Source: a virus
Length of the DNA: 59,332 nucleotides
Virus record (IMG/VR): IMGVR_UViG_3300007522_000023
Location: 1-59,332 of that record
Reading direction: 5' to 3' (one strand)
A program made the position numbers and the translations under genes. Positions within the stretch are counted from its first letter, which is position 1. Every line of letters starts with the position of its first letter. This document shows, one piece after another, positions 1 through 59,332 of this stretch. The notes beneath the pieces are model-generated. The model searched no databases. It saw only the letters and a program-made list of their open reading frames with translations, and was not told the DNA's origin.

Positions 1-968
1 CTATAATCGAAATAATCCCATATTTTAGCAATACATGAATTAGATAAATATCGGTCATATAGTATATATTCAGCTATATCCCAAGAACCATTTAAGATTG
101 TTGTGTCATTACCAATATTTGGAAAACTAGGACCTTTTTGTCCTGCAATAAACCAATTTGGGTTAGTTGGATAATTCACACCGTACTTAACACCACTACC
201 AGAACCATTATTACAACCATTGGCAAAAGTAAACCCACTATTACCAGCAAACTCATTTTCATTATATATATTTGCTTGAATAGTGTTACCGCTTACTCTA
301 ACAGTTAATCTCAACCACTTAGTCCAATCCGAAACAGCTAAACTTAATGAATTACCAGAACCAAGACCTGGGTCACAATTCGGACCAGTAGCTAAATTAT
401 CGTAATACCAAATCCTTAAAGAATTGGAGCTCGTTCTAAAATCAATACCCCAACCATCTCTTCTATTACCACTGGTATCATTCCCATTTTGGAATAAAAC
501 AACATTAGCTCCTTGGTCATTGTCTGGATAAGTTGTTGAATTTGGGTTAATTTGTCTACTTCTAAAAATTGTTGAAAATGAAAACTCCGTTAATTTTGAG
601 TAGGATGCATCATATGGAATATTTAAAAAATTAGCAGTATTATTACCAAAACTTTTCCTATCAAAACTAATAAATGGATGTAAATTTGAAGTTGTGTCAC
701 CAGTCCAATAATCAGGCCAATACTCAGGGTTGTTAACCGCTTCAGCACTATTTTCAAGTGTCGCTTGATTACCAAATCGGGATTGCCCACCCCAAGTTGT
801 TAAACAGCTTAAACATGGCGCTTGGGATGCGGTTGCACCACTTGATAAAACACCTCGCCTAGCCGTCATCCAAATTACTTGTTCAACACCGCATATTTTG
901 GCTGGTAATTCAGTTTGACGAGTGGCACCAGTTTCACCACTCCGATATACATAGGGTGTATTAATCAT
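1..968 (-). CDS. Tail-fibre/lectin-like virion protein, 3' end beyond the window
   Basis: An open frame of 322 codons begins with ATG at 968 and runs off the left edge without a stop. The translation is Gly/Asn/Ser/Thr-rich with few charged residues and alternating beta-type segments, typical of a phage fibre. Pieces such as FSFSTIFRSRQINP, WTKWLRLTVRVSG and a closing WDIAEYILYDRYLS resemble a concanavalin/LamG-type jelly roll (inference from pattern). It lies six bases downstream of the SHAEG fibre gene on the same strand and is probably cotranscribed with it; no separate promoter motif precedes it. It may bind host-surface glycan. The product cannot be named because the C-terminus is missing. 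Confidence 0.7.
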   Translation of the reverse strand, partial: MINTPYVYRSGETGATRQTELPAKICGVEQVIWMTARRGVLSSGATASQAPCLSCLTTWGGQSRFGNQATLENSAEAVNNPEYWPDYWTGDTTSNLHPFISFDRKSFGNNTANFLNIPYDASYSKLTEFSFSTIFRSRQINPNSTTYPDNDQGANVVLFQNGNDTSGNRRDGWGIDFRTSSNSLRIWYYDNLATGPNCDPGLGSGNSLSLAVSDWTKWLRLTVRVSGNTIQANIYNENEFAGNSGFTFANGCNNGSGSGVKYGVNYPTNPNWFIAGQKGPSFPNIGNDTTILNGSWDIAEYILYDRYLSNSCIAKIWDYFDY

Positions 969-974
969 AATATT

Positions 975-3053
975 TTATTTAAAATCATAAGCTGCTAATC
1001 CGTAAAGAATTCCGTTATTATCTGATATGAAAGTCATAATATCCACAGCTCCAGTGTTAGTTGTTAATACTGGTGTTGTGCCACCCTCAAATTTAAAATT
1101 AGAACCCCAAGAATTTATTAAACCATTGTTTGAACCTTGTTTCACAATAATAGTATACGATGAACCATCTTTAACATTTATTGGGTTTGATAATGTGGTA
1201 TTACCAGTTAATGTTATTGTTTGTATATTACTATTATCAAAATTTAGTGTAAACGTGCTTCCAGTACCATTATTATATATTGGGTTATTTGATTGACCCA
1301 TAATCGTTATATTTGGTACATATACAGTATCGTCAGTTGCACCAGTTATATTTTGACCACCTAACACAACACTTCTGTGACCAGTTACTAATGAATTAGT
1401 TGAATGTATAAATGATGTTGTACCACTAGCAATTGAGCCAAAACCACCAGCGTGTGATGTAGAACCACTCGCTATTGTTAAAAAACCCTCAGCATGTGAA
1501 CGATTACCACTAGCTATTGTACTTTGACCTTCAGCATGTGAATTATCACCACTAGCTATTGTACCATACCCCTCAGCATGTGAAAAATCACCACTAGCTC
1601 TTGTACTACCACCTTCAGCATGTGATGTTTGACCACTTGCTATTGTATTTTCACCCTCAGCATGTGATGCATAACCACTTGATATTGTTAAAAAACCTTC
1701 AGCGTGTGAAAAATCACCACTAGCTATTGTCTGACTACCTTCAGCGTGTGACGTATGACCACTAGCTCTTGTACTTTGACCCTCAGCATGTGAATAATCA
1801 CCACTAGCTCTTGTACCAAAACCCTCAGCATGTGATGCATAACCACTAGCTATTGCTTCACTACCCTCAGCATGTGAATAATCACCACTAGCTCTTGTAC
1901 TACCACCTTCAGCATGTGACGTATCACCACTAGCTATTGTACTATCACCCTCAGCATGTGATGCATAACCACTAGCTATTGCTTCACTACCCTCAGCATG
2001 TGAATAATCACCACTAGCTCTTGTACTAATACCTTCAGCATGCGATACGAAACCACCAGCTATTGTACCATTACCCTCAGCATGTGATGTATGACCACTA
2101 GCTATTGTACTTTGACCCTCAGCATGTGATGCTGAACCACTTGCTCTTGTATTAACACCTTCAGCATGGGAATAATCACCACTAGCTCTTGTACTACCAC
2201 CTTCAGCATGTGATACGAAACCACCAGCTATTGTATTACTACCTTCAGCATGTGATGTATGACCACTAGCTATTGTACCATTACCCTCAGCATGCGAATT
2301 AAGATTACTAGCTATCGTCTGTTGACCTTCAGCATGTGAATATTGACCACCAGCTATTGTTAAAAAACCTTCAGCATGTGACGTATCACCACTAGCTACA
2401 GATAACCAACCCTCAACATGTGAATATTGACCACTAGCTATTGTCTGACTACCTTCAGCATGGGAATAATCACCACTAGCTCTTGTACTACCACCTTCAG
2501 CATGTGATACGAAACCACCAGCTATTGTATTACTACCTTCAGCATGTGATGTTTGACCACTAGCTATTGTCTGACTACCTTCAGCATGTGAACGACTACC
2601 ACTAGCTATTGTACTTTGACCTTCAGCATGTGAACGACTACCACTAGCTATCGTCAGTTGACCTTCAGCGTGTGATGTAGCACCACTTGCTATTGTCTGC
2701 AGACCCTCAGCATGTGAATTAAGACCACTAGCTAAAGTATTAAAACCTTGAGCATATGAATAATTCCCAGTAGCATTTGTTGTTGAATCATTAATTACTT
2801 TAACTGAAAAATTACCAGTAGAACCACTAGTAAAATAGTTTGGAATAATAGGTAATTCTGGTAAATCCACATTAAATGTTTGACCATTTATTTTAGTTAA
2901 AATTAAACTACTACCAACAGTCGTACCAGTAGATATACTTAAACCCTTTAAATATAAAAAATTATTATCAACATCATCTTGACTCAAAACACTACCTTTA
3001 GTTAAATCACCATATGGGCTATTAACAGTTCTTAAATTTAAAAAATTATTCAT
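975..3053 (-). CDS. Tail fibre/adhesin with 31 YadA-head-like SHAEG repeats
   Basis: A 692-residue fibre protein. Residues 1-112 form a head-proximal region (start MNNFLNLRTVNSPYG). Residues 113-546 are 31 consecutive 14-residue units of the form SHAEGxxTIASGxx; one is SHVEG and the last SHAGG. The sequence then runs through SFIHSTNSLVTG and GGQNITGATDD into a beta-rich C-terminus. Units with a central HAEG and trailing ASG are typical of the left-handed beta-roll of YadA-type trimeric adhesins and phage fibres (known for the family). The protein is probably trimeric and host-binding. It lacks an S74 chaperone domain, unlike its relative upstream, so it may need a helper to trimerise. A late-promoter-like element lies just ahead of the ATG. 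Confidence 0.85.
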   Translation of the reverse strand: MNNFLNLRTVNSPYGDLTKGSVLSQDDVDNNFLYLKGLSISTGTTVGSSLILTKINGQTFNVDLPELPIIPNYFTSGSTGNFSVKVINDSTTNATGNYSYAQGFNTLASGLNSHAEGLQTIASGATSHAEGQLTIASGSRSHAEGQSTIASGSRSHAEGSQTIASGQTSHAEGSNTIAGGFVSHAEGGSTRASGDYSHAEGSQTIASGQYSHVEGWLSVASGDTSHAEGFLTIAGGQYSHAEGQQTIASNLNSHAEGNGTIASGHTSHAEGSNTIAGGFVSHAEGGSTRASGDYSHAEGVNTRASGSASHAEGQSTIASGHTSHAEGNGTIAGGFVSHAEGISTRASGDYSHAEGSEAIASGYASHAEGDSTIASGDTSHAEGGSTRASGDYSHAEGSEAIASGYASHAEGFGTRASGDYSHAEGQSTRASGHTSHAEGSQTIASGDFSHAEGFLTISSGYASHAEGENTIASGQTSHAEGGSTRASGDFSHAEGYGTIASGDNSHAEGQSTIASGNRSHAEGFLTIASGSTSHAGGFGSIASGTTSFIHSTNSLVTGHRSVVLGGQNITGATDDTVYVPNITIMGQSNNPIYNNGTGSTFTLNFDNSNIQTITLTGNTTLSNPINVKDGSSYTIIVKQGSNNGLINSWGSNFKFEGGTTPVLTTNTGAVDIMTFISDNNGILYGLAAYDFK
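1416..2717 (-). repeat. Tandem array of 42-bp repeats encoding SHAEG units
   Basis: Thirty-one head-to-tail units of exactly 42 bp, each encoding 14 residues. Higher-order repetition is also visible: blocks such as SNTIAGGFV-GSTRASGDY and SEAIASGYA recur, indicating duplication of multi-unit segments. Such arrays can expand and contract by slippage or recombination. Confidence 0.9.
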
Positions 3054-3062
3054 ATTTGTTTT

Positions 3063-3078
3063 CTTTATTATAAATATG
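3063..3078 (-). promoter_or_regulatory. Late-promoter-like element (CATATTTATAATAAAG)
   Basis: The coding strand of the SHAEG fibre gene reads CATATTTATAATAAAG, ending 9 bases before the ATG. It matches the element found before many other virion operons in this window. Transcription from it would give a very short leader. Confidence 0.6.
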
Positions 3079-3088
3079 TCATATTATG

Positions 3089-4828
3089 TTAACAGTGATT
3101 ATAATTTGAAATATTAATCCCATATCTTAAAGAATCAGAATTAAAATTATTCTCAATATCACAAAAATTTAAATCACAAATATTAAATTTGAATTGTGAA
3201 ATGCCACCTATAAATGTTCCAGCAAAGTTTTCCTCAATAGGTAAACCTCTATCATCCATATCCAACCCATCAAATGTTTGACTTTCTAATAAACCTTGAG
3301 AACCACCACCCAAACTTAAATTAAATGGTACACCAACTTGCTTCATATGATTATCGTTAAGTCTTCTAGCAACTAATTCATCTACATCATAAAATACTGC
3401 TTTTAGTTTAGCGTTTACATAAAACATTAATTTACCTTTTCTACGTTCACTATTTTTTAATTCACAATTATCATAATATTCCGTTACAAATCTAACTACG
3501 ACATATTGCCATTCATCTTTAGATATAATATTTGTTGATGAATACTGTTCCTCTATCGTGGTACCACTAATATATTTTCTCTCACCAGTTACAGCTGTAT
3601 AGCAATGACCAGTTACGGTTAAAAGTCTATAACCAATACTACCATCATCTTTAATTCTAAACGCCAATGCATTATCAATTATGTCTAAATTATAATCCAA
3701 AGTATCTTGGTCTTTAGTAAAACCAGTAAAATTTCTAACAGTTTTATTACTAGTATTAGTACTAGAACCACCACAACTAGAACCAGACACTGCCCTTCCA
3801 TAAATTAAAAATGGGTTGGTTGTATTTGTCACCTCTTGAGAATGTGTTACAATAACTTTAGGTTTTCCATCCCAAGAATTAGCAGTTTCGTTACTAGTAT
3901 TAGTACTAGAACCACCACAACTAGAACCAGATACCGCCCTTCCATAAATTAAAAATGGGTTTGTGATTAAGTCAATATTAATAAGAGGCGGATTTAATGG
4001 TATTCCAACACCATAAGCACCAGCTAAAATAACGTCAGTCTCTTTAGGTAATGTACACCACGGACTCAAATTATCAGTACAACCAGAAGGCACGGTACAA
4101 TCAATTGTACATCCACTATCTACCCCATCAAATGTATTCCAAAATTTATTTTCAGCCCTAGTACCCATATAAAAGAATATTCCTTTATTATTTGGGTAAG
4201 TATCATTTAATGTTGTTGCTGTATAACCAACACAACCAGCACTTGAAGGATTTAACCAAAACTCAGCACTCCATGCTTGCTGAACTCTAGTCGGTAAAAC
4301 TTCATAAGAATTACCATCTAATTTGTAAAATCCTTGATAAAAACCACCACATAATTGTGCATAAGCACCAGTGAAACCAGTCATTATATCTATTGGGTAA
4401 ATATATTCTCCAGTAGTTCCAGTGACCCTATTCAACATTAATCTAGTATCACCAGATGATATAAGCATAGTAGTACCAGTCAATACTGATAATAACGCTA
4501 AATTTGATGTATCACCAGTTGTTTTATTAAAAGTATATAACCCATTATCAATTCCAGTAAGACCTATTGTTGTACCAGTATAACCAGTATTAATTGCACC
4601 ATTCCAACTAACTAAACTATGAATAGAAGTAGCTGAAAATGGTTGTGTATTATCGTAAATATTTGAATTATTAAAATCATAAAAAGTAACGAAACAATCA
4701 CCAGATGTAACACCAGCACAAGATAACGTTTTACCACCATCATCTGCTGCTAAATAAAAATCCCAATAATCGTTATTTGATAATCTTAAATCTACTCTAC
4801 TATAATTATAATTTTTAATATTTCCCAT
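3089..4828 (-). CDS. Lectin-like (LamG/concanavalin-type) virion protein with internal duplication
   Basis: 579 residues, Cys-richer than its neighbours, without a signal peptide. Segments such as AWSAEFWLNPS, KGIFFYMGTRAEN, SFDGLDMDDRG-type loops and GTFIGGISQFKF look like laminin-G/concanavalin-fold strands, as found in fibre proteins of Bacteroidetes phages (inference). A block around NPFLIYGRAVSGSSCGG occurs twice, 48 residues apart. The ATG shares one base with the stop of the S74 fibre gene upstream (TAATG arrangement), so the two are probably translationally coupled. It likely forms a distal fibre or accessory adhesin; the exact role is unknown. Confidence 0.7.
   Translation of the reverse strand: MGNIKNYNYSRVDLRLSNNDYWDFYLAADDGGKTLSCAGVTSGDCFVTFYDFNNSNIYDNTQPFSATSIHSLVSWNGAINTGYTGTTIGLTGIDNGLYTFNKTTGDTSNLALLSVLTGTTMLISSGDTRLMLNRVTGTTGEYIYPIDIMTGFTGAYAQLCGGFYQGFYKLDGNSYEVLPTRVQQAWSAEFWLNPSSAGCVGYTATTLNDTYPNNKGIFFYMGTRAENKFWNTFDGVDSGCTIDCTVPSGCTDNLSPWCTLPKETDVILAGAYGVGIPLNPPLINIDLITNPFLIYGRAVSGSSCGGSSTNTSNETANSWDGKPKVIVTHSQEVTNTTNPFLIYGRAVSGSSCGGSSTNTSNKTVRNFTGFTKDQDTLDYNLDIIDNALAFRIKDDGSIGYRLLTVTGHCYTAVTGERKYISGTTIEEQYSSTNIISKDEWQYVVVRFVTEYYDNCELKNSERRKGKLMFYVNAKLKAVFYDVDELVARRLNDNHMKQVGVPFNLSLGGGSQGLLESQTFDGLDMDDRGLPIEENFAGTFIGGISQFKFNICDLNFCDIENNFNSDSLRYGINISNYNHC
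3741..3961 (-). repeat. 77-bp direct duplication inside the lectin-like gene
   Basis: Two nearly identical 77-bp copies (3741-3817 and 3885-3961, period 144 bp) differ at only a few positions. Both encode the same Cys/Ser-rich segment, with GRAVSGSSCGGSSTNTSN in each. The identity at DNA level suggests a recent duplication or ongoing gene conversion. Confidence 0.85.
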
Positions 4829-7800
4829 TAGAAGTTCTCTAAATTAGTTCTTTTCCAACCACTTGTAGTTTTAATATACATGTAATCTTCATCTCTCGTT
4901 ATATTACCTTCACTACCATTTGAATCATTACTTGAAGTTGGTGTATATAAAGGAATTGTTAATGATTTAGCTTTAAAATCGTTATTGGTTACCCAATCAC
5001 CGTTTTCATCCGTTGTTAATTCAGAAGATTCACCATCACCCTTAGCATTAAGTACAGTAAGACCACCACCCAATGCTGATTCTTTTGTACCATTGTAATT
5101 TAAATCAATATTATTATCTTCAGCTAATATTGTTTGAGTTTTCAAATGAGTGTTGGTATTCGTTGTAAGACCACTAGATAATTCTTTAATAGCTTCAACT
5201 AAAAGTGCTGTAACATTATCATAATGAACACCCATAAATCTTTCTTCACTATTTTTATTAGTGAAAGTTAATTCTGGCACTACACTCTCAACTTCTTGAG
5301 CAATAAAACCAATACGTGTATCACCACTTGGAGATTCCAACCAATTATATTTAACGCCCCTTAACTGATTAACCTTATCCAAAGCACCCGTTAATGATGT
5401 TATGTTAGTTTTTAACCTTTCATCCGATGTACTTGTTGTCAATGTACCATCTGAAGTATAATGCAAAGCACCAGCCGAAGCCGCAGAACCAACCACCCTA
5501 AATCTACCGTTACCAGCAACATCTAACCTAACACTTGGTGTTTCAGTACCAAAACCAATAAAACCTTTAGTCGAACCAGTTCCTTGAATATGAAAATCAG
5601 CAGGAGAACCCGTATTAGCAGCTCTACCAGCGTACATTCTAATATAGTCAGCGCCACTACCTAATCCACCATTAGGTGAAATTAAATTTAGTCCATTAGA
5701 AACAATCCCAGCATAAATAAACATATCACCTTGATTACCATACCCAGGAAAAGATAAATCATCGTAAGCCCTAAGACCAATACTACCACCAGCCAAACCA
5801 GCTACAATATTAAGCATATTCAAACCACTCGCACCAGATAATTGCAATAACGCATTACTAGAAGCACTATTGTCAAAAGTTAATCCGCAATTAACACCTT
5901 TAACATCTAAAACATATTGTGGATTACTAGTATTAATACCTAACCTACTGGTGGTTCCACCAGTATTAATAACTAAATTTGGTACGTATACTGTATCGTC
6001 AGTTGCGCCAGTTATATTTTGACCACCTAACACAACACTTCTATCACCAGTAACTAACGAATTAGTTGAATGTATAAATGATGTAAAACCACTAGCAATT
6101 GAACCAAAACCAGCAGCGTGTGAATAATCACCACCAGCTATAGATAACCAACCTTCAGCATGTGATATATAACCACTAGCTCTTGTACTTCTACCTTCAG
6201 CGTGAGAAAAATTACCACTAGCAACTGTACTACCACCCTCAGCATGTGAATAATCACTACTAGCTATTGTATTATGACCCTCAGCGTGTGATACGAAACC
6301 ACTAGCTCTTGTACTTAAACCTTCAGCATGTGATGTATTACCACTAGCTCTTGTACTTTGACCCTCAGCGTGAGAAAAATTTCCAATAGCTCTTGTATTT
6401 TGACCCTCAGCGTGTGATGATATACCATCAATTGTGTTTAATTGACCAACAACAAATCCAAGTGTTGAACCAGCATTAATTATATTTCCACCTACTTTAG
6501 ATTTAATTGAATTACCAGCAGTACCACCAGTTGTGAATAAGATATTAGATGTTGTTCCAGTTATTTGGTTATCAACATATTGTTTATCAACAAGTGAACG
6601 ATTAACAAAATTAGCACTATAATCTTCAAAGTATTCAACTCCTTTAAATCCTGTATAACCTCTAATAACATAATCAGCATTACTACCACTACCATCTTGT
6701 AAAGTATGATAGAATCCATTACTTGAATACAATGTAATAGCACCATTATTATTAATTTCAATTTCACCATATCCAATATCGTCTGTTGCTGAAATTTTTA
6801 TTGCATCTGGATTAAACGTAAATCTTCTATCATCTAGACCATTTACACTTCTCATACCATACATACTAGAACTTTCTATCCAATTGTTACCAGTTGTATT
6901 GCCATTTACTAATACCTCTGCTAAATTAGAATTACCAGTTGCATTATCAACATATTGTTTGTCAACTAAACTTCTATTTGTGTAATTAGCACTATAATCT
7001 GCAAAGTATTCAGCTCCAGTAAATGTACCAAGCTCACCAGAAATACCAAAACCACCCGTTACAAAATTAATAGCACCATCAGTATTTTGAAAAGAAATAT
7101 TAGTTGGAGTTATATCTATATAAGATTCTTCATCATCAGTTTCATTTCTATTCAATAATCTTATGTAACCTGGGATTTGATTGAATAGTATTCTTTCATT
7201 TATTGTTTTACCACCTATTACTGATGTGTTAAATAATCCGTAACCATCATTTGGTGTAATAAAATTTGGACCAGTTGTATTGCCAGCGACTAATGTTTGT
7301 TCCAGTGTTGTACCACCAGAAGATGAACCGTTATAAATCCAAGCACCTTGACCTTCAGTATCTAAACACGTCCAAACATAATCCTTAGTCGCACCACTAG
7401 TAATTATAAGATTATTTGTTCTAGTTATACCAGAAACGTCTACCCATATTGTCCTACCAGTAAAATCTAACGTTGAAGCGGATAAAATATCCAAATTACT
7501 CGTAGACACTGTACCACTATAGGTACCACCACCTAAATCGACCATATTAACTAATTCTAATTCAAAACTAACACCACTATATGTTAAATTAACTATATTA
7601 CCATCAATGATTGTTGAAGATGAACCAATAAACCCTGTTGTTGATTGTGTTGATGCAGATGTTGTAGGTGTTATTGCTGATAAACTAGAAGCACCTAACT
7701 CCATTCTATTGTCGTACCAGTCATATACAGTCGTTGTACTATTACCAGAAAAAGTACTAGCTATTAATGTATAGTTTTCAGTAACGGCAGTAGTGGTTAA

Positions 7801-7929
7801 GTCTGGCCCCGTTGTTAATGCACTAAAAACAACACCAAATGATGTTGCACCAGATAAAACTGTTACAGTTTCTGGATATTGTTTTATTTGCCTATTACTT
7901 GAATAGTCTAGTTTTGTCTTAAAAGCCAT
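4828..7929 (-). CDS. Tail fibre with SHAEG repeats and C-terminal S74 intramolecular chaperone
   Basis: 1033 residues. The N-terminal third is beta-rich. A module with NRSLVDKQYVDN preceded by YF(A/E)DYSAN occurs twice. Residues 505-616 hold eight SHAEG units, followed by SFIHSTNSLVTG and a long shaft. The C-terminal domain begins with SDERLK (Ser835), the Ser/Lys dyad motif of the Peptidase_S74/endosialidase chaperone, and contains IGFIAQEVESVVPEL and VTALLVEAIKEL. In this family the domain trimerises the fibre and then cuts itself off in front of the Ser, which would release about 199 residues here. About 110 extra residues follow the usual S74 core. A late-promoter-like element precedes the gene. 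Confidence 0.9.
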   Translation of the reverse strand: MAFKTKLDYSSNRQIKQYPETVTVLSGATSFGVVFSALTTGPDLTTTAVTENYTLIASTFSGNSTTTVYDWYDNRMELGASSLSAITPTTSASTQSTTGFIGSSSTIIDGNIVNLTYSGVSFELELVNMVDLGGGTYSGTVSTSNLDILSASTLDFTGRTIWVDVSGITRTNNLIITSGATKDYVWTCLDTEGQGAWIYNGSSSGGTTLEQTLVAGNTTGPNFITPNDGYGLFNTSVIGGKTINERILFNQIPGYIRLLNRNETDDEESYIDITPTNISFQNTDGAINFVTGGFGISGELGTFTGAEYFADYSANYTNRSLVDKQYVDNATGNSNLAEVLVNGNTTGNNWIESSSMYGMRSVNGLDDRRFTFNPDAIKISATDDIGYGEIEINNNGAITLYSSNGFYHTLQDGSGSNADYVIRGYTGFKGVEYFEDYSANFVNRSLVDKQYVDNQITGTTSNILFTTGGTAGNSIKSKVGGNIINAGSTLGFVVGQLNTIDGISSHAEGQNTRAIGNFSHAEGQSTRASGNTSHAEGLSTRASGFVSHAEGHNTIASSDYSHAEGGSTVASGNFSHAEGRSTRASGYISHAEGWLSIAGGDYSHAAGFGSIASGFTSFIHSTNSLVTGDRSVVLGGQNITGATDDTVYVPNLVINTGGTTSRLGINTSNPQYVLDVKGVNCGLTFDNSASSNALLQLSGASGLNMLNIVAGLAGGSIGLRAYDDLSFPGYGNQGDMFIYAGIVSNGLNLISPNGGLGSGADYIRMYAGRAANTGSPADFHIQGTGSTKGFIGFGTETPSVRLDVAGNGRFRVVGSAASAGALHYTSDGTLTTSTSDERLKTNITSLTGALDKVNQLRGVKYNWLESPSGDTRIGFIAQEVESVVPELTFTNKNSEERFMGVHYDNVTALLVEAIKELSSGLTTNTNTHLKTQTILAEDNNIDLNYNGTKESALGGGLTVLNAKGDGESSELTTDENGDWVTNNDFKAKSLTIPLYTPTSSNDSNGSEGNITRDEDYMYIKTTSGWKRTNLENF
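6082..6417 (-). repeat. Eight 42-bp SHAEG repeats in the S74 fibre gene
   Basis: Eight units of 42 bp with the same register and spelling as the 31-unit array of the neighbouring fibre gene. Both arrays are followed by the same SFIHSTNSLVTG/GGQNITGATDD module, showing common origin. Confidence 0.9.
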
Positions 7930-7939
7930 AATTTATAGA

Positions 7940-7983
7940 TTTTATTATAAATATTCTACAATTGCGTTATATTTATAATAAAA
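7940..7983. promoter_or_regulatory. Divergent pair of late-promoter-like elements
   Basis: A perfect 15-nt inverted repeat: TTTTATTATAAATAT at 7940-7954 and ATATTTATAATAAAA at 7969-7983, separated by 14 bases. The left arm serves the minus-strand S74 fibre gene and the right arm the plus-strand gene starting at 7992. Each arm is the same element seen upstream of other virion genes. Confidence 0.65.
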
Positions 7984-7991
7984 CACAATTT

Positions 7992-8438
7992 ATGCAAATA
8001 AATAAAAAACAATTAGATGAATTAGTTGGAGGTGATATCAATAGTAGTGGTAATCAAAGAAACGTCACTAATAATAGTGAAATAGAAACGGGTCCAGTAG
8101 ACAAACCTTACAACAATTATTCAAACTACAAAAAAGGTGTTTCAACTACTACCGATAAAGTATTTGGTCGATATGCACAAGATATTCCATGGTTTGCTAA
8201 TTATTTTGGTGGTTCCAGTGGTCATTTTTATGAAAATAAAATTATCACAAAAAGAAGTGTTGAAGAGAAGGTTGATGATTTAGTTAGAAGAAGTGATACG
8301 TTTGATGTTATAAATAATCCTGAATACCCAGCGAACAGTCTTAAAAAATTAATCAAAAATCTAAATTTATCTAAAAAGGATATTGATACGTTAAGAACAT
8401 ATTTAGATGATAAAGAAGAGCAGATAAAAAATATTTAA
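7992..8438 (+). CDS. Hypothetical protein, small accessory virion-type gene 1
   Basis: 148 residues, not recognised. A longer frame opens at a TTG at 7962, but the late-promoter element lies inside that extension, so the ATG at 7992 (MQINKKQLDELVGG) is chosen. The first half is Asn/Ser-rich. The second half is charged and predicted helical (KRSVEEKVDDLVRR, SLKKLIKNLNLSKKDIDTL). It heads a five-gene run in which stop and start codons are adjacent or nearly so. No membrane segment or known catalytic motif is visible. Confidence 0.7.
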   Translation: MQINKKQLDELVGGDINSSGNQRNVTNNSEIETGPVDKPYNNYSNYKKGVSTTTDKVFGRYAQDIPWFANYFGGSSGHFYENKIITKRSVEEKVDDLVRRSDTFDVINNPEYPANSLKKLIKNLNLSKKDIDTLRTYLDDKEEQIKNI

Positions 8439-8885
8439 ATGAATAACAATATATATAAAAAAGGAATAACAACACCATCTGATATCGGTAATAAATCTCA
8501 TCAAGCTTATGCTATGGAATTATCTAGATTATCCAAAGCTAAAAATAAATGTGATGAAAATAATGATTGTGTTGAATTTAATGAAAAAGGTGGTCAAAAA
8601 AGACTTACTGAACTTTTAAATGTTGTTGAACAAGAAAGGGCTAACGATAAATTAAGACGTAAAACAGAAGCCGTCACTGCCACAAACAGTAAATTTAGAG
8701 ATGATGAAGACCCTACATCTGTTAGTGGTATACCTAGATTAGATAAAAAAAGTAACCACGAGGGTAGTAATAAAAATAAAATTATGTCAAATGAACAATC
8801 TATATCTGAAAATATTAATAAAGAAATTTCAGATATTAGATATTTAATAGAATACATGAATAACGATAAAAAACAAAAACTATAA
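8439..8885 (+). CDS. Hypothetical protein, small accessory virion-type gene 2
   Basis: 148 residues, not recognised. The ATG follows the preceding stop directly (TAA-ATG), so translation is probably coupled. The protein is very hydrophilic. It opens with YKKGITTPSDIGNKSHQAYA, has a charged stretch with paired Cys (KCDENNDC) and ends in a helical tail (SISENINKEISDIRYLIEYM). The upstream gene contains a similar YKKGVSTTTD phrase, perhaps a shared short motif. No domain assignment is possible. Confidence 0.65.
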   Translation: MNNNIYKKGITTPSDIGNKSHQAYAMELSRLSKAKNKCDENNDCVEFNEKGGQKRLTELLNVVEQERANDKLRRKTEAVTATNSKFRDDEDPTSVSGIPRLDKKSNHEGSNKNKIMSNEQSISENINKEISDIRYLIEYMNNDKKQKL

Positions 8886-8888
8886 ATT

Positions 8889-9347
8889 ATGCCAACTCCT
8901 TATAACGGTACTCAGTCACCACTAGAATTTTATGCAATAAATGGTAATACATTATACCCCAACACTGGAAGAATATCAATTATCCAACAAACTAAAATTG
9001 GTACCACCAAATATAACTTCAACGGACCTTATAGGAATCCAGCAATAACTGGTAACCCAAATGACGCATACGGAGTAACAAATTCCAAAGCATTAGCTGA
9101 TTCAGTTACACCTTTCAATGGTAGAGGAACTGGAGATGGTATATCAAATGGTGTATATGCTGCAATTAAAAATTATACTGGTGGTAATACTGAGGATATC
9201 AATGGTGCGGCATCCATGCCTGGTTCTGGACGTGACCCACAAGTTACTCTAAATGCTGGTTTATGGGGATATGGACCAACACCAATAGCTGGTACTGATT
9301 ATACAAAACCTAACACTTCTGCTAATATAGGTCAAGTAATTATTTAA
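8889..9347 (+). CDS. Hypothetical Gly/Asn-rich probable structural protein
   Basis: 152 residues, not recognised. Low in charge and rich in Gly, Asn, Thr, Pro and Tyr, with loop-like phrases such as GPYRNPAITGNPNDAYG and NGRGTGDGISNGVYAA. This composition is usual for small phage tail or decoration proteins (inference). Three bases separate it from the upstream stop. No Cys, no signal peptide and no membrane segment are seen. Confidence 0.6.
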   Translation: MPTPYNGTQSPLEFYAINGNTLYPNTGRISIIQQTKIGTTKYNFNGPYRNPAITGNPNDAYGVTNSKALADSVTPFNGRGTGDGISNGVYAAIKNYTGGNTEDINGAASMPGSGRDPQVTLNAGLWGYGPTPIAGTDYTKPNTSANIGQVII

Positions 9348-9356
9348 AAATAACAA

Positions 9357-9881
9357 ATGAAGCTTTACAATATATATCAAGAAGTTATATTAGAAGAGTC
9401 TAACAAGAAACTTCTGTTAACTGAAGACGTTACTGATAGTCAAATAATCGATGTTATTAAACAAAAAGTTAATGTTAATATCAGATATTTAGATGATGGT
9501 GAAAACACCCCAAGTAAAAGGTATATTCAAATATATGTTTTTGGTATGTTAGAAAATGGTTTTAACGCTGTTAGAGCTTACCAAATAAATGGTGGGTCTA
9601 AAACTGGTAAAAACTACGGTGAGTGGAAGATATTTAGATTGGATAGAATTATTAGTTTTTTACCTACAAAAATGAGGTGGTATAGACCAGTATCAGATTA
9701 TTCTAGTGATATTGATGTTTATAATCCAAATGGAGATATGAAAGGTAATTTTATAAAAGGTCAAAAAGTTAATACTTTTAAAAATATAAAAGCTAGAGTT
9801 AGTTTTGATGATAAACAACCTCAAGCAAATGATGCTGGTGAAGAACCAATTGATAATAAAGGAATAAATAACGAATTATAA
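9357..9881 (+). CDS. WYL-like domain protein with a possible capsid-targeting N-terminus
   Basis: 174 residues. Residues 35-105 (IRYLDDGENTPSKRYIQI, then VRAYQINGGS, then WKIFRLDRI) follow the pattern of WYL domains, which bind nucleic acid or nucleotides in bacterial regulators; no helix-turn-helix is attached. The N-terminus MKLYNIYQEVILEES resembles the short capsid-targeting peptides of T4 internal proteins and contains an I-x-E site of the kind cut by gp21-type proteases. It could therefore be packaged and injected (inference). The stop overlaps the next start by one base. The WYL call rests on motif pattern only. Confidence 0.55.
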   Translation: MKLYNIYQEVILEESNKKLLLTEDVTDSQIIDVIKQKVNVNIRYLDDGENTPSKRYIQIYVFGMLENGFNAVRAYQINGGSKTGKNYGEWKIFRLDRIISFLPTKMRWYRPVSDYSSDIDVYNPNGDMKGNFIKGQKVNTFKNIKARVSFDDKQPQANDAGEEPIDNKGINNEL

Positions 9882-10453
9882 TGACACAACCAGCTCCAGT
9901 TAATTTAGAATCACTTAAAGGAATTCTTGCAAAGTCAAAAGCTGTAATGAATAAAATAAGTGGTTTAGAACCAAAACAAAATTCATCTAGACAACTAAGT
10001 GAGGATTATTCTAATAACTATAGTGAGTCACCATATTATGACGAGAGAGATGAAAGGGAATCAAATTATGACGAGAAACCACAAGTAACTCCATCTATGG
10101 CACCAAAAATTTATACTGACGAACAAGTGATGAATTCAAAACTACCTCAAGCAATTAAAGAAGCCATGATGAAACGTCCTATACCTATGCTACAAGGACC
10201 ACCATCTAGTTTTACTCTTGATGATGTATCTGAATTAGTTGATAAACCTAAACCTACTCAATTAAGAGAAAGTCGTAGAGAGTCTAATTCTGATATGATT
10301 ACAGTTAGTAAAAAAGAACTACAAGAAATGATTAAAGAAGGTGTTGGTCAGTATTTTAAAGATGATTATGAAAAAAGAATCACGGAAACAGCGATTAAAA
10401 GAACCATTAATGTTTTAATTAAAGAAGGTAAACTAAACATGAAAACAAAATAA
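9881..10453 (+). CDS. Hypothetical Ser/Glu/Tyr-rich virion-type protein
   Basis: 190 residues, not recognised. It has a short helical start (ESLKGILAKSKAVMNKI), then a disordered charged region (YSESPYYDERDERES), a Pro-rich middle and a helical C-terminus (SKKELQEMIKEGVGQYF, ETAIKRTINVLIKEG). Low-complexity linkers between helices suggest an adaptor or head/neck-associated protein. It shares one base with the upstream gene and is followed directly by an intrinsic terminator, so it ends this five-gene transcript. Confidence 0.65.
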   Translation: MTQPAPVNLESLKGILAKSKAVMNKISGLEPKQNSSRQLSEDYSNNYSESPYYDERDERESNYDEKPQVTPSMAPKIYTDEQVMNSKLPQAIKEAMMKRPIPMLQGPPSSFTLDDVSELVDKPKPTQLRESRRESNSDMITVSKKELQEMIKEGVGQYFKDDYEKRITETAIKRTINVLIKEGKLNMKTK

Positions 10454-10471
10454 ATAATTTAAAATAAAAAT

Positions 10472-10497
10472 AAAAGGTCTTAATTGACCTTTTTTTA
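10472..10497 (+). terminator. Intrinsic terminator after the small virion-type operon
   Basis: Stem AAAAGGTC / GACCTTTT with loop TTAATT, followed by a T run. It lies just after the stop at 10453 and before the next promoter. Confidence 0.85.
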
Positions 10498-10520
10498 TTT
10501 ACTAATGTTTTTTATATGCT

Positions 10521-10535
10521 ATATTTATGATATTA
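10521..10535 (+). promoter_or_regulatory. Late-promoter-like element (ATATTTATGATATTA)
   Basis: A one- or two-base variant of the window's recurrent ATATTTATAATAAA element, between the terminator and the first glycosyltransferase gene. It overlaps an upstream in-frame ATG (10527), which argues that translation begins further down at 10560. Confidence 0.45.
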
Positions 10536-10559
10536 ACAAAAGTTTTTAATAGAAAATAT

Positions 10560-11828
10560 ATGAGAAAATTAAAAGTATTAGTAGTTCCTAGTGATAGAAC
10601 TGGAGTAGGTTATTTCCGTTCAACAAGCCCACATCTAGCGTTAGAAGCTAACTACCCTAACGAATTCCACGTTGATATAGACCATGAACCAAATTTAGAT
10701 GATGAAGAATGGTTAAGACAATACGATATTGTTCATTACCACAGAACTCTAGGTCATTACGATAACATGCAATTAGTTATTGATAAACTTAACCGTCTAG
10801 GTATTGTTTCTATTATGGATTTGGACGATTATTGGTCACCAGGCGAACACCATCCAGTATACCATTTAATTAAACAAGCTGGCATCGATAAAATGATATT
10901 AAATAATATTAAGATAGCTGAAAATGTTACAACAACTACATCTATATTTGCTGAAGAAATTGCTAAATTTAACAAGAATGTTTTTGTTCTTGCAAACGCA
11001 ATAGACCCAAAAGAAAAACAATATATACCTAATTTAGAACCTTCAAATAGAGTTCGAATTGGGTGGCTAGGTGGTTCTTCACATTTACATGATTTAAAAA
11101 TATTAAACGGTGTAGTTGGTAAATTAAGAATTGAAGGCTTACTGGATAAAGTACAATTTGTTTTATGTGGTTTTGATATTAGAGGTTCGCATACTGAAAT
11201 TGATAATGTAACTGGTGAACAGAAAACTAGGACCATTAAACCAACCGAAAGCGTTTGGTTTCAATATGAAAAGATATTTACAGATGATTATAAAACTGTA
11301 AGTCCAGAATATAAAGATTTTTTAATGAGATTTTCACCTAATGAAGAATATAAAGATATTGCTAATGAAGCTTATAGGCGTGTTTGGACAAAACCAATAT
11401 CATCATATGCTACAAACTATAATTTGTTTGATATCTGTTTAGCACCGATTGAAGATAATATCTTCAATAAAGTTAAATCACAATTAAAAGTAATTGAGGC
11501 TGGTTTTCACCGTAAAGCTATTATTGCTCAAGATTCTGGACCATATCAAATTGATATTAAAAATGCCATTCAATATGGTGGTGGTTTTGATTTAACAGCT
11601 AATGGGATTCTTATAGATTCAAATAAAAATAAAAAAGATTGGTATACTGCTATTAAGAAATTAATTCAAAATCCAGATGTTGTTAAAACATTACAAGATA
11701 ATCTTCACGAAACAATTAAAGATACGTATTCTATGGATAAAGTTACTGAAGAAAGAAGAAAACTATATTTAGATTTAATTGTTTCGAAAAAAAACAAAGT
11801 AGATATTTTAGAACAAAACACGATTTAA
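10560..11828 (+). CDS. GT-B (GT4-like) glycosyltransferase
   Basis: 422 residues from the chosen ATG; the longer frame from 10527 would start inside a promoter-like element. The start MRKLKVLVVPSDRTGVGYFRS is a typical first beta strand and Gly-loop of a GT-B enzyme. IVHYHRTLG closes the N-terminal Rossmann half. The C-terminal half has RIGWLGGSSHLHDL, DICLAPIEDNIFNKVKSQLKVIEAG and a late EAG segment in the position of the nucleotide-sugar-binding E-x7-E region (inference). It heads the glycan gene region, although HD and dUTPase genes separate it from the main cluster. Donor and acceptor are unknown. Confidence 0.8.
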   Translation: MRKLKVLVVPSDRTGVGYFRSTSPHLALEANYPNEFHVDIDHEPNLDDEEWLRQYDIVHYHRTLGHYDNMQLVIDKLNRLGIVSIMDLDDYWSPGEHHPVYHLIKQAGIDKMILNNIKIAENVTTTTSIFAEEIAKFNKNVFVLANAIDPKEKQYIPNLEPSNRVRIGWLGGSSHLHDLKILNGVVGKLRIEGLLDKVQFVLCGFDIRGSHTEIDNVTGEQKTRTIKPTESVWFQYEKIFTDDYKTVSPEYKDFLMRFSPNEEYKDIANEAYRRVWTKPISSYATNYNLFDICLAPIEDNIFNKVKSQLKVIEAGFHRKAIIAQDSGPYQIDIKNAIQYGGGFDLTANGILIDSNKNKKDWYTAIKKLIQNPDVVKTLQDNLHETIKDTYSMDKVTEERRKLYLDLIVSKKNKVDILEQNTI

Positions 11829-11841
11829 TTTTATAAAAATA

Positions 11842-11872
11842 TTGTTTTTATAGTTTATAGTTAGTATATTTG
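11842..11872 (+). promoter_or_regulatory. Host-type Bacteroidetes promoter (TTG-N20-TATATTTG)
   Basis: TTG at 11842-11844 and TATATTTG at 11865-11872 are 20 nt apart, matching the -33 TTTG / -7 TAnnTTTG form of Bacteroidetes housekeeping promoters. Transcription should begin a few bases downstream, past an in-frame ATG at 11874, so the following gene is started at 11904. It differs from the phage's late-type element and suggests early or middle expression. Confidence 0.6.
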
Positions 11873-11903
11873 TATGAATAACAAAATTATAAATTATAAT
11901 ATT

Positions 11904-12461
11904 ATGTCTTTAGAAAGAGTAAAAATAGTGTCTAACTCAAAAAAGTATTTTGACACTGCAAATAAGTTAGGTTTTATGACCGAAGAATTAATAACGTTCT
12001 TAGGTGAACCATTTATTACGGCACCAGCCTCGACAATGACAGACTTACACAACGCATTTGAAGGTGGTCTAATCGACCATCTTCTAAGAGTTGGTTCTTA
12101 TGCTGTTAAATTTAATAACGCATTACCAGAAGAAGAACAAGTTAACCAAACTTCATTACTTAAAGTTTGTCTTTTACACCAAATCGGTAAAGCTCATCTT
12201 TACATACCTTGCATGTCTGAATGGCATAGAAAAAACCAAGGTAAAATGTATGAATTTAATTCTAATATTTCTTCTATGAGAGTAGGTGAAAGAAGTGTAT
12301 ACTATGCATTATCTAATGGGATTAAATTAAATGATGAGGAATTCACAGCTATTTTAAATCATGACAAACTAGATGATAAAATGTCTACTTTCCACAATTC
12401 AACTATTGGTGATTTGTTAAAAAGTGCCATTGTATTTTCAATAAAAAATGAAAAAAAATAA
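11904..12461 (+). CDS. HD-domain-like protein with a substituted metal-binding Asp
   Basis: 185 residues from the ATG at 11904 (MSLERVKIVSNSKKYF). A longer version from 11874 would begin at the promoter itself. The fold signature is that of HD phosphohydrolases: LHNAFEGGLIDHLL, then CLLHQIGKAHLY, then GERSVYYALSNGI and LNDEEFTAILNHD. In the family the third element reads HD(L/I)xK; here the Asp is Gln (HQIGK). Other conserved positions, such as the GHGE His, are also changed (RVGE). Metal-dependent activity may be lost, leaving a nucleotide-binding or regulatory role. It sits six bases upstream of dUTPase, a nucleotide-metabolism context. Confidence 0.7.
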   Translation: MSLERVKIVSNSKKYFDTANKLGFMTEELITFLGEPFITAPASTMTDLHNAFEGGLIDHLLRVGSYAVKFNNALPEEEQVNQTSLLKVCLLHQIGKAHLYIPCMSEWHRKNQGKMYEFNSNISSMRVGERSVYYALSNGIKLNDEEFTAILNHDKLDDKMSTFHNSTIGDLLKSAIVFSIKNEKK

Positions 12462-12467
12462 GAAATA

Positions 12468-13046
12468 ATGGATATATACGAAAGAATGAAATCTAGGATT
12501 TTAGATGTTGCTGATTTATCACATCCTTACACACAAGAAGATTTTGATACGGAGTTTAATAATATAAATGAAATTACAACTGATTTAGATTATTATAAAA
12601 GTAAAATTAATTTTAAAAATGATTCAACAAATGAAGACCCTAAGTACGCAACAAATGGTTCTTCTGGTTTTGATTTAAGAGCTAATTTAGAATCAGATAT
12701 TTTAATCGAATCTGGACACCGATGTATCATACCTACTGGTTTATATTTTGAGATTCCACAAAATACTGAGATTCAAATTAGGTCTAGAAGTGGTTTAGCT
12801 GCAAAAAATGGTGTTGTTGTGTTAAATTCACCTGGCACAATCGACGCAGATTATCGTGGTGAGATTAAAGTAATTTTAATAAACCATAATAATAGCGATT
12901 TTGTAGTCAAACATGGTGATAGAATAGCTCAAGCTGTTGTCGCTTCAGTTATTGCTAATAATCATGTAAAATTAAATAAAGTAGATACTATAGATGAAAA
13001 CACCGAGCGTGGTTCTGGAGGTTTTGGTTCAACTGGTATATTATAA
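12468..13046 (+). CDS. dut: dUTP diphosphatase (dUTPase)
   Basis: 192 residues. The enzyme hydrolyses dUTP to dUMP and PPi, keeping uracil out of phage DNA. All five trimeric-dUTPase motifs are present: GSSGFDLRA (64-72), RSRSGLAAK (105-113), GTIDADYRGEI with the catalytic Asp (123-133), GDRIAQ (150-155) and RGSGGFGSTG (181-190). An N-terminal extension of roughly 45 residues (start MDIYERMKSRILDVADL) is not part of the core and is of unknown use. It lies six bases after the HD-like gene and is likely cotranscribed with it. Confidence 0.95.
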   Translation: MDIYERMKSRILDVADLSHPYTQEDFDTEFNNINEITTDLDYYKSKINFKNDSTNEDPKYATNGSSGFDLRANLESDILIESGHRCIIPTGLYFEIPQNTEIQIRSRSGLAAKNGVVVLNSPGTIDADYRGEIKVILINHNNSDFVVKHGDRIAQAVVASVIANNHVKLNKVDTIDENTERGSGGFGSTGIL

Positions 13047-13070
13047 CTTTATTATTTATTTATTTAAGAG

Positions 13071-13078
13071 TATATTTG
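13071..13078 (+). promoter_or_regulatory. Possible Bacteroidetes -7 box (TATATTTG)
   Basis: TATATTTGTAT, identical to the -7 box before the HD-like gene, ends five bases before the ATG at 13083. No clear -33 TTG is seen at the right distance. If used, the mRNA would be nearly leaderless. Confidence 0.35.
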
Positions 13079-13082
13079 TATC

Positions 13083-14756
13083 ATGGAAAGAAATATAATA
13101 AACGGTATAACTGTTGTTTGTTCATCACAACACGATTTAAAATCACATGAAGAACACATTAAAAAAACTTCTGGTCTACATAATAAAATAGAATTTTTAG
13201 GGTATAAAAATAATGGTGAATTTTCATTAACTGAAATATACAATAAGGGACTATCTAAAGCTTCTAATGATATTGTTGTTTTTTTACATCATGACTTAAC
13301 TATTGAGACTAAACAATGGGGTAAAAAACTATTAAAAACATTTGAGAAGAATCCTCAATATGGTATTTTAGGTGTTGCTGGTACTAAATACATGTCAGAA
13401 AATGGTCAATGGTGGTCTAAAACTAAGAAAATGTATGGGCGTGTTGCGCATACACACGAAGGTAAAACTTGGTTATCTACTTATTCAGATGATTTAGGGC
13501 AATCTATTGAAGAAACTGTGGTTGTTGATGGACTTTTCTTTGCTGTTGATAAAACTAAAATTAAGAGTGATTTCAATAAAGATGTTAAAGGTTTTCATTT
13601 CTATGATGTAACATTTTGTTTTGAAAACTATATTAAAGGTGTTAAAATAGGTGTTATTACCTCCATTAGAATAAATCATAAATCTATTGGTATTACAAAT
13701 GAGCAATGGGAGACTAATAGAATTCAATTTTCTGAAACATTTAAAGATAAATTACCAGTATCTATAAAAAGAGAATTACGTAAAGGTGAAAAATTAAATA
13801 TACTTATTGGATGTTTAAGTTTTGCTAATTATACTGGTTCTGAACTATATGTATTCGAATTAGCTAAACAATTAATTAAAGATAATTGTAATGTTAGTAT
13901 ATGTTCAAATATTGGTGAACCATTACTATCAGCTGCAAATAAATTAGGTGTTAAAATGTATTCACTACAAGAACCACCTAGTTATAAATTAGGTGATGGT
14001 AAGACTAGCATCAACACTCCTAACGGTCCAGTAGTTACTCAAGAAGGTTCACTATATAAAATAAATAATATAGATTTCGATGTGATACATGTAAATCACA
14101 AACCAGTTACTGAGCATCTTTTAAGAATGTTTCCAGACACACCAATGATTTCTTCTATTCATTCTGAAGTTATTAGTTTAGAAGAGCCAGTCTTATCAAC
14201 ACAAATAAAGAAATATATAGCAATACGTCCAGAAATAAAGGAATATATTGTCAATAAATTCGGTGTGGAATCAGATGATGTTTCAGTTATTTATAATCCA
14301 ATAGACGATGAAAAATTTAAACCAGTTATTACACCACCTAGAAAAGGCGGTAAACGCATCTTATTTGTGGGTACTATAGATTACCTAAGAAAACAAACGA
14401 TTCAAGAACTAATAACCGTTACTAAAACAGAAGGTAATGAATTATGGATTGTTGGTAGTAAAAATGAAACTTATTTAGATGAAATGATTGAAGGTCAACA
14501 ACATGTTAAATACTATGAACCAACTCCAAATGTTGAGAAGTATATTCAACAATGTGATGAGACTGCTGGGATATTATTGGGTAGAACAACAATAGAAGGA
14601 TGGATGTGTGGTAAAAAAGGATGGATATATGATATTGATTCTTATGGTAATATTTTATCTAAAGATTTACATGATATACCTTCTGACATTGATAAATTTA
14701 AAAGTGGTAATATTGCTAAAGAGATAATTGATGAATATAAATTAATAATTGAATAA
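13083..14756 (+). CDS. Two-domain glycosyltransferase: GT-A plus GT-B fusion
   Basis: 557 residues with two catalytic-type domains. Residues 1-215 look like a GT2-type GT-A domain: NGITVVCSSQH, VVFLHHDLTIE with an HHD metal-binding motif at 69-71, GILGVAGTKYM, then VVVDGLFFAV and FHFYDVTFCF. Residues from about 235 form a GT4-type GT-B domain: LNILIGCLSFANYTGSELYVFELA, DVIHVNHKP, SVIYNPIDDEKFKP and RILFVGTIDYLRKQT. Near the end GRTTIEGWMCGKKGWIYD stands where the E-x7-E loop lies. Such fusions often add two sugars in succession (inference). It shares a base with the next gene. Confidence 0.8.
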   Translation: MERNIINGITVVCSSQHDLKSHEEHIKKTSGLHNKIEFLGYKNNGEFSLTEIYNKGLSKASNDIVVFLHHDLTIETKQWGKKLLKTFEKNPQYGILGVAGTKYMSENGQWWSKTKKMYGRVAHTHEGKTWLSTYSDDLGQSIEETVVVDGLFFAVDKTKIKSDFNKDVKGFHFYDVTFCFENYIKGVKIGVITSIRINHKSIGITNEQWETNRIQFSETFKDKLPVSIKRELRKGEKLNILIGCLSFANYTGSELYVFELAKQLIKDNCNVSICSNIGEPLLSAANKLGVKMYSLQEPPSYKLGDGKTSINTPNGPVVTQEGSLYKINNIDFDVIHVNHKPVTEHLLRMFPDTPMISSIHSEVISLEEPVLSTQIKKYIAIRPEIKEYIVNKFGVESDDVSVIYNPIDDEKFKPVITPPRKGGKRILFVGTIDYLRKQTIQELITVTKTEGNELWIVGSKNETYLDEMIEGQQHVKYYEPTPNVEKYIQQCDETAGILLGRTTIEGWMCGKKGWIYDIDSYGNILSKDLHDIPSDIDKFKSGNIAKEIIDEYKLIIE

Positions 14757-15706
14757 TGAATTTACTTAAATGGTTTAATAAAAAGATGGCTATTTTAACG
14801 TTAGCTATGGCTAGTGTTGAAAAAAACACATTATCACAATTAGGTGATACAACTCAAGCTACTACTAATAAAATACAAAGAAATAATCAAGGTACTTTGG
14901 CCGATTCACTTAAACAAGGTGAGATTACTCAAGAGGTTTTAGATATGCGTTGGAGAACATATAAAGTTCTTAGAGAAGGTGATAATTTATCTTCAAAAAT
15001 TGTTGGTTACGATGAAAATGGTATGCCAATAGTTAAAACAATTAAAAAGGATAAAAAATCTGGGTTAACTAAAGTTAAAATGGATAGTGAAGATTCATAC
15101 CCTTTAGAGATGCTTTTAGATAATACTGAAATAGTTACAAGTGGTAATAATGCTATGGATAATGAATATATTAGTATATTTGATGAAATAGAGAAAAAAC
15201 AAAACGAAGAAGGTGATGATGTAGCTAGTCATGGTAAGATTAGTTCAAGCGAATTCTTCGCAACAAATAAAACTGAAAAACCAATCATTATCCAACGAGA
15301 TTTTATACCAAAATTCGAAATAGAAAACTATACCAAAAAATTAAATATACGTAAAATAGATGACTCTAAAAGACTTTTAGAGTTTTATGTTAGTGTTTAT
15401 CCAGATGAGTATAATAGAACGTCTAGACTCTTTATTAGTGAGGTTAAGAAAGCTATTGTTGACCCAAGTAAAATAGATATGTTAACATTTTCTAAAGTTA
15501 ATTTTGTTACGTATAAGACTATGGGTGCTAATGATTTCTTAGAGTATCAATATGGAAATATTGAATTTGATAAGATTGTAGAATTTAATGGTCATTATGT
15601 TATTAAATTCATTTCTAATATTGTTATAGATGGTGAAGATACTTTGGAGAAGTTTCGTCAAAATGGTTTAGATAAAAAATATGTGAATAAAGAAGAAAAA
15701 AAATGA
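14756..15706 (+). CDS. Hypothetical protein within the glycosyltransferase run
   Basis: 316 residues, not recognised as a known domain. The N-terminus (LKWFNKKMAILTLAMASVEKN) is mildly hydrophobic but lacks a convincing signal peptidase site. It continues with a helical TLADSLKQGEITQEVLDMRWRTYKVL. The second half (FEIENYTKKLNIRKID, LLEFYVSVYPDEYNR, FDKIVEFNGHYVIKFIS) has mixed alpha/beta character. Its start overlaps the fusion glycosyltransferase stop (TAATG) and its end overlaps the next start by four bases, so it is embedded in the operon. It does not look like a glycosyltransferase and could be a virion protein. Confidence 0.65.
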   Translation: MNLLKWFNKKMAILTLAMASVEKNTLSQLGDTTQATTNKIQRNNQGTLADSLKQGEITQEVLDMRWRTYKVLREGDNLSSKIVGYDENGMPIVKTIKKDKKSGLTKVKMDSEDSYPLEMLLDNTEIVTSGNNAMDNEYISIFDEIEKKQNEEGDDVASHGKISSSEFFATNKTEKPIIIQRDFIPKFEIENYTKKLNIRKIDDSKRLLEFYVSVYPDEYNRTSRLFISEVKKAIVDPSKIDMLTFSKVNFVTYKTMGANDFLEYQYGNIEFDKIVEFNGHYVIKFISNIVIDGEDTLEKFRQNGLDKKYVNKEEKK

Positions 15707-16362
15707 ATTTAGTAATTAAATTTCCAACTAGGAATAGACCACATAAATTTTTAACAGTATTAAATAAGTATATTTCTAAACTAGATGATAAAAATACTAG
15801 AATAATTGTTAGTTGTGATATTGATGATGAGACAATGAATAATGATAATATGAAAGAAATCATATCAGAATATCATACTGTCACATTAAATTTCACGGAT
15901 AATAAATCAAAAATTGCTGCTATAAATGCGGATTTAGAAGGTGTAGATTTTGATATATTATTATTAGCTTCTGATGATATGATTCCACAAGTTAAAGGTT
16001 ATGACTCTATCATCAAAGAAAAGATGGTGACGTTATATCCAGACACAGATGGTGTATTGTGGTTCAACGATGGTTACCAAGGAAATAAATTAAACACTTT
16101 ATCAATTTTAGGTAAAAAATATTATGATAGGTTCAATTATATTTATAACCCAGAATATATTTCAGTTTGGTGTGATAACGAATTTATGGATGTTGCGAAT
16201 ATATTGGGAAAACAAACTTATATTAATGATGTAATAATTAAACACGAACACCCAGATTGGGGTCATGGTGATAGAGATGTTATTCACGGACTTAATTCAA
16301 AACATGAAACACACGATAGAACTCTTTACAATAATAGAAAACTTATTAAATTTGAAATATGA
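15703..16362 (+). CDS. GT-A (GT2-like) glycosyltransferase
   Basis: 219 residues. The start LVIKFPTRNRPHKFLTVLNKYI is a GT2 opening (strand, then T-R-N-R-P). ILLLASDDMIPQ (SDDM at 90-93) is the metal-binding DxD-type motif. VIIKHEHPDWGHGDRD near the end gives a late His ligand commonly seen in such enzymes. It is shorter than many GT2 domains but contains the whole core. It overlaps both neighbours by four bases (ATGA), indicating coupled translation. The sugar is unknown. Confidence 0.75.
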   Translation: MNLVIKFPTRNRPHKFLTVLNKYISKLDDKNTRIIVSCDIDDETMNNDNMKEIISEYHTVTLNFTDNKSKIAAINADLEGVDFDILLLASDDMIPQVKGYDSIIKEKMVTLYPDTDGVLWFNDGYQGNKLNTLSILGKKYYDRFNYIYNPEYISVWCDNEFMDVANILGKQTYINDVIIKHEHPDWGHGDRDVIHGLNSKHETHDRTLYNNRKLIKFEI

Positions 16363-17189
16363 AAGTAGCCTTTAATACAATGTTTAAAAATGAATCTAGA
16401 TTATTAGATGTAGTTTTACCAATATGGTCCAAATATAAAGTTGATTTATTTGTTTTTTACGATGATAATTCAACTGATAATTCTATTGAAATAATAGCAA
16501 AACATTTAGATAAAAGTAGATATGTCATTTTTAATGATAAATTAGAATCTTTTAATGAAGGGTACCAAAGACAAAAAATGATTGATGAAAGTATTCAATT
16601 AGATATGGATATATTACTATGTATTGATGTCGATGAATTACTTACATCAACAATTGTAAACGACTGGGACAACTTCTTAGAAGTTTATAAAACACATGAT
16701 ATGGAATTATTTTGGTATAATAGTGTTAATGATTCGTTAGAAAATTATAGAAATGACCCAGCATATAATAGTAATTATAGAACATTTGTTTTACCAGTGA
16801 CAGATATTGGTAGATTGAACACTTCAAACTATAAATATCACTCACCCAGAACACCTTTTGTTAATTTACCTAAAACACGAAGTAAACATTATGGAGTTAT
16901 TCACTTACAAGCTATTAGTACTAGATATTATGTAATAAAACAATTATGGTATAAACACCATGAATTTGTTAATTATGGTCATAGTGTTGAATTTATTAAT
17001 GAAAGATATGACCCAGTTATTAATGGGTTAAATTTCAATCAAGCTAAAATTAGTGAAGAAATGATTGATGGGATAACTATCGATTTATCTGTTTTTGATA
17101 AATTAGAAGAAGAAAAAGGTTATTTAACATTCATTAAAGAAAATTATAATGAGGAGCTTATTACGTTTGGTAATGAATTTTTATTATGA
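16359..17189 (+). CDS. GT-A glycosyltransferase (GT2/GT92-like)
   Basis: 276 residues. KVAFNTMFKNESRLLDVVLPIW and FVFYDDNSTDNSIEIIAKHL form the nucleotide-binding strand-helix unit. The DxD motif is ILLCIDVDELL (DVDE at 90-93). Late KTRSKHYGVIHLQ and YYVIKQLWYKHHEF supply His residues. The N-x-F-KNE opening and D-D-N-S-T-D recall the GT92/Glyco_tranf_2_4 group (inference). It overlaps both neighbours by four bases. Confidence 0.75.
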   Translation: MKVAFNTMFKNESRLLDVVLPIWSKYKVDLFVFYDDNSTDNSIEIIAKHLDKSRYVIFNDKLESFNEGYQRQKMIDESIQLDMDILLCIDVDELLTSTIVNDWDNFLEVYKTHDMELFWYNSVNDSLENYRNDPAYNSNYRTFVLPVTDIGRLNTSNYKYHSPRTPFVNLPKTRSKHYGVIHLQAISTRYYVIKQLWYKHHEFVNYGHSVEFINERYDPVINGLNFNQAKISEEMIDGITIDLSVFDKLEEEKGYLTFIKENYNEELITFGNEFLL

Positions 17190-17929
17190 GCTTAACTATT
17201 GGAATAACGACCTTTTCGAAAAGATTTGATTTAGTTAGTAAACTAATTAACCAAATTAGGGAAATTAATAAAACTGATAAAATTTTACTATGTATAAATG
17301 GTGAGAAAGATGGTAATTTTAATGAAGAATATAGAGAAAATATATTAAATCTATGTGTTAAGTATAATGATGTTTTCCCAATATTTTTTATTGAAATGAG
17401 AGGATTAAGTAAAATGTGGAATACACTAGTAGTAAACTCAGATAAAGAAAATATTTTATTATTAAATGATGACTTAGAGATATATGAACCTACAATTTTT
17501 GAGCAAATAAAAACTCACATGAACTCTGCTGATTATAATGGGTTTACTAGAATAAATAATTCTTTTTCTCATTTTTTAATTGATAAAAATGTTATTGATG
17601 ATTTAGGTTATTTTGATGAGAGATTATTAGGTTTTGGTGAAGAAGATGGGGATATATATTATAGATGTATAAAAAAAAATGTTAAAATAACTGATACAAA
17701 CATTATAGGTTTTAATAACTTAATATCAAATATACGACATGATGAAGTTAAAAATGGTATTGGTAAATATTCTAAATTTAACAGAGATTTTATTTATGAA
17801 TACAAATACTTACCAGACCAAACAAGCCCATTTAAAGGTATGTTCGATAGTCCAATGAAACAATTAATTGAAGACGTTAAATTATACCCATATGAAACGT
17901 TCTTTAAAGAAAATAAAAATAATCTATAA
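17186..17929 (+). CDS. GT-A (GT2) glycosyltransferase
   Basis: 247 residues. SLTIGITTFSKRFDLVSKLI opens the GT2 fold. ILLLNDDLEIYEP (NDD at 94-96) is the metal-binding motif. GYFDERLLGFGEEDGDIYYRC carries the ED pair expected for the catalytic base region of GT2 enzymes (known for the family). The start overlaps the preceding stop by four bases and the stop shares one base with the next ATG. Confidence 0.8.
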   Translation: MSLTIGITTFSKRFDLVSKLINQIREINKTDKILLCINGEKDGNFNEEYRENILNLCVKYNDVFPIFFIEMRGLSKMWNTLVVNSDKENILLLNDDLEIYEPTIFEQIKTHMNSADYNGFTRINNSFSHFLIDKNVIDDLGYFDERLLGFGEEDGDIYYRCIKKNVKITDTNIIGFNNLISNIRHDEVKNGIGKYSKFNRDFIYEYKYLPDQTSPFKGMFDSPMKQLIEDVKLYPYETFFKENKNNL

Positions 17930-19155
17930 TGTATATTAATGGGTTAAGTGGTGATATAACAATTAATTTATTTAAAACTGATGAAAATAAACGTGAAATA
18001 AATGTTCACGTATTAAAAAGCGTAAGACCAATTGGTGATTCTTTATTCTACCCAAATATACTTTTTATAAAATATAATTCAACACCAAAGTTAATAATTA
18101 ACCCTCTAGATGAAAAAATAATGTCGTTAGAAAAAACAACTAAAAAAACAACTTTTAGTGACGACAAAATACTTAATTTATCAGAAATTAAACATCACGA
18201 AAGTAATCCAGTATTTTTCTTTGTATATAACACTGAAAATTATTTCCATTTTATTTATGACACACTACCATACTTAATCTCATATTTTGAAGTTAAAAAG
18301 GATAATCCAAAGCTTAAGTTGTTAATGAATTTTCCTAATAAAAATAATGAATTTTATAAATTTGTTAGTGAGTTATTATTAATTATAGGTATTAAACATG
18401 AAGATATTTTAATCATTGATAATAATACAACTTATGAAACTGTGTTTATATCAGACTCTTATACACATGGAATCGACTCCAATCTACCACCAAGAGCTGA
18501 ATTAAAAACTCTATATAAAAATATTGTTAATAAAGTAAAAAATAATACTGATTACCCTAAAAATATCTATGTATCTAGAAGAAGTTGGGTACATGGTGAT
18601 ATGTCTAACATAGGTACAAACTACACTACTAGACGTAAACTAGTAAATGAAGATGAATTAGTTTTATTATTAAAAAAACACGATTTTGTTGAGGTTTTCA
18701 CTGAAAATATGAGTATGGTTGATAAGATAAATTTATTCGCTAATGCTGAAAATATAATAGGACCAATTGGTGGTGGTTTAGTTAATTCAGTTTTTTCTAA
18801 AAAAGATTGTAATCTAATTTCAATAATGTCACCAGAATTCATTAATGTAAATAAAAGGTTTATTTTTTCAATTAATGGTGTAAATTTAAAAACGTTCGAA
18901 GATACTAAACATACTGAAAAAACTGATTTTAAATTATATATGCGAGTTGAAGTTGATAATATTGTGGGTGAGATAATCGATATAACTGGTAATAAATGTA
19001 AAATATCGTATAGTGACACTTCTGTTTCTGGTTGGAATAGTGAAAGCAAATACAAACAAAAAGAATGTTACCTCTCAGATTGTATAAAATTAGATAACGG
19101 GTTAAATTCATCATGGGAAATTAATTTAACTAAATTTAAAGAAAAATATTTATGA
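17929..19155 (+). CDS. GT61-family (DUF563-like) glycosyltransferase
   Basis: 408 residues. The central part follows the GT61/DUF563 pattern: NTENYFHFIYDTLPYL, KNIYVSRRSWVHGD, RRKLVNEDELVLLLKKHDFVEVF, then SMVDKINLFANAENIIGPIGGGLVNSVFS. The Y-x-S-R-R and G-x-x-G-G-G-L-x-N signatures are well placed. About 100 residues follow the core (VEVDNIVGEIIDITGNKC, SKYKQKECYLSDC) and may be a small beta domain. GT61 enzymes transfer pentoses or GlcNAc in other organisms, but the substrate here cannot be read. It overlaps the next gene by four bases. Confidence 0.8.
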   Translation: MYINGLSGDITINLFKTDENKREINVHVLKSVRPIGDSLFYPNILFIKYNSTPKLIINPLDEKIMSLEKTTKKTTFSDDKILNLSEIKHHESNPVFFFVYNTENYFHFIYDTLPYLISYFEVKKDNPKLKLLMNFPNKNNEFYKFVSELLLIIGIKHEDILIIDNNTTYETVFISDSYTHGIDSNLPPRAELKTLYKNIVNKVKNNTDYPKNIYVSRRSWVHGDMSNIGTNYTTRRKLVNEDELVLLLKKHDFVEVFTENMSMVDKINLFANAENIIGPIGGGLVNSVFSKKDCNLISIMSPEFINVNKRFIFSINGVNLKTFEDTKHTEKTDFKLYMRVEVDNIVGEIIDITGNKCKISYSDTSVSGWNSESKYKQKECYLSDCIKLDNGLNSSWEINLTKFKEKYL

Positions 19156-19961
19156 TTAATTATATAATTTACAGTCACACATCATATTTAGATGTGTTAA
19201 ATATTCAAAGTGACCATATAGAAAAATATGAAAACACTACATTATTTATTAACACTAATAACGATGATAATATTACCCAAATTTATGATAAGTTCAAGCG
19301 AGTTATATTTTATAATGATTCACAACCATACGCAAAACGTTTAATTGAATGTATTGAACAAATTGATGATAAATATTTTTTACTTATTCACGATATTGAT
19401 ATTTTATTGTCTGTTGATGAAGAAATAATATTGAAATTGTATAATTTCATGGAAACTAAATGTGTTGATAGGGTTGATTTAAAACAAGCACCTAATTTGA
19501 ATACAAATGAAGTAATTAAATTTGGTCACGATACACCAAACGATAAGATGATACCAACACTACCTTCTGAGATTATCGATGGTTTATATCTAATTAAACA
19601 AGAAATACCAGAGGATTACATTTACAATGTTAACCCATCAATATGGTATAGAGAATCTTTTTTAACATTACTTAATATTTTCCCAAATAAAACTTATCGT
19701 GATATTGAAGGTATGGATGTTCAAAGATTCTCAACTAATTTATTAATATATAAATTATTTACATTAAAACCAATTAAATGTGGTTATTTTGAGTGTTTAG
19801 ATATATTTAAATTTTTACATATAAGTCATAGCGGAAAATTATTATTACTTAATGAAAAATATGAAACAGAATATGGTCAATCATATGTAGATGTTAGTGA
19901 TGAATATATAAATATTATCAATAAGTATAATCTTAAGGTATCAGATAAATGGGTAAATTAA
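19152..19961 (+). CDS. Putative GT-A glycosyltransferase, paralogue A
   Basis: 269 residues. NYIIYSHTSYLDVLNIQ, YFLLIHDIDILL (HDID at 80-83, a DxD-type motif), YIYNVNPSIWYRES, KTYRDIEGMDVQRFS, then CGYFECLDIFKFLHISHSGK. Every block recurs in the same order in the gene at 20874, so the two are paralogues with one gene between them. The DxD motif and cluster position support a glycosyltransferase, although no standard family is obvious. It starts four bases inside the GT61 gene. Confidence 0.65.
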   Translation: MINYIIYSHTSYLDVLNIQSDHIEKYENTTLFINTNNDDNITQIYDKFKRVIFYNDSQPYAKRLIECIEQIDDKYFLLIHDIDILLSVDEEIILKLYNFMETKCVDRVDLKQAPNLNTNEVIKFGHDTPNDKMIPTLPSEIIDGLYLIKQEIPEDYIYNVNPSIWYRESFLTLLNIFPNKTYRDIEGMDVQRFSTNLLIYKLFTLKPIKCGYFECLDIFKFLHISHSGKLLLLNEKYETEYGQSYVDVSDEYINIINKYNLKVSDKWVN

Positions 19962-19962
19962 T

Positions 19963-20877
19963 ATGAGTTTAGAAGAAATAAAAAACTGTAAATACATTTC
20001 AAGTGTTGGAATGTTAAAAAGATTGGATGAAAATGAAATAATAACATACGATGCTGCACCAGATAAAATAACCCACAACTTCAATAAGTTATTAAACGGT
20101 AAAAACGGTTCAATTATATATGTTAAATTTGCATTTATTAGACAATTTATATATCAAGTACTACCAAGTATAAATTATAATTTTATATTAGTAACTGGTG
20201 ATGGTGATGAATCAATGCCAAATGATATATTTGACCAAAACACGTTTAATTCTATAATTAACGATACTAGGGTGATACACTGGTATTCTGTTAATTGTAA
20301 TGAAGAATTACATATAAAATTTTCGTTAATACCTATTGGTGTTAATTTTCATTCGTTATCTTATGGTGAATTTTGTGGGTGGAATGAAACAGCTATAACT
20401 CCGTTAGAACAAGAAAATATAATTGAAAATATAAAAAATAATTCGTTACCGTTCTATGAACGCAAAGTAATGTGTTATTCTAATTTTCATTTTTTAATAC
20501 ATAATGAATTTGGAAACCCTAGACAATCAGCTATTGATAATGTACCTAAAGATTTAGTTTATTATGAGCCAGTATTTAAACCAAGGCTAGAATCTTGGGA
20601 AACACAATCAGAATACGCATTTGTACTTTCACCTATGGGTCATGGGATGGATTGTCACAGAACTTGGGAAGCATTAATTTTAGGTTGTATACCAGTTGTT
20701 AAAAAGTCACAATTGGATAGTTTATATGAAGGATTACCAGTATTAATTGTTAATGAATGGAGTGATATAACTGAAAAACTTTTATTTGAAACTATCGATA
20801 AATTCAAAAATATGGTTTTTGAATATGATAGAATAACTGCCGAATATTGGGTGGATAAAATAAAAAATCTTAAATGA
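19963..20877 (+). CDS. Exostosin-like (GT47-type) glycosyltransferase
   Basis: 304 residues. The C-terminal half has the exostosin-type signature YAFVLSPMGHGMDCHRTWEA followed by LILGCIPVVKKSQLDSLYEGLPVL. In exostosin and related GT-B enzymes this segment binds the nucleotide sugar. The N-terminal half (YVKFAFIRQFIYQVLP, NFILVTGDGDESMP) is more divergent. One base separates it from the stop of paralogue A, and its end overlaps paralogue B by four bases. Confidence 0.75.
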   Translation: MSLEEIKNCKYISSVGMLKRLDENEIITYDAAPDKITHNFNKLLNGKNGSIIYVKFAFIRQFIYQVLPSINYNFILVTGDGDESMPNDIFDQNTFNSIINDTRVIHWYSVNCNEELHIKFSLIPIGVNFHSLSYGEFCGWNETAITPLEQENIIENIKNNSLPFYERKVMCYSNFHFLIHNEFGNPRQSAIDNVPKDLVYYEPVFKPRLESWETQSEYAFVLSPMGHGMDCHRTWEALILGCIPVVKKSQLDSLYEGLPVLIVNEWSDITEKLLFETIDKFKNMVFEYDRITAEYWVDKIKNLK

Positions 20878-21662
20878 TAGAATATAAAGTACATAAACAC
20901 ACAACTAAAAATAGTGATGGTATAATAAATTACATGATTTACAGTCATAGTTCATTCATAGACATATTGAAAATTCAAATTAATTATATTTCTGGAAATG
21001 GTCATTTAACACTATGTATTGATAAAAATAATTTAGATTTAGAATATATATATGATAAGTTTGATAATGTAGTGTTTTATGATAGTAACCAAACCTACGG
21101 ACAAAAATTACTAAGCTGTATAAAACAAGTTGATTATGAATACATTTTGTTAATGCATGATATCGATATATTATATGATATTGATAAAACAAAGGTCCTA
21201 GAACTTCAGAACTTTTTAATAGAAAATAAATATGATAGAGTTGATTTTCAATTAGCTTATGATTTTGATAGTACACATTATAACACTATAAATGATGATG
21301 AATTATACCTAATCAAATCATCAAATACAGACACTAGAAATAAAGGTTATATCTATAACGTAAACCCATCAATATGGAAAAGAAAAACGTTAGAAACGAT
21401 ATTAGATAAGTTTAGTCATTTAGACTATAGAACTATAGAACAAGATAGTGTCCAAGAATTTTCATCTCAATTCAATATTTTTAAATTATTTTCTAAAGTC
21501 AGATATAATTGTGGGTATTTTACATGTTTAGAACCTTTTAAATATTTACATATAACACACAGTAGAACATTATTTAATCCTAACACTTTACCACCAGAAG
21601 ATAGTAAAGATGTTATTGATGAATATAATAAAATAATTAAAAAATATAATTTAGAAAAATAA
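20874..21662 (+). CDS. Putative GT-A glycosyltransferase, paralogue B
   Basis: 262 residues. It matches paralogue A block for block: NYMIYSHSSFIDILKIQ, YILLMHDIDILYD (HDID), YIYNVNPSIWKRK, DYRTIEQDSVQEFS, then CGYFTCLEPFKYLHITHS. An N-terminal extension of about 18 residues precedes the shared start. Sequence divergence is large, so the duplication is old or the copies entered separately; different sugars or acceptors are likely. The stop overlaps the next ATG by one base. Confidence 0.65.
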   Translation: MIEYKVHKHTTKNSDGIINYMIYSHSSFIDILKIQINYISGNGHLTLCIDKNNLDLEYIYDKFDNVVFYDSNQTYGQKLLSCIKQVDYEYILLMHDIDILYDIDKTKVLELQNFLIENKYDRVDFQLAYDFDSTHYNTINDDELYLIKSSNTDTRNKGYIYNVNPSIWKRKTLETILDKFSHLDYRTIEQDSVQEFSSQFNIFKLFSKVRYNCGYFTCLEPFKYLHITHSRTLFNPNTLPPEDSKDVIDEYNKIIKKYNLEK

Positions 21663-22438
21663 TGGATAATAATAAACCAGTGTTCATAATTGCACACAAA
21701 TATTTTAGAGGATATGATAGTTATGTTGAATATTACATAAACAACATTAGAGAGTTCTATGAGGATTCATTAATTATTGTTGTTGATAACAATTCAATAT
21801 ATAAAGACGATATTTTTAATAACTTAAAGAAATATGATAATGTCATATTACTAGATAATAACATTGAGTGTAAATTTGAATTAGGTGCCTACCAAGTAGG
21901 TACTAAATATTTGATTGATAATGACTTATTAGATAAATACGCTTATGTTGTTATGACGCAAGATAATTTTATTATTAAAAATAAATTAGATTTTAATCAA
22001 TTATCTGAAGCTAACGTAAAAGCTTGCCCATTAAATGGATGTGACCAAAATGTTGATTCACCAGAATATTTTAACATACAACAAAGTTGTACTGATATTT
22101 CAATACCAGTGCTAGATAAAATAGGGTTAAACGATAATTGGGATAAAATTTCGTTTTGTTGGTGTAATAGCTTCATTTTATCAACAGATAAGTTATTACA
22201 GATGTATGGGTATATGCAACAAATAGTAATTAAAATTAGATGGGAAAGTTGTGCATCTGAAAGATATTTAGCTAGATTACTTTGGGAATTAAATGATAAA
22301 GTAAATTATGATATTGATGGTGATATTAGAAACTTAAAAAATAAATACGACTGTTGGAATGTAGATTTAAATGTACCTCAAGTAACATTTTTCGTTAAAA
22401 AATTACAACAAAAAGATGAAAGGACCGTAGATAAATGA
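21662..22438 (+). CDS. Putative GT-A glycosyltransferase
   Basis: 258 residues. KPVFIIAHKYFRGYDSYVEYYI then LIIVVDNNSIYKDDIF are the first two strand-helix units of a GT2-like fold. YAYVVMTQDNFIIKN takes the place of the DxD motif (QDN). CWCNSFILSTDKLLQM and SCASERYLARLLWEL lie where the acceptor region would be. The weak metal motif makes the call less certain than for its neighbours. It is coupled by overlaps to the genes on both sides. Confidence 0.6.
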   Translation: MDNNKPVFIIAHKYFRGYDSYVEYYINNIREFYEDSLIIVVDNNSIYKDDIFNNLKKYDNVILLDNNIECKFELGAYQVGTKYLIDNDLLDKYAYVVMTQDNFIIKNKLDFNQLSEANVKACPLNGCDQNVDSPEYFNIQQSCTDISIPVLDKIGLNDNWDKISFCWCNSFILSTDKLLQMYGYMQQIVIKIRWESCASERYLARLLWELNDKVNYDIDGDIRNLKNKYDCWNVDLNVPQVTFFVKKLQQKDERTVDK

Positions 22439-23331
22439 TAATTAAAAAAGTAAATAAAGGTGTTATTTATTATAATAATGACGAATCAATACATATTAAA
22501 GATTATTATAATTATTGTGTTAATTTATTAATTAATTGGTTAACAGATAACGATAAAGAAATAAATATAATATTTGGTGATTACAAAGTAGATTTTAATA
22601 ATAATTTTGAGACGATAAAAATCGATATTCAAATTGAACATACATTAGTTAAAAGTGGTGGTAGAAGTGTTAACGATAAAATATATGGAACTACTAAAAC
22701 TGATAATGGTGAAGTTTACTTAGTTAGAATAGATAAGTTTAATTATTATAATTCGCTAGATTATATATTTGAATATAGTTACCCTAATACTCACAATATA
22801 AAATCTTCTGGGTATTTTAATGAATTCTCCGATAAAATAATTAATATTACCCCATCAATGTACTCACCTAATTTTGATAAAACTAATAAAATTGATTCAA
22901 TAACTTTATTTAGTAGTAACTCTAGTCAAAGAAGAGATGATATAACAAAAGAATTAAAAGAAAAAAACATTAATTGTATAAATATTGATAACTGTTTTTC
23001 ATCAGATGATTTAATTAATCAATATAATAAGACTAAAATAATGTTAAATGTACATCAAACTGAACATCATCATACTTTTGAGGAATTAAGGGTGTTACCA
23101 GCACTAAGTAACGGTGTTATTATAATAAGTGAAAATGTTCCATTAAAAGAACTAATACCTTATAGTAACCATGTCGTGTGGTGTGAATATAGTGAATTAT
23201 CCAACACGCTTAAATATGTTCAAGAAAATTATGAGGAATTTTATGAAAAACTATTTAATAATGAATTAAAAGAATTATTATTAACCTTAAAAGAAACTAA
23301 TAATAAAAAACTAAATATTCTAAATAAATGA
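22435..23331 (+). CDS. Putative GT-B glycosyltransferase (C-terminal-half type)
   Basis: 298 residues. The N-terminal 140 residues are Asn/Tyr-rich and not recognised. From about 160 the sequence resembles the C-terminal half of GT-B enzymes: SITLFSSNSSQRRDDITKEL, KIMLNVHQTEHHHTFEELRV, LPALSNGVIIISENVPLKEL and HVVWCEYSEL. The E-x-x-R-x-x-P-A-L block is the likely nucleotide-sugar site (inference). Overlaps of four bases occur at both ends. Confidence 0.65.
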   Translation: MIIKKVNKGVIYYNNDESIHIKDYYNYCVNLLINWLTDNDKEINIIFGDYKVDFNNNFETIKIDIQIEHTLVKSGGRSVNDKIYGTTKTDNGEVYLVRIDKFNYYNSLDYIFEYSYPNTHNIKSSGYFNEFSDKIINITPSMYSPNFDKTNKIDSITLFSSNSSQRRDDITKELKEKNINCINIDNCFSSDDLINQYNKTKIMLNVHQTEHHHTFEELRVLPALSNGVIIISENVPLKELIPYSNHVVWCEYSELSNTLKYVQENYEEFYEKLFNNELKELLLTLKETNNKKLNILNK

Positions 23332-24785
23332 AAGTTGCACTATTAATATCTGGATACTTAAGAAGTTACGATATAAATCTTAAATATATTGAAGCCGAGA
23401 TATTAAATAAATTTGACCATGTTGATGTTTTCCTACATATAACCAGTAATGAAAAAAATGAAGATAAGTATATAAATTCAGTTAGTGATGAAGAAGCTAT
23501 TAATAGTTTTACTGCTGCTTTAAACCCATTAAGTACGATTATTGAAAGTAACATACACTACTATAATGATAGTAATCTTAACAGCCTAATAAATCAATGG
23601 CATAAACTTTTTAAATTAAATGATTTGAAAAAAAAACATGAAGAAATTAATGGTAAAAAATATGATTTGGTTATTAGATTTAGACCAGATTTAACCATCA
23701 ACGGTAAGGGTGTATTTAGTGATTTAATTGAAGGGGTAATAACGATACCAAGTGATAGTAAAATCGATAATTCTAAATTGCGTAACCCAAATGATTTACA
23801 TATATGTGACGCTTTAGCTTTTGGTGATTCTACATCCATGGATAAATATTTTGGTATCTATGAGCACATATTAGATTTGGTTCACGAATATGGTTATGTC
23901 TCAGAAACAATACTATATTGGTATTTAAATAAAAATAAAATAAATTATAAAGTTGCTGATATTGATTACGGTTTCACATTATCTAAATGTAATGTATTTG
24001 CTATTGCTGGTGACTCTGGCTCTGGGAAAAGTACACTAGGTGAATTACTTAAGGGGGTTTTTACTAATTCTTTTATGTTAGAGTGTGATAGGTACCACAA
24101 ATGGGAACGTGGTGATAAAAATTGGGATAATGTAACCCATTTAAACCCAAGTGCTAATTATATCACAAAAATGGTTGGTGATATATTTAATTTAAAATTA
24201 GGTAATGATATTTACCAAGTTGATTATAATCATCACAGTGGTAAATTTACTGATAAACAAATTATTAATTCATCTGATAATATAATTGTTTGTGGTCTTC
24301 ATAGTTTATATACTGATTCGATTTACGATTTAAAGATATTTATCGACACCGAAGAATCACTCAAAAAAAAATGGAAGATAAAACGTGACGTTAGAGACAG
24401 AGGATACTCAGTTCAAAAAGTGTTAGATAGTATTGCAAAACGTGAAAGCGATTTTAATGAATTTATTTTACCGCAAAAAGATAACGCAGACTTGATAATT
24501 AAATTTTTTACACTAGACAAAATTGACTTCAACGACTACAATAAACCAGAGCGTTTAAGTCTTGAGTTGACAATTAATAATAATTTTAACCTTACTGAAA
24601 TATTAAGTAGATTAGATGAAATTGGGGTTGAATATTTCATTAAAAAGGATAATTATTTTAATAAAATAATTTTTAATGAATATAATAACTTGGTTTTATT
24701 TAAAGATGATAAAATTCCAAGAACTAATACATTTTATGATTATATTATGTATGTTATTTTTAATTTAGTATTTACAAATAAATAA
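23328..24785 (+). CDS. Fusion: glycosyltransferase-like domain plus uridine kinase/PRK-type kinase
   Basis: 485 residues. Residues 1-215 (KVALLISGYLRSY, DHVDVFLHITSN, DLVIRFRPDLTI) resemble small glycosyltransferase-like proteins of glycan clusters. Residues 220-395 are a P-loop kinase of the uridine kinase/phosphoribulokinase group: Walker A GDSGSGKST (228-236), ECDRYHKWERGD, HLNPSAN, DLKIFIDTEESLKKKWKIKRD and RGYSVQKVLDSIAKR. About 90 residues follow. The kinase should phosphorylate a sugar, polyol or nucleoside. Next to an aldolase, phosphatase and nucleotidyltransferase it could activate an unusual sugar (inference). The fusion is not one I recognise. Confidence 0.7.
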   Translation: MKVALLISGYLRSYDINLKYIEAEILNKFDHVDVFLHITSNEKNEDKYINSVSDEEAINSFTAALNPLSTIIESNIHYYNDSNLNSLINQWHKLFKLNDLKKKHEEINGKKYDLVIRFRPDLTINGKGVFSDLIEGVITIPSDSKIDNSKLRNPNDLHICDALAFGDSTSMDKYFGIYEHILDLVHEYGYVSETILYWYLNKNKINYKVADIDYGFTLSKCNVFAIAGDSGSGKSTLGELLKGVFTNSFMLECDRYHKWERGDKNWDNVTHLNPSANYITKMVGDIFNLKLGNDIYQVDYNHHSGKFTDKQIINSSDNIIVCGLHSLYTDSIYDLKIFIDTEESLKKKWKIKRDVRDRGYSVQKVLDSIAKRESDFNEFILPQKDNADLIIKFFTLDKIDFNDYNKPERLSLELTINNNFNLTEILSRLDEIGVEYFIKKDNYFNKIIFNEYNNLVLFKDDKIPRTNTFYDYIMYVIFNLVFTNK

Positions 24786-24808
24786 ATATTTTTTATTTTT
24801 AAATAAAA

Positions 24809-25486
24809 ATGGATAAAATCTCATCAAATTTATTAAAATTAGCTTCAAATGTTTCGAAATATTGTGTTGGTATGGAGGGAAACATATCTGGACTTGATGA
24901 AGATGGGTCTATTCTAATAAAGGCTAGTGGTTCAAATCTGTCTAAATTAACCGAGAATGATTTAATACCATTTGATATAGATGGAAATCAAACGGGTAAA
25001 ATGGATAAACGTGGTAGTATTGAATTAAGTTTTCATTTATTTCTTTTAGGGTTTGAGGATATAAATTATATCTCACACACACATCCTATTAGTAGTTTAA
25101 AAATTTTATGTGGTAATCAAATAACCAAACACTTATTTAGTACCCGTAGGTTATTTCCAGACCAAGTAATCTTTAATGGTAAAGAATCTTGTTTGGTTCC
25201 ATATTCAAAACCTGGTGAAGAATTAACCGATAAAATTAAAGAAAAAGTTAATGGTTTTATTAATAAAAATGGGTATTTCCCAAAATTAATATTATTAGAA
25301 AATCACGGTATAATTAGCTGCGGTAAAACAATTGAGGAATGTATAATAATTAATGATATATGTGAAAAATCAGCAGATATTTTTAATGGTAATGAAATAA
25401 ATAATTTAACTTTTTTAACAATTGAAAATATTAATGAGTTAATTATAGATAAAGGTGAAGAATATAGACAAAGTTTAGTAAAATGA
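24809..25486 (+). CDS. Class II aldolase/epimerase family protein (AraD/FucA-like)
   Basis: 225 residues, the usual length. Family motifs are in order: EGNISGLDEDGSILIKASGSN (substrate phosphate loop), NYISHTHPISSLK (two Zn-binding His) and LLENHGIISCGKTIEEC (third Zn-binding His). Members cleave or epimerise sugar phosphates such as fuculose-1-P or ribulose-5-P. The residues do not fix the substrate. It follows the kinase fusion after 23 bases and overlaps the next gene by four. It is unusual in a phage. Confidence 0.85.
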   Translation: MDKISSNLLKLASNVSKYCVGMEGNISGLDEDGSILIKASGSNLSKLTENDLIPFDIDGNQTGKMDKRGSIELSFHLFLLGFEDINYISHTHPISSLKILCGNQITKHLFSTRRLFPDQVIFNGKESCLVPYSKPGEELTDKIKEKVNGFINKNGYFPKLILLENHGIISCGKTIEECIIINDICEKSADIFNGNEINNLTFLTIENINELIIDKGEEYRQSLVK

Positions 25487-26253
25487 AATCAACGGGTATA
25501 AGTTTAGGTTGGAACTGTTCAGCAGCACAAGACGGGTTAAGAATGGGGTTAAGAGGTGTAAAATCAGATGGTTATAAAACATGTCCATTTGATATGATGA
25601 TAAGTAACTATTTTGGTATGTGTGAATGCATTAAAGATGATTTTAAATATTTTTGTGACCCTAAATACTTAGTGTTAAGGGATGCACCAGACATGTCAAT
25701 GCATTTCCCAAATCAAAAGGATGGTGAGAAATGGATATATAATACTTATTATAATTTTACGTTTAATCATGAATCACCATATCATGGAAATTTATATCTT
25801 AATGAACAATGGAGCAGCCCACACCATTTTGTTAATAACAATTATGAAAACTTTATTAAAAGATATGAAGCTAGAATAAAGGCGTTTAGAGATTATATTA
25901 ATTCTGGTGAGTTTATTAATTTTGTGTTATGGAGGTATAACGCAATTCCTAATGAGTTAGAAACAATAATTAAAGATAAATACCCTAATTTAAAATTTAA
26001 TATCAATTCAATAATTGATTTTGGACCACACACACTTAATGCGTTGATAAAAAACAACCCAGAAGCTGCAAAGTTACAAGAAATCGATTATTTAAAATAT
26101 ATGAATGTGACAAATTCAGAATATGATAGATATTATTCTGAAAATATAAATAAATTTGATGAAACAAATAAAGATATTAAGGTTACTGATAATATAACGT
26201 TAATTGAACCAAAAAATAATAAATTTCTAAATGACCCGAATTATTTACGTTGA
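25483..26253 (+). CDS. DUF1796-like (putative papain-like cysteine peptidase fold) protein
   Basis: 256 residues. The start TGISLGWNCSAAQDGLRMGLRG followed by CPFDMM matches the SLGxNC...PFD pattern of the DUF1796 family, which is predicted to have a papain-like fold and often lies in glycan-synthesis clusters. The Cys in GWNC would be the nucleophile. A matching late His is less clear (FGPHTLNALI is a candidate). Function in glycan clusters is unknown. Its 3' end overlaps the HAD gene by 23 bases. Confidence 0.6.
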   Translation: MKSTGISLGWNCSAAQDGLRMGLRGVKSDGYKTCPFDMMISNYFGMCECIKDDFKYFCDPKYLVLRDAPDMSMHFPNQKDGEKWIYNTYYNFTFNHESPYHGNLYLNEQWSSPHHFVNNNYENFIKRYEARIKAFRDYINSGEFINFVLWRYNAIPNELETIIKDKYPNLKFNINSIIDFGPHTLNALIKNNPEAAKLQEIDYLKYMNVTNSEYDRYYSENINKFDETNKDIKVTDNITLIEPKNNKFLNDPNYLR

Positions 26254-26527
26254 TATAGACGAAACAATATGTGAAACTCCTTCACCAAGGAATTACCATA
26301 ACGCTAAACCATTAATTGAAAATATTGCAAAAATAAATAAATTATATGATGAAGGTAATACTATTGTTTATTGGACTGCTCGTGGGAGTCGAACACAAAT
26401 TGATTGGTATAAACTAACTAAATTACAATTAGATGAATGGGGTGCTAAACATCATGAATTAAACGTAAATAAACCATATTATGATTTATTTATAGACGAT
26501 AAAACACTTAGAATTGAAGAAATTTAA
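26231..26527 (+). CDS. Small HAD-family phosphatase
   Basis: 98 residues, a minimal cap-less HAD domain. Motif I is IYVDIDETIC (nucleophile Asp8 and Asp10), motif II is IVYWTARGSR (Thr), and the acidic end motif is YDLFIDDKTL. The pattern matches small phosphatases found next to nucleotidyltransferases in capsule clusters, which probably remove a phosphate from a sugar bisphosphate (inference). Its ATG lies inside the end of the preceding gene in another frame. Confidence 0.8.
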   Translation: MTRIIYVDIDETICETPSPRNYHNAKPLIENIAKINKLYDEGNTIVYWTARGSRTQIDWYKLTKLQLDEWGAKHHELNVNKPYYDLFIDDKTLRIEEI

Positions 26528-26663
26528 CAAAACTATATTATTACCACCAAATATTTCTTTTGGAGATTCTATGTCTGTTATTGGGTTGGTTTATTATTTA
26601 TTAGAATATTACGAGGCAGTATATTTTTATATCGACCCAACTATGAACCTAAATTATGTTTGA
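26514..26663 (+). pseudogene. Probable remnant of a deleted gene
   Basis: In the 189-base gap between the HAD and GDPD genes, one frame reads KFNKTILLPPNISFGDSMSV then IGLVYYLLEYYEAVYFYIDP before a TGA. This is a natural-looking start of an alpha/beta enzyme (strand, Gly-loop, helix, strand), but it ends after 49 codons. A little further on (26668-26712) a short frame MMNTPKLNNWIFKF ends in TAA and could be the C-terminal scrap. An internal deletion of a glycosyltransferase-like gene would explain both. Confidence 0.35.
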
Positions 26664-26716
26664 ACCATGATGAATACTCCAAAATTAAATAACTGGATTT
26701 TTAAATTTTAAATATA

Positions 26717-27199
26717 ATGAAATTAATATCACACAGAGGAAATATTGTTGGGCCAAATCCAAGCCGTGAAAACAAACCATCTTACATTGATACAGCAATC
26801 TCAGCTGGTTTTGATGTGGAAGTAGACATCATATTCAATGATGGTAAATTCTATCTCGGTCATGACACACCAGACTATGAGGTCACAGAAAAATGGATAT
26901 CACTTAGAAAATATAAGTTATGGTTACACTGTAAAAATTTGGAAGCTGCAACTAGGTTGTGTGAATTAGGGGACTCCCACCAATTTTTCTGTCATTCTTC
27001 AGATTCTTATGTCTTATGTAGTAATGGTAAAACATGGGTTCATGATTTAAAACTTAATGTTTCTAAAACAACAACAATAATACCTCTTCTGAGTGATAAC
27101 GATATCATTAACTATAATGGGGCTATACCATATGCTATATGTACTGATTACATATCACTTGCTGAATATAGTTTAAAACAAAAAGGAATTTATAAATGA
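26717..27199 (+). CDS. Glycerophosphodiester phosphodiesterase (GDPD)-like protein
   Basis: 160 residues, shorter than usual GDPD enzymes (about 240). It has the catalytic start KLISHRGN, then NKPSYIDTAISAGFDVEVDI with the metal-binding acidic pair, KFYLGHDTPDYEV, and LWLHCKNLEAATRL. Family members hydrolyse glycerophosphodiesters; short versions occur in glycan clusters, where they may trim or transfer phosphodiester-linked groups (inference). It overlaps the tandem nucleotidyltransferase by four bases, suggesting joint action. Confidence 0.75.
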   Translation: MKLISHRGNIVGPNPSRENKPSYIDTAISAGFDVEVDIIFNDGKFYLGHDTPDYEVTEKWISLRKYKLWLHCKNLEAATRLCELGDSHQFFCHSSDSYVLCSNGKTWVHDLKLNVSKTTTIIPLLSDNDIINYNGAIPYAICTDYISLAEYSLKQKGIYK

Positions 27200-28758
27200 A
27201 TAACAAACCACAATTAATAATACCAATGTCTGGAATCGGTAAAAGATTTATTGATGCTGGGTATGATACACCAAAACCACTAATAGTTGTTGATGGGAAA
27301 CCAATAATTGAACACGTCGTAAATCTTTTCGGGAGACCTAATGATGTTATATTCGTTTGTAATGAAATTCACCTTAAAGAAACAAATATGATTGATATAC
27401 TTAAAAGAATATCACCTAATTGTAAAATTTATTCAGTTCCAAATGAAAATAGATGTGGACCAGTAGATGCAATTTCACAAATATTTGATAAAATAAATGA
27501 TGATAGAGAAGTAATTATTAGTTACTGTGATTACGGTACTGTTTGGGATTATGAATTATTCATAACAGAAACTAGAAATTCTAAATCTTACGGTGCTATA
27601 GCATGTTACACTGGTTTTCACCCTCACATGTTAGGTTCTGACAATTATGCCTTTGTTAAAGTCGAAGGAAATGTAGCTTCCGATATTCAAGAGAAAAAAC
27701 CATTCACTGATAATAAAATGAATGAACTTGCTTCTAACGGTACTTATTATTTTAAAAGCGGTAGTTTAGTTAAAAAGTATTTTAAATTATTAATAGATAA
27801 CAAAATGGACCTTAACGGTGAATACTATGTTAGTCTAGTTTATAAATTATTATTAAAAGATAAACTTTTAGTAACAACCTTCTTAATTGATAAGATGTTA
27901 CAATGGGGAACTCCGTATGATTTAGAAATATATAATGGCTGGTCTAGATATTTTACAAATATAAAAACTAAACAAGTAAAGGTAAGTAATCCAAAAGGCA
28001 CTACGTTAGTATTACCAATGGCTGGCAAGGGTAGTAGGTTTGAATCTGAAGGTTATAATCTACCAAAACCGATGTTAAATGTTGACGGGAAACCAATGAT
28101 AATCCAAGCGGTTAATTGTTTACCCTCATGTGATAATAACACCTTTATATGTTTAAATGACCACATAGAAAAATTTAAAATAGATGAGACGATAATTAAA
28201 TCATTTCCTAATGCTAAAATAGTTAGTATTGATAAAACGACTGAAGGTCAAGCTTGCACTTGTGAAATTGGAATTGAATCTAATAATATAGATTTAGATA
28301 ACCCAATATTAATATCTGCATGTGATAATGGCGTGTATTATGATTCAAAAAAATATTTAGAAATGGTAAATGATGAGAGTATAGATATCATAGTCTGGTC
28401 CTTTAGAAACAATCAAGCTAGTAAGACAAATCCGAATGCATATGCTTGGTTAAATGTTGATAAAGATGGTTTTATTAAACACGTTTCATGTAAAAAGTTT
28501 ATATATAACGACCCATTAACTACCCATGCAATAATTGGTACTATGTTTTTTAGACGTGGTAGTTATTTTAAAGATGGATTAAATAAGAATTATATTGAAA
28601 ACATTAGAACCAACGGTGAATTTTATGTCGATGATGTTTTGAATCAAAATATAAAGGATGGTTTAAAAATTAAAGTATTTGAGGTTGAGAACTATATCTG
28701 TTGGGGGACACCAAACGACTATAAAACTTATAATTATTGGGAAGAATTTTTCAAATAA
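27196..28758 (+). CDS. Tandem (two-domain) sugar nucleotidyltransferase
   Basis: 520 residues made of two complete NTP-transferase domains. Domain 1 (about 1-255) starts LIIPMSGIGKRFIDAGYDTP then KPLIVVDGKPIIEHVV, with metal-site SYCDYG at 109-114. Domain 2 (from about 268) starts LVLPMAGKGSRFESEGYNLP then KPMLNVDGKPMIIQAV, with SACDNG near 374-379. Both keep the G-x-G-x-R-F...P-K-P signature. Each also has a late WGTP(Y/N)D motif, so both could be active. Members couple a sugar phosphate or similar compound to NTP. Two such domains in one chain are unusual. It is the last enzyme of the main glycan run. Confidence 0.85.
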   Translation: MNNKPQLIIPMSGIGKRFIDAGYDTPKPLIVVDGKPIIEHVVNLFGRPNDVIFVCNEIHLKETNMIDILKRISPNCKIYSVPNENRCGPVDAISQIFDKINDDREVIISYCDYGTVWDYELFITETRNSKSYGAIACYTGFHPHMLGSDNYAFVKVEGNVASDIQEKKPFTDNKMNELASNGTYYFKSGSLVKKYFKLLIDNKMDLNGEYYVSLVYKLLLKDKLLVTTFLIDKMLQWGTPYDLEIYNGWSRYFTNIKTKQVKVSNPKGTTLVLPMAGKGSRFESEGYNLPKPMLNVDGKPMIIQAVNCLPSCDNNTFICLNDHIEKFKIDETIIKSFPNAKIVSIDKTTEGQACTCEIGIESNNIDLDNPILISACDNGVYYDSKKYLEMVNDESIDIIVWSFRNNQASKTNPNAYAWLNVDKDGFIKHVSCKKFIYNDPLTTHAIIGTMFFRRGSYFKDGLNKNYIENIRTNGEFYVDDVLNQNIKDGLKIKVFEVENYICWGTPNDYKTYNYWEEFFK

Positions 28759-28780
28759 AAACGATTTATTAAAACATTAA

Positions 28781-28796
28781 GATACTTATAATAAAA
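28781..28796 (+). promoter_or_regulatory. Late-promoter-like element (GATACTTATAATAAAA)
   Basis: Identical over 16 bases to the element at 34018 and one base different from the common GATATTTATAATAAAA form. It ends four bases before the phoH ATG. Confidence 0.55.
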
Positions 28797-28799
28797 GTT

Positions 28800-29669
28800 A
28801 TGACTAGAAAAGTTTCTCAAGTAAACAAACCATTAACTACTAGAAAACCTAGAGTTAAAAAGGATGAAAATGAAATTACATTTGAAAAAGGAAGTTCATT
28901 AGAACAAATTAAAATTGAGATTAAACATAAAAATGATACTCAAAAAAAATTAACTTCATCTATTAAATCAAATGATATAACCATATGTACTGGTCCAGCA
29001 GGTACTGGAAAAACGTACATTTCTTGCTTACAAGCACTTTATGATTTAAAAAATGATGATGATATTAAAAAGATTGTTTTGGTTAAATCTGTAACAACTT
29101 TAAAATCTGAAGAGATTGGTTTTTTAAAAGGAACTATGGAAGAAAAAATGGAACCTTTTATGTATTCTTTTACTGGTAATTTTGAAAAAATATTAGGTAA
29201 AGAACTATTTGCTAAACTTAAAGCTGAAAACTTTATTGAAATAATGCCAATAGCCTACCTTAGAGGCGTTAACATAGATAACGCAATAGTTATTATTGAT
29301 GAAGCACAAAATATCACCATTGACAATATTAGAACGATACTTACTCGTTTAGGTGAAAAATCTAAAATGGTATTTTTGGGTGATGTTAAACAAATTGACT
29401 CTAAAAATAAATACGATAGTGCTTTAAAGTTCTTAGTGGAAAGATTTAATAACATACCTAAAATAGGTGTTGTAGAATTCTTTAAAAGTGATATTGTAAG
29501 ACACCCAATGATTAAAATAATTGAAGAGGTTTTTGATAAATTTGAAGAAGAAAATGAAATTAGCAAAAAAACTTCAGAAAAAAAACAATTATTAATAGAG
29601 AATAAAAGACCTATTAATCAAGAAAAAGACAAATCAATTATCGGTAGACTTATAAGGTTTTTTAATTAA
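28800..29669 (+). CDS. phoH: PhoH-family P-loop ATPase
   Basis: 289 residues. Walker A is GPAGTGKT (65-72) and Walker B is IVIIDEAQN (163-171), with the PhoH-specific KSVTTLKSEEIGFLKGTMEEK between them and MVFLGDVKQID after. PhoH proteins are RNA-linked ATPases common in marine and T4-like phages; their job in infection is unresolved. A basic N-terminal tail (first 25 residues) and a charged C-terminal tail flank the core. It has its own promoter-like element and a hairpin downstream, so it is probably monocistronic. Confidence 0.95.
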   Translation: MTRKVSQVNKPLTTRKPRVKKDENEITFEKGSSLEQIKIEIKHKNDTQKKLTSSIKSNDITICTGPAGTGKTYISCLQALYDLKNDDDIKKIVLVKSVTTLKSEEIGFLKGTMEEKMEPFMYSFTGNFEKILGKELFAKLKAENFIEIMPIAYLRGVNIDNAIVIIDEAQNITIDNIRTILTRLGEKSKMVFLGDVKQIDSKNKYDSALKFLVERFNNIPKIGVVEFFKSDIVRHPMIKIIEEVFDKFEEENEISKKTSEKKQLLIENKRPINQEKDKSIIGRLIRFFN

Positions 29670-29684
29670 TTTGTCATCCATGTG

Positions 29685-29706
29685 ATTAGTCGCCTCACTG
29701 ACTAAT
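29685..29706 (+). terminator. Hairpin terminator candidate after phoH
   Basis: Perfect 7-bp stem ATTAGTC / GACTAAT with an 8-base loop, followed by an AT-rich stretch (TTAATCTTTAAT) rather than a pure T run. The remaining 170 bases up to the next gene hold no ORF or clear promoter motif. Confidence 0.55.
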
Positions 29707-29875
29707 TTAATCTTTAATAATTTTCGATACAAAATGTTTGTGATAAATGTAAGCTATTATCATAAAGTTTCTGACACAATTAAAAAATAATTTTATTTAC
29801 TATGTACTATTTGCAATAATCAAATATAATTGTTGATATAACACTAAGAATAAAGAATAAAAAAAAATAAAAATT

Positions 29876-30484
29876 ATGTCTCGTATCGGAATATGTATAA
29901 ATGAGGTATTAAGAGATTTTATTAGTCAGTTAGCCTACACATATGAAAAGTATGTCGATAATATCGATATAACTGAAAAAGATGTAACTAACTATAATTT
30001 AATCGAATTCTTTAAATTTGATAATATCAACAAATTTAATTCGTTTCTATATTTAGAGGCACCTCTAGAAATATTTGGTCATGCCGACCAAATGTCGGAT
30101 GGTTTAATGAACCATTTTAATAACTTTTTAACCAACATCAAAGACGATGAAGAACATGAAATTATTCTTACTAGTCTTGAGATTGAAAAAAGTATCCCAT
30201 CAACACTATTCTTCTTATCTAAAACTGGTTGTAGAGCTGACAATATTAAATTTGTTAGTAAATATGAACAAGAATGGGATGGTATTGATGTATTAATAAG
30301 TGCTAATCCAAGAGCTTTAGAATGTAAACCAAAAGGTAAAATAAGCGTTAAGGTAAAGGCATCTTACAATAAAGATGTATCTGCGGACTATGAGATAGAA
30401 TCAATATTGGATTTTATAAATGATGAAGATTTAAGAAATAGAATCTTAAATACCAAAATAACAACTTACGAAGAAATAAATTAA
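29876..30484 (+). CDS. Hypothetical protein upstream of the sigma-factor operon
   Basis: 202 residues, not recognised. The N-terminal half is helical and acidic (INEVLRDFISQLAYTYEKYV). The second half is alpha/beta: EIILTSLEIEKSIPSTLFFL, SKTGCRADNIKFV, WDGIDVLISANPRALECKP. That order (strand, STLFFLSK, D-N-I-x-F-V, G-I-D-V-L-I-S-A-N-P) resembles a compact Rossmann-like or HAD-like fold without the catalytic Asp. It starts a run of genes that ends with the late sigma factor. Confidence 0.65.
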   Translation: MSRIGICINEVLRDFISQLAYTYEKYVDNIDITEKDVTNYNLIEFFKFDNINKFNSFLYLEAPLEIFGHADQMSDGLMNHFNNFLTNIKDDEEHEIILTSLEIEKSIPSTLFFLSKTGCRADNIKFVSKYEQEWDGIDVLISANPRALECKPKGKISVKVKASYNKDVSADYEIESILDFINDEDLRNRILNTKITTYEEIN

Positions 30485-30485
30485 A

Positions 30486-30848
30486 ATGATAGAATTTGGT
30501 GGAAATATTTATTATATAGATATTAGTGCAATTGAAAACATAGTTAAACCATCAGGGCTTGACCCAAGTGATTTAATTACTGATACAGAAACAAAAACAA
30601 TATTAGACAGTACCGACATCAAAACTAGTACTGAGATAATTCAAGTTACTAGAGAAAGAGGTCGTGAAATGGATGCTGCTAAATATGATATCGTAAGATT
30701 GATGTTAGACGTATTAATGGATGGTAATAACGAAAACGAAGATGATTCATTGGGTCTCGATAGAGCATTAGATAAAACATCCTTACCATTCAAAATAGCA
30801 TTTAACTCATTAATAAAATATGGTATACTAAAAGAAGTAGAAGATTAG
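30486..30848 (+). CDS. Hypothetical protein
   Basis: 120 residues, not recognised. A short beta start (MIEFGGNIYYIDISAIENIV) is followed by an acidic Thr/Asp-rich middle and a helical region (AAKYDIVRLMLDVLMDG, PFKIAFNSLIKYGIL). It has no Cys and no membrane segment. One base separates it from the upstream stop. It uses a TAG stop, which supports the standard genetic code. Confidence 0.65.
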   Translation: MIEFGGNIYYIDISAIENIVKPSGLDPSDLITDTETKTILDSTDIKTSTEIIQVTRERGREMDAAKYDIVRLMLDVLMDGNNENEDDSLGLDRALDKTSLPFKIAFNSLIKYGILKEVED

Positions 30849-30894
30849 ACCCACACTGAAAATAACAAAATAATAAAAATAAAATAAAAATAAA

Positions 30895-32043
30895 ATGGAA
30901 GACAAAACAAAAATTCAAGAACAAATTAGTGAGGTAAAATCTATTATCGATAAATTAGATAAAAAAGATTTTACAATGTATTTTTTTACATTAGACACAA
31001 AGGGTAACCCAAGTGCTGGTATTGCAAATATATATGAACATGTTAAAACATTAAATGAATTAGGCTTTAAAGCTGTTATTCTTCATGAAAAAAATGACTA
31101 TAAATTTGAAATTGACCAAGATGGTCAAGGTCTTTCAGATTGGTTAGGTGCTGAATATTCTGCATTACCACACATTTCAATTGAGAGTCAAGAATTAAAG
31201 GTTGGGCCATCTGACTTTATTATTATTCCAGAGATTTTCTCAAACATAATGGACCAAGTCAAAGGATTTCCTTGTAAGAAAATAGTTTTTTCACAAAACT
31301 ACGATTATTTACTAGAATTATTAAATCTTGGTAAACGTTGGAATGTTGATTATGGATTTAATGATGTAATTACGACTAGTATTAAACAAGCGAATTACGT
31401 TAAATCATTATTCCCTTCTATCAATACTCATGTAATTCCAGTATCGATACCTTCTTATTTTGTAGAAAGTGAGAAACCTAAAGTTCCAATTATTTCTATT
31501 GTTACTAGAAATCAAGGTGATTCTGCTAAAATTGTGAAATCTTTCTGTTTACAATATCCAATTTATAAATGGGTTACTTTTAGAGAATTAAGAGGCTTAC
31601 CAAGAAAAGAATTTGCCACTGAATTAGGCAAGTCTTGTTTAGCTGTTTGGATTGATGACCAATCTGGTTTTGGTACCTTCCCATTAGAAGCTATGGAGTG
31701 CAATACACCAATTATCGGTAAAATCCCTAACATGGTACCAGAATGGATGGAATCAAAAGACGAAGCTGGTAATTCAGTTATTAAAAACAATGGTATTTGG
31801 ACAAACACAACATTAAATATCCCAGAATTAATCGCAACATATTTAAAAGTATGGTTCGAAGATTCTTTACCAGAAAATTTATTAACTTCTATGAAAGAAA
31901 GTACTGGTAAGTATACTTTAGAAAACCAAAAAACAGTCTTAAGCTCAGTTTACACTAACATTCAAGAAAATAGAATTAACGAATTAAAAATAACACTAGA
32001 ACGTTTAGAAGAATCTTTAATAGAAACAACTAACGCTCAATAA
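30895..32043 (+). CDS. GT-B glycosyltransferase
   Basis: 382 residues. MYFFTLDTKGNPSAGIANIY at about 24-43 is the first strand and loop of a GT-B fold; a helical leader precedes it. KIVFSQNYDYLLELL and DVITTSIKQANYVKSLFP finish the first half. The second half has PIISIVTRNQGDSAKIVKSF and SGFGTFPLEAMECNTPIIGKIP, a clear GT4-type E-x-x-E-C-x-T-P-I-I-G donor-binding segment. The C-terminus is a coiled coil (LKITLERLEESLIE). An A-rich TAAAA leader precedes the ATG, the usual AT-rich arrangement here. It pairs with the GT2 gene directly downstream. Confidence 0.8.
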   Translation: MEDKTKIQEQISEVKSIIDKLDKKDFTMYFFTLDTKGNPSAGIANIYEHVKTLNELGFKAVILHEKNDYKFEIDQDGQGLSDWLGAEYSALPHISIESQELKVGPSDFIIIPEIFSNIMDQVKGFPCKKIVFSQNYDYLLELLNLGKRWNVDYGFNDVITTSIKQANYVKSLFPSINTHVIPVSIPSYFVESEKPKVPIISIVTRNQGDSAKIVKSFCLQYPIYKWVTFRELRGLPRKEFATELGKSCLAVWIDDQSGFGTFPLEAMECNTPIIGKIPNMVPEWMESKDEAGNSVIKNNGIWTNTTLNIPELIATYLKVWFEDSLPENLLTSMKESTGKYTLENQKTVLSSVYTNIQENRINELKITLERLEESLIETTNAQ

Positions 32044-32055
32044 AAAATAAAAAAT

Positions 32056-32853
32056 ATGGAAAAGACAAATATATCGGTAATTTTACCAATTCATGAATTG
32101 AATGACGAAACTAAAAAATATTTAGATAACGCTATCGAAAGTGTTATTGCTCAAACAGCAAGACCAGATGAATTGGTAATTGTTGCACCTAAAGGAAGCG
32201 ATGTAGTTACATACTTAAAAACTTTAGAATATGGTGATTATAAAAAATCTGTGGTTATTGCTGAAAATGATGGACTTACAGATTTTGCATCACAGATTAA
32301 TTATGGTGTTAGCGTTGCTAAAACTGAATGGTTTTCAGTATTGGAGCTAGATGATGAATACGCTAGTATTTGGTTTAAAAATGCTATTAAATATAGAGAA
32401 GCACATCAAAATGTTGATTTATTTTTACCAATAATCGTAGATGTTGATGCTGATGGTCAATTTATTGGATTTAGCAATGAAGCTGTATGGGCACAAAGTT
32501 TTTCAGATGAATTAGGTATTTTAGATTTAAATGCATTACTAGCTTATCAAAACTTTAATATTGATGGAATGGTTATTAAAAAAGAAGTTTTTGAAAGTTT
32601 AGGTGGTATTAAAGCTGGTATTAAATTAATGTTTAATTACGAATTCTTATTACGTATGACGTTTAAAGATGTTAGAGTAATGATTATACCTCGCTTTGGA
32701 TATAAACATTTAAACCTTCGTGAAGGGTCTTTATTCCACTCATATAAAGAACAGATTGACCCAGTTGAGGCAAGATGGTGGCTAGCTCAAGCTAAAAAAG
32801 AATATTACCATACAAAAGATAGAGGGATAACATATGACACACTGAATGCATAA
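32056..32853 (+). CDS. GT2-family glycosyltransferase
   Basis: 265 residues. NISVILPIHELNDETKKYLD starts the GT-A fold with ESVIAQTARPDELVIV (the usual Q-x-x-x-P-D-E-L strand). LELDDEYAS (LDDE at 98-101) is the metal-binding motif. FNIDGMVIKKEVFESLGGI and FNYEFLLRMTF belong to the acceptor side. It ends directly before the late sigma-factor gene (TAAATG), so late gene control and this glycosyltransferase are on one transcript. Confidence 0.85.
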   Translation: MEKTNISVILPIHELNDETKKYLDNAIESVIAQTARPDELVIVAPKGSDVVTYLKTLEYGDYKKSVVIAENDGLTDFASQINYGVSVAKTEWFSVLELDDEYASIWFKNAIKYREAHQNVDLFLPIIVDVDADGQFIGFSNEAVWAQSFSDELGILDLNALLAYQNFNIDGMVIKKEVFESLGGIKAGIKLMFNYEFLLRMTFKDVRVMIIPRFGYKHLNLREGSLFHSYKEQIDPVEARWWLAQAKKEYYHTKDRGITYDTLNA

Positions 32854-33810
32854 ATGGTTATTAAACGAGGACGAAAAAGAAAAAACGACATGTATTTTGG
32901 TCCAGACGAAGAAGCTGCCGTTGTTAAATTTTTAGAATTCAGAGAGATACATATAATTGATTTTGTTAAGGGTCTACCCTTAACAATAAAACATAATTTA
33001 GGTAAAGAAATAAGTATTGATGCATCATATGTTATACCAAACTTAAATGCGTATAGTACTGATAATAAATTAATTGAGATATATGTACCCTTAGATATTA
33101 AAGATTATAAGGAAAACAGTGTTACTATAACACCAGACGAAACTGTGTCTGGTGCTACGGTGATAGTTATTGACACCATCAATAGAGATTTAATATTTAC
33201 TAAATGGTTAAATGCGCCAATAGCTAAAATGATTGAATCGATAATAAGGAAGTATAAGTTATATAGAAAAGGTTTTACTTTTGAAGAGTTACATATAGAT
33301 ACCTACTCATTTTTGATGACAAAGGTACATAAATTTGAGCCTGGTAGAAATAAAAAAGCTTACTCATACTTTGGAACAATATCTAAAAATTATATTTTAG
33401 GATTATTAATAAAGGATGATAAATACATTAATCAAACAGCATCTTATGAAGACGTAGCTTCTAACATTCAAGGAAGGAAAGATTTAACGTATCATATAGA
33501 CAATTATGATGACACTATGGAAGACTTTATTAAAAAGTTATTAGATGGCATTAAAGATGAGTTAAATGATGATGATTTACCAGCTAAAAAGAAACTTAAT
33601 GAAAATGAAAGAAAAATAGGTTACGTTTTACTTGAGATTCTAGAAAATTGGGAAACTGCTTTTGAATCCATGAGTGGTGGGTCAAAATATAATAAGAATT
33701 CTGTTTTAGAAACAATTAGAAATTATACTAATTTGTCAACTAAAGATATTAGGATTGCAATGAAACGTTTTAAATGTCTTTATGATTTACTAAAATTGGA
33801 TGATTTATAG
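32854..33810 (+). CDS. Late-transcription sigma factor (T4 gp55-like) with an internal insertion
   Basis: 318 residues. The pieces match the gp55-type sigma factors of large T4-like phages: MYFGPDEEAAVVKFLE (13-28), then NRDLIFTKWLNAPIAKMIES (110-129), IIRKYKLYRKGFTFEELHID, VHKFEPGRNKKAYSYFGTIS (158-177, region-2-like core), and NSVLETIRNYTNLSTKDIRI (282-301) near the end. Between the first two pieces, residues about 30-108 form a beta-rich insert (TIKHNLGKEISIDAS ... NSVTITPDETVSGATVIVID) that I do not expect in the family; its pattern recalls small beta-sandwich domains of fibre proteins. The factor should direct host RNA polymerase to phage late promoters, plausibly the GATATTTATAATAAAA element. 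A TAG stop ends the gene. Confidence 0.8.
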   Translation: MVIKRGRKRKNDMYFGPDEEAAVVKFLEFREIHIIDFVKGLPLTIKHNLGKEISIDASYVIPNLNAYSTDNKLIEIYVPLDIKDYKENSVTITPDETVSGATVIVIDTINRDLIFTKWLNAPIAKMIESIIRKYKLYRKGFTFEELHIDTYSFLMTKVHKFEPGRNKKAYSYFGTISKNYILGLLIKDDKYINQTASYEDVASNIQGRKDLTYHIDNYDDTMEDFIKKLLDGIKDELNDDDLPAKKKLNENERKIGYVLLEILENWETAFESMSGGSKYNKNSVLETIRNYTNLSTKDIRIAMKRFKCLYDLLKLDDL

Positions 33811-34061
33811 TGAAAACCTTGACTCAAGGCATTTATGGTAAAACAATATTTATACATGCTTACAAATAAGATGTGAAAGTAAACAATATGAAATCATTAT
33901 AAAAAATATATATTAAATGTAATAAGTACAAAGTGTTTTCAGAGTTTACTAAGACTAAAACATGAATCAGTAGTTATATAAATATTTATAAAATATGTAA
34001 TAATTTGAATAAAACCAGATACTTATAATAAAATAAATAACATAACTTAAACGTAAATAAA
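33811..34061 (+). other. 251-base non-coding region with hairpin and promoter-like elements
   Basis: No ORF longer than a few codons on either strand. It begins with a small hairpin CCTTG-ACT-CAAGG (33817-33829), a weak terminator candidate for the sigma operon. ATATTTATACATGC at 33846-33859 is shared exactly with 38945-38958 and looks like a promoter pointing right, about 200 bases before any start codon. AAATATTTATAAAATATG around 33980 is a third match. The promoter at 34018 for the next operon lies downstream of them all, so a separate untranslated RNA is possible. Confidence 0.45.
34018..34033 (+). promoter_or_regulatory. Late-promoter-like element for the baseplate operon
   Basis: GATACTTATAATAAAA, identical to the element before phoH, 28 bases upstream of the first gene of the tail/baseplate run. 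The leader is A-rich (AAACGTAAATAAA before ATG). Confidence 0.6.
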
Positions 34062-34448
34062 ATGCCGAGAAAAAAGAAACAAGAGATAGTGATTAATAAC
34101 AATGATTCACTGTCTGGTCTTATGCAAGAAACTTATAATGATGCTTGTTTACAAATTAATGATGCTCAGAAGACCATCAACGAAATGACTTCAAGCGCCA
34201 CACCAACGGATATTGATGACATAACTAAGATTGCCAAAGAAAAAGGTAATCTATTAAAAGTTAAAGATTCAGCGATTAGAATTAAATTGGAACTTGCTAA
34301 ACTACAAAGCGATATTATTAAAAATCGTGGTGATGTTGAAACAACAGTTAATGAGCGAAGTCAAGGTTTAGCATCTTTTGATGATTTTAAAACAATCAGA
34401 GAAATGCTTAAAAAGAATGGAGCTGAACCAAATAACGAAACGGAATAA
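34062..34448 (+). CDS. Hypothetical helical protein at the head of the baseplate operon
   Basis: 128 residues, not recognised. A basic start (PRKKKQEIVINN) is followed by long helices (LMQETYNDACLQINDAQKTI; ITKIAKEKGNLLKVKDSAIR) predicted to form coiled coils, and a C-terminal FDDFKTIREMLKKNG. Small helical proteins in this position in T4-like phages include terminase small subunits and neck proteins, but nothing here decides between them. It is 14 bases from the next gene. Confidence 0.6.
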   Translation: MPRKKKQEIVINNNDSLSGLMQETYNDACLQINDAQKTINEMTSSATPTDIDDITKIAKEKGNLLKVKDSAIRIKLELAKLQSDIIKNRGDVETTVNERSQGLASFDDFKTIREMLKKNGAEPNNETE

Positions 34449-34462
34449 TAAAACAAAGTTAT

Positions 34463-35893
34463 ATGTCTATTTTAGACCAAAAGAAACAAGTTTTCGGGAA
34501 GATAGCAGCAAACAAAACCTTAACTGAAGGCATGCCGAATCTAAAATTAAATTCTTCATTCCCTTCAGTTAACAACAAAACTAATAGCATAACCTTTTTA
34601 ACCGATTTAATCAAATCGTTAATAGGTTATGTTGCTTTGGTTAAAACTGTAGTTGGTATATTAATACACACTTTAGAAAATATAGAGAAAGAGATTAAAT
34701 CAGCATTAAAAGTAGAGTTAAAAAGTATTGTTAGTTGTGGTATAGACCCTAGTCTACCTCCATTTATTAAATCAAGTGGTTCTGGTATTATTATTGAAGT
34801 TAAAAAAATAGATTTTTTATCGTTATTAAAAGTTGACCCCAACTCTGCTGGTGGAAAATTGTTATATAATGATATAACCCCAACATTAACAAATTCAACC
34901 GATTTTAATACTTTTTTATACGGTCTAATACAAAATGATGGTGTTACGAGTACATGGAAAGGTATATTTGATATTACATTTAATTCTATTGGTGTTGGCA
35001 CTACACCAAATAATACAATCACAATAAAAGCCAATGCAAGTTACGATTCAAAAACTCTTAATGATTTAAATAATAATTTTATTAACTCATTAAAACTATT
35101 TAATACTGGAAATATCGTTAGTAAAATTATAGATATTATATTTGGGTCAATATCGTTTAAACTTTCTAAATCTAGGAAACAATTAGATTCTGAAGAAAAG
35201 ATTAATACAGTTATTGATAAAATGATTGATGATAACGCTAATGATACCGTTGATGAAAGTGTTGATGATAGTTATTTTGAATTTAGTAATTCTGAAATAT
35301 CCGTAATTGAAAAACGTTCAAACGAAAAACGAAGAGGAGTAATAAAAATTAAAACTTCAAAAGATGTTGACAGCTCAATATCTTCTGATACATTAAATGA
35401 ATTTACTGAAGAAATTAAAAATACAACAACAACGGAGGGTAAAACTAAAACCCTATCAGACAATCTAGATAGAATGGCTGACGAAAGTGCTGTAAATGTA
35501 GATAATAAAGATAAAGATACTGTTAAACTTAACTTTATTCAGATGATTATAAACAATCTACTTAGAGCCATAATAGGTGTTATACTATCACCAAAAGTTG
35601 TTATTATATTCTTAGTTAATTATAGAATAATTAATGGTCCAACGGGTGAATACACCGATGCTATTGATTTTATAAAAAAGAACAAAGTTTTATTCAATAG
35701 AATGATGAAAAAAATAACAGTTATGATTGTTAAAATATTATTAGCTATTGCCATGAAAAAAATTGCTAAATTAGTTGCTGAATCACAAATAAAAACACGT
35801 ATCGAAAAAAATAAAAATAAATTAACTCAGATACTATCACTAGTTGGTATACCTCAAGAAGTTATCAGTAAAATAAAAAGCTTAACACAATGA
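34463..35893 (+). CDS. Probable tail/baseplate structural protein with hydrophobic helices
   Basis: 476 residues, not recognised. Two hydrophobic regions stand out: LIGYVALVKTVVGILIHTLE at about 53-72, and a C-terminal pair, NNLLRAIIGVILSPKVVIIF and MIVKILLAIAMKKIAKLV. The middle carries an acidic Asp/Ser/Thr-rich stretch, NDTVDESVDDSYFEFSNSEI. Amphipathic or hydrophobic helices of this kind occur in baseplate hub and tape-associated proteins (inference). Its end overlaps the next ATG by four bases, and the gp5-like gene follows two genes later. Confidence 0.6.
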   Translation: MSILDQKKQVFGKIAANKTLTEGMPNLKLNSSFPSVNNKTNSITFLTDLIKSLIGYVALVKTVVGILIHTLENIEKEIKSALKVELKSIVSCGIDPSLPPFIKSSGSGIIIEVKKIDFLSLLKVDPNSAGGKLLYNDITPTLTNSTDFNTFLYGLIQNDGVTSTWKGIFDITFNSIGVGTTPNNTITIKANASYDSKTLNDLNNNFINSLKLFNTGNIVSKIIDIIFGSISFKLSKSRKQLDSEEKINTVIDKMIDDNANDTVDESVDDSYFEFSNSEISVIEKRSNEKRRGVIKIKTSKDVDSSISSDTLNEFTEEIKNTTTTEGKTKTLSDNLDRMADESAVNVDNKDKDTVKLNFIQMIINNLLRAIIGVILSPKVVIIFLVNYRIINGPTGEYTDAIDFIKKNKVLFNRMMKKITVMIVKILLAIAMKKIAKLVAESQIKTRIEKNKNKLTQILSLVGIPQEVISKIKSLTQ

Positions 35894-36303
35894 TTTTAAC
35901 CCCTAGTCTATCATCAATTTCTGGTGTTTTAAGAATGATATTATCTGCTTTTATTATTCCAGAAGAACCAATAGCACCACTACCACCACCACTTATACTT
36001 GTTGGTGCTAAACTAAGAACTGGTCTTTCAGCGCAAGCAATTGCCGCTAGGATAATATCAAGACAATCTGAGTCTGGCAGACAAGTAGGTGATGTATTTT
36101 CTGATGGTCCAAATGTTGAACAAACAATGGAACTGATTAGAATTGAGGAAATTGTAAATGCTTTATTAACTGAAGCAGTTGTTAATGTTGTAATACCGCC
36201 TGGTATTTCAGTGCTTACGGTAGGTGTAGGTAATCTTGGTATACCAGTACTATCACAAGGTGCTACAACCTCAATGGGTATTGGCGATGGAATAATAAGA
36301 TAA
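35890..36303 (+). CDS. Small Pro/Gly-rich baseplate-associated protein
   Basis: 137 residues, not recognised. It is hydrophobic and low in charge: ISGVLRMILSAFIIPEEPIA, PLPPPLILVGAKLRTGLSAQ, then VNVVIPPGISVLTVGVGNLG ending TSMGIGDGIIR. The Gly-rich beta end could plug into a larger spike or hub. Its start is coupled to the upstream gene (ATGA overlap). Position between two baseplate-type genes is the main clue. Confidence 0.55.
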   Translation: MILTPSLSSISGVLRMILSAFIIPEEPIAPLPPPLILVGAKLRTGLSAQAIAARIISRQSESGRQVGDVFSDGPNVEQTMELIRIEEIVNALLTEAVVNVVIPPGISVLTVGVGNLGIPVLSQGATTSMGIGDGIIR

Positions 36304-36314
36304 AAAGTTTTAAT

Positions 36315-36506
36315 ATGGGTAACGAATATAAAAAAGAATTAGAGGGTAAATCAAATAATGAAATTTTATTTGATATTAAACAATTGGAAGCTGACCACGA
36401 ATCAGTTAAGATTAATATGCTAAAAGATTATGACCGTTTGATTGAAATTGAGGGGAAATTTGATGATGCAAATAAAATATTAGTAAAAAGATTAAAAGGT
36501 GAGTAA
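36315..36506 (+). CDS. Small coiled-coil protein
   Basis: 63 residues, all helical with heptad character (NEILFDIKQLEADHESVKIN, DRLIEIEGKFDDANKILVKR). It overlaps the gp5-like gene, which begins at a GTG eight bases before this stop. Conserved gene order and the overlaps argue that it is real despite its size. Function is unknown; it may be an assembly chaperone of the spike (inference). Confidence 0.6.
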   Translation: MGNEYKKELEGKSNNEILFDIKQLEADHESVKINMLKDYDRLIEIEGKFDDANKILVKRLKGE

Positions 36507-37485
36507 CGGAACAAATAAATTAGGTAACATAGCGGATACTTATAAACAAGATAATTTTAAATATCTTGTTCACGGTATAGTAGAATCTATTGCCGATGAA
36601 TTTGGTATGGGTAGGATTAAAGTTAGAATCAAAGGTGCTGAAAGTGTCGGTGGTGATGATGGAATTGAGAATAAAAATTTACCTTGGTCACATCCGCTTA
36701 TACCTAAACACATATCTACAATACCTAAAGTAGGTGAAATTGTTTGGGTTTTCATAATAAATAATAAAAAGAAACATTCAGATAGGTTATATATTGGACC
36801 ACTAACATCTCAATTACAATTATTAAATAAAGATAGTGGTTTTATTTCACCTTTAAGACCATTTACATTTGGGCAACAAGATGGTGACCAAGCAGTTACT
36901 GGTGAAAAAATTAGTACAACTATTTTACCAGAATTAATTGGTGTCTTCCCTAATCCAGAGGATATATCAATACAAGGTAGATTCAATACAGATATAACAC
37001 AAAAGCACAATCAAATAGTAATAAGAGCTGGTAAATTTGAAACATCTGAAAATAATAAATTTAGAATTAAATTCAATTCAAAAACTCAAGGTTTTATTCA
37101 AATTAAAAACAACGTTATAATTTCAGAAAAAGACGTTGAAGCTAAAGAAAGTGGTACTGTAACGAATATTGTGTCTAATAAAATTAATCTATTAACACAT
37201 AAAGGAGGTTCACCAAGATTTAATCTAACTGACCAAGAACAATTAATTACTGATGAAGAGATGTTAAATATTCTTAATGATGCTCATCAATTACCCTTTG
37301 GTGATGTACTGTTAGATTATTTAAAATTGCTTAAGAATGCGATACTTAGTCATGTTCATAATGGTAACGGTAATCCATCTACAGATTTAACGTCTTCTGG
37401 CAATATTCAATCAATAGCTAATTTAAAAGCAAACGCTAAAGATTTAGAAAATAAAATGTTATCTAAAAACATTCGAATTAATTAA
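36499..37485 (+). CDS. gp5-like baseplate central spike protein (OB-fold N-terminus)
   Basis: 328 residues, with a GTG start (SNGTNKLGNIADTYK), since no usable ATG exists nearby. Residues 20-105 have the gp5/VgrG-type OB-fold pattern: YLVHGIVESIADEFGMGRIK, VRIKG, NLPWSHPLIPKHIST, IPKVGEIVWVFIINN, then RLYIGPL. The C-terminal part includes repeated beta strands (HNQIVIRAGKFE, FIQIKNNVIISE, SNKINLLTHKG) and a His-containing ILSHVHNGNGNPS typical of phage spike tips. No lysozyme domain like that of T4 gp5 is present. It probably punctures the cell surface at the tail tip. Confidence 0.75.
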   Translation: MSNGTNKLGNIADTYKQDNFKYLVHGIVESIADEFGMGRIKVRIKGAESVGGDDGIENKNLPWSHPLIPKHISTIPKVGEIVWVFIINNKKKHSDRLYIGPLTSQLQLLNKDSGFISPLRPFTFGQQDGDQAVTGEKISTTILPELIGVFPNPEDISIQGRFNTDITQKHNQIVIRAGKFETSENNKFRIKFNSKTQGFIQIKNNVIISEKDVEAKESGTVTNIVSNKINLLTHKGGSPRFNLTDQEQLITDEEMLNILNDAHQLPFGDVLLDYLKLLKNAILSHVHNGNGNPSTDLTSSGNIQSIANLKANAKDLENKMLSKNIRIN

Positions 37486-37493
37486 GGTTTAGT

Positions 37494-37510
37494 GATATTT
37501 ATTAATAAAA
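37494..37510 (+). promoter_or_regulatory. Late-promoter-like element (GATATTTATTAATAAAA)
   Basis: One extra base relative to the consensus GATATTTATAATAAAA. It sits between the gp5-like gene and the next structural gene, six bases before its ATG. Confidence 0.5.
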
Positions 37511-37516
37511 CAAATC

Positions 37517-38917
37517 ATGGTAATACGTACATATTTTGATAAAAACAATACAATTGTAAGCAATTCAACTATAAATACTGGGTTAAACCCAGTTACTGAA
37601 TTATTTTATGGTGGTGGTATTGGTCTAGAACGATACAGTAGATTTTTATTTCATTTTGATGAAACTAGATTAAAGGCATTATATACTGGAAACACATACA
37701 CAGACTTAAGTAAACTTAAACATACTTTAAGGATGACCAATACTGGTAGTTTTGATAAAGACTTATTAAACACTATGTTGGGTGCAAAAGATAGAACATC
37801 CTCTTTCGACCTTATGCTTTTTAAAATCCAACAACCATGGGATAATGGTGTTGGATATGATTTTGAAGCATCTATTTCTAATAATACAGTATACTCAACA
37901 TTACCATCTAACTGGGCCAGTCCACAAACTGGTATTTCATGGAATGGTGGTACTGGAGTTTATTCTGGTTCACCTTCTGGTATTACTGTAACAACGCAAC
38001 ATTTTGATAAAGGCAATGAAAATATAGAAATGGACATTAGTGATTATGTAAATGGTGTACTTACTGGTGACACCAATCATGGCTTAGGTATTGCATTTCC
38101 TCGTTCATTTGAACTTTTAAATACCACTAAATTAAAATACGTTGGTTTCTTCACAAACAATACTCAAACATTTTACGAACCTTTTATTGAAACTGTTTAT
38201 AATAACCATATTACTGATGATAGAAATAACTTCTATTTAGACAAGAGTAATAAACTTTATCTTTATGTAAACGTAGGTGGTTCTCCAACTAATTTGGATT
38301 CATTACCCTCAGTTAACGTATTCGATGCGTCTAACACACTATTTAGTGCTTATACTACCTCAGGTGTCAATCACATAACAAAAGGTGTTTATTCAATAGA
38401 CATAAACGTTCCTACATCACCAACAAATTCTTGCACTATGTATAATGATGTATGGACTGGTATCACTATTAATGGTATATCTAGACCAAATATTGAGTTA
38501 TCGTTCGTCATGGTAGATTCAATGGATTATTATGACATTGGTGATAGTGGTTCTTTGCCTAAAAAAGTAGCTGTAAATGTAACTGGTATTCAAAATAAAG
38601 AAAAAATTAAAAGAGGTGATATTCGTAAAGTTTTAGTATCGGCTAGAATACCATATACTGTAGAACAAGCTCAAAATATAAGTGATATTAAGTATAGAAT
38701 TTATGTTCTAGAGGGAACTTCAGAATTAACAGTCATAGATTTTCAACCAGTCGAAATTAGTAATAATAATTATTATTTTTTACTAGACACTGAGAGTTTA
38801 ATTCCTAATACATATTATTTAGATATTTTAGTTACGTCAAACTTAGAGGTAACAACACTAAAAAATAGATTAGCGTTCGAAATCATTAATCAAGTAGAAT
38901 TAAGAAAAGGTCAATAA
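37517..38917 (+). CDS. Large beta-rich tail/baseplate structural protein
   Basis: 466 residues, not assigned to a named family. It opens with VIRTYFDKNNTIVSNSTINT and RYSRFLFHFDETRLKALY, followed by jelly-roll-like segments (SSFDLMLFKIQQPWDNGVGY, ENIEMDISDYVNGVL, YVGFFTNNTQTFYEPFIET) resembling carbohydrate-binding-module type domains. An Ig-like region follows (KLYLYVNVGGSPTNL; HITKGVYSIDINVPT). It has its own promoter-like element and a hairpin over the stop codon. A wedge or fibre-attachment role is plausible but unproven. Confidence 0.6.
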   Translation: MVIRTYFDKNNTIVSNSTINTGLNPVTELFYGGGIGLERYSRFLFHFDETRLKALYTGNTYTDLSKLKHTLRMTNTGSFDKDLLNTMLGAKDRTSSFDLMLFKIQQPWDNGVGYDFEASISNNTVYSTLPSNWASPQTGISWNGGTGVYSGSPSGITVTTQHFDKGNENIEMDISDYVNGVLTGDTNHGLGIAFPRSFELLNTTKLKYVGFFTNNTQTFYEPFIETVYNNHITDDRNNFYLDKSNKLYLYVNVGGSPTNLDSLPSVNVFDASNTLFSAYTTSGVNHITKGVYSIDINVPTSPTNSCTMYNDVWTGITINGISRPNIELSFVMVDSMDYYDIGDSGSLPKKVAVNVTGIQNKEKIKRGDIRKVLVSARIPYTVEQAQNISDIKYRIYVLEGTSELTVIDFQPVEISNNNYYFLLDTESLIPNTYYLDILVTSNLEVTTLKNRLAFEIINQVELRKGQ

Positions 38918-38928
38918 AAACTTGACCT
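38908..38928 (+). terminator. Hairpin terminator candidate overlapping the stop codon
   Basis: Stem AGGTCAA / TTGACCT with loop TAAAAAC spans the TAA stop of the preceding gene. The following sequence (CTTAATAAAATT) is AT-rich but not a strict T run. Confidence 0.55.
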
Positions 38929-38944
38929 CTTAATAAAATTAACT

Positions 38945-39060
38945 ATATTTATACATGCGTTAACTCCACAGTATTAGTCCCGACCATTAAAACGGTTTAG
39001 AGTTGTGTTAAAACAACAAAGGTATTAGTCCAATAATAACAAATATTAGAAAGTTAAAAT
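38945..39060 (+). promoter_or_regulatory. Promoter-like element followed by a long structured leader
   Basis: ATATTTATACATGC at 38945-38958 repeats the sequence at 33846 exactly. About 100 untranslated bases follow before the ATG at 39061. They contain a direct repeat GTATTAGTCC (38971-38980 and 39022-39031) and a small hairpin GTTGT-GTTAAA-ACAAC. Other leaders in this window are 5-30 bases long, so this one may be regulatory or a separate small RNA. Confidence 0.4.
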
Positions 39061-40002
39061 ATGATAAAAGAAAACAATTTGGTATCAGTACCATCAGCAA
39101 ACATTACTGTAAACAAAAGTAGAATAAAATTATATAAGAATACGGGTGATATGCCAACGTATTATCTACAAAAGGGGCAAGAGTTCCAATTAGAGTTATT
39201 TAATCCAACACAAGACGTTATAATGGCTAAGATATACCTTAACGATAAAGTTATATCTCAAGGTGGATTAATTATAAGACAAGGTGAAAGAATTTTCCTA
39301 GAGCGATATCTTGATGTAGCTAAAAAATTCTTATTCGATACATATGAAGTGTCAAGCTCTGAAGAGGTTAAAAAAGCGATTGAAAAAAATGGAGATTTTA
39401 AAGTTGAATTCTTTAAAGAGTTAAAATCATTTACTAAAGAAAATTATTTTCAGTTCAACAAGAGTAATCCGTATTCAACAGACATAACACTGAGTAATAA
39501 TCTTTCAGCTGGTATTCACCCTAATTCCAATACATCTGGTAATTATTTCCCTAATAATCTTACATTCACCAGTGGTGTCAGCTCAGAAAGTTTTAGATAT
39601 AAATACAATGGAATAACAACAAATAGTAACTTTAACACAACGAGTTTTAATTCTAATAATAGTAGAACATTTAGTAATCCATTACCTAAAAGTAATGTAC
39701 TTCGTTCATTAACTAAAATAGCTAAAATAGAAACTGGTAAAGTTGAAGAAGGTTCCGAATCAGAACAAAAATTAAAAATTGTTTCTATGGATTTTGATTT
39801 TATAGCGTTTCATACTATTGAATGTAAAATGTTACCAATATCACAAAAAATAAATACCGTAGAAGATATAAAAAAAATAAAACCTACAATGTCAGATATT
39901 ATAACTATTGTAAATGAAAACCCTAACGATATGATTTTAGGTGAAAAAATTAGAAGTTATTTTTTAACTAGTTTAATTAATAAATCTAAAGATAAATTAT
40001 AA
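39061..40002 (+). CDS. Hypothetical virion structural protein
   Basis: 313 residues, not assigned to a named family. The first 110 residues are a compact beta domain: SRIKLYKNTGDMPTYYLQKG, EFQLELFNPTQDVIMAKIYL, and GGLIIRQGERIFLERYLDVA, then KKFLFDTYEVSS. A disordered Asn/Ser-rich linker follows, then IAKIETGKVEEGSESEQKLK and DFDFIAFHTIECKMLPIS. The sequence resembles structural proteins of large T4-like phages as far as I can judge from pattern. Its 3' end overlaps the convergent minus-strand gene by six bases. Confidence 0.6.
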   Translation: MIKENNLVSVPSANITVNKSRIKLYKNTGDMPTYYLQKGQEFQLELFNPTQDVIMAKIYLNDKVISQGGLIIRQGERIFLERYLDVAKKFLFDTYEVSSSEEVKKAIEKNGDFKVEFFKELKSFTKENYFQFNKSNPYSTDITLSNNLSAGIHPNSNTSGNYFPNNLTFTSGVSSESFRYKYNGITTNSNFNTTSFNSNNSRTFSNPLPKSNVLRSLTKIAKIETGKVEEGSESEQKLKIVSMDFDFIAFHTIECKMLPISQKINTVEDIKKIKPTMSDIITIVNENPNDMILGEKIRSYFLTSLINKSKDKL

Positions 40003-40725
40003 TAATCTTATTTGTTTTATTAATTTTGTATAATAGTTAAATTGACTATTCACTCTAGCATTATCTTGTAAAACTTCTAATGGGTTAATTAAATTTTTAA
40101 TCCCCTCAATTGATGTGATTTTGTTATCATAAGAATTAATAAAATTTTTTAAATCAGAATAAGTATTATTAGTCATAACATAATTAAATAAATCATCTTT
40201 ATTAACAGTTTTAATATCAAAATTAGGAACACTAGGGTTATCATCATACGAGTCATTTGCACCAAATCGTAGAGTTGTTATAGAGTTAGCGTTTAAAATT
40301 TCATCGTTAATATCTTTATAAATAACACCACCATAGGCATATGGTAATTTATTACTATCTAAAGGTGTTATCTCCAAAAATAAGTTAGTCACCTCATCGT
40401 AAATCCAATAATGTTCGAAATATGTTGTACTATTTAAAAAGGCCCAACCTTTAACTGGGTAATATCGCTCAATTCCATTTTTTAAATTAATTTGTATGAA
40501 TTTAAAAACATTAGTTTCACATTTATTATAATTTGACATACCACATTTTTTCATTTCAACACCACCATCATGTGTTAACCTTAATTCAAAATTAGGGTTT
40601 TTAAAATTATTTTCTAGAAATTCTTTATTAGGATTTGTTTCATTAAATCTATTGTAAAACTCTTCGGTTGTTTCTTCTTTTTGTCTTAAATTTTCTCTAA
40701 GTAACTTTTTAATTAATGACTTCAT
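39997..40725 (-). CDS. Hypothetical protein, possible packaged papain/transglutaminase-like protein
   Basis: 242 residues, not firmly recognised. NKCETNVFKFI (Cys69 at the start of a helix), VKGWAFLNSTTYFEHYWIYD (His105) and NLFLEITP follow the spacing of cysteine-peptidase or transglutaminase-like folds, where Cys, His and a late Asp/Asn act together; this is pattern inference only. The N-terminus MKSLIKKLLRENL resembles a capsid-targeting helix with an L-x-E cut site. It lies just after the capsid gene with its own late-type promoter, and a terminator isolates it from that gene. Confidence 0.55.
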   Translation of the reverse strand: MKSLIKKLLRENLRQKEETTEEFYNRFNETNPNKEFLENNFKNPNFELRLTHDGGVEMKKCGMSNYNKCETNVFKFIQINLKNGIERYYPVKGWAFLNSTTYFEHYWIYDEVTNLFLEITPLDSNKLPYAYGGVIYKDINDEILNANSITTLRFGANDSYDDNPSVPNFDIKTVNKDDLFNYVMTNNTYSDLKNFINSYDNKITSIEGIKNLINPLEVLQDNARVNSQFNYYTKLIKQIRLL

Positions 40726-40739
40726 GATAATAAATATCT
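40726..40739 (-). promoter_or_regulatory. Late-promoter-like element (AGATATTTATTATC)
   Basis: On the coding strand AGATATTTATTATC abuts the ATG directly, the shortest spacing in the set. A terminator for the capsid gene precedes it, so the element should drive only the 242-residue gene. Confidence 0.5.
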
Positions 40740-40749
40740 ATAAAAGCAA

Positions 40750-40779
40750 AAAAAGTCTAACCTTTCGATTAGACTTTTT
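40750..40779 (-). terminator. Intrinsic terminator after the major capsid gene
   Basis: Stem AAAAAGTCTAA / TTAGACTTTTT (11 bp) with an 8-base loop. Either orientation ends in a T run, so it can act on both strands. It closes the scaffold-capsid transcript. Confidence 0.85.
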
Positions 40780-40798
40780 ATTATTTTAAGTAGTTAGA

Positions 40799-42634
40799 TT
40801 ATCTTAACTCATTAGGATTAAAAGTAACAACACCATCAACTCTCACGTGACCGTAGAATCTGTTGTTTACAATTTTCTTAGCGTAACGAGTCATGATTCC
40901 TTTCACTGGTGCGAAATTGAACGGGTTATACATTGTTGGTGTCAATTGTAAAGGTACGTATGGTGCATAAATGTACCCAGTATCTAACAATGATTTACCT
41001 TTATGTCCAATGATTACTGAGTAAGCTGGAGCGTAAGGGTCACGGTACACTTGGTAACGTCCACTTAAAGAACCAATTCTTTCAATACCCATGTTATAAG
41101 AATCTTGCTCTGGGTTAGCATCACTTACGTGGAAGTATTCTAAATCATCAAAGATAGCTGAGATTTCAGAAGATACAACGATGAAGTTAGCACCACCTCT
41201 AAGAGTTGATTTATGTATTTGTGCGGAAACTTGGTTTAATTTAGTAATTAAAGTTTGGTTCCACTCTTTTTGAGTATAAGGACTTGCAGAAGTCGAAGCT
41301 TTTCTCCATCCATTATAATCCCAACGTAATTGCCATGCAGCAGCTTTACGAATATCTCTTAAGATTTCTCTATCGATTTCAGCAGCAACTTGTTCAGACA
41401 ACATAGCTGTTAATTCAGCTTCAGCATCGATGTTATGGAATGCAGAAACATCTTGTGCTAACTCTGGAGACCATGTAGCTCTTAATTTTCTTTCTTCAAC
41501 AGCAACAACAACTTCATCCAATGTGAAAGATACTTCTCCCATTTCAGTTTCTAGTTCTAATGATGCGTATTCACCCCATGCAGCAGTAAATGTAAATGCA
41601 GATACTGTAGTAGCAGATGCACCAACATAACCATCGTATGTAGATGTTCCAGCGTTAGCAGCTCCCGTAGCAGTTACACCAACTGGGTGACGTAAATCTA
41701 ATTCAATGTATAAGTTACCAGTACTATCAGTCAATGAAGAATAATCTACGATACCTTTACCGTATTGTTGTGTTACTAATCTAAAAGGAATTTCCTTGTT
41801 AGCAGCGATAATAACGTTATTATCTTGGTCATTAATTGCAGCAGAAGGTACAACGTGTAATGAAGCTAAGAAAGACTCAGTATCCATTTGGTTCCCATTA
41901 GCACCAGTCATGACTGCTTTGTTTGAGTTATTTGGAGAAAATCCAGAGATAGCTAAAATAATACTTCTTACAGAACCATCAGTAGCTGTAGCTAAAGTTG
42001 AAGCTGGAGCACTAATAGTGTAAGCACCGTTTGAATCCATAGACAAAGTTTGTGGTCCAGCGTGAGTACGAATAGTTAAAGCACCTTTAGAGTTATCGAA
42101 TAAACCATCATTGTAAAATAAATCATAAAGATTTTTTGCTAAGAATGGTGTAACTACACATGTTCCATTAGCTGGTAACACACATGAAGGAACACCTTCA
42201 GCACCCATACCAGTATGTGCGGAGAATGTTGTTCCGTATACATCAGATGCAGCGGTAGATGAGTAATTATTACCAGCAACACCATTCTGGTCAACACGAC
42301 TAGATGTTTGTGGTACGAAATAGAATAATTTACCAATTGGCATATTCATAGCTTGTACTGATACGATATCATTAGCTAACAATTTAGAGAATACTCTACG
42401 TACAATAGGGAATACAACTGTCTCGAAAGAACCAGAAGAATTACTTGATGTAGACTCAGTTAATAATGTAGACGCTTGGTTTTCATATAATTGAGCGATA
42501 TTTTCTTTAACGTGACCTTTAAGACCTTCTAAGAATCCTAATGACTCCCATTTTGATTGAGTTTCTAAACGGATAGCCTTCATGTGGTTTAATCCGATGT
42601 TCCCAACTTGTCCAGATGTTAATAAATGTGACAT
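40799..42634 (-). CDS. Major capsid protein (T4 gp23-like)
   Basis: 611 residues, somewhat longer than T4 gp23. It forms the HK97-fold shell. The gp23-type core is clear: VEERKLRATWSPELAQDVSA, FHNIDAEAELTAMLSEQVAA and EIDREILRDIRKAAAWQLRW, plus FIVVSSEISAIFDDLEYFHV and the C-terminal PFNFAPVKGIMTRYAKKIVN. The N-terminal prodomain (MSHLLTSGQVGNIGLNHMKA) is helical, and STLLTE at 55-60 followed by STSSNSSGSF provides an L-x-E site for the gp21-like protease; maturation would remove about 60 residues. A variable insertion (about 180-350) may be a surface domain. A terminator follows and the scaffold gene lies just upstream. Confidence 0.95.
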   Translation of the reverse strand: MSHLLTSGQVGNIGLNHMKAIRLETQSKWESLGFLEGLKGHVKENIAQLYENQASTLLTESTSSNSSGSFETVVFPIVRRVFSKLLANDIVSVQAMNMPIGKLFYFVPQTSSRVDQNGVAGNNYSSTAASDVYGTTFSAHTGMGAEGVPSCVLPANGTCVVTPFLAKNLYDLFYNDGLFDNSKGALTIRTHAGPQTLSMDSNGAYTISAPASTLATATDGSVRSIILAISGFSPNNSNKAVMTGANGNQMDTESFLASLHVVPSAAINDQDNNVIIAANKEIPFRLVTQQYGKGIVDYSSLTDSTGNLYIELDLRHPVGVTATGAANAGTSTYDGYVGASATTVSAFTFTAAWGEYASLELETEMGEVSFTLDEVVVAVEERKLRATWSPELAQDVSAFHNIDAEAELTAMLSEQVAAEIDREILRDIRKAAAWQLRWDYNGWRKASTSASPYTQKEWNQTLITKLNQVSAQIHKSTLRGGANFIVVSSEISAIFDDLEYFHVSDANPEQDSYNMGIERIGSLSGRYQVYRDPYAPAYSVIIGHKGKSLLDTGYIYAPYVPLQLTPTMYNPFNFAPVKGIMTRYAKKIVNNRFYGHVRVDGVVTFNPNELR

Positions 42635-42664
42635 AATTTGTTTTGTTTTTTTTTGTTTGTTTTT

Positions 42665-42673
42665 GTTATAGTT
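42665..42673 (-). promoter_or_regulatory. AACTATAAC promoter-like box before the capsid gene
   Basis: The capsid leader lacks the TATTTATA element but has AACTATAAC 30 bases before the ATG. The related AACTATAAT occurs before three other minus-strand genes. The rest of the leader is an A/C-rich stretch without structure. Confidence 0.35.
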
Positions 42674-42681
42674 TATTTTTA

Positions 42682-43977
42682 TTATCTTTTTTCTACTCTA
42701 TTAATCAAATCCATGATTCTTTTCGTAGATGGGTCAACATAAGCGTTACTTTCATTTAAATTTCTTGACACACTTGTTGTTGATTCCTTAATAATTTTGC
42801 TCTCAACTGATTCAGAAATTGATTTTCTTGATTCCAATTCACCTTCAATAGTTTTAGCTAATTTTTTTGATTCTTTAATACTTGTTGCATTATCAAATCT
42901 TTTTAATATACTTTCTTTTTCAGTTTTTGTAGTAGAATGCTCTGTGAACAAACTAGTAACACTTGCAAGATTAGTATTCCAAACCACAGTTTCAATTAAC
43001 TTAGTTCTAAATTCTTTTAATGCGCCTCTAAATTGTTCGTTTTCACTTTTTAATTTAGTAGCTTCTTTCAATAAAGTGTTATACTTCTTAGCTGTTTCAT
43101 AAACTAATTTTTTTGATTTTAATAAAGCTTCTTCTTGAAGTTTAGCGTTAGTATGTGCTGTTGCAACATACTTTACCTTACCACCAACATATCTAGTTTC
43201 ATCTAATACTTCTTCTTCTTCAGATTCTTCTTCTTCAGATTCTTCTTCTTCAGATTCTTCTTCTTCAGATTCTTCTTCTTCAGATTCTTCTTCTCCACCG
43301 ACAGTTGGTAACCCACCTTCAGCATCCATCTCAATATCGTATTCTACATCATATTCAGATTCATCTTCCATATCAGAATCCATGTCTAATTCTTCCATAT
43401 CAGAACCCATATTAGAATCCATGTCTAAGTCTTCCATATCAGAACCCATATTAGAACCCATGTCTAAGTCTTCCATATCAGAACCCATATCCATTTCTTC
43501 TTTACCTTTTAATGAATCTAACTTTACGATATATTCCCCTGGCTCTTGAACGTTTAAACGAAGTTCATCACCAACAATTTCGATTTCATCCTCACCACTC
43601 ATTTTTTTATAAATTGCGATTACGTCATCATCAGATGCTCCTGTCATATCCATGTCCTCTATATCTAACGCATCAACGTCCATTCCCATTTTTGGTTCCA
43701 TTCCCATTTCTGGTTCAGCACCCATTTCTTCAGAGTCACCCATGTCATCTAGTCCACCTTCTAATTCTTCAGAGTCATCACCTAATGTGATTTCGTCGAA
43801 TTCTTCCTCCTCATAAAGGTCATTCTTTTCCATTGTTAAAAGAGATTCTTTTACAACACTATCAATTTCTTCTTTAGCGACGCTACGAAGTATTTCTTTT
43901 GTGTTAGCATTAAGAGCATTTTGAATATTTTTAATATCCAACATTGCTTCTTCGATTATTGATTTCTTTTCTGCCAT
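42682..43977 (-). CDS. Prohead core scaffold protein (T4 gp22-like)
   Basis: 431 residues, very acidic. Helical N-terminus MAEKKSIIEEAMLDIKNIQN, then Met/Asp/Glu-rich repeats (MGSDMEDLDM type units, about 160-210) and a run of SEEEE units encoded by 15-bp DNA repeats near 43208-43294. A coiled-coil C-terminal half follows (AKKYNTLLKEATKLKSENEQ; SKKLAKTIEGELESRKSISE). It lies between protease and capsid genes exactly as gp22 does in T4. I/L-x-E sites are frequent, so the protease would break it to peptides during maturation. Function is assigned from position and composition, not from clear homology. Confidence 0.8.
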   Translation of the reverse strand: MAEKKSIIEEAMLDIKNIQNALNANTKEILRSVAKEEIDSVVKESLLTMEKNDLYEEEEFDEITLGDDSEELEGGLDDMGDSEEMGAEPEMGMEPKMGMDVDALDIEDMDMTGASDDDVIAIYKKMSGEDEIEIVGDELRLNVQEPGEYIVKLDSLKGKEEMDMGSDMEDLDMGSNMGSDMEDLDMDSNMGSDMEELDMDSDMEDESEYDVEYDIEMDAEGGLPTVGGEEESEEEESEEEESEEEESEEEESEEEEVLDETRYVGGKVKYVATAHTNAKLQEEALLKSKKLVYETAKKYNTLLKEATKLKSENEQFRGALKEFRTKLIETVVWNTNLASVTSLFTEHSTTKTEKESILKRFDNATSIKESKKLAKTIEGELESRKSISESVESKIIKESTTSVSRNLNESNAYVDPSTKRIMDLINRVEKR

Positions 43978-44038
43978 CTTATTTTAAAATTGTTAATTTA
44001 TTTTATTAGATAAAATATTAAGGTCTAACCCCATTTGG

Positions 44039-44050
44039 TAATAAATATAT
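44039..44050 (-). promoter_or_regulatory. Late-promoter-like element (ATATATTTATTA)
   Basis: On the coding strand ATATATTTATTACC lies about 60 bases upstream of the scaffold ATG, a longer leader than usual for this element. It follows the protease stop by about 50 bases. Confidence 0.45.
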
Positions 44051-44100
44051 ATTATTTCACTAAAATTCATTTTTTATGTAAAAAAATGTAAAATAAAAAC

Positions 44101-45966
44101 TTAATCAGATAAAAATTTATCTAAATCGTCTAAAAGATTTTCATTAAGTAATGGTTTTTTAATATTTAAGCTCTCTACGTAAGGTTTTAATTCTTCATGA
44201 TTTCTACCAATCCAAGCATCTGGGGTAGATGGTGCAGTAACTACATCCCAACAAATTATCTCGTAATCATCTTGAACTATTTGTTGACCATCTTTACTCT
44301 CTTTAAGTGAACCAACACCTCTTGATGATACTCCAATTTTAATTCTATTTCTTAATAGGTTGGCAACATCATCACCTTTACAAGATATGATACCTAAGTT
44401 TACAAAACCTGGACTCATGATAACTTCCATCTTACCCATAAGTGTATGACCTTCCCACCACGTTTCAACAATATTATGTGAAATCCTATCACCAGCAATA
44501 ATAGATGAGTTTCCATTCCAACAAGTTTTACCATTATCTCTAACATAGAACACATGATTAGGTACATCTACACAATAAACATTATCGTTATATTCAACTA
44601 ATTCAGTTTTTAATGTTCTTTTATCTAAATAAATACCTTTTGTTGTTGAAATATGTAATCTATTCATTGGTTTTGAATGACCTTTTTTAATTACTCTATT
44701 GTCAAACATTCTATCATAATTTCGTTCCTCAATTCTTAAATTAGATGAGTACCCAATTTTTAATATAATTTCTTGTAAATCATTTATTAATTTTTTAGAA
44801 GTACTAAAAACTTCTCGATATTTACCACCTCTAACTCGACCATCCCCCAAAACGAACCAATCTATAAAATCAGATAATAAATTATCACTTAATCCTTTTA
44901 ATTCAGTTGGTATAAATTTATCTTGTGATTTACCAAATTGTTTTAAATAATTATGTAATCTAGCATCATTTATTTTAAAATCTACTTTGCCATCTGAATA
45001 TATTATTTCTTTAAAACTTAATGGTAATGATTCTAATAATTCTCTTATCAGTATTTTACCATTTTCTTTTTTCTGTGTTATTTTACAAACATAACCACTA
45101 TCAGATGATTCAAAACCATATTCTTTTTCACCATTTTCAGTTACTCTAGATATTCTTTTTTTTGTTTTACTAACCACAACACAACCATCGGCTAAATAAA
45201 TTCCCATAAATTTGACCCACAAATCCATTGGTATCTCAATATCACTCATCAATTCTAATTTTTTACTGTATGAGGTATTAAAAGCTATTTCGTTTTCATC
45301 TAACCCTTTAATTGTAAAAAATTTTTTATCGTCACCAATCCACTTACCAACTTTAGGTATATACATTTTATCAATACCTTTAATCTTGTGTTCGTGTATG
45401 TCTGTAGCGGTAATAAAACTTCCATTACCGTTTCTATCTATAACCCAAAATTTATGGTTAGGTGTGACCATTAAGTCAATTGACCTACCTTTTATTGAAA
45501 TCATACTACCGTTGTAATGTTTAACTATTTTTTTTGTTATAGTCTTTAGTTCTATTTGGTTTGAAATTGGGTTTAAAGTGTATACTTCTTCATTTGAAGA
45601 AACATCTTTAATATATTTCCAACCATCTTTTGTTAAAATTTCAGCACTTTGTCGGTGACATTCTGGATGGTCTAGTTCACCCACAGCTCTACGTTCCCTA
45701 ATGACCTCTTGGTAAAGTCTATCTTGGCTTCTAAGAATAGACTCTGGATATATACGACCATTTCGGTTAAGTATTCCAAACTTCTGCAATACTACATACA
45801 CCAACAATGGTTCCGCTATAACCAACTTACCACTTTCAAGTTTTTTCATCTCATTGATGAAAGGTAAATTTCTTGGTTCATCTGGAGATATGTAACCAGC
45901 ATCATGCTCTATTAAGTAGCCATAACCACTTTCCCCACGTTTTAACGTTTTTATATCTTTATCCAT
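44101..45966 (-). CDS. Prohead core protease (T4 gp21-like) interrupted by an intein
   Basis: 621 residues before splicing and 237 after, close to T4 gp21. N-extein (1-102): GILNRNGRIYPESILRSQDR and RRAVGELDHPE, containing the catalytic His100. C-extein (487-621): SSIIAGDRISHNIVETWWEG, GKMEVIMSPGF and RIKIGVSSRGVGSLKE with the catalytic Ser. The intein (103-486) sits between Glu102 and Ser487, two residues after the His, so the protease cannot fold correctly until splicing. The mature enzyme would cut capsid and scaffold proteins after I/L-x-E. The gene has its own late-type promoter, separated by a terminator from the genes upstream. Confidence 0.92.
   Translation of the reverse strand: MDKDIKTLKRGESGYGYLIEHDAGYISPDEPRNLPFINEMKKLESGKLVIAEPLLVYVVLQKFGILNRNGRIYPESILRSQDRLYQEVIRERRAVGELDHPECHRQSAEILTKDGWKYIKDVSSNEEVYTLNPISNQIELKTITKKIVKHYNGSMISIKGRSIDLMVTPNHKFWVIDRNGNGSFITATDIHEHKIKGIDKMYIPKVGKWIGDDKKFFTIKGLDENEIAFNTSYSKKLELMSDIEIPMDLWVKFMGIYLADGCVVVSKTKKRISRVTENGEKEYGFESSDSGYVCKITQKKENGKILIRELLESLPLSFKEIIYSDGKVDFKINDARLHNYLKQFGKSQDKFIPTELKGLSDNLLSDFIDWFVLGDGRVRGGKYREVFSTSKKLINDLQEIILKIGYSSNLRIEERNYDRMFDNRVIKKGHSKPMNRLHISTTKGIYLDKRTLKTELVEYNDNVYCVDVPNHVFYVRDNGKTCWNGNSSIIAGDRISHNIVETWWEGHTLMGKMEVIMSPGFVNLGIISCKGDDVANLLRNRIKIGVSSRGVGSLKESKDGQQIVQDDYEIICWDVVTAPSTPDAWIGRNHEELKPYVESLNIKKPLLNENLLDDLDKFLSD
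44509..45660 (-). mobile_element. Intein with LAGLIDADG homing endonuclease in the prohead protease
   Basis: 384 residues, Cys103 to Asn486. The N-terminal splicing block is CHRQSAEILTKDGWKYIKDV. A T-x-x-H block lies at MVTPNHKFWV. The two LAGLIDADG helices are FMGIYLADG (253-261) and FIDWFVLGDG (367-376). The end is VYCVDVPNHVFYVRDNGKTC then WNGN before Ser. The penultimate residue is Gly instead of the usual His. Removing it restores ELDHPESS, the uninterrupted protease sequence. Confidence 0.92.
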
Positions 45967-45974
45967 ACTATATT

Positions 45975-45994
45975 ATTATAGTTATAAATATATG
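45975..45994 (-). promoter_or_regulatory. Composite late-promoter-like region before the protease
   Basis: The coding strand reads GCATATATTTATAACTATAAT, combining the ATATTTATAA element with the AACTATAAT box seen before the 46870, portal and (as AACTATAAC) capsid genes. It ends nine bases before the ATG. Confidence 0.5.
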
Positions 45995-46005
45995 CGTAAA
46001 ATAAA

Positions 46006-46025
46006 AAAGGCCCAAACGGGCCTTT
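46006..46025 (-). terminator. Intrinsic terminator between head-gene operons
   Basis: Stem AAAGGCCC / GGGCCTTT with loop AAAC, flanked by A and T runs so that it can act on both strands. It ends the transcript of the small head genes above it. Confidence 0.88.
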
Positions 46026-46046
46026 ATTAATTTTTATTATTTATTT

Positions 46047-46490
46047 TTATTTTTTTTTCTTATGGAAATTAAATGTTTTATTACTATCAAATACTGTCTT
46101 TATTAAAGTATCTGATATTAAAACCAACCCATCAATCATCACTTCGGATGTCAACGGAATTTCATTGCTTAGGAATAAAGTTATTTCACAATTCATAAAA
46201 CTTCTTTTACCTAATTTTATTCCAGATTCACGTATATCTAAATCAACTATCGTTTTATCGTTCTTGAACATAGTCTCATAATGTGAATTTATATGTCCGA
46301 ATAATGATTGTCTTATTTTTTTATTTAAATCTCTAATTGAACGACTGTAATTAAATTCACTATCCTCAGTTGGCTCTACCCATGCTGACAGATTAATATA
46401 TATTGCTTTAGGTTTCTTATTATTTACACTACCAAATATAACATTATAATTTTTGTGTCTATTAGTTTTAATTTCTTTACCAGTTTTCAT
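46047..46490 (-). CDS. Hypothetical protein in the head gene cluster
   Basis: 147 residues from the ATG at 46490. A longer frame from 46532 would add a hydrophobic leader (MTIPIIFIILVIKN) that overlaps the upstream stop region; the inner start MKTGKEIKTNRHKN follows an A-rich leader and is preferred. The body is alpha/beta: AIYINLSAWVEPTEDSEFNY, SIRDLNKKIRQSLF, KTIVDLDIRESGIKLGKRSF and NCEITLFLSNEI. The C-terminus is basic (FNFHKKKK). No domain is recognised. If the longer start is used, the first 14 residues would form a membrane or signal segment. Confidence 0.6.
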   Translation of the reverse strand: MKTGKEIKTNRHKNYNVIFGSVNNKKPKAIYINLSAWVEPTEDSEFNYSRSIRDLNKKIRQSLFGHINSHYETMFKNDKTIVDLDIRESGIKLGKRSFMNCEITLFLSNEIPLTSEVMIDGLVLISDTLIKTVFDSNKTFNFHKKKK

Positions 46491-46537
46491 ATTTTTTATT
46501 ACAAGTATAATAAAAATAATTGGTATAGTCAACCCCC

Positions 46538-46870
46538 TTAAAATTTACCCCATAAAGCTGCTACCAAAGCTATAACAATTTGTGTGAATGAAATAATCGC
46601 TATGGCAGCAACCCATCTATTTTTTTGTTTATATAGTTCATCTTTAGCTTCCTTCATTTGTGTTGGACTCCAAATCTCACTTACTTTATCAATCCAAACA
46701 TCATGTACTTGAACTTTAGCTTCAATATTTTTAACTTCAGTCAATTTTTGATTTAGCTCATTAAAACGAGCATCCATATCTTTACGCATATCCACATAGT
46801 TATCGTTTAAACGTTCTAATTCTTTTAAAACCAATTTACTGTAATCGTCCCACGTTTCTTTATCTGCCAT
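46538..46870 (-). CDS. Coiled-coil protein with a C-terminal membrane anchor
   Basis: 110 residues. A long helical region (LVLKELERLNDNYVDMRKDM then DARFNELNQKLTEVKNIEAK) is followed by one transmembrane segment, WVAAIAIISFTQIVIALVAA, and a short tail ending LWGKF. This topology is typical of haemolysin XhlA-like or holin-accessory proteins and of small prohead-assembly membrane factors; T4 proheads assemble on the membrane, so either is possible. An AACTATAAT box lies just upstream of the ATG. Confidence 0.65.
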   Translation of the reverse strand: MADKETWDDYSKLVLKELERLNDNYVDMRKDMDARFNELNQKLTEVKNIEAKVQVHDVWIDKVSEIWSPTQMKEAKDELYKQKNRWVAAIAIISFTQIVIALVAALWGKF

Positions 46871-46876
46871 TTTATA

Positions 46877-47104
46877 TTATAGTTTTACATTTCCTAATAA
46901 GTTCATTACTCTAAAACACATATTTTCGTAACATTTAATTTTACCTTTTTCACCAGTAACATTATCAATTTCATCTTTACCGCTATCAACAATACATTTT
47001 AACTCTATTAAAATATCTTTGTATGAACTATCTTGTTGTTGTGTTTCACACAACTTTTCTCTTAGTTCTTTTAATTTTTTTAAATTTTCACTAAGCTCTC
47101 CCAT
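46877..47104 (-). CDS. Small helical protein in the head cluster
   Basis: 75 residues from the ATG at 47104 (MGELSENLKKLKELREKL). A frame opening at 47134 overlaps the preceding gene by 26 bases, while the inner start leaves a normal four-base gap. Mostly helical with four Cys (KLCETQQ, LKCIVDSG, IKCYENMCF). It occupies roughly the place of the T4 prohead core genes 67/68 but shows no clear similarity. Confidence 0.55.
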   Translation of the reverse strand: MGELSENLKKLKELREKLCETQQQDSSYKDILIELKCIVDSGKDEIDNVTGEKGKIKCYENMCFRVMNLLGNVKL

Positions 47105-47108
47105 AATC

Positions 47109-47909
47109 TTAAGATAATGAACTTTTAAGTTCAACTAATTTTGATATATTTTTAATGAAATCTTCATTTATATCTTTTTTATCGTTTAATAATTTACACT
47201 TAACAGTTAATAATTTTACCTTCGCATCAGTATCAGATTCTTTAATTTTAACATCTATCAAGTCAATACATTCCCTTAGAGTATTAGCGTAAACCTCTAA
47301 TCTTTTAGTATCATCTTCATCCATTAAAACCTTGACTAATGCTTTTTCAGATTCAGTTAAATTAGAATATTTTTCGTTATATTTTTCAACCATTATACTA
47401 CTTAACATACTATTAGGTAAATCTATTGATTCTGATATTACTTTAACAGTATTACCTTTTAAATACTCAGATATATTATGTCTTGCTTCAACTATTATTG
47501 AGATTGTATCAGACTTCTTATTAGTCATAATAAGAAAGTGTATATTTTCATATAAACTTTTTTTAACTTCATCAATATTTTCTTTTTTAAATGTAATTTG
47601 ACGCATTAATGCTAAATTAGCTGCATCAATATCTTTCTTTGAAAACTTACTCATCAAATCAATTGATTCTTGAATATATTGAATGGCCTTAAAACTATCA
47701 GTCTCAACCATATTCTCTATACTATTATAGATTAGAAATTGCGTTCTAAGAATTTCATTTTCACTAATCATCTTAAAATATGACTTAAATAGTTTCTTAT
47801 TGTCTTCATCCTTATTACCAATGTTTTCAGCAAGTATATTATTATAAACATCTTTTATTGCACCGAAATTGGCAACTGGAATTTTAGTTATTTTAATTTC
47901 TTTAGACAT
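47109..47909 (-). CDS. Hypothetical helical protein between portal and protease
   Basis: 266 residues, not recognised. Nearly all helical, without Cys-rich or membrane segments apart from amphipathic helices: ANFGAIKDVYNNILAENIGN, TQFLIYNSIENMVETDSFKA, LALMRQITFKKENIDEVKKS and VKVLMDEDDTKRLEVYANTL. It lies directly downstream of the portal gene and upstream of the protease, where T4 carries prohead core genes, so a role as internal scaffold or assembly factor is plausible (inference). It has a full consensus promoter element. Confidence 0.65.
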   Translation of the reverse strand: MSKEIKITKIPVANFGAIKDVYNNILAENIGNKDEDNKKLFKSYFKMISENEILRTQFLIYNSIENMVETDSFKAIQYIQESIDLMSKFSKKDIDAANLALMRQITFKKENIDEVKKSLYENIHFLIMTNKKSDTISIIVEARHNISEYLKGNTVKVISESIDLPNSMLSSIMVEKYNEKYSNLTESEKALVKVLMDEDDTKRLEVYANTLRECIDLIDVKIKESDTDAKVKLLTVKCKLLNDKKDINEDFIKNISKLVELKSSLS

Positions 47910-47917
47910 ATTCTACC

Positions 47918-47933
47918 TTTTATTATAAATATC
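47918..47933 (-). promoter_or_regulatory. Late-promoter-like element (GATATTTATAATAAAA)
   Basis: A full match to the consensus on the coding strand, ending eight bases before the ATG at 47909. It lies in the short gap after the portal gene. Confidence 0.65.
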
Positions 47934-47955
47934 TTTATTTTTTTAAAAATACCAT

Positions 47956-50900
47956 TTACTCTAACATTTTATCAATATCATCAATCATATTATCAATATC
48001 ATTATTAATTTTAATGTTTTTATCATAAACTTTAGTTTTCTCACCTTTATCTTTGTTGCTTGGCTTTACAGCCTCAATTAAGATATCAATAAATTTACTT
48101 TCGTATTTTTTGGTTCGTTTATTTAATTTAGCAGTTAAATTATTTTTCCTTTCAGTTAATTGTTTATCAATTCTTTTAATATTTTCAGATAATGTTGAAC
48201 CGAAATCTAAGTCTTCACCACCAGATTCTGCGCCAGTACCACCAGCTTCTCCACCTAATCCACCATCAGCACCCTCATCAGCACCCTCATCAGCAACCTC
48301 ATCAGCACCCCCATCTTCAGCATCACCGAAATCTAAGTCTTCACCACCAGTACCACCGCCACCAAATCCGCCACCAAATCCACCACCTAATCCGCCACCA
48401 CCAGTTTCTCCACCACCACCAGCTTCTACACCACCAGCTTCCCCACCAGCACCACCTTCTAAAGCAGCTTGGTAATCACCGTAAATTCTATCAACCGTAT
48501 CAAACATACCAGTATGTTTAATTACATTAGCCGTATTAGCTAATTCAGCAGCAGCAGCTTTCTCCATTCTTTGTTCAAGTAAATCTTGTTTAATTTCATC
48601 ATCAGACCAACCTAATATCTCTCTATGAGCACGAGTCCATGACATAGTACTAAATCCAGTTCCAATATCGGATGTTGCATCTTTAAGTAATGAAACTTTA
48701 AGTTGTAAGTTTTCAATTTTAAGCATTTCAGCTTGTGTTGATGGATTATTTAATGTAAGTGTGAAATTATCTAAATCATCCTCAAACCCTAAAATATATA
48801 AATGTATAATAGCAATCTTGTTAAGTTCTTGTAGCATAGATTGCTGTATTCTATTTATTGTTCTAGAAAAACGAACGTCTTGTATCGCTAAATTTTTACC
48901 ATCACCAGATGTCTCATCAAAACCTAAGAAAGGTTTAGGTACACGCAAAGCTGTAAATAAATTACTTCTTAAATATTCAATATCAGCAATTTGGTCTAAA
49001 TTACTGTTTTTCAAGTAGTTACCAGCTTCTGTTGCAAATGTATGATAATTATGGTATAATTCATCACCATCTACGGTAATTGTACCAGTATCTTCTTTAA
49101 CCTTTAACCATTCAATATTAACTATTTTATGATTATAGTTGGCTTCTTCAACAGATTTATTAGACTTTTCAATATAATATCTCCAAGCTATTACGTTCTT
49201 ATAACCTAACTCTTCAGCTGTTACTTTACACCAGTCTCTGTAATTCTTAAACCCACGTTCTTTAATCATCTTATCTAGATGATTACGTGTAAATTCATTT
49301 AGGTTTGTTAGTGAGCTTCTAATGTCTTTATTTGAATCCGTAAACTCAGTCATGAAATCTTCATTTGAATTTAGTTCAACCAATGTCAAATCAGCTTTAC
49401 CACAAAGTTTAAACATTTCAAAGAACATATTATAAAGTTTGTCACTAAATGTGATTGTTTGTTTCTTACTAAATACTTTACGTCTGTATTCGTCAGATTC
49501 CCAGTTTTCTTTGGCTATCTTAGAAAAACTTTCTTTAAATTCATCAGTTGATTTAGCTTTACTAATGGCTTCACCTCTTAACTTAATAATCCCATATTTA
49601 TTAAGATTATTATTAAATGTTTCATTAGATTTAATTCTAGAATTAATTGAATTTAATTTAGATTGTTCACCTCTAATTGATTTCTCATCTTCTGTTTGAT
49701 TAGAGATGAACTTATTAATACCTTTAGTTATTTTACGTATGTTTTCTTTAGCCTTATCTGGAGTAGACCATAACTCATGCCTATGGTATTGATAATGGTC
49801 TCTTGAATTCATTAACGTTAAATTTTTAGGTACATTATTAAATCTATCGTTATCAACATGGTGAATAGTTTTCATCTTAGTTTTATAATAATCACCTTCA
49901 AATGTAAAATAATTTTCTTTATTTTTATCTTTCATAAAACTATTAACCATTCTATGTGTGAACACCCATTCTTGTTTTAACGAATCCCATACTCTTTCAT
50001 ATTTTTTAGAATATTTCTTTTTTAGTATATATTCCTCATCTCTATAGAAAGGCATTAACGAATCACCAATAACTAAATCTTGAGCTTCAACGAACCCTTT
50101 GGTTCTATGCACCCATTTATGGTCTGGTGTAGTTGTAATCGACTCACCATTATCCAATGTTATTTTCATAACCTCAGTATTTTTTCTAGTTTCACCAGCC
50201 CAAGTAATAACACCTGGTGCAAGTGCACCAGAAATTGGGTCACATGAATAAACCCAAAGGTTTCTATTACCATTATTCCATTCAGTTATTATTTCATTTA
50301 ACTCTAATGTTCTACCATCTAATAATGGTATACGAGTATCTAATGCGATACAAGCACCAGGTAATGTATCGATAGGGTTAGGAGCATCTTCAGTTCTAAC
50401 TGGAATGAAAAAATCTTGGTCGTTCGATAATTGGTTATAACGCAAATCAATTTGACCAGTTTGTGGGTCAGTAATTGGCATACGTTTAAATCTATCAGCA
50501 ATAGTATTAACATACTGTTCAACATCTGCATCATCAATATTTCCAACATAAATTTTATATACACGTCTCTCTGGTGCCCTAGTAACACGATACACAAGCA
50601 TTGAATCCTCAGATAAAATAAGTTGTTTCCAAATACGTCTAGCTTTCTCTAATACAGAATTATGGACAACGATACCATTTGCATAAAAATTATGATTATC
50701 ATTTTCAACATATATATCGTATGTTTCGTGTTCACCACTTTCCTCAATTGATTTAATCGGTTCTAAAATAAAATCGTTAGTTAACCTATTACCAATTAAA
50801 TCATATTTATTTTTTTGCCTTATTATTGGAACATTAACATTATTTAGATTAATTTTATCAACAACCAATAAATCACCTACTTTAAAATCTAGCGTATTTT

Positions 50901-51870
50901 TATAATCGAATTTATTTAATTCGGTATTATAATACATTATCTTATGTTCTTTAGATGCGTCTATAAAATTATGTTTGGTACTAAGTTTATAAGTTTTTTT
51001 ATTACCAGAATTAATAGTATCCAATACTTTCGACAATACTTTAACTTGATTTATCTCATCAAATGAATAAACCATATCACCAATAACAATATCTTTTATC
51101 TCCTTATACCCCTCACTTGTCTCAACTCTAGAATTATATTTTAAACACGTACCATAAGGTAAACGTCTATCATCACCTAATAAACGGAAATGAGCAATTT
51201 GCCAAGAATTAAATTCAACATCACGACCTCTCCAAAAGAATTTAACTTTACCACTATCAGAACCTTCATCTATAGTAGTTTCTCGACCAGAAATCATATC
51301 AAATAATCCAAATTCTCTACGTTCCATCTCATAATTAGGCATCTGTTTACCACCTAATACACCTTGTGATTCATCTATATTTAAATATAAAAAATTATCA
51401 CCATATTTACAAGTATTTCTTGTCCACATAGGTAAAGACGTGTGTAAATCTAATCTATTGAAGAATAAATCCTCCAATATAGTTTTAACACGTTTACTAT
51501 CAGAATAAATATTAATCATTCTACCACTATCATTAACTGTGGTTGATTCTTCCATCATAACATCTAAAGCAGCCGCTATAATAGGATAAAATTCCATAGC
51601 CTCAAAATCAACATAAGAACCAATTCTAGTCGTTTCATAGTTAATAGATTGTTGGAATAAACCACTCTCTACCTTTTTCCATGTTTGACCTAAATATTTT
51701 TTTTGTTGTGCTTGTAATTTAGCAGTATCATACTCTTGTTTACTATTTGTTTTAAGTAATTCATTATCTCCTATGTTATATCTTTGAGACTGTTGTTTTT
51801 GAACTTTAATACCTTCTGGACTTACAACTTGTCCTAATCTTTGAAATAATGTTGAATTTTTATTTGACAT
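47956..51870 (-). CDS. Portal protein (T4 gp20-like) interrupted by two inteins
   Basis: 1304 residues before splicing and 692 after. Exteins: 1-241 (IGSYVDFEAMEFYPIIAAAL, FFWRGRDVEFNSWQIAHFRL, LPYGT), 405-506 (SVLEKARRIWKQLILSEDSM, VTRAPERRVYKIYVGNI, then IPVRTEDAPNPIDTLPGA) and 956-1304 (SNLDQIADIEYLRSNLFTAL, RVPKPFLGFDE). These are the most conserved gp20 blocks. The protein forms the dodecameric ring through which DNA enters the head. The last part holds a Gly/Ala/Glu-rich low-complexity tail (about 1165-1250, with GGGFGGGFGGG and EDLDFG twice) absent from T4 gp20, then a basic end. No TATTTATA element precedes it, only an AACTATAAT box. Confidence 0.93.
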   Translation of the reverse strand: MSNKNSTLFQRLGQVVSPEGIKVQKQQSQRYNIGDNELLKTNSKQEYDTAKLQAQQKKYLGQTWKKVESGLFQQSINYETTRIGSYVDFEAMEFYPIIAAALDVMMEESTTVNDSGRMINIYSDSKRVKTILEDLFFNRLDLHTSLPMWTRNTCKYGDNFLYLNIDESQGVLGGKQMPNYEMERREFGLFDMISGRETTIDEGSDSGKVKFFWRGRDVEFNSWQIAHFRLLGDDRRLPYGTCLKYNSRVETSEGYKEIKDIVIGDMVYSFDEINQVKVLSKVLDTINSGNKKTYKLSTKHNFIDASKEHKIMYYNTELNKFDYKNTLDFKVGDLLVVDKINLNNVNVPIIRQKNKYDLIGNRLTNDFILEPIKSIEESGEHETYDIYVENDNHNFYANGIVVHNSVLEKARRIWKQLILSEDSMLVYRVTRAPERRVYKIYVGNIDDADVEQYVNTIADRFKRMPITDPQTGQIDLRYNQLSNDQDFFIPVRTEDAPNPIDTLPGACIALDTRIPLLDGRTLELNEIITEWNNGNRNLWVYSCDPISGALAPGVITWAGETRKNTEVMKITLDNGESITTTPDHKWVHRTKGFVEAQDLVIGDSLMPFYRDEEYILKKKYSKKYERVWDSLKQEWVFTHRMVNSFMKDKNKENYFTFEGDYYKTKMKTIHHVDNDRFNNVPKNLTLMNSRDHYQYHRHELWSTPDKAKENIRKITKGINKFISNQTEDEKSIRGEQSKLNSINSRIKSNETFNNNLNKYGIIKLRGEAISKAKSTDEFKESFSKIAKENWESDEYRRKVFSKKQTITFSDKLYNMFFEMFKLCGKADLTLVELNSNEDFMTEFTDSNKDIRSSLTNLNEFTRNHLDKMIKERGFKNYRDWCKVTAEELGYKNVIAWRYYIEKSNKSVEEANYNHKIVNIEWLKVKEDTGTITVDGDELYHNYHTFATEAGNYLKNSNLDQIADIEYLRSNLFTALRVPKPFLGFDETSGDGKNLAIQDVRFSRTINRIQQSMLQELNKIAIIHLYILGFEDDLDNFTLTLNNPSTQAEMLKIENLQLKVSLLKDATSDIGTGFSTMSWTRAHREILGWSDDEIKQDLLEQRMEKAAAAELANTANVIKHTGMFDTVDRIYGDYQAALEGGAGGEAGGVEAGGGGETGGGGLGGGFGGGFGGGGTGGEDLDFGDAEDGGADEVADEGADEGADGGLGGEAGGTGAESGGEDLDFGSTLSENIKRIDKQLTERKNNLTAKLNKRTKKYESKFIDILIEAVKPSNKDKGEKTKVYDKNIKINNDIDNMIDDIDKMLE
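49006..50352 (-). mobile_element. Intein with HNH-type endonuclease in the portal protein
   Basis: 449 residues, Cys507 to Asn955. The start is CIALDTRIPLLDGRTLELNE. The T-x-x-H block is ITTTPDHKWVHRT. The endonuclease is HNH-like: KTIHHVDNDRFNNVPKNLTL then MNSRDHYQYHRHE. The end is GDELYHNYHTFATEAGNYLK then N before Ser. Removal restores PGASNLDQIADIEYL. The penultimate Lys replaces the usual His. Its type differs from the LAGLIDADG inteins nearby, so it has a separate origin. Confidence 0.88.
50659..51147 (-). mobile_element. Mini-intein in the portal protein
   Basis: 163 residues, Cys242 to Asn404, with no endonuclease. It begins CLKYNSRVETSEGYKEIKDI, has a KHNFIDASKEHKIMYY block, and ends with the classical ETYDIYVENDNHNFYANGIV then VHN before Ser. 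Removal restores LPYGTSVLEKARRIW. Without an endonuclease it can no longer home by itself, so it is probably a fixed relic kept because imprecise loss would destroy the portal. Confidence 0.93.
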
Positions 51871-51916
51871 AATATATTTTTATTTAATTATAGTTAAAAT
51901 TTATTAAAAATAAATG

Positions 51917-52177
51917 TTATAATACATAACCGCATTCAACATAAGCTGATTGCTCTTTTTGACCATTCACAACTTTAATATCGTACACATAAGTTACATA
52001 CCAATCTTGTCCTTGAGAATAAGGTACTGCATTACAAAATCTAGATTCTCCACCACCAGAATTGTTACTGTTAGCATTTGTATACTTATTGTTATATGAA
52101 TTTACAGGTCGGCACCACGAATATAAACCATTTACAGAACTTTTCTGTGCAAATATTTTTTTACAATTTTTTGACAT
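51917..52177 (-). CDS. Small Cys-containing protein between terminase and portal
   Basis: 86 residues from the ATG at 52177 (MSKNCKKIFAQKSS). A longer frame from 52213 would run into the terminase gene, so the inner start is chosen. Features are KNCKKIF, LYSWCRPVNSYNN, GGGESRFCNAVPYS and a beta ending VTYVYDIKVVNGQKE. Four Cys and no membrane segment are seen. T4 has the sheath and tube genes in this place, but this protein resembles neither. Function unknown. Confidence 0.55.
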   Translation of the reverse strand: MSKNCKKIFAQKSSVNGLYSWCRPVNSYNNKYTNANSNNSGGGESRFCNAVPYSQGQDWYVTYVYDIKVVNGQKEQSAYVECGYVL

Positions 52178-52188
52178 TTTAAATATAT

Positions 52189-55100
52189 TTATTTTCTTCT
52201 TCCAAATAACCAAGCATACTCACCTTTTGGGTCTTGTATATTTTTATATGCCAAATGATTTGGATTTATTTTAACTTCAGATTTATTAGTCTCTTTATTA
52301 TAACTATTAGTAGTTGATGAAATTTGATTACCAGTAGCCCAACTATTTAATATTGCTTTGTTTTGTTTTTCTAATCTTTCCAAATTCTTAAATGAATGTT
52401 CCATTACCCAAAGACCCATACCCAATGACATAAGTAAATCATCGTGATATCCATCCATATGGTCTGGTCTACCATTTTTAAATATAAATGTTTTCATTTC
52501 TGAAATCATTCTAGTTGAACGAATCTTAATACCATTTGTTCTTATTTGATATTCTAGATTTGAAATCATTGGTACACGAACATTTGTTGCGTGAAAACCT
52601 GGTATTTTACTACCTTTATCATAAGACGTTAACTCTCTTTGTCTAGCAGAAAGTATTTTACCGTTATTACTATCATAATGTAAATATTTATAATCGAATT
52701 CTAATAATTTAAGTACCGTAGAAACACCCATACCACCAGTAACATCGACTACTGTATACGCTTTATATAGATTACCATACTCTTCAACAATTTGAGCTAA
52801 TAAATCTGGTTGTATTTTACCTTGATACTCTAAAACTTCCTCCATTGTGGTGAAATCTATAATAACGATAGTTGATGAATCCTCACTATCACCCCTAGAT
52901 ACATCACAATTATGGGTTGTTATATGGTGACACATAAAAGTATTAGTATCACATTCAAAATTATATACATTCCCAGTGAACTTATTCTTATTTATTTTTT
53001 TAACTCTAAAATAAATATAATCTTTATTATCATCAAAATGACAAGAACTAATGATTCGTTTATTCTTGGTATTAAAATCACCAATATCAAATTTATTTAA
53101 CTTAATATCATCAGTTTTATAAATTAATTTTATTAAATCCAAACTGTCATGATTACCTAAAGTTAAATTGTAGGTCTCGCTTTGTTGACATTCACGACCA
53201 CAAATTATTGTAATTTTAGCATCTCGTAACTTATCTAAACATGAAACAACTCCCAATGAAAAAATAATATCTTGTACCGACTCCAATAATTCTAAATTGG
53301 TACTAACAAAACTTACCTTAGAATATTTCTTCCCGTTTTTCTGAGTTTTAACCCAACACCCATCACTATCAAAATACCCTCTAATTAATTCTTTTTTATT
53401 TTCATCAGATATAAACTTAACCCATTCTGATATTTTTTTACCATGTGAGTATTGTCCGAAATTTTCTAATATGAAATAATATAAAAATTTAGAATTAAAC
53501 ACTAGTTCAAAAGTACTACCTTTATCGATAAATGATGGTGAACTTTTAAATAATCGTTTTATTATATCTTTACATTTCTCAATATAACCTTCATGTTTTT
53601 TATCAAAACATAACGATATTGCATATGAGTGTTTATTTTTATCTAACCACCCATCACCTAACCACATACCCATAAACCACCAAAAATCGTTCTCAAACAA
53701 TGGTGACTCAAATTCAAATTCACATCTGACAGCATTATCTATCTTCCATTTATTATTATAGCCACTTTTAATTGACTCTTTATAAATATTCGGCACCTTG
53801 ACCCAATCCCCAATCTCAACCTCTTCTACCCTAGTATAATTAAAATCAAAATCCCAATACCTATCATTAAATTTATATTCATCATTATTTTTATCATAAT
53901 TTCGTTTTAAATTAGATTTACTAATTAAAATTGGGTGTTCCTTAGTAAATGTTGTTGTTCTAAATGTATTATCCATTTGCATTTCAAACACATCTTCATC
54001 AACCACTTGGTAAATTTGTTTATTAATTATATTCACATAATTACCATCTTCACTTATTAACCTATCATTAATATCAACATCTTCAATATTTACCAATCCT
54101 TTATCGGTTAAGACTTTTTCATTCGGTGGTAAACATCCTAAAATATATTGGTGACCCTCAATAGGTTCTTCCCATATCCAAGTCTCTTGCTCTAGACCAT
54201 GCATATACTTAGGTTCTCTTACATTATTTTTATCTTGATATTCAATATACTCTTCATTAATAACGTTACCACCAGAACCAATAAATGACACATCTAATTC
54301 TTGTGCAATCATTTTTGAATCATTATTCATACCTAAACACATCTCTTCATACCAACTCGATGTAGGTTTCCACCCATCACTTATTCGTTCTGAATATGTT
54401 TTAAATGTAAACTCAACCTCTTTCTCCAAAAGGTCCCCTTTAATCCATCTAAGGTCTTTATTATAACGTAAATCTTCAAACCATCTCATCTCAACAATGT
54501 TGAAATTATTCTTTTTATTTTTAGCTTGGTCATAAGTCTTATAATATAAAGAATCCATACCATTAGGTGTTTGATGACCTAATATACCATTATAAATAAC
54601 GGAATGACACCAAAAATCATTAGTTTCGGGTAATGAAACATCATATGTTTTATTTTTAAGTTTTTCTAATTTAGTTATTGGAACCCATTTTGAATCTTTA
54701 AAATTAATTTTATCAATTGAATATCTGGATAAATCAAGATTTAAAACATTAATAAAATAATCTATAAATTCATTAAAAATATTTACTGATAAATTAGCTG
54801 TTTTGTTTTTATTAGAAATTCTAATTTTATTAACTAGTAAACCAGTGTTAGATAATTTTTTAACTAATTTATGTTCGTCTATAATATTTCTAATTATATT
54901 TTTACCGTTTGGTATTATTCTATATCCATTATTATATGATACTAATTTATTTTGGTCTCTTTTTATTTGTTTCCTATTAAATCTAAAACCAATGGTATCG
55001 TAATATTTATCCGCATCAATAGATGTTGATGAAAGTCTATAATATTGACTACTAACTTTAACTTTTTTAGTTGGTGATGTTATTCCTTCTGAATAATCAG

Positions 55101-57855
55101 TTAATATACCAAGATTTAAAAATAAAAACCTTATTTGTTGAATTAATTTTTTAGAGGATAAATTTATACCTACCCTACCTCTAATATTATCAGAATAACC
55201 ATCACCATCCATAATACCTTGTAACATAGCAATAATATTTTCACGCCCCATTTCAAGTAAACGTCTAGGTATTAATTTATTTGGTGCTTTTAAGGTTAAA
55301 TCAAAACCCAAATACTCTAACAAACTACCTAAATATTTAGATGAAATTTTATAGTGTAAATTATCGTGTGATGAATAATCAAACCCAGCATTAGATATGT
55401 ATGTACCAACATCATCACCACATGATATCGTAATATCACAACCAACAATAATACCATCAATATTTTTTGGTTTATAACAAGACCCTTCTGATAAATATAA
55501 ACCAATTAGATAAGCTAAATCAGTATTTATTTTATCATAAATTATTTTTGGTTTATTTTCTCTATTTGAAAACTCATAGGCAAAATCAATAGTATCGTTA
55601 TTACCGAAAATATTAAACGAATGTTGTACGTTAACATAATCACCAATTTCTAATTCACTAACCGTAAACCAATCATATTTGTTTTTTTTATTTGAATAAG
55701 ACCACAATTTATGTGTTTCAGTCGACTCAAGTTCTGAATTAGTAGTTGTTAATTTTATAGTTTCTTGAAAACCATTATTAACAATTAAATTTGATTTCCT
55801 AGATATATTATTTCCTCTAATATTATATTCTTTAACATAATAACCTAAATTAGGTATATCTGGTTCATCATAATTAATAATGTCTTTCATTTGTTGTAAA
55901 CCAGTATCAGTAAAAATAAAAGTATCTTCAGTAACACAGGATATAAGTGTTGCTCGACCCCCAGTATTATGACTTATAATACCGTTTGAAATAAATGAAT
56001 TTGTTTCTGGTACATGTAAATCATAAGTATAATCTTCTGACTCAGTTATAGAAATAATTTCATCAATATAAAATAATTCTTGTCTTTTTAATTGTTCAGT
56101 TAATGATAATAAAAAAGCATTATTTGGTAACAAGGATAATAAACGGTTTAATGATTCGACACTTAATCTATTTAAGTCTGATTTCCAAAATCTTTCTAAA
56201 AATCTAACTTTAGTTTTAACTATATTATTTATTTGTAAAACTTCTAAAATTTCTTTATTACTTACATTAACAAATCTTGAGTTTTGTTTCTTATTTAATA
56301 AAAATTGTTTATTATTTTGTTTTCTATCTAATCTAAAACCAATTTCGTCATAAAATTTAATTGCATAATTTGAATATATTTTTAAGTTGTAAATTTTACA
56401 AATATGTTTTTTATTTTTTAATATTGATGATTTAGATGTTTTTTGTTCTTCATATTTAACATGTGATATAATACCAAAATTAAACAATAAAGTTTGTAGA
56501 GTTTGAATTAGTTTTTTAGATGTACTTGAATATTTAATATCTTTTATAGTACTCATACCATCACCATCGAACATACCTTGTAAAAATGCTTTAATAACAT
56601 CTTTAGGCATCTTTAATAACGCTAAAGGTATTTCTTTATCCCTAGCGTTATGTTTATCCAATCCAAACATTTTAAACCATTCAATTAATTCGGTTGAGTG
56701 AAATTGATAATGGAGGTCATCAACTTTTTTAAATGCGTTACCTAAACAAGCTTTATCTGTTAATAGAAAATTTGTTATATAATCGTCAATATTTGTGATG
56801 GTAATACCTCTTGAATTAAAATTACCCTCAGCTACGAATAAACCTAATAAATAAGAAAAATCTAAATTGTCACCAAGCTTTTTAGGTATTGTGATGTTTT
56901 TATTATTTTTGGTTTTATTGAAAACAAAATTTACTTCACTATTATCACTAAAATAATTTTGACCATATTGAATTATTGGTTTGTCACCAATTTTTAATTC
57001 GTTCATACGAACCCAATTTTCAGTTCCATTCCTATCAATTAAGATAGGATGTTTCCAACTCCCCTCTAATTCAACGCCTAATTTAGTTTTTATTTTAAAT
57101 GTTTGACCATATTCACTAACAAAAGTTTGAGTTGCATTAACAATATCACCATCTTTATTACAAACTTTATGTGGTAACTCCAAATCAGTGAAACCTATTT
57201 TATCTTTTTCAGAAACTAATTCATCAAGTTGAATTAAACCATTTTCAGTTAAAATTAACGAATCTTTTGTTAAGCATCCTAAAGCTGTAAGTGCGGCACC
57301 AAAAACTTCAGCACCATTATCAATATATGCAGCCTCATCCATGATAAGAAATGTAGGTGTAAAACCCCTCAAAGCATCTTTAGATGTAGCAACCGCTTTA
57401 ACACGACTACCATTAGGTAATTTTATTTCTTTTTTTGAATCTGTAATAAAAATTGATTTGGCGTCCTTTTTAGCATCACCACAATACTCACTTCCCCATA
57501 CCCATCTAGGTAATTGACCAAGAAAATCTTTAATCTTAGCTAAGAATTCAAATGCAAGTTCTTGTTTATTGGCAATAATAAGTATATTCTCTGGGTTATC
57601 CCTATCACCAAAACCTACTTTGATTGACATATATGCAGCGGTTGTTGTTGATACACCAGCTTGACGTGGTTTTGTTACAATATTAAATCTATGTTTATCA
57701 TATGCTTTAATTATTTCTTTTTGTCTAGGAAATAATTTAAAAGGTACGAAACCTTCTTGCGTTTTATCGAACGTTTCTAAATATGTCTCAATAGCATGAA
57801 CAGAATCAGTAAGACAATGAGCATACTCTTGAAATATTTCTTGTGTTGTTAACAT
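52189..57855 (-). CDS. terL: Terminase large subunit (T4 gp17-like) interrupted by three inteins
   Basis: 1888 residues before splicing and 586 after (T4 gp17: 610). It is the DNA-packaging motor with an N-terminal ATPase and C-terminal RNase H-like nuclease. ATPase: KPRQAGVST (62-70, Walker A), FLIMDEAAY (169-177, Walker B), and after splicing TGGRATLISTPNG (coupling motif). Nuclease: GCDVSRGD (first metal Asp1651), TVVDVTGG and HDDLLMSLG (later acidic residues). Exteins are 1-193, 631-639, 1096-1240 and 1650-1888. Inteins interrupt the coupling-motif region twice and the nuclease start once. It lies downstream of a consensus late promoter. The C-terminal tail (LAYKNIQDPKGEYAWLFGRR) would contact the portal in T4. 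Confidence 0.95.
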   Translation of the reverse strand: MLTTQEIFQEYAHCLTDSVHAIETYLETFDKTQEGFVPFKLFPRQKEIIKAYDKHRFNIVTKPRQAGVSTTTAAYMSIKVGFGDRDNPENILIIANKQELAFEFLAKIKDFLGQLPRWVWGSEYCGDAKKDAKSIFITDSKKEIKLPNGSRVKAVATSKDALRGFTPTFLIMDEAAYIDNGAEVFGAALTALGCLTKDSLILTENGLIQLDELVSEKDKIGFTDLELPHKVCNKDGDIVNATQTFVSEYGQTFKIKTKLGVELEGSWKHPILIDRNGTENWVRMNELKIGDKPIIQYGQNYFSDNSEVNFVFNKTKNNKNITIPKKLGDNLDFSYLLGLFVAEGNFNSRGITITNIDDYITNFLLTDKACLGNAFKKVDDLHYQFHSTELIEWFKMFGLDKHNARDKEIPLALLKMPKDVIKAFLQGMFDGDGMSTIKDIKYSSTSKKLIQTLQTLLFNFGIISHVKYEEQKTSKSSILKNKKHICKIYNLKIYSNYAIKFYDEIGFRLDRKQNNKQFLLNKKQNSRFVNVSNKEILEVLQINNIVKTKVRFLERFWKSDLNRLSVESLNRLLSLLPNNAFLLSLTEQLKRQELFYIDEIISITESEDYTYDLHVPETNSFISNGIISHNTGGRATLISCVTEDTFIFTDTGLQQMKDIINYDEPDIPNLGYYVKEYNIRGNNISRKSNLIVNNGFQETIKLTTTNSELESTETHKLWSYSNKKNKYDWFTVSELEIGDYVNVQHSFNIFGNNDTIDFAYEFSNRENKPKIIYDKINTDLAYLIGLYLSEGSCYKPKNIDGIIVGCDITISCGDDVGTYISNAGFDYSSHDNLHYKISSKYLGSLLEYLGFDLTLKAPNKLIPRRLLEMGRENIIAMLQGIMDGDGYSDNIRGRVGINLSSKKLIQQIRFLFLNLGILTDYSEGITSPTKKVKVSSQYYRLSSTSIDADKYYDTIGFRFNRKQIKRDQNKLVSYNNGYRIIPNGKNIIRNIIDEHKLVKKLSNTGLLVNKIRISNKNKTANLSVNIFNEFIDYFINVLNLDLSRYSIDKINFKDSKWVPITKLEKLKNKTYDVSLPETNDFWCHSVIYNGILGHQTPNGMDSLYYKTYDQAKNKKNNFNIVEMRWFEDLRYNKDLRWIKGDLLEKEVEFTFKTYSERISDGWKPTSSWYEEMCLGMNNDSKMIAQELDVSFIGSGGNVINEEYIEYQDKNNVREPKYMHGLEQETWIWEEPIEGHQYILGCLPPNEKVLTDKGLVNIEDVDINDRLISEDGNYVNIINKQIYQVVDEDVFEMQMDNTFRTTTFTKEHPILISKSNLKRNYDKNNDEYKFNDRYWDFDFNYTRVEEVEIGDWVKVPNIYKESIKSGYNNKWKIDNAVRCEFEFESPLFENDFWWFMGMWLGDGWLDKNKHSYAISLCFDKKHEGYIEKCKDIIKRLFKSSPSFIDKGSTFELVFNSKFLYYFILENFGQYSHGKKISEWVKFISDENKKELIRGYFDSDGCWVKTQKNGKKYSKVSFVSTNLELLESVQDIIFSLGVVSCLDKLRDAKITIICGRECQQSETYNLTLGNHDSLDLIKLIYKTDDIKLNKFDIGDFNTKNKRIISSCHFDDNKDYIYFRVKKINKNKFTGNVYNFECDTNTFMCHHITTHNCDVSRGDSEDSSTIVIIDFTTMEEVLEYQGKIQPDLLAQIVEEYGNLYKAYTVVDVTGGMGVSTVLKLLEFDYKYLHYDSNNGKILSARQRELTSYDKGSKIPGFHATNVRVPMISNLEYQIRTNGIKIRSTRMISEMKTFIFKNGRPDHMDGYHDDLLMSLGMGLWVMEHSFKNLERLEKQNKAILNSWATGNQISSTTNSYNKETNKSEVKINPNHLAYKNIQDPKGEYAWLFGRRK
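52909..54135 (-). mobile_element. Terminase intein 3 (LAGLIDADG), before the nuclease Asp
   Basis: 409 residues, Cys1241 to Asn1649. It starts CLPPNEKVLTDKGLVNIEDV, with T-x-x-H block TTFTKEHPILIS. Endonuclease motifs are FMGMWLGDGW (1394-1403) and IRGYFDSDGC (1491-1500). The end is GNVYNFECDTNTFMCHHITT then HN before Cys. Removal restores YILGCDVSRGD, putting the first nuclease Asp in place two residues after the junction. Confidence 0.93.
54571..55938 (-). mobile_element. Terminase intein 2 (LAGLIDADG), ending in Gln
   Basis: 456 residues, Cys640 to Gln1095. It starts CVTEDTFIFTDTGLQQMKDI, with block TNSELESTETHKLWSY. Endonuclease motifs are LIGLYLSEG (783-791) and LQGIMDGDG (878-886). The end is TYDVSLPETNDFWCHSVIYN then GILGHQ before Thr. 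The final residue is Gln instead of Asn, a rare but known variant. Removal joins LIS to TPNG of the ATPase coupling motif. Confidence 0.9.
55966..57276 (-). mobile_element. Terminase intein 1 (LAGLIDADG)
   Basis: 437 residues, Cys194 to Asn630. It starts CLTKDSLILTENGLIQLDEL, with a block around ELEGSWKHPILID. Endonuclease motifs are LLGLFVAEGN (336-345) and LQGMFDGDGM (425-434). The end is TYDLHVPETNSFISNGIISH then N before Thr. Removal joins ALTALG to TGGRATLIS. Only nine extein residues separate it from intein 2. Confidence 0.93.
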
Positions 57856-57862
57856 ATCTTTT

Positions 57863-57878
57863 TAGATATAAATATCTA
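57863..57878 (-). promoter_or_regulatory. Late-promoter-like element (AGATATTTATATCTAA)
   Basis: On the coding strand AGATATTTATATCTAA ends seven bases before the terminase ATG. It follows a terminator, so terminase starts a new transcript. Confidence 0.5.
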
Positions 57879-57907
57879 TAACAACAGAAAACAACTATTC
57901 TAAAATA

Positions 57908-57932
57908 AAAAAGGGTCATATAGACCCTTTTT
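57908..57932 (-). terminator. Intrinsic terminator before the terminase gene
   Basis: Stem AAAAAGGGTC / GACCCTTTTT with a 5-base loop; works on either strand. It closes the transcript of the 437-residue gene. Confidence 0.88.
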
Positions 57933-57952
57933 AATGTGTTTCATTACATATA

Positions 57953-59266
57953 CTAAAATAAGTCGTCTATATCATATGTATCTTCATCTTCATCTTCATC
58001 ATCAATACTATCGTCATTAGATGAAATATTTGAACCATTTAATAAATCATCTAATCTAAATGTTTCTTCATAATCATTTTCTAGTTCATCATTTTCGTAA
58101 TCTAAAACATGAGTTAATTCATCTTCATTTAAACCTTGATTTATTTCTTCAACAATAGTTTTAATAATTTTTTTACCTTCTTTCGTACCAGCTAAAATCT
58201 CTTTCATTTTAATATTAAATTCATCAGCTTCTAATATTGCTAACTCATTGTATATGTGATGTTTTAATTTAAAATCATCTGGCTCTATAGTATCAGTAAA
58301 TTTTGACCACAAAGCTGGTCCTAATCTCATATCCCATGGTTCAGCAGATAAAAAATCTGCTTTATCGATAACATACTTAGCTATTTTTTTATTTTTAGGT
58401 AAACCTTTTGCTGATAATATTTCCATAACACCCTTCACTAATTCATGAATAAGAACTGGGAATACCATTGCTTCAGCATCTATAATAACTTTTGGGTTCT
58501 TTTTTGTTGGAAACGTAACCCTAACCACACCAGCATTAACACCATTCTCCATTTTAGGTATAACATAATACATATAATCAGCAGCTGACATCATCTTAGT
58601 ATAGTTATTCGCTAATCTAGGTTCAATATTTGTTAACTCATCATCAACCATATGAAACATGTGATTACATTTTTTAGCAGCACCTTGAATCATAGCATTT
58701 AAAAATCTACGTTTATAAACTTCTTTATTTGCTTTAGCTATTTCACCATGATTAGAAAATTCAACCTCACTAACAACTGGTGTTGGATTTTTTTTAGTAC
58801 CCTCAATAGATATATCACTTGTTAAAGTTGCATTTATCTCAACAACATCTTCACCCATATCATATTCTTCACGAACCATTTTTATTGCTAAATTTTCCAA
58901 TTCCTTAGTGTGCATAACCTCTAGCCTCATACACTCACGAACCAATGGCCCCATATTTTGTGTTAATTCTCTATTATCTATAGAATCACAATCAAACGCT
59001 CTTTTGTAACGTTTAGCGACTTCATTAAAACGTTCACCCATTATCTTCTCTTCGAATAAGGATTCATCATCTTCTGGAAATGCTGGGTGTTTACCCAATG
59101 AGTGTTTTCTATCTTTAATATCTTGCTCCAATTTAGGATGCATTCTTTCACTAAGATTTTCTGGGTAAAGAACACTTTCATTAATAGGTTTACTAACACT
59201 AGTAGATACAGTACTTAGTTTAGCTTTTTTTAATGCTTCCTCAGCTATTTTTTTATATTTACTCAT
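57953..59266 (-). CDS. Hypothetical conserved-type protein next to terminase
   Basis: 437 residues, not assigned to a named family. The N-terminus MSKYKKIAEEALKKAKLS has an I-x-E motif and resembles capsid-targeting helices. The central part is alpha/beta: VEFSNHGEIAKANKEVYKRR, FLNAMIQGAAKKCNHMFHMV, YYVIPKMENGVNAGVVRVTF, PTKKNPKVIIDAEAMVFPVL, then IHELVKGVMEIL (not an HExxH metalloprotease site). The C-terminal 60 residues are highly acidic. Position next to gp17 and the acidic tail suggest a head or packaging protein. Its start overlaps the stop of the gene further right (ATGA), so the two are coupled. Confidence 0.65.
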   Translation of the reverse strand: MSKYKKIAEEALKKAKLSTVSTSVSKPINESVLYPENLSERMHPKLEQDIKDRKHSLGKHPAFPEDDESLFEEKIMGERFNEVAKRYKRAFDCDSIDNRELTQNMGPLVRECMRLEVMHTKELENLAIKMVREEYDMGEDVVEINATLTSDISIEGTKKNPTPVVSEVEFSNHGEIAKANKEVYKRRFLNAMIQGAAKKCNHMFHMVDDELTNIEPRLANNYTKMMSAADYMYYVIPKMENGVNAGVVRVTFPTKKNPKVIIDAEAMVFPVLIHELVKGVMEILSAKGLPKNKKIAKYVIDKADFLSAEPWDMRLGPALWSKFTDTIEPDDFKLKHHIYNELAILEADEFNIKMKEILAGTKEGKKIIKTIVEEINQGLNEDELTHVLDYENDELENDYEETFRLDDLLNGSNISSNDDSIDDEDEDEDTYDIDDLF

Positions 59267-59332
59267 TTCTTTAAATCTTTTATTTTAATTGTTTTTATAA
59301 CATTTCTTTTTGACTCTTTAATTCCAGATGTA
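59263..59332 (-). CDS. 3' end of an upstream minus-strand gene (partial)
   Basis: An open frame enters from the right edge and ends in TGA at 59263-59265, overlapping the next ATG by four bases. The last 22 residues (TSGIKESKRNVIKTIKIKDL then KK) are very basic. Too short to identify; the ATGA overlap is the main evidence that it is real. Confidence 0.5.
   Translation of the reverse strand, partial: TSGIKESKRNVIKTIKIKDLKK

Follow-up and report, generated by a model that had tools for sequence, protein, structure and literature searches.

A five-enzyme gene run recurring in phages and bacteria, a probable route to a nucleotide-activated glycan donor

Results

Five enzymes lie in one run of a viral genome

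The window, that is, the whole 59,332-nucleotide stretch analyzed here (IMG/VR virus record IMGVR_UViG_3300007522_000023, positions 1 to 59,332), carries downstream of a series of glycosyltransferase genes a near-overlapping run of five enzyme parts, all on the + strand, between positions 23328 and 28758. An earlier note had listed these as a kinase, a class II aldolase, a HAD phosphatase, a GDPD-like enzyme, and a tandem nucleotidyltransferase (NTase), and all five are indeed in place with intact catalytic motifs. The run also contains a DUF1796 gene, a non-kinase domain at the N terminus of the kinase protein, and an internally deleted gene, none of which had been mentioned before. The features are as follows.

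13083 to 23331, + strand: glycosyltransferase-like gene run, probable donor users (several GT domains, some below cut-off)
17929 to 19155, + strand: GT61-family glycosyltransferase, candidate transferase for the product (PF04577, 3e-19)
23328 to 23940, + strand: N-terminal domain of the kinase protein, perhaps glycosyltransferase-like (phrog_13607, 1.8e-11, residues 1-205)
23964 to 24785, + strand: phosphoribulokinase-type (PRK) kinase domain (PF00485, 1.2e-30)
24809 to 25486, + strand: class II (zinc) aldolase, fuculose-phosphate-aldolase type (PF00596, 1.9e-24)
25483 to 26253, + strand: DUF1796 protein, accessory (PF08795, 2.6e-11)
26231 to 26527, + strand: small HAD phosphatase, EcbF/BcbF capsule type (TIGR01689, 2.2e-6; 9iqw, 1.6e-14)
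26514 to 26716, + strand: remnant of a gene of ~300 codons, middle deleted (tblastn with the L048 fusion protein; sequence)
26717 to 27199, + strand: compact GDPD-fold phosphodiesterase, predicted (AlphaFold/Foldseek; motif residues)
27196 to 28758, + strand: tandem NTase (PF12804/PF00483/PF01128)
28800 to 29669, + strand: phoH-like gene, downstream edge of the island (phrog_170, 1.1e-68)

In the product of 23328-24785, it is residues 223-394 that match the PRK family, and this domain matches solved phosphoribulokinases at ~1e-28. Alignment with 9qko, 6hzk, 6gve, and 5b3f shows that it has kept the P-loop GDSGSGKST and the D-x-Y-H-x-x-x-R, Y-N-H, G-L-H, and R-D motifs, whose residues are invariant across phage and cellular relatives. 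Its PRK07429 score of 174.6 bits is below the curated cut-off of 236, and uridine kinases likewise belong to the PF00485 family. Since tblastn with the PRK domain gave no match among INPHARED phages, this kinase was seen only in IMG/VR and in genomes. The N-terminal domain has relatives encoded by stand-alone genes in cyanophage modules.

The aldolase has its three metal ligands (H90, H92, and H166) and its acid (E72) in invariant columns, and the best match of its profile in the PDB is L-fuculose-1-P aldolase 2opi (2.8e-17); against curated models of named enzymes, the best score (46.5 bits) does not reach the cut-off of 250. Of the aldolase or epimerase proposed in the earlier note, the class II aldolase stands and the epimerase is disfavored because the active-site acid is a FucA-type Glu, 4-epimerase chemistry being possible. 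The HAD protein is 68% identical to that of cyanophage S-SM2, matches a solved "capsule biosynthesis protein" (9iqw), and matches the EcbF/BcbF-like model TIGR01689 at 27.6 bits, against a curated cut-off of 162. HAD proteins of this type are often misnamed phosphoheptose isomerase.

The product of 26717-27199 matches no Pfam family even at an E value of 10. Its AlphaFold model (pLDDT 94.9) has as best PDB match the Thermus GDPD 1v8e (Foldseek E value 2.5e-4), and its motif residues (His-Arg, Glu-x-Asp, His-Asp, and Lys) do not vary among 18 relatives; this model predicts a GDPD-fold phosphodiesterase. The NTase consists of two NTP_transf_3-type domains (approximately residues 1-262 and 263-520), both of which keep the residues of the R-F...PK motif (R-F and PKP), and the second of which gives a cytidylyltransferase-like (IspD) match at 1.4e-7. 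It is 48% identical to the S-SM2 protein and 49-52% identical to cellular homologues in Flavobacteriales. No substrate is readable from sequence alone, and the NTase domains reveal neither base nor sugar.

The deleted gene is intact (316 codons) in a sister virus, and tblastn with the L048 fusion protein finds in the window only its first ~60 and its last codons. DUF1796 is present in 6 of 77 related viral contigs, the closest relatives only.

The gene set recurs in viruses and in bacteria

Linkage was counted in these 77 non-redundant viral contigs, which were collected by their NTase or GDPD. About 60 of them carry the aldolase-HAD-GDPD-NTase set, with HAD present in 69, aldolase in 63, and GT61 in 61; aldolase and HAD are directly adjacent in 53, and HAD and GDPD in 55. 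When the search was made by aldolase instead, the aldolase was found with both HAD and GDPD in 44 of 53 contigs, and HAD, GDPD, and NTase accompany it in 42-44. The cultured cyanophages S-SM2 and Bellamy carry the four-enzyme set as well, and the linkage is repeated in two gene orders. In these cyanophages GT61, whose window gene is 41% identical to theirs, is a syntenic partner lying between NTase and aldolase. By comparison of these sequences, PRK joins aldolase, HAD, GDPD, and NTase in one phage lineage.

All five kinds of enzyme are clustered in five bacterial genomes, two of Flavobacteriales and three of Pseudomonadota (phyla Bacteroidota and Pseudomonadota). The parts are partly non-orthologous to those of the phages, from which the aldolase, HAD, and GDPD subfamilies differ: the Pseudomonadota GDPDs are weak matches to the viral GDPD profile, and the flavobacterial GDPD was missed by that profile, its fold being confirmed by structure comparison. 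The clusters adjoin a DPM-like GT2 and usually also a GtrA membrane protein, which points to sugar transfer through polyprenyl phosphate, and in both Flavobacteriales genomes they lie within a dTDP-rhamnose/polysaccharide locus. Counting against a pathway, one of six cellular genomes with a tandem NTase (L388) has none of the other enzymes nearby. SAR11 genomes carry the GDPD-NTase pair. The pathway, phage-encoded in the earlier note, is consequently not purely phage-made.

A RuBisCO-like protein can take the place of the supplier enzymes

A RuBisCO-like protein (RLP) replaces PRK, aldolase, and HAD in 80 other viral loci, 78 of which have the NTase family and 71 the GDPD family. The same replacement occurs in some SAR11 genomes, and one virus has an NTase-RLP-GDPD cassette followed by the same phoH as in the window (L278). 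Aldolase and RLP almost never occur together in these modules. The constant pair is thus NTase and GDPD, while the supplier enzymes swap. In 76 of 88 cases, an NTase from an RLP or SAR11 locus matches domain 2 of the window NTase by a slightly higher score, a difference that is not decisive for assigning substrates to domains.

PRK is present in 33 contigs, none of which carries psbA/psbD, whereas all 10 PRK-less records of at least 60 kb do, a contrast that is confounded with phage lineage and possibly reflects a single event. Hosts of the psbA-carrying lineage make ribulose bisphosphate themselves. Lone relatives of the aldolase adjoin psbA/psbD in cyanophages, so the family can work outside the module.

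Discussion

A probable route to an activated sugar

That the set is kept together in related phages and that the same five kinds of enzyme cluster in bacteria make a real pathway apparent. Comparative genomics across distant phages and five bacterial genomes thus strongly favors the single activated-sugar pathway of the earlier note. The donor may, as that note supposed, be one foreign to the host. The run as a whole is likely to specify a nucleotide-activated donor, and the sugar is probably destined for surface glycans. We envisage a mobile biosynthetic module making such a donor for surface or virion glycans. The PRK domain would act on a ketose phosphate, with ribulose-5-phosphate the likeliest, and phosphorylate it to a bisphosphate. 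Through retro-aldol chemistry, the aldolase would rearrange or cleave this bisphosphate or what is made from it. The HAD phosphatase would take one phosphate off, and one or both NTase domains would join a nucleotide to the phosphate that is left. Transfer of the residue would then fall to glycosyltransferases of the island, GT61 being the best candidate. As for the GDPD, a fixed part of the system, it may cleave a phosphodiester that arises as an intermediate or by-product, or else provide glycerol-3-phosphate. The bacterial donor would pass through a polyprenyl-phosphate sugar, handled by the DPM-like GT2, GtrA, and a membrane GT.

Entry through ribulose phosphate, taken by itself, is plausible, although we would sooner bet against it than for it, and no kinase with exactly these PRK-domain motifs appears to be characterized here, which counts against. 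More tentative still is the idea that Calvin-cycle-type chemistry serves glycans, with ribulose (bis)phosphate made by PRK and reshaped by the aldolase, or a similar pentulose phosphate handled by RLP, so that a rare pentulose or a fragment of it would be nucleotide-activated and placed onto surface glycans in a pathway common to phages and some bacteria. A pentulose is hinted at by the PRK/psbA contrast, by the lone aldolases next to psbA/psbD, and by the RLP loci. A residue derived from a pentulose (bis)phosphate may, we infer, be the product; xylulose, which occurs in some bacterial polysaccharides, is one candidate pentulose (PMC8707391).

Other readings of the run

The GDPD-NTase pair might instead make or edit CDP-polyol or CDP-glycerol in a variant resembling teichoic acid synthesis, the GDPD giving or removing glycerol-3-phosphate and the suppliers only providing polyol phosphates. 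The constancy of the pair in phages and SAR11 speaks for this, as do the IspD-like match of NTase domain 2 and the fact that characterized GDPDs yield sn-glycerol-3-phosphate. We nevertheless consider it unlikely, as neither a polyol dehydrogenase nor a TagF/LicD-type phosphotransferase was found in the run, and the cellular GT2 and GtrA point elsewhere. Less likely again is auxiliary central metabolism, in which PRK and aldolase would convert pentose phosphates to serve nucleotide or energy needs in an incidental glycan neighborhood. Lone aldolase relatives do occur next to psbA/psbD and, in S-SCSM2R, near an AOX gene, but most aldolases keep company with HAD, GDPD, and NTase, and a bacterial cluster joins the five kinds, in Flavobacteriales within a polysaccharide locus.

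That unrelated cargo genes became neighbors by chance in a glycan island has in its favor that such islands are mosaic in phages, with DUF1796 and the deleted gene coming and going. The linkage counts oppose it, and the contig NTases, 46 to 81% identical to that of the window, do not form a single close clade. A chance run is effectively excluded, since the set turns up in dozens of contigs, takes two gene orders, and has counterparts in bacteria from two phyla; we hold such a coincidence to be extremely improbable.

Comparison with known systems

A description of the five-enzyme set did not turn up in our literature searches. A donor pathway of the kind preferred here gives a testable set of five enzymes for an activated sugar carried by phages among aquatic bacteria; the cultured phages S-SM2 and Bellamy and the bacterial clusters are places to look for its product. 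Closest are the LPS/glycan clusters of these two phages, with the same aldolase, HAD, GDPD, tandem NTase, and GT61 (41-68% identical), but in another gene order and without PRK. Their genes are annotated singly: HAD is called a "phosphoheptose isomerase," and GDPD is listed as hypothetical.

Heptose activation uses GmhA, the kinase HddA/HldE, the phosphatase GmhB, and the NTase HddC/HldE. The logic is the same, a kinase and a phosphatase moving phosphate before an NTase activates the sugar, and the window NTase is weakly similar to HddC; aldolase and GDPD are extra. We rejected the heptose pathway itself, as proteins of the run have no GmhA isomerase domain and the kinase is of the PF00485 PRK type, not GHMP/PfkB. 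The Lic phosphocholine pathway, taken together with GlpQ, combines a GDPD and a cytidylyltransferase-like NTase for surface decoration. This too was rejected, since neither a LicA-type kinase nor a LicD transferase was found in the run, and PRK and aldolase do not fit. The CDP-glucitol work in C. jejuni concerns a pair made up of an NTase and a dehydratase-annotated partner, not the five-enzyme set (PMC10918830).

The MtnB-MtnW-MtnX steps of methionine salvage (class II aldolase fold, RuBisCO-like, and HAD) draw on the same superfamilies, which are alternatives or partners here. In contrast to methionine salvage, these modules are joined to NTase and GDPD, and the aldolase is nearer FucA than MtnB. 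A landfill survey reported a single viral RbcL-like gene (PMC12607003); here, PRK and a large viral RLP family are tied to apparent surface-glycan synthesis, outside both the Calvin cycle and methionine salvage. No RuBisCO was seen among the window proteins examined. While the window kinase aligns with Calvin-cycle phosphoribulokinase, including D-x-Y-H-x-x-x-R and Y-N-H, it differs from it in being fused to another domain and in lying in a glycan island.

A conserved gene run with intact active sites

The earlier note had proposed that positions 23328-28758 may encode a phage activated-sugar pathway giving a nucleotide-coupled donor. The kinase, aldolase, HAD phosphatase, GDPD-like and nucleotidyltransferase ORFs that it named are indeed present there, in one tight run on the + strand.

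Genes of the run and the evidence for each
23328-24785, + strand: phosphoribulokinase (PRK)-type kinase protein (domain searches)
24809-25486, + strand: class II aldolase (domain searches)
25483-26253, + strand: DUF1796 protein (domain searches)
26231-26527, + strand: HAD phosphatase, EcbF/BcbF-like (domain searches)
26717-27199, + strand: GDPD-like protein (structure model)
27196-28758, + strand: tandem nucleotidyltransferase (NTase) with two NTP-transferase domains (domain searches)
from 28800: phoH, after the NTase

The segment 26514-26716 is the remnant of a gene whose middle has been deleted, the counterpart of which is intact in a sister virus (L089, 9045-9992) and joined to GDPD as a fusion in L048 (3543-4919). 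The virus contig comprises the window and nothing more. Judged from its Gp23 capsid protein, for which the closest cultured phages are Flavobacterium phage immuto and Microcystis phage Mel-JY01, the virus is T4-like. Elsewhere in the window, the prohead protease gene (44101-45966, - strand) is split by a probable intein, since Intein_splicing and LAGLIDADG_3 matches adjoin the protease matches.

When aligned to solved phosphoribulokinases, the PRK domain matches at the P-loop, D-x-Y-H-x-x-x-R, Y-N-H, G-L-H and R-D, motifs that are mostly kept in distant relatives too. In the aldolase, whose closest solved enzymes are L-fuculose-1-phosphate aldolases, residues H90, H92, H166 and E72 are invariant. 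The GDPD-like protein matched no Pfam family; its confident predicted model is a compact GDPD barrel by structure comparison, and the residues of the GDPD motif do not vary among 18 relatives. The NTase motifs are kept in both domains. As none of the run's enzymes reaches the curated cut-offs for named enzymes, exact substrates cannot be assigned. PHROGs and phage records (L003:18303-18614 among others) label the small HAD phosphatase "phosphoheptose isomerase"; the protein is in fact a HAD bearing the D-x-D motif.

The module recurs in viral contigs

In the cultured cyanophages S-SM2 and Bellamy, NTase, the glycosyltransferase GT61, aldolase, HAD and GDPD are consecutive, with 41-68% identity to their counterparts in the window. 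IMG/VR scans by NTase and GDPD, with annotated phages added, gave 77 non-redundant viral contigs encoding NTase (76), GDPD (73), HAD (69), aldolase (63), GT61 (61) and PRK (33). Two gene orders occur, PRK-ALD-HAD-GDPD-NTase and, without PRK, NTase-GT61-ALD-HAD-GDPD (ALD, aldolase), with ALD-HAD immediately adjacent in 53 contigs and HAD-GDPD in 55. A second scan, seeded with the aldolase, yielded 53 non-redundant contigs; HAD and GDPD accompany the aldolase in 44 of them, NTase in 42 and PRK in 26. The GDPD frame of S-8S55 (L006:11076-11522) exceeds the annotated 105-residue gene, its start lying further upstream.

The remaining 9 of these 53 contigs carry an aldolase without module partners. 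These lone aldolases form a single subgroup, with ~43% identity to the window aldolase, and most of those with upstream flank available lie near psbA or psbD (cyanophage loci L346, L353, L354, L335, L360 and L340); in S-SCSM2R (L367), a lone relative is two genes away from an AOX gene. This suggests a distinct role for the lone cyanophage aldolases in infected photosynthetic cells.

Supplier enzymes vary and point to a possible pentulose entry compound

Across modules, NTase and GDPD are constant while the putative supplier enzymes vary. Among SAR11-order genomes, 17 of 297 (~6%; L184-L200) have a GDPD gene, which nearly always directly adjoins an NTase, itself mostly fused to a HAD_2 domain. 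In three SAR11 genomes, the partner is a RuBisCO-like protein (RLP). An RLP likewise takes this place in the best 80 of 265 viral relatives from IMG/VR, of which 78 have NTase and 71 GDPD. In viral contig L278, an NTase-RLP-GDPD cassette occupies the position of the window's PRK-ALD-HAD-GDPD-NTase, upstream of phoH (63% identity) and a counterpart of the window gene at 30895 (72%); aldolase and RLP occur together in a single contig only. In all 83 aligned sequences, the carbamate-lysine/metal motif K-E-D-E and K-P-K of the RLP is retained, but Gln occupies the position aligned with H294 and Tyr replaces the loop-6 lysine, which makes a carboxylase function unlikely. This large family of viral and SAR11 RLPs (L207-L286; L169, L201 and L202; L177; L085:13683-14921) adjoins NTase and GDPD genes almost everywhere, and in examined cases an FkbM methyltransferase or short cupin-like gene lies near; we found no account of this setting in the literature. 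SynMITS9220M01 encodes an NTase-RpiB/LacAB isomerase fusion (L008:9007-10161) with PfkB, HAD and GDPD genes, its isomerase, PfkB and HAD representing a putative alternative sugar-phosphate supplier.

None of the 33 PRK-carrying viral records has psbA or psbD, as against 13 of 39 PRK-less records, including all ten of at least 60 kb, a contrast that is confounded with phage lineage. A phage PRK would be dispensable in cyanobacterial hosts, which produce ribulose bisphosphate through a PRK of their own. Taken with the aldolases that stand alone near psbA and with the replacement by RLP, this contrast suggests that the entry compound is a pentulose (bis)phosphate. Several bacterial polysaccharides contain xylulose (PMC8707391), which, speculatively, is one possible product.

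A cellular version in bacteria

Searching bacteria with PRK and tandem-NTase profiles revealed two Flavobacteriales genomes with a locus encoding a class II aldolase, HAD, tandem NTase (49-52% identity to that of the window), GtrA, a DPM-like GT2, a GDPD-fold protein, confirmed as such by structure comparison, and a membrane glycosyltransferase-PRK fusion. This five-enzyme locus also contains dTDP-rhamnose and polysaccharide genes, sugar-gene names beyond Pfam matches being assigned from reading the sequences. Tandem NTases occur in 4 of 329 Pseudomonadota genomes, three of which have the same enzyme set inside 7-11 kb. The aldolase, HAD and GDPD of the bacterial clusters belong to subfamilies other than the phage ones. 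The best reason to regard the pathway of the earlier note as real is that the same five kinds of enzyme are brought together from components that are in part non-orthologous. Sequence comparison, through linkage in viruses and clusters in bacteria, thus strongly supports the proposed activated-sugar reading, in which the five-enzyme set would constitute an apparently undescribed nucleotide-sugar pathway common to phages and bacteria.

Follow-up and report, generated by a model that had tools for sequence, protein, structure and literature searches.

A packaging gene cluster with six in-frame inserts

We analyzed 59,332 nucleotides of viral DNA (IMG/VR record IMGVR_UViG_3300007522_000023, positions 1 to 59,332), referred to here as the window. 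Its minus strand carries a packaging cluster in T4-like order: the terminase gene TerL, the portal gene, three ORFs, the prohead protease gene, an acidic ORF, and a gp23-like capsid gene (Table 1). The original prediction, made from the sequence alone, had placed six inteins in three consecutive packaging and assembly genes between positions 44509 and 57276. Profiles, boundaries, and empty alleles in relatives bore out the inteins, the genes, and the span. The genes do form one cluster, but they are not strictly consecutive: an overlapping 98-amino-acid ORF lies between TerL and the portal gene, and ORFs of 266, 110, and 161 amino acids separate the portal gene from the protease gene. The inserts are all in frame, three in TerL, two in the portal gene, and one in the protease gene. 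They total 6,894 nucleotides, in agreement with the predicted figures of about 6.9 kb overall and 2.3 kb per gene, and they make up the whole difference between the codon counts with and without inserts. Three whole-record family searches matched TerL, the portal, and the protease only, and no intein was found elsewhere in the 59-kb window, the record being a partial genome.

Two further features of the cluster were observed. The C terminus of the portal (47956 to 48520, minus strand) is a long low-complexity stretch rich in Gly, Asp, and Glu. Between the protease and capsid genes, a repetitive acidic ORF rich in Met, Asp, and Glu (42682 to 43977, minus strand) occupies a position that fits a scaffold (gp22-like) protein; it had no match in Pfam or PHROG.

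Table 1. Features of the packaging cluster; slashes mark the junctions between extein and intein
Feature	Coordinates	Strand	Description
TerL (gp17-like) gene, three inteins	52189..57855	-	1,888 codons, extein 586 aa; extein vs T4 gp17 3ezk, 2.3e-19
TerL intein I1 (T1)	55966..57276	-	437 aa, LAGLIDADG; TALG/C...SHN/TGG; ATPase domain
Extein spacer TGGRATLIS, I1 to I2	55939..55965	-	9 residues
TerL intein I2 (T2)	54571..55938	-	456 aa, LAGLIDADG; TLIS/C...GHQ/TPNG; C-terminal Gln; directly upstream of TPNG motif
TerL intein I3 (T3)	52909..54135	-	409 aa, LAGLIDADG; YILG/C...THN/CDVSRG; nuclease motif
I3 +1 Cys codon (TGT)	52906..52908	-	Residue preceding the Asp aligned with T4 gp17 D401; Val in sister L005
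Portal (gp20-like) gene, two inteins	47956..51870	-	1,304 codons, extein 692 aa
Portal intein I1 (Q1)	50659..51147	-	163 aa, no endonuclease; LPYGT/C...VHN/SVLEK
Portal I1 deletion junction	50820..50821	-	201-residue LAGLIDADG domain absent vs 23242_000003 and 7516_000029
Portal intein I2 (Q2)	49006..50352	-	449 aa, HNH endonuclease; LPGA/C...LKN/SNLDQ
HNH motif of portal I2	49795..49872	-	Pfam HNH_3, portal residues 667-692, E 0.0056 (below cut-off); PHROG HNH families 1e-5
Prohead protease (gp21-like, peptidase S77) gene, one intein	44101..45966	-	621 codons, extein 237 aa
Protease intein (P1)	44509..45660	-	384 aa, LAGLIDADG; GELDHPE/C...WNGN/SSII

The inserts have the features of class 1 inteins

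Profile searches for intein and endonuclease domains gave splicing-domain matches in TerL, the portal, and the protease. Pfam Intein_splicing matched TerL at 4.8e-26 (three stretches), the portal at 3.6e-23 (two stretches), and the protease at 4.4e-5, which is below the Pfam cut-off. NCBIfam intein_Nterm matched them at 5.2e-14, 2.4e-13, and 0.0095, the protease intein thus falling below the curated cut-offs. Because the protease intein and TerL I3 were the weakest two of the six by profile, we predicted their folds (pLDDT of 85 and pTM of 0.83 for the protease intein; 71 and 0.72 for TerL I3). In keeping with a Hint fold, the best PDB matches of both models were the inteins TliVMA and PI-SceI, with E values of 1.6e-13 and 4.4e-14; at TM-scores of 0.55 to 0.59 and rmsd of 8 to 9.5, the domain arrangement is matched loosely.

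As the original prediction stated, each insert begins with Cys (6/6) and is followed by a Ser, Thr, or Cys, the +1 residues being Thr, Thr, Cys, Ser, Ser, and Ser. The block B histidine of inteins lies in a TxxH-type motif, and by eye this His is present in all six (SWKH, TETH, TKEH, SKEH, TPDH, and TPNH). TerL I1, TerL I3, and portal I1 end in His-Asn, TerL I2 ends in His-Gln, portal I2 ends in Lys-Asn, and the protease intein ends in Gly-Asn, so the penultimate His is absent from the last two. Inteins with variant penultimate or C-terminal residues are known, and these end variants are conserved among homologues. The three predicted architectures were also recovered, with LAGLIDADG in four inteins, HNH in portal I2, and no endonuclease remaining in portal I1. 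Pfam LAGLIDADG_3 was above its cut-off in the four (a second stretch in TerL I3 was below it), each of which has two acidic LAGLIDADG motifs by eye; the HNH residues of portal I2, also read by eye, are His-His, Asn, and His.

With the inserts removed, the exteins rejoin into gp17-, gp20-, and gp21-like proteins that match all three structures. The strongest check came from the intein-free alleles of relatives, in which the alignment runs as far as each insertion point and picks up again beyond it. By every testable sequence feature, the six inserts are ordinary class 1 inteins. They are predicted to splice themselves out, and the five retained endonucleases would be expected to cut DNA.

Insertion points in conserved motifs

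All six inteins sit in conserved motifs, namely, the ATPase and nuclease motifs of TerL, the catalytic His of the protease, and two portal motifs. In an alignment to the solved T4 protein, TerL I3 is inserted one residue ahead of the gp17 nuclease residue D401. TerL I2 falls between the residues aligned with gp17 T286 and T287, in the TTPNG stretch, with TerL I1 nine residues upstream of it; the C-terminal Gln of I2 is kept in 14 of 15 occupied alleles. The portal I2 site, DTLPGA/SN, is aligned to DTLPGADN in gp20. In the protease, the insertion point is two residues past a His whose aligned counterpart in the 5jbl chain is an Ala, and that Ala fits a catalytic-site mutant; protease His85 is presumably the catalytic residue. 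Because the insertion points are in catalytic or conserved motifs, unspliced TerL, portal, and protease are probably inactive, and we infer from the positions in catalytic motifs that active enzyme would require splicing.

Patchy occupancy among relatives

A near-identical twin contig, 7519_000030, carries all six inteins at 99.85 to 99.88% DNA identity over six overlapping stretches. The closest relative after the twin is the sister contig L005, whose TerL extein is 97.3% identical in amino acids and 95.9% identical in DNA and in which all three TerL intein sites are empty. Its DNA alignment blocks stop at the TerL insertion points; it ends short of the portal intein sites and is informative for the TerL sites only. 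Two other contigs, L006 and L013, are empty at all six sites as judged from DNA junctions.

Occupancy was mapped by ORF-based alignment in 128 contigs and was patchy at every site. Occupied, empty, and no-call contigs numbered 17/91/20 at I1, 15/99/14 at I2, 11/104/13 at I3, 14/89/25 at Q1, 24/79/25 at Q2, and 11/48/69 at P1. These contigs are not independent, the same phage being counted twice as the window and 7519_000030, as 28361 and 28364, and as 0405 and 1097, and the sampling is biased, since the best 80 of 185 matches favor intein-free TerL and the other searches were aimed at inteins. Inteins of at least 120 amino acids were present in these genes in 48 of the 128 contigs (one in 21, two in 11, three in 8, four in 1, five in 4, and six in 3). 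I1 was found without I2 in 8 contigs, and I2 was found without I1 in three distant contigs (49436, 36885, and 17917). Eight more intein sites lie beyond the six of the window: portal 94, 108, 153, and 266; TerL 65, 294, and approximately 504 to 506; and protease 97. When named phages were queried with five of the inteins (all but portal I1), only homologues of less than 60% identity were found.

The original prediction had called the six inteins exceptional. This holds insofar as the window is a joint densest case; it is not unique, since contig 28364_000026 (L101, L118, and L147) also has six, in TerL and the portal, of which three have shrunk to lengths of 141, 156, and 167 amino acids. Five inteins were detected in contigs of two further phages, one of which probably has a sixth, split intein.

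Several other inserts were seen in the course of this mapping. In 46006_002827 (L115, positions 2 to 6956), the TerL frame is interrupted near extein residue 294, and another ORF, of 400 codons, separates the two resulting ORFs; given the flanking intein-like N- and C-terminal pieces, this looks like a split intein whose nuclease is free-standing (a fractured gene) and is probably the sixth intein of that phage in TerL plus portal. An uncultured, unannotated 484-kb phage (LR756508.1, positions 139000 to 162000; L169) has, by eye, three portal inteins, one protease intein, and one in ORF 4898-6679. A portal insertion near residue 177 is present in 36885 and 37088, and more intein-like matches lie outside TerL, portal, and protease in L074 (2149 to 3201, minus strand) and L047 (6 to 980).

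Probable intein transfer and loss of an endonuclease

For all six inteins, the nearest sampled homologues outside the twin sit in phages whose host proteins are much less similar. In 23242_000003, amino acid identities to the window for the intein and the host protein were 96.8 versus 79.9% at I1, 99.4 versus 79.6% at Q1, and 95.8 versus 81.4% at P1. The corresponding values were 96.9 versus 77.0% for I2 (37294_000405), 98.0 versus 74.7% for Q2 (1097_000006), and 78.2 versus 35.5% for I3 (17917_005124). For 37294_000405, we rejected an extein value of 64% as an artifact of its truncated frame; residues 204 to 586 give the 77.0%. With the nearest donor just 78% identical, the I3 transfer appears to be older, or else its donor is unsampled. 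On a TerL extein tree that places L005 as the sister of the window, parsimony gave at least 11 changes of state for I1 (15 occupied among 101 rows), at least 4 for I2 (8 of 102), and at least 6 for I3 (8 of 102), this being a quick tree that drew long-branch warnings and had no control with shuffled labels.

In comparisons with the window, the endonuclease parts had dN/dS values of 0.12 to 0.63, and all 58 pairs showed purifying selection; these values are rough, with dS approaching or exceeding 1 in many comparisons, endonuclease limits set by eye, and nonindependent contigs. Such selection on the endonucleases fits mobility. Over its full length, portal I1 can be aligned to the inteins of 23242_000003 and 7516_000029, each 364 residues long, with a single in-frame gap of 201 residues that spans both LAGLIDADG motifs, and the part that is kept is 99.4 and 97.5% identical. 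As read from this alignment, portal I1 is the product of an in-frame deletion of the LAGLIDADG domain that its close relatives retain. Other deletions in relatives remove 141 to 142 residues at Q1 and 156 at Q2.

We considered whether I1 and I2, which are 27 nucleotides apart, were transferred as a single unit. I2 occurs mostly with I1, in a sample biased by the searches, yet each is also found alone. Both inteins are close to those of the window in 28364_000026, and both are distant in 1097_000006. The window bases between them have donor-like ends and a sister-like middle, which suggests that I1 and I2 entered separately.

A rewritten codon at the TerL nuclease site

At I3, the +1 residue adjoins the catalytic Asp and is Cys in each of the 11 occupied alleles, which represent about 8 distinct phages. 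Among the 104 empty alleles, it is Val in 64, Ser in 22, Ala in 11, Ile in 4, Cys in 2, and Gly in 1. Cys is therefore present in all I3 carriers and absent from 102 of 104 empty alleles, implying that invasion rewrites the host codon. Sister L005 has GTA (Val) where the window has TGT, and more changes lie within 15 nucleotides on either side; I3 therefore appears to have arrived with a short co-converted tract. At I1, I2, Q1, and P1, the needed +1 residue is already in most or all empty alleles. At Q2, Ser is present in 23 of 24 occupied rows (the remaining row is a contig end), and the 78 empty rows have Ser in 39, Gln in 19, Ala in 16, Thr in 3, and Cys in 1. Single odd rows at I1, Q1, and Q2 are one-residue boundary shifts or contig ends (46006, 46000, 24262, and L084), and Cys in the seemingly empty alleles of 40786_000030 (I1) and 42883_000543 (Q2) was discounted because, by eye, it begins an intein that is truncated or broken.

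Differences between the window and L005 concentrate at the insertion points, with 14 in the 87 nucleotides lying within 15 nucleotides of them versus 3.5% elsewhere, a crowding reached by 12 of 1,758 circular shifts. It fades as the interval is widened, with 38, 57, 6, 113, and 272 of 1,758 shifts reaching it at 30, 45, 60, 90, and 150 nucleotides. No strong shared-donor tract was seen in 10-codon identity profiles. Two contigs, L018 and L049, have a TerL without I3 yet carry Cys (TGT) at +1. The Cys looks real, and these codons may be scars of precise I3 loss; I3 is present in the nearest relatives of L049 and absent from those of L018.

Homing, interference, and regulation

These results very probably reflect homing inteins that accumulated through repeated transfer, as mobile genetic parasites of the most conserved spots. 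The six class 1 inteins would be translated within TerL, portal, and protease and removed by protein splicing to give intact packaging proteins. When two phages share a cell, an endonuclease would cut the intein-free allele at the conserved motif, and repair would copy the intein in together with a short flank; coinfection would thus be the route of transfer. The sites would have been invaded independently over time, with a large pool of T4-like phages as donors. The portal I1 endonuclease would later have been lost by the in-frame deletion, leaving an intein that now only splices, and invasion at I3 would have swapped the residue past the insertion point from Val or another residue to Cys, since a nucleophile at this position is required for splicing. 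The unusual features of the window are the close packing of its inteins, the site in gp21, and the residue swap at the nuclease site, all of which homing and accumulation account for. The kind of arrangement is already known, and its density is extreme, not unique.

Homing endonucleases of phages can act in interference, and the five endonuclease inteins might mainly benefit their carrier in coinfection, by cleaving packaging genes in rivals that lack the inteins. The presence of five conserved endonucleases, directed at essential motifs left empty in most relatives, would suit this role. However, the data do not require it, and the endonuclease is dispensable at times, having been lost from Q1 here and from both Q1 and Q2 of 28364_000026; we regard interference as unlikely. 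An equally doubtful extension would make the packaging module a multi-target battleground in which carriers gain by interference at catalytic codons and the price of entry is rewritten host residues (Val to Cys next to the nuclease Asp of TerL).

The suggestion, made along with the original prediction, that splicing delays or gates packaging found no support. Slow or conditional splicing would make the motor, portal, and protease active late or only in some conditions, and the location of all six inteins in conserved motifs, where the unspliced protein is probably inactive, would allow this; conditional splicing is described for Mycobacterium DnaB (PMC6195587). However, the patchy presence, the intein-free sister, and the site combinations that vary by contig are a poor fit to a required regulator, and the purifying selection on the endonucleases fits mobility instead. 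Regulation is very improbable as an explanation, though any single intein might still act as a gate. An assembly artifact or chimera, conceivable in a metagenomic contig, has almost no likelihood, given a second record, 99.85% identical, with the same six inteins, exact continuation of the frame by every intein, and occupation of the same sites in many other contigs.

Read as an accumulation of homing inteins, this 13-kb stretch brings the life stages of an intein together: the empty allele (in the sister), the armed intein, the freshly disarmed intein (portal I1), and the rewritten codon (TerL I3). A near-identical pair with three versus zero TerL inteins permits a direct measure of what inteins cost or bring to a virus, and the nine-residue gap between I1 and I2 allows the splicing and homing of neighboring inteins to be tested. 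For protein chemistry, these genes are a source of many new split-point and splicing variants.

Relation to known systems

A literature search at the level of titles and abstract openings found no report of an intein in a gp21-type protease or of six inteins in one packaging module. According to PMC5050341, mycobacteriophage TerL and portal inteins occupy functional motifs, and several of them reportedly have active homing endonucleases. The packaging-gene inteins of the window are likewise at functional motifs. As given there, the terminase inteins of mycobacteriophages occupy seven sites within the ATPase domain, whereas here one is in the nuclease motif and a single gene holds three. For the Crassvirales, PMC7886860 reports two inteins in TerL of one genome and up to three per genome. 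The cr118_1 intein is 38% identical to TerL I3 and sits at the matching motif (YIAG/C...THN/CDPYD); the Crassvirales TerL is unrelated to ours, and the accessible text reports fewer inteins per genome and names neither the portal nor the protease.

Among unannotated records, LR756508.1 and Nitratidesulfovibrio phage SRB7757 have a protease intein at the same point (GELDHP/D/C... and GELNHPS/C...), and the former carries one in its portal as well, at the Q1 point. In contrast to the window, LR756508.1 has an intein-free TerL, and its other two portal inteins are at different places. The phiCbK ribonucleotide reductase intein (PMC3556154) shares the C-terminal Gln of TerL I2; the gene and phage differ. 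For the haloarchaeal MCM gene, PMC10643990 describes clustered inteins in one gene, patchy gain and loss, and +1 co-conversion from Pro to Ser at MCM-d. Both systems have several close inteins in a single gene, patchy distribution, and a co-converted +1 residue; the haloarchaeal gene encodes a cellular helicase, whereas here a virus is the host and the exchange is from Val, Ala, Ser, or Ile to Cys next to a catalytic Asp.
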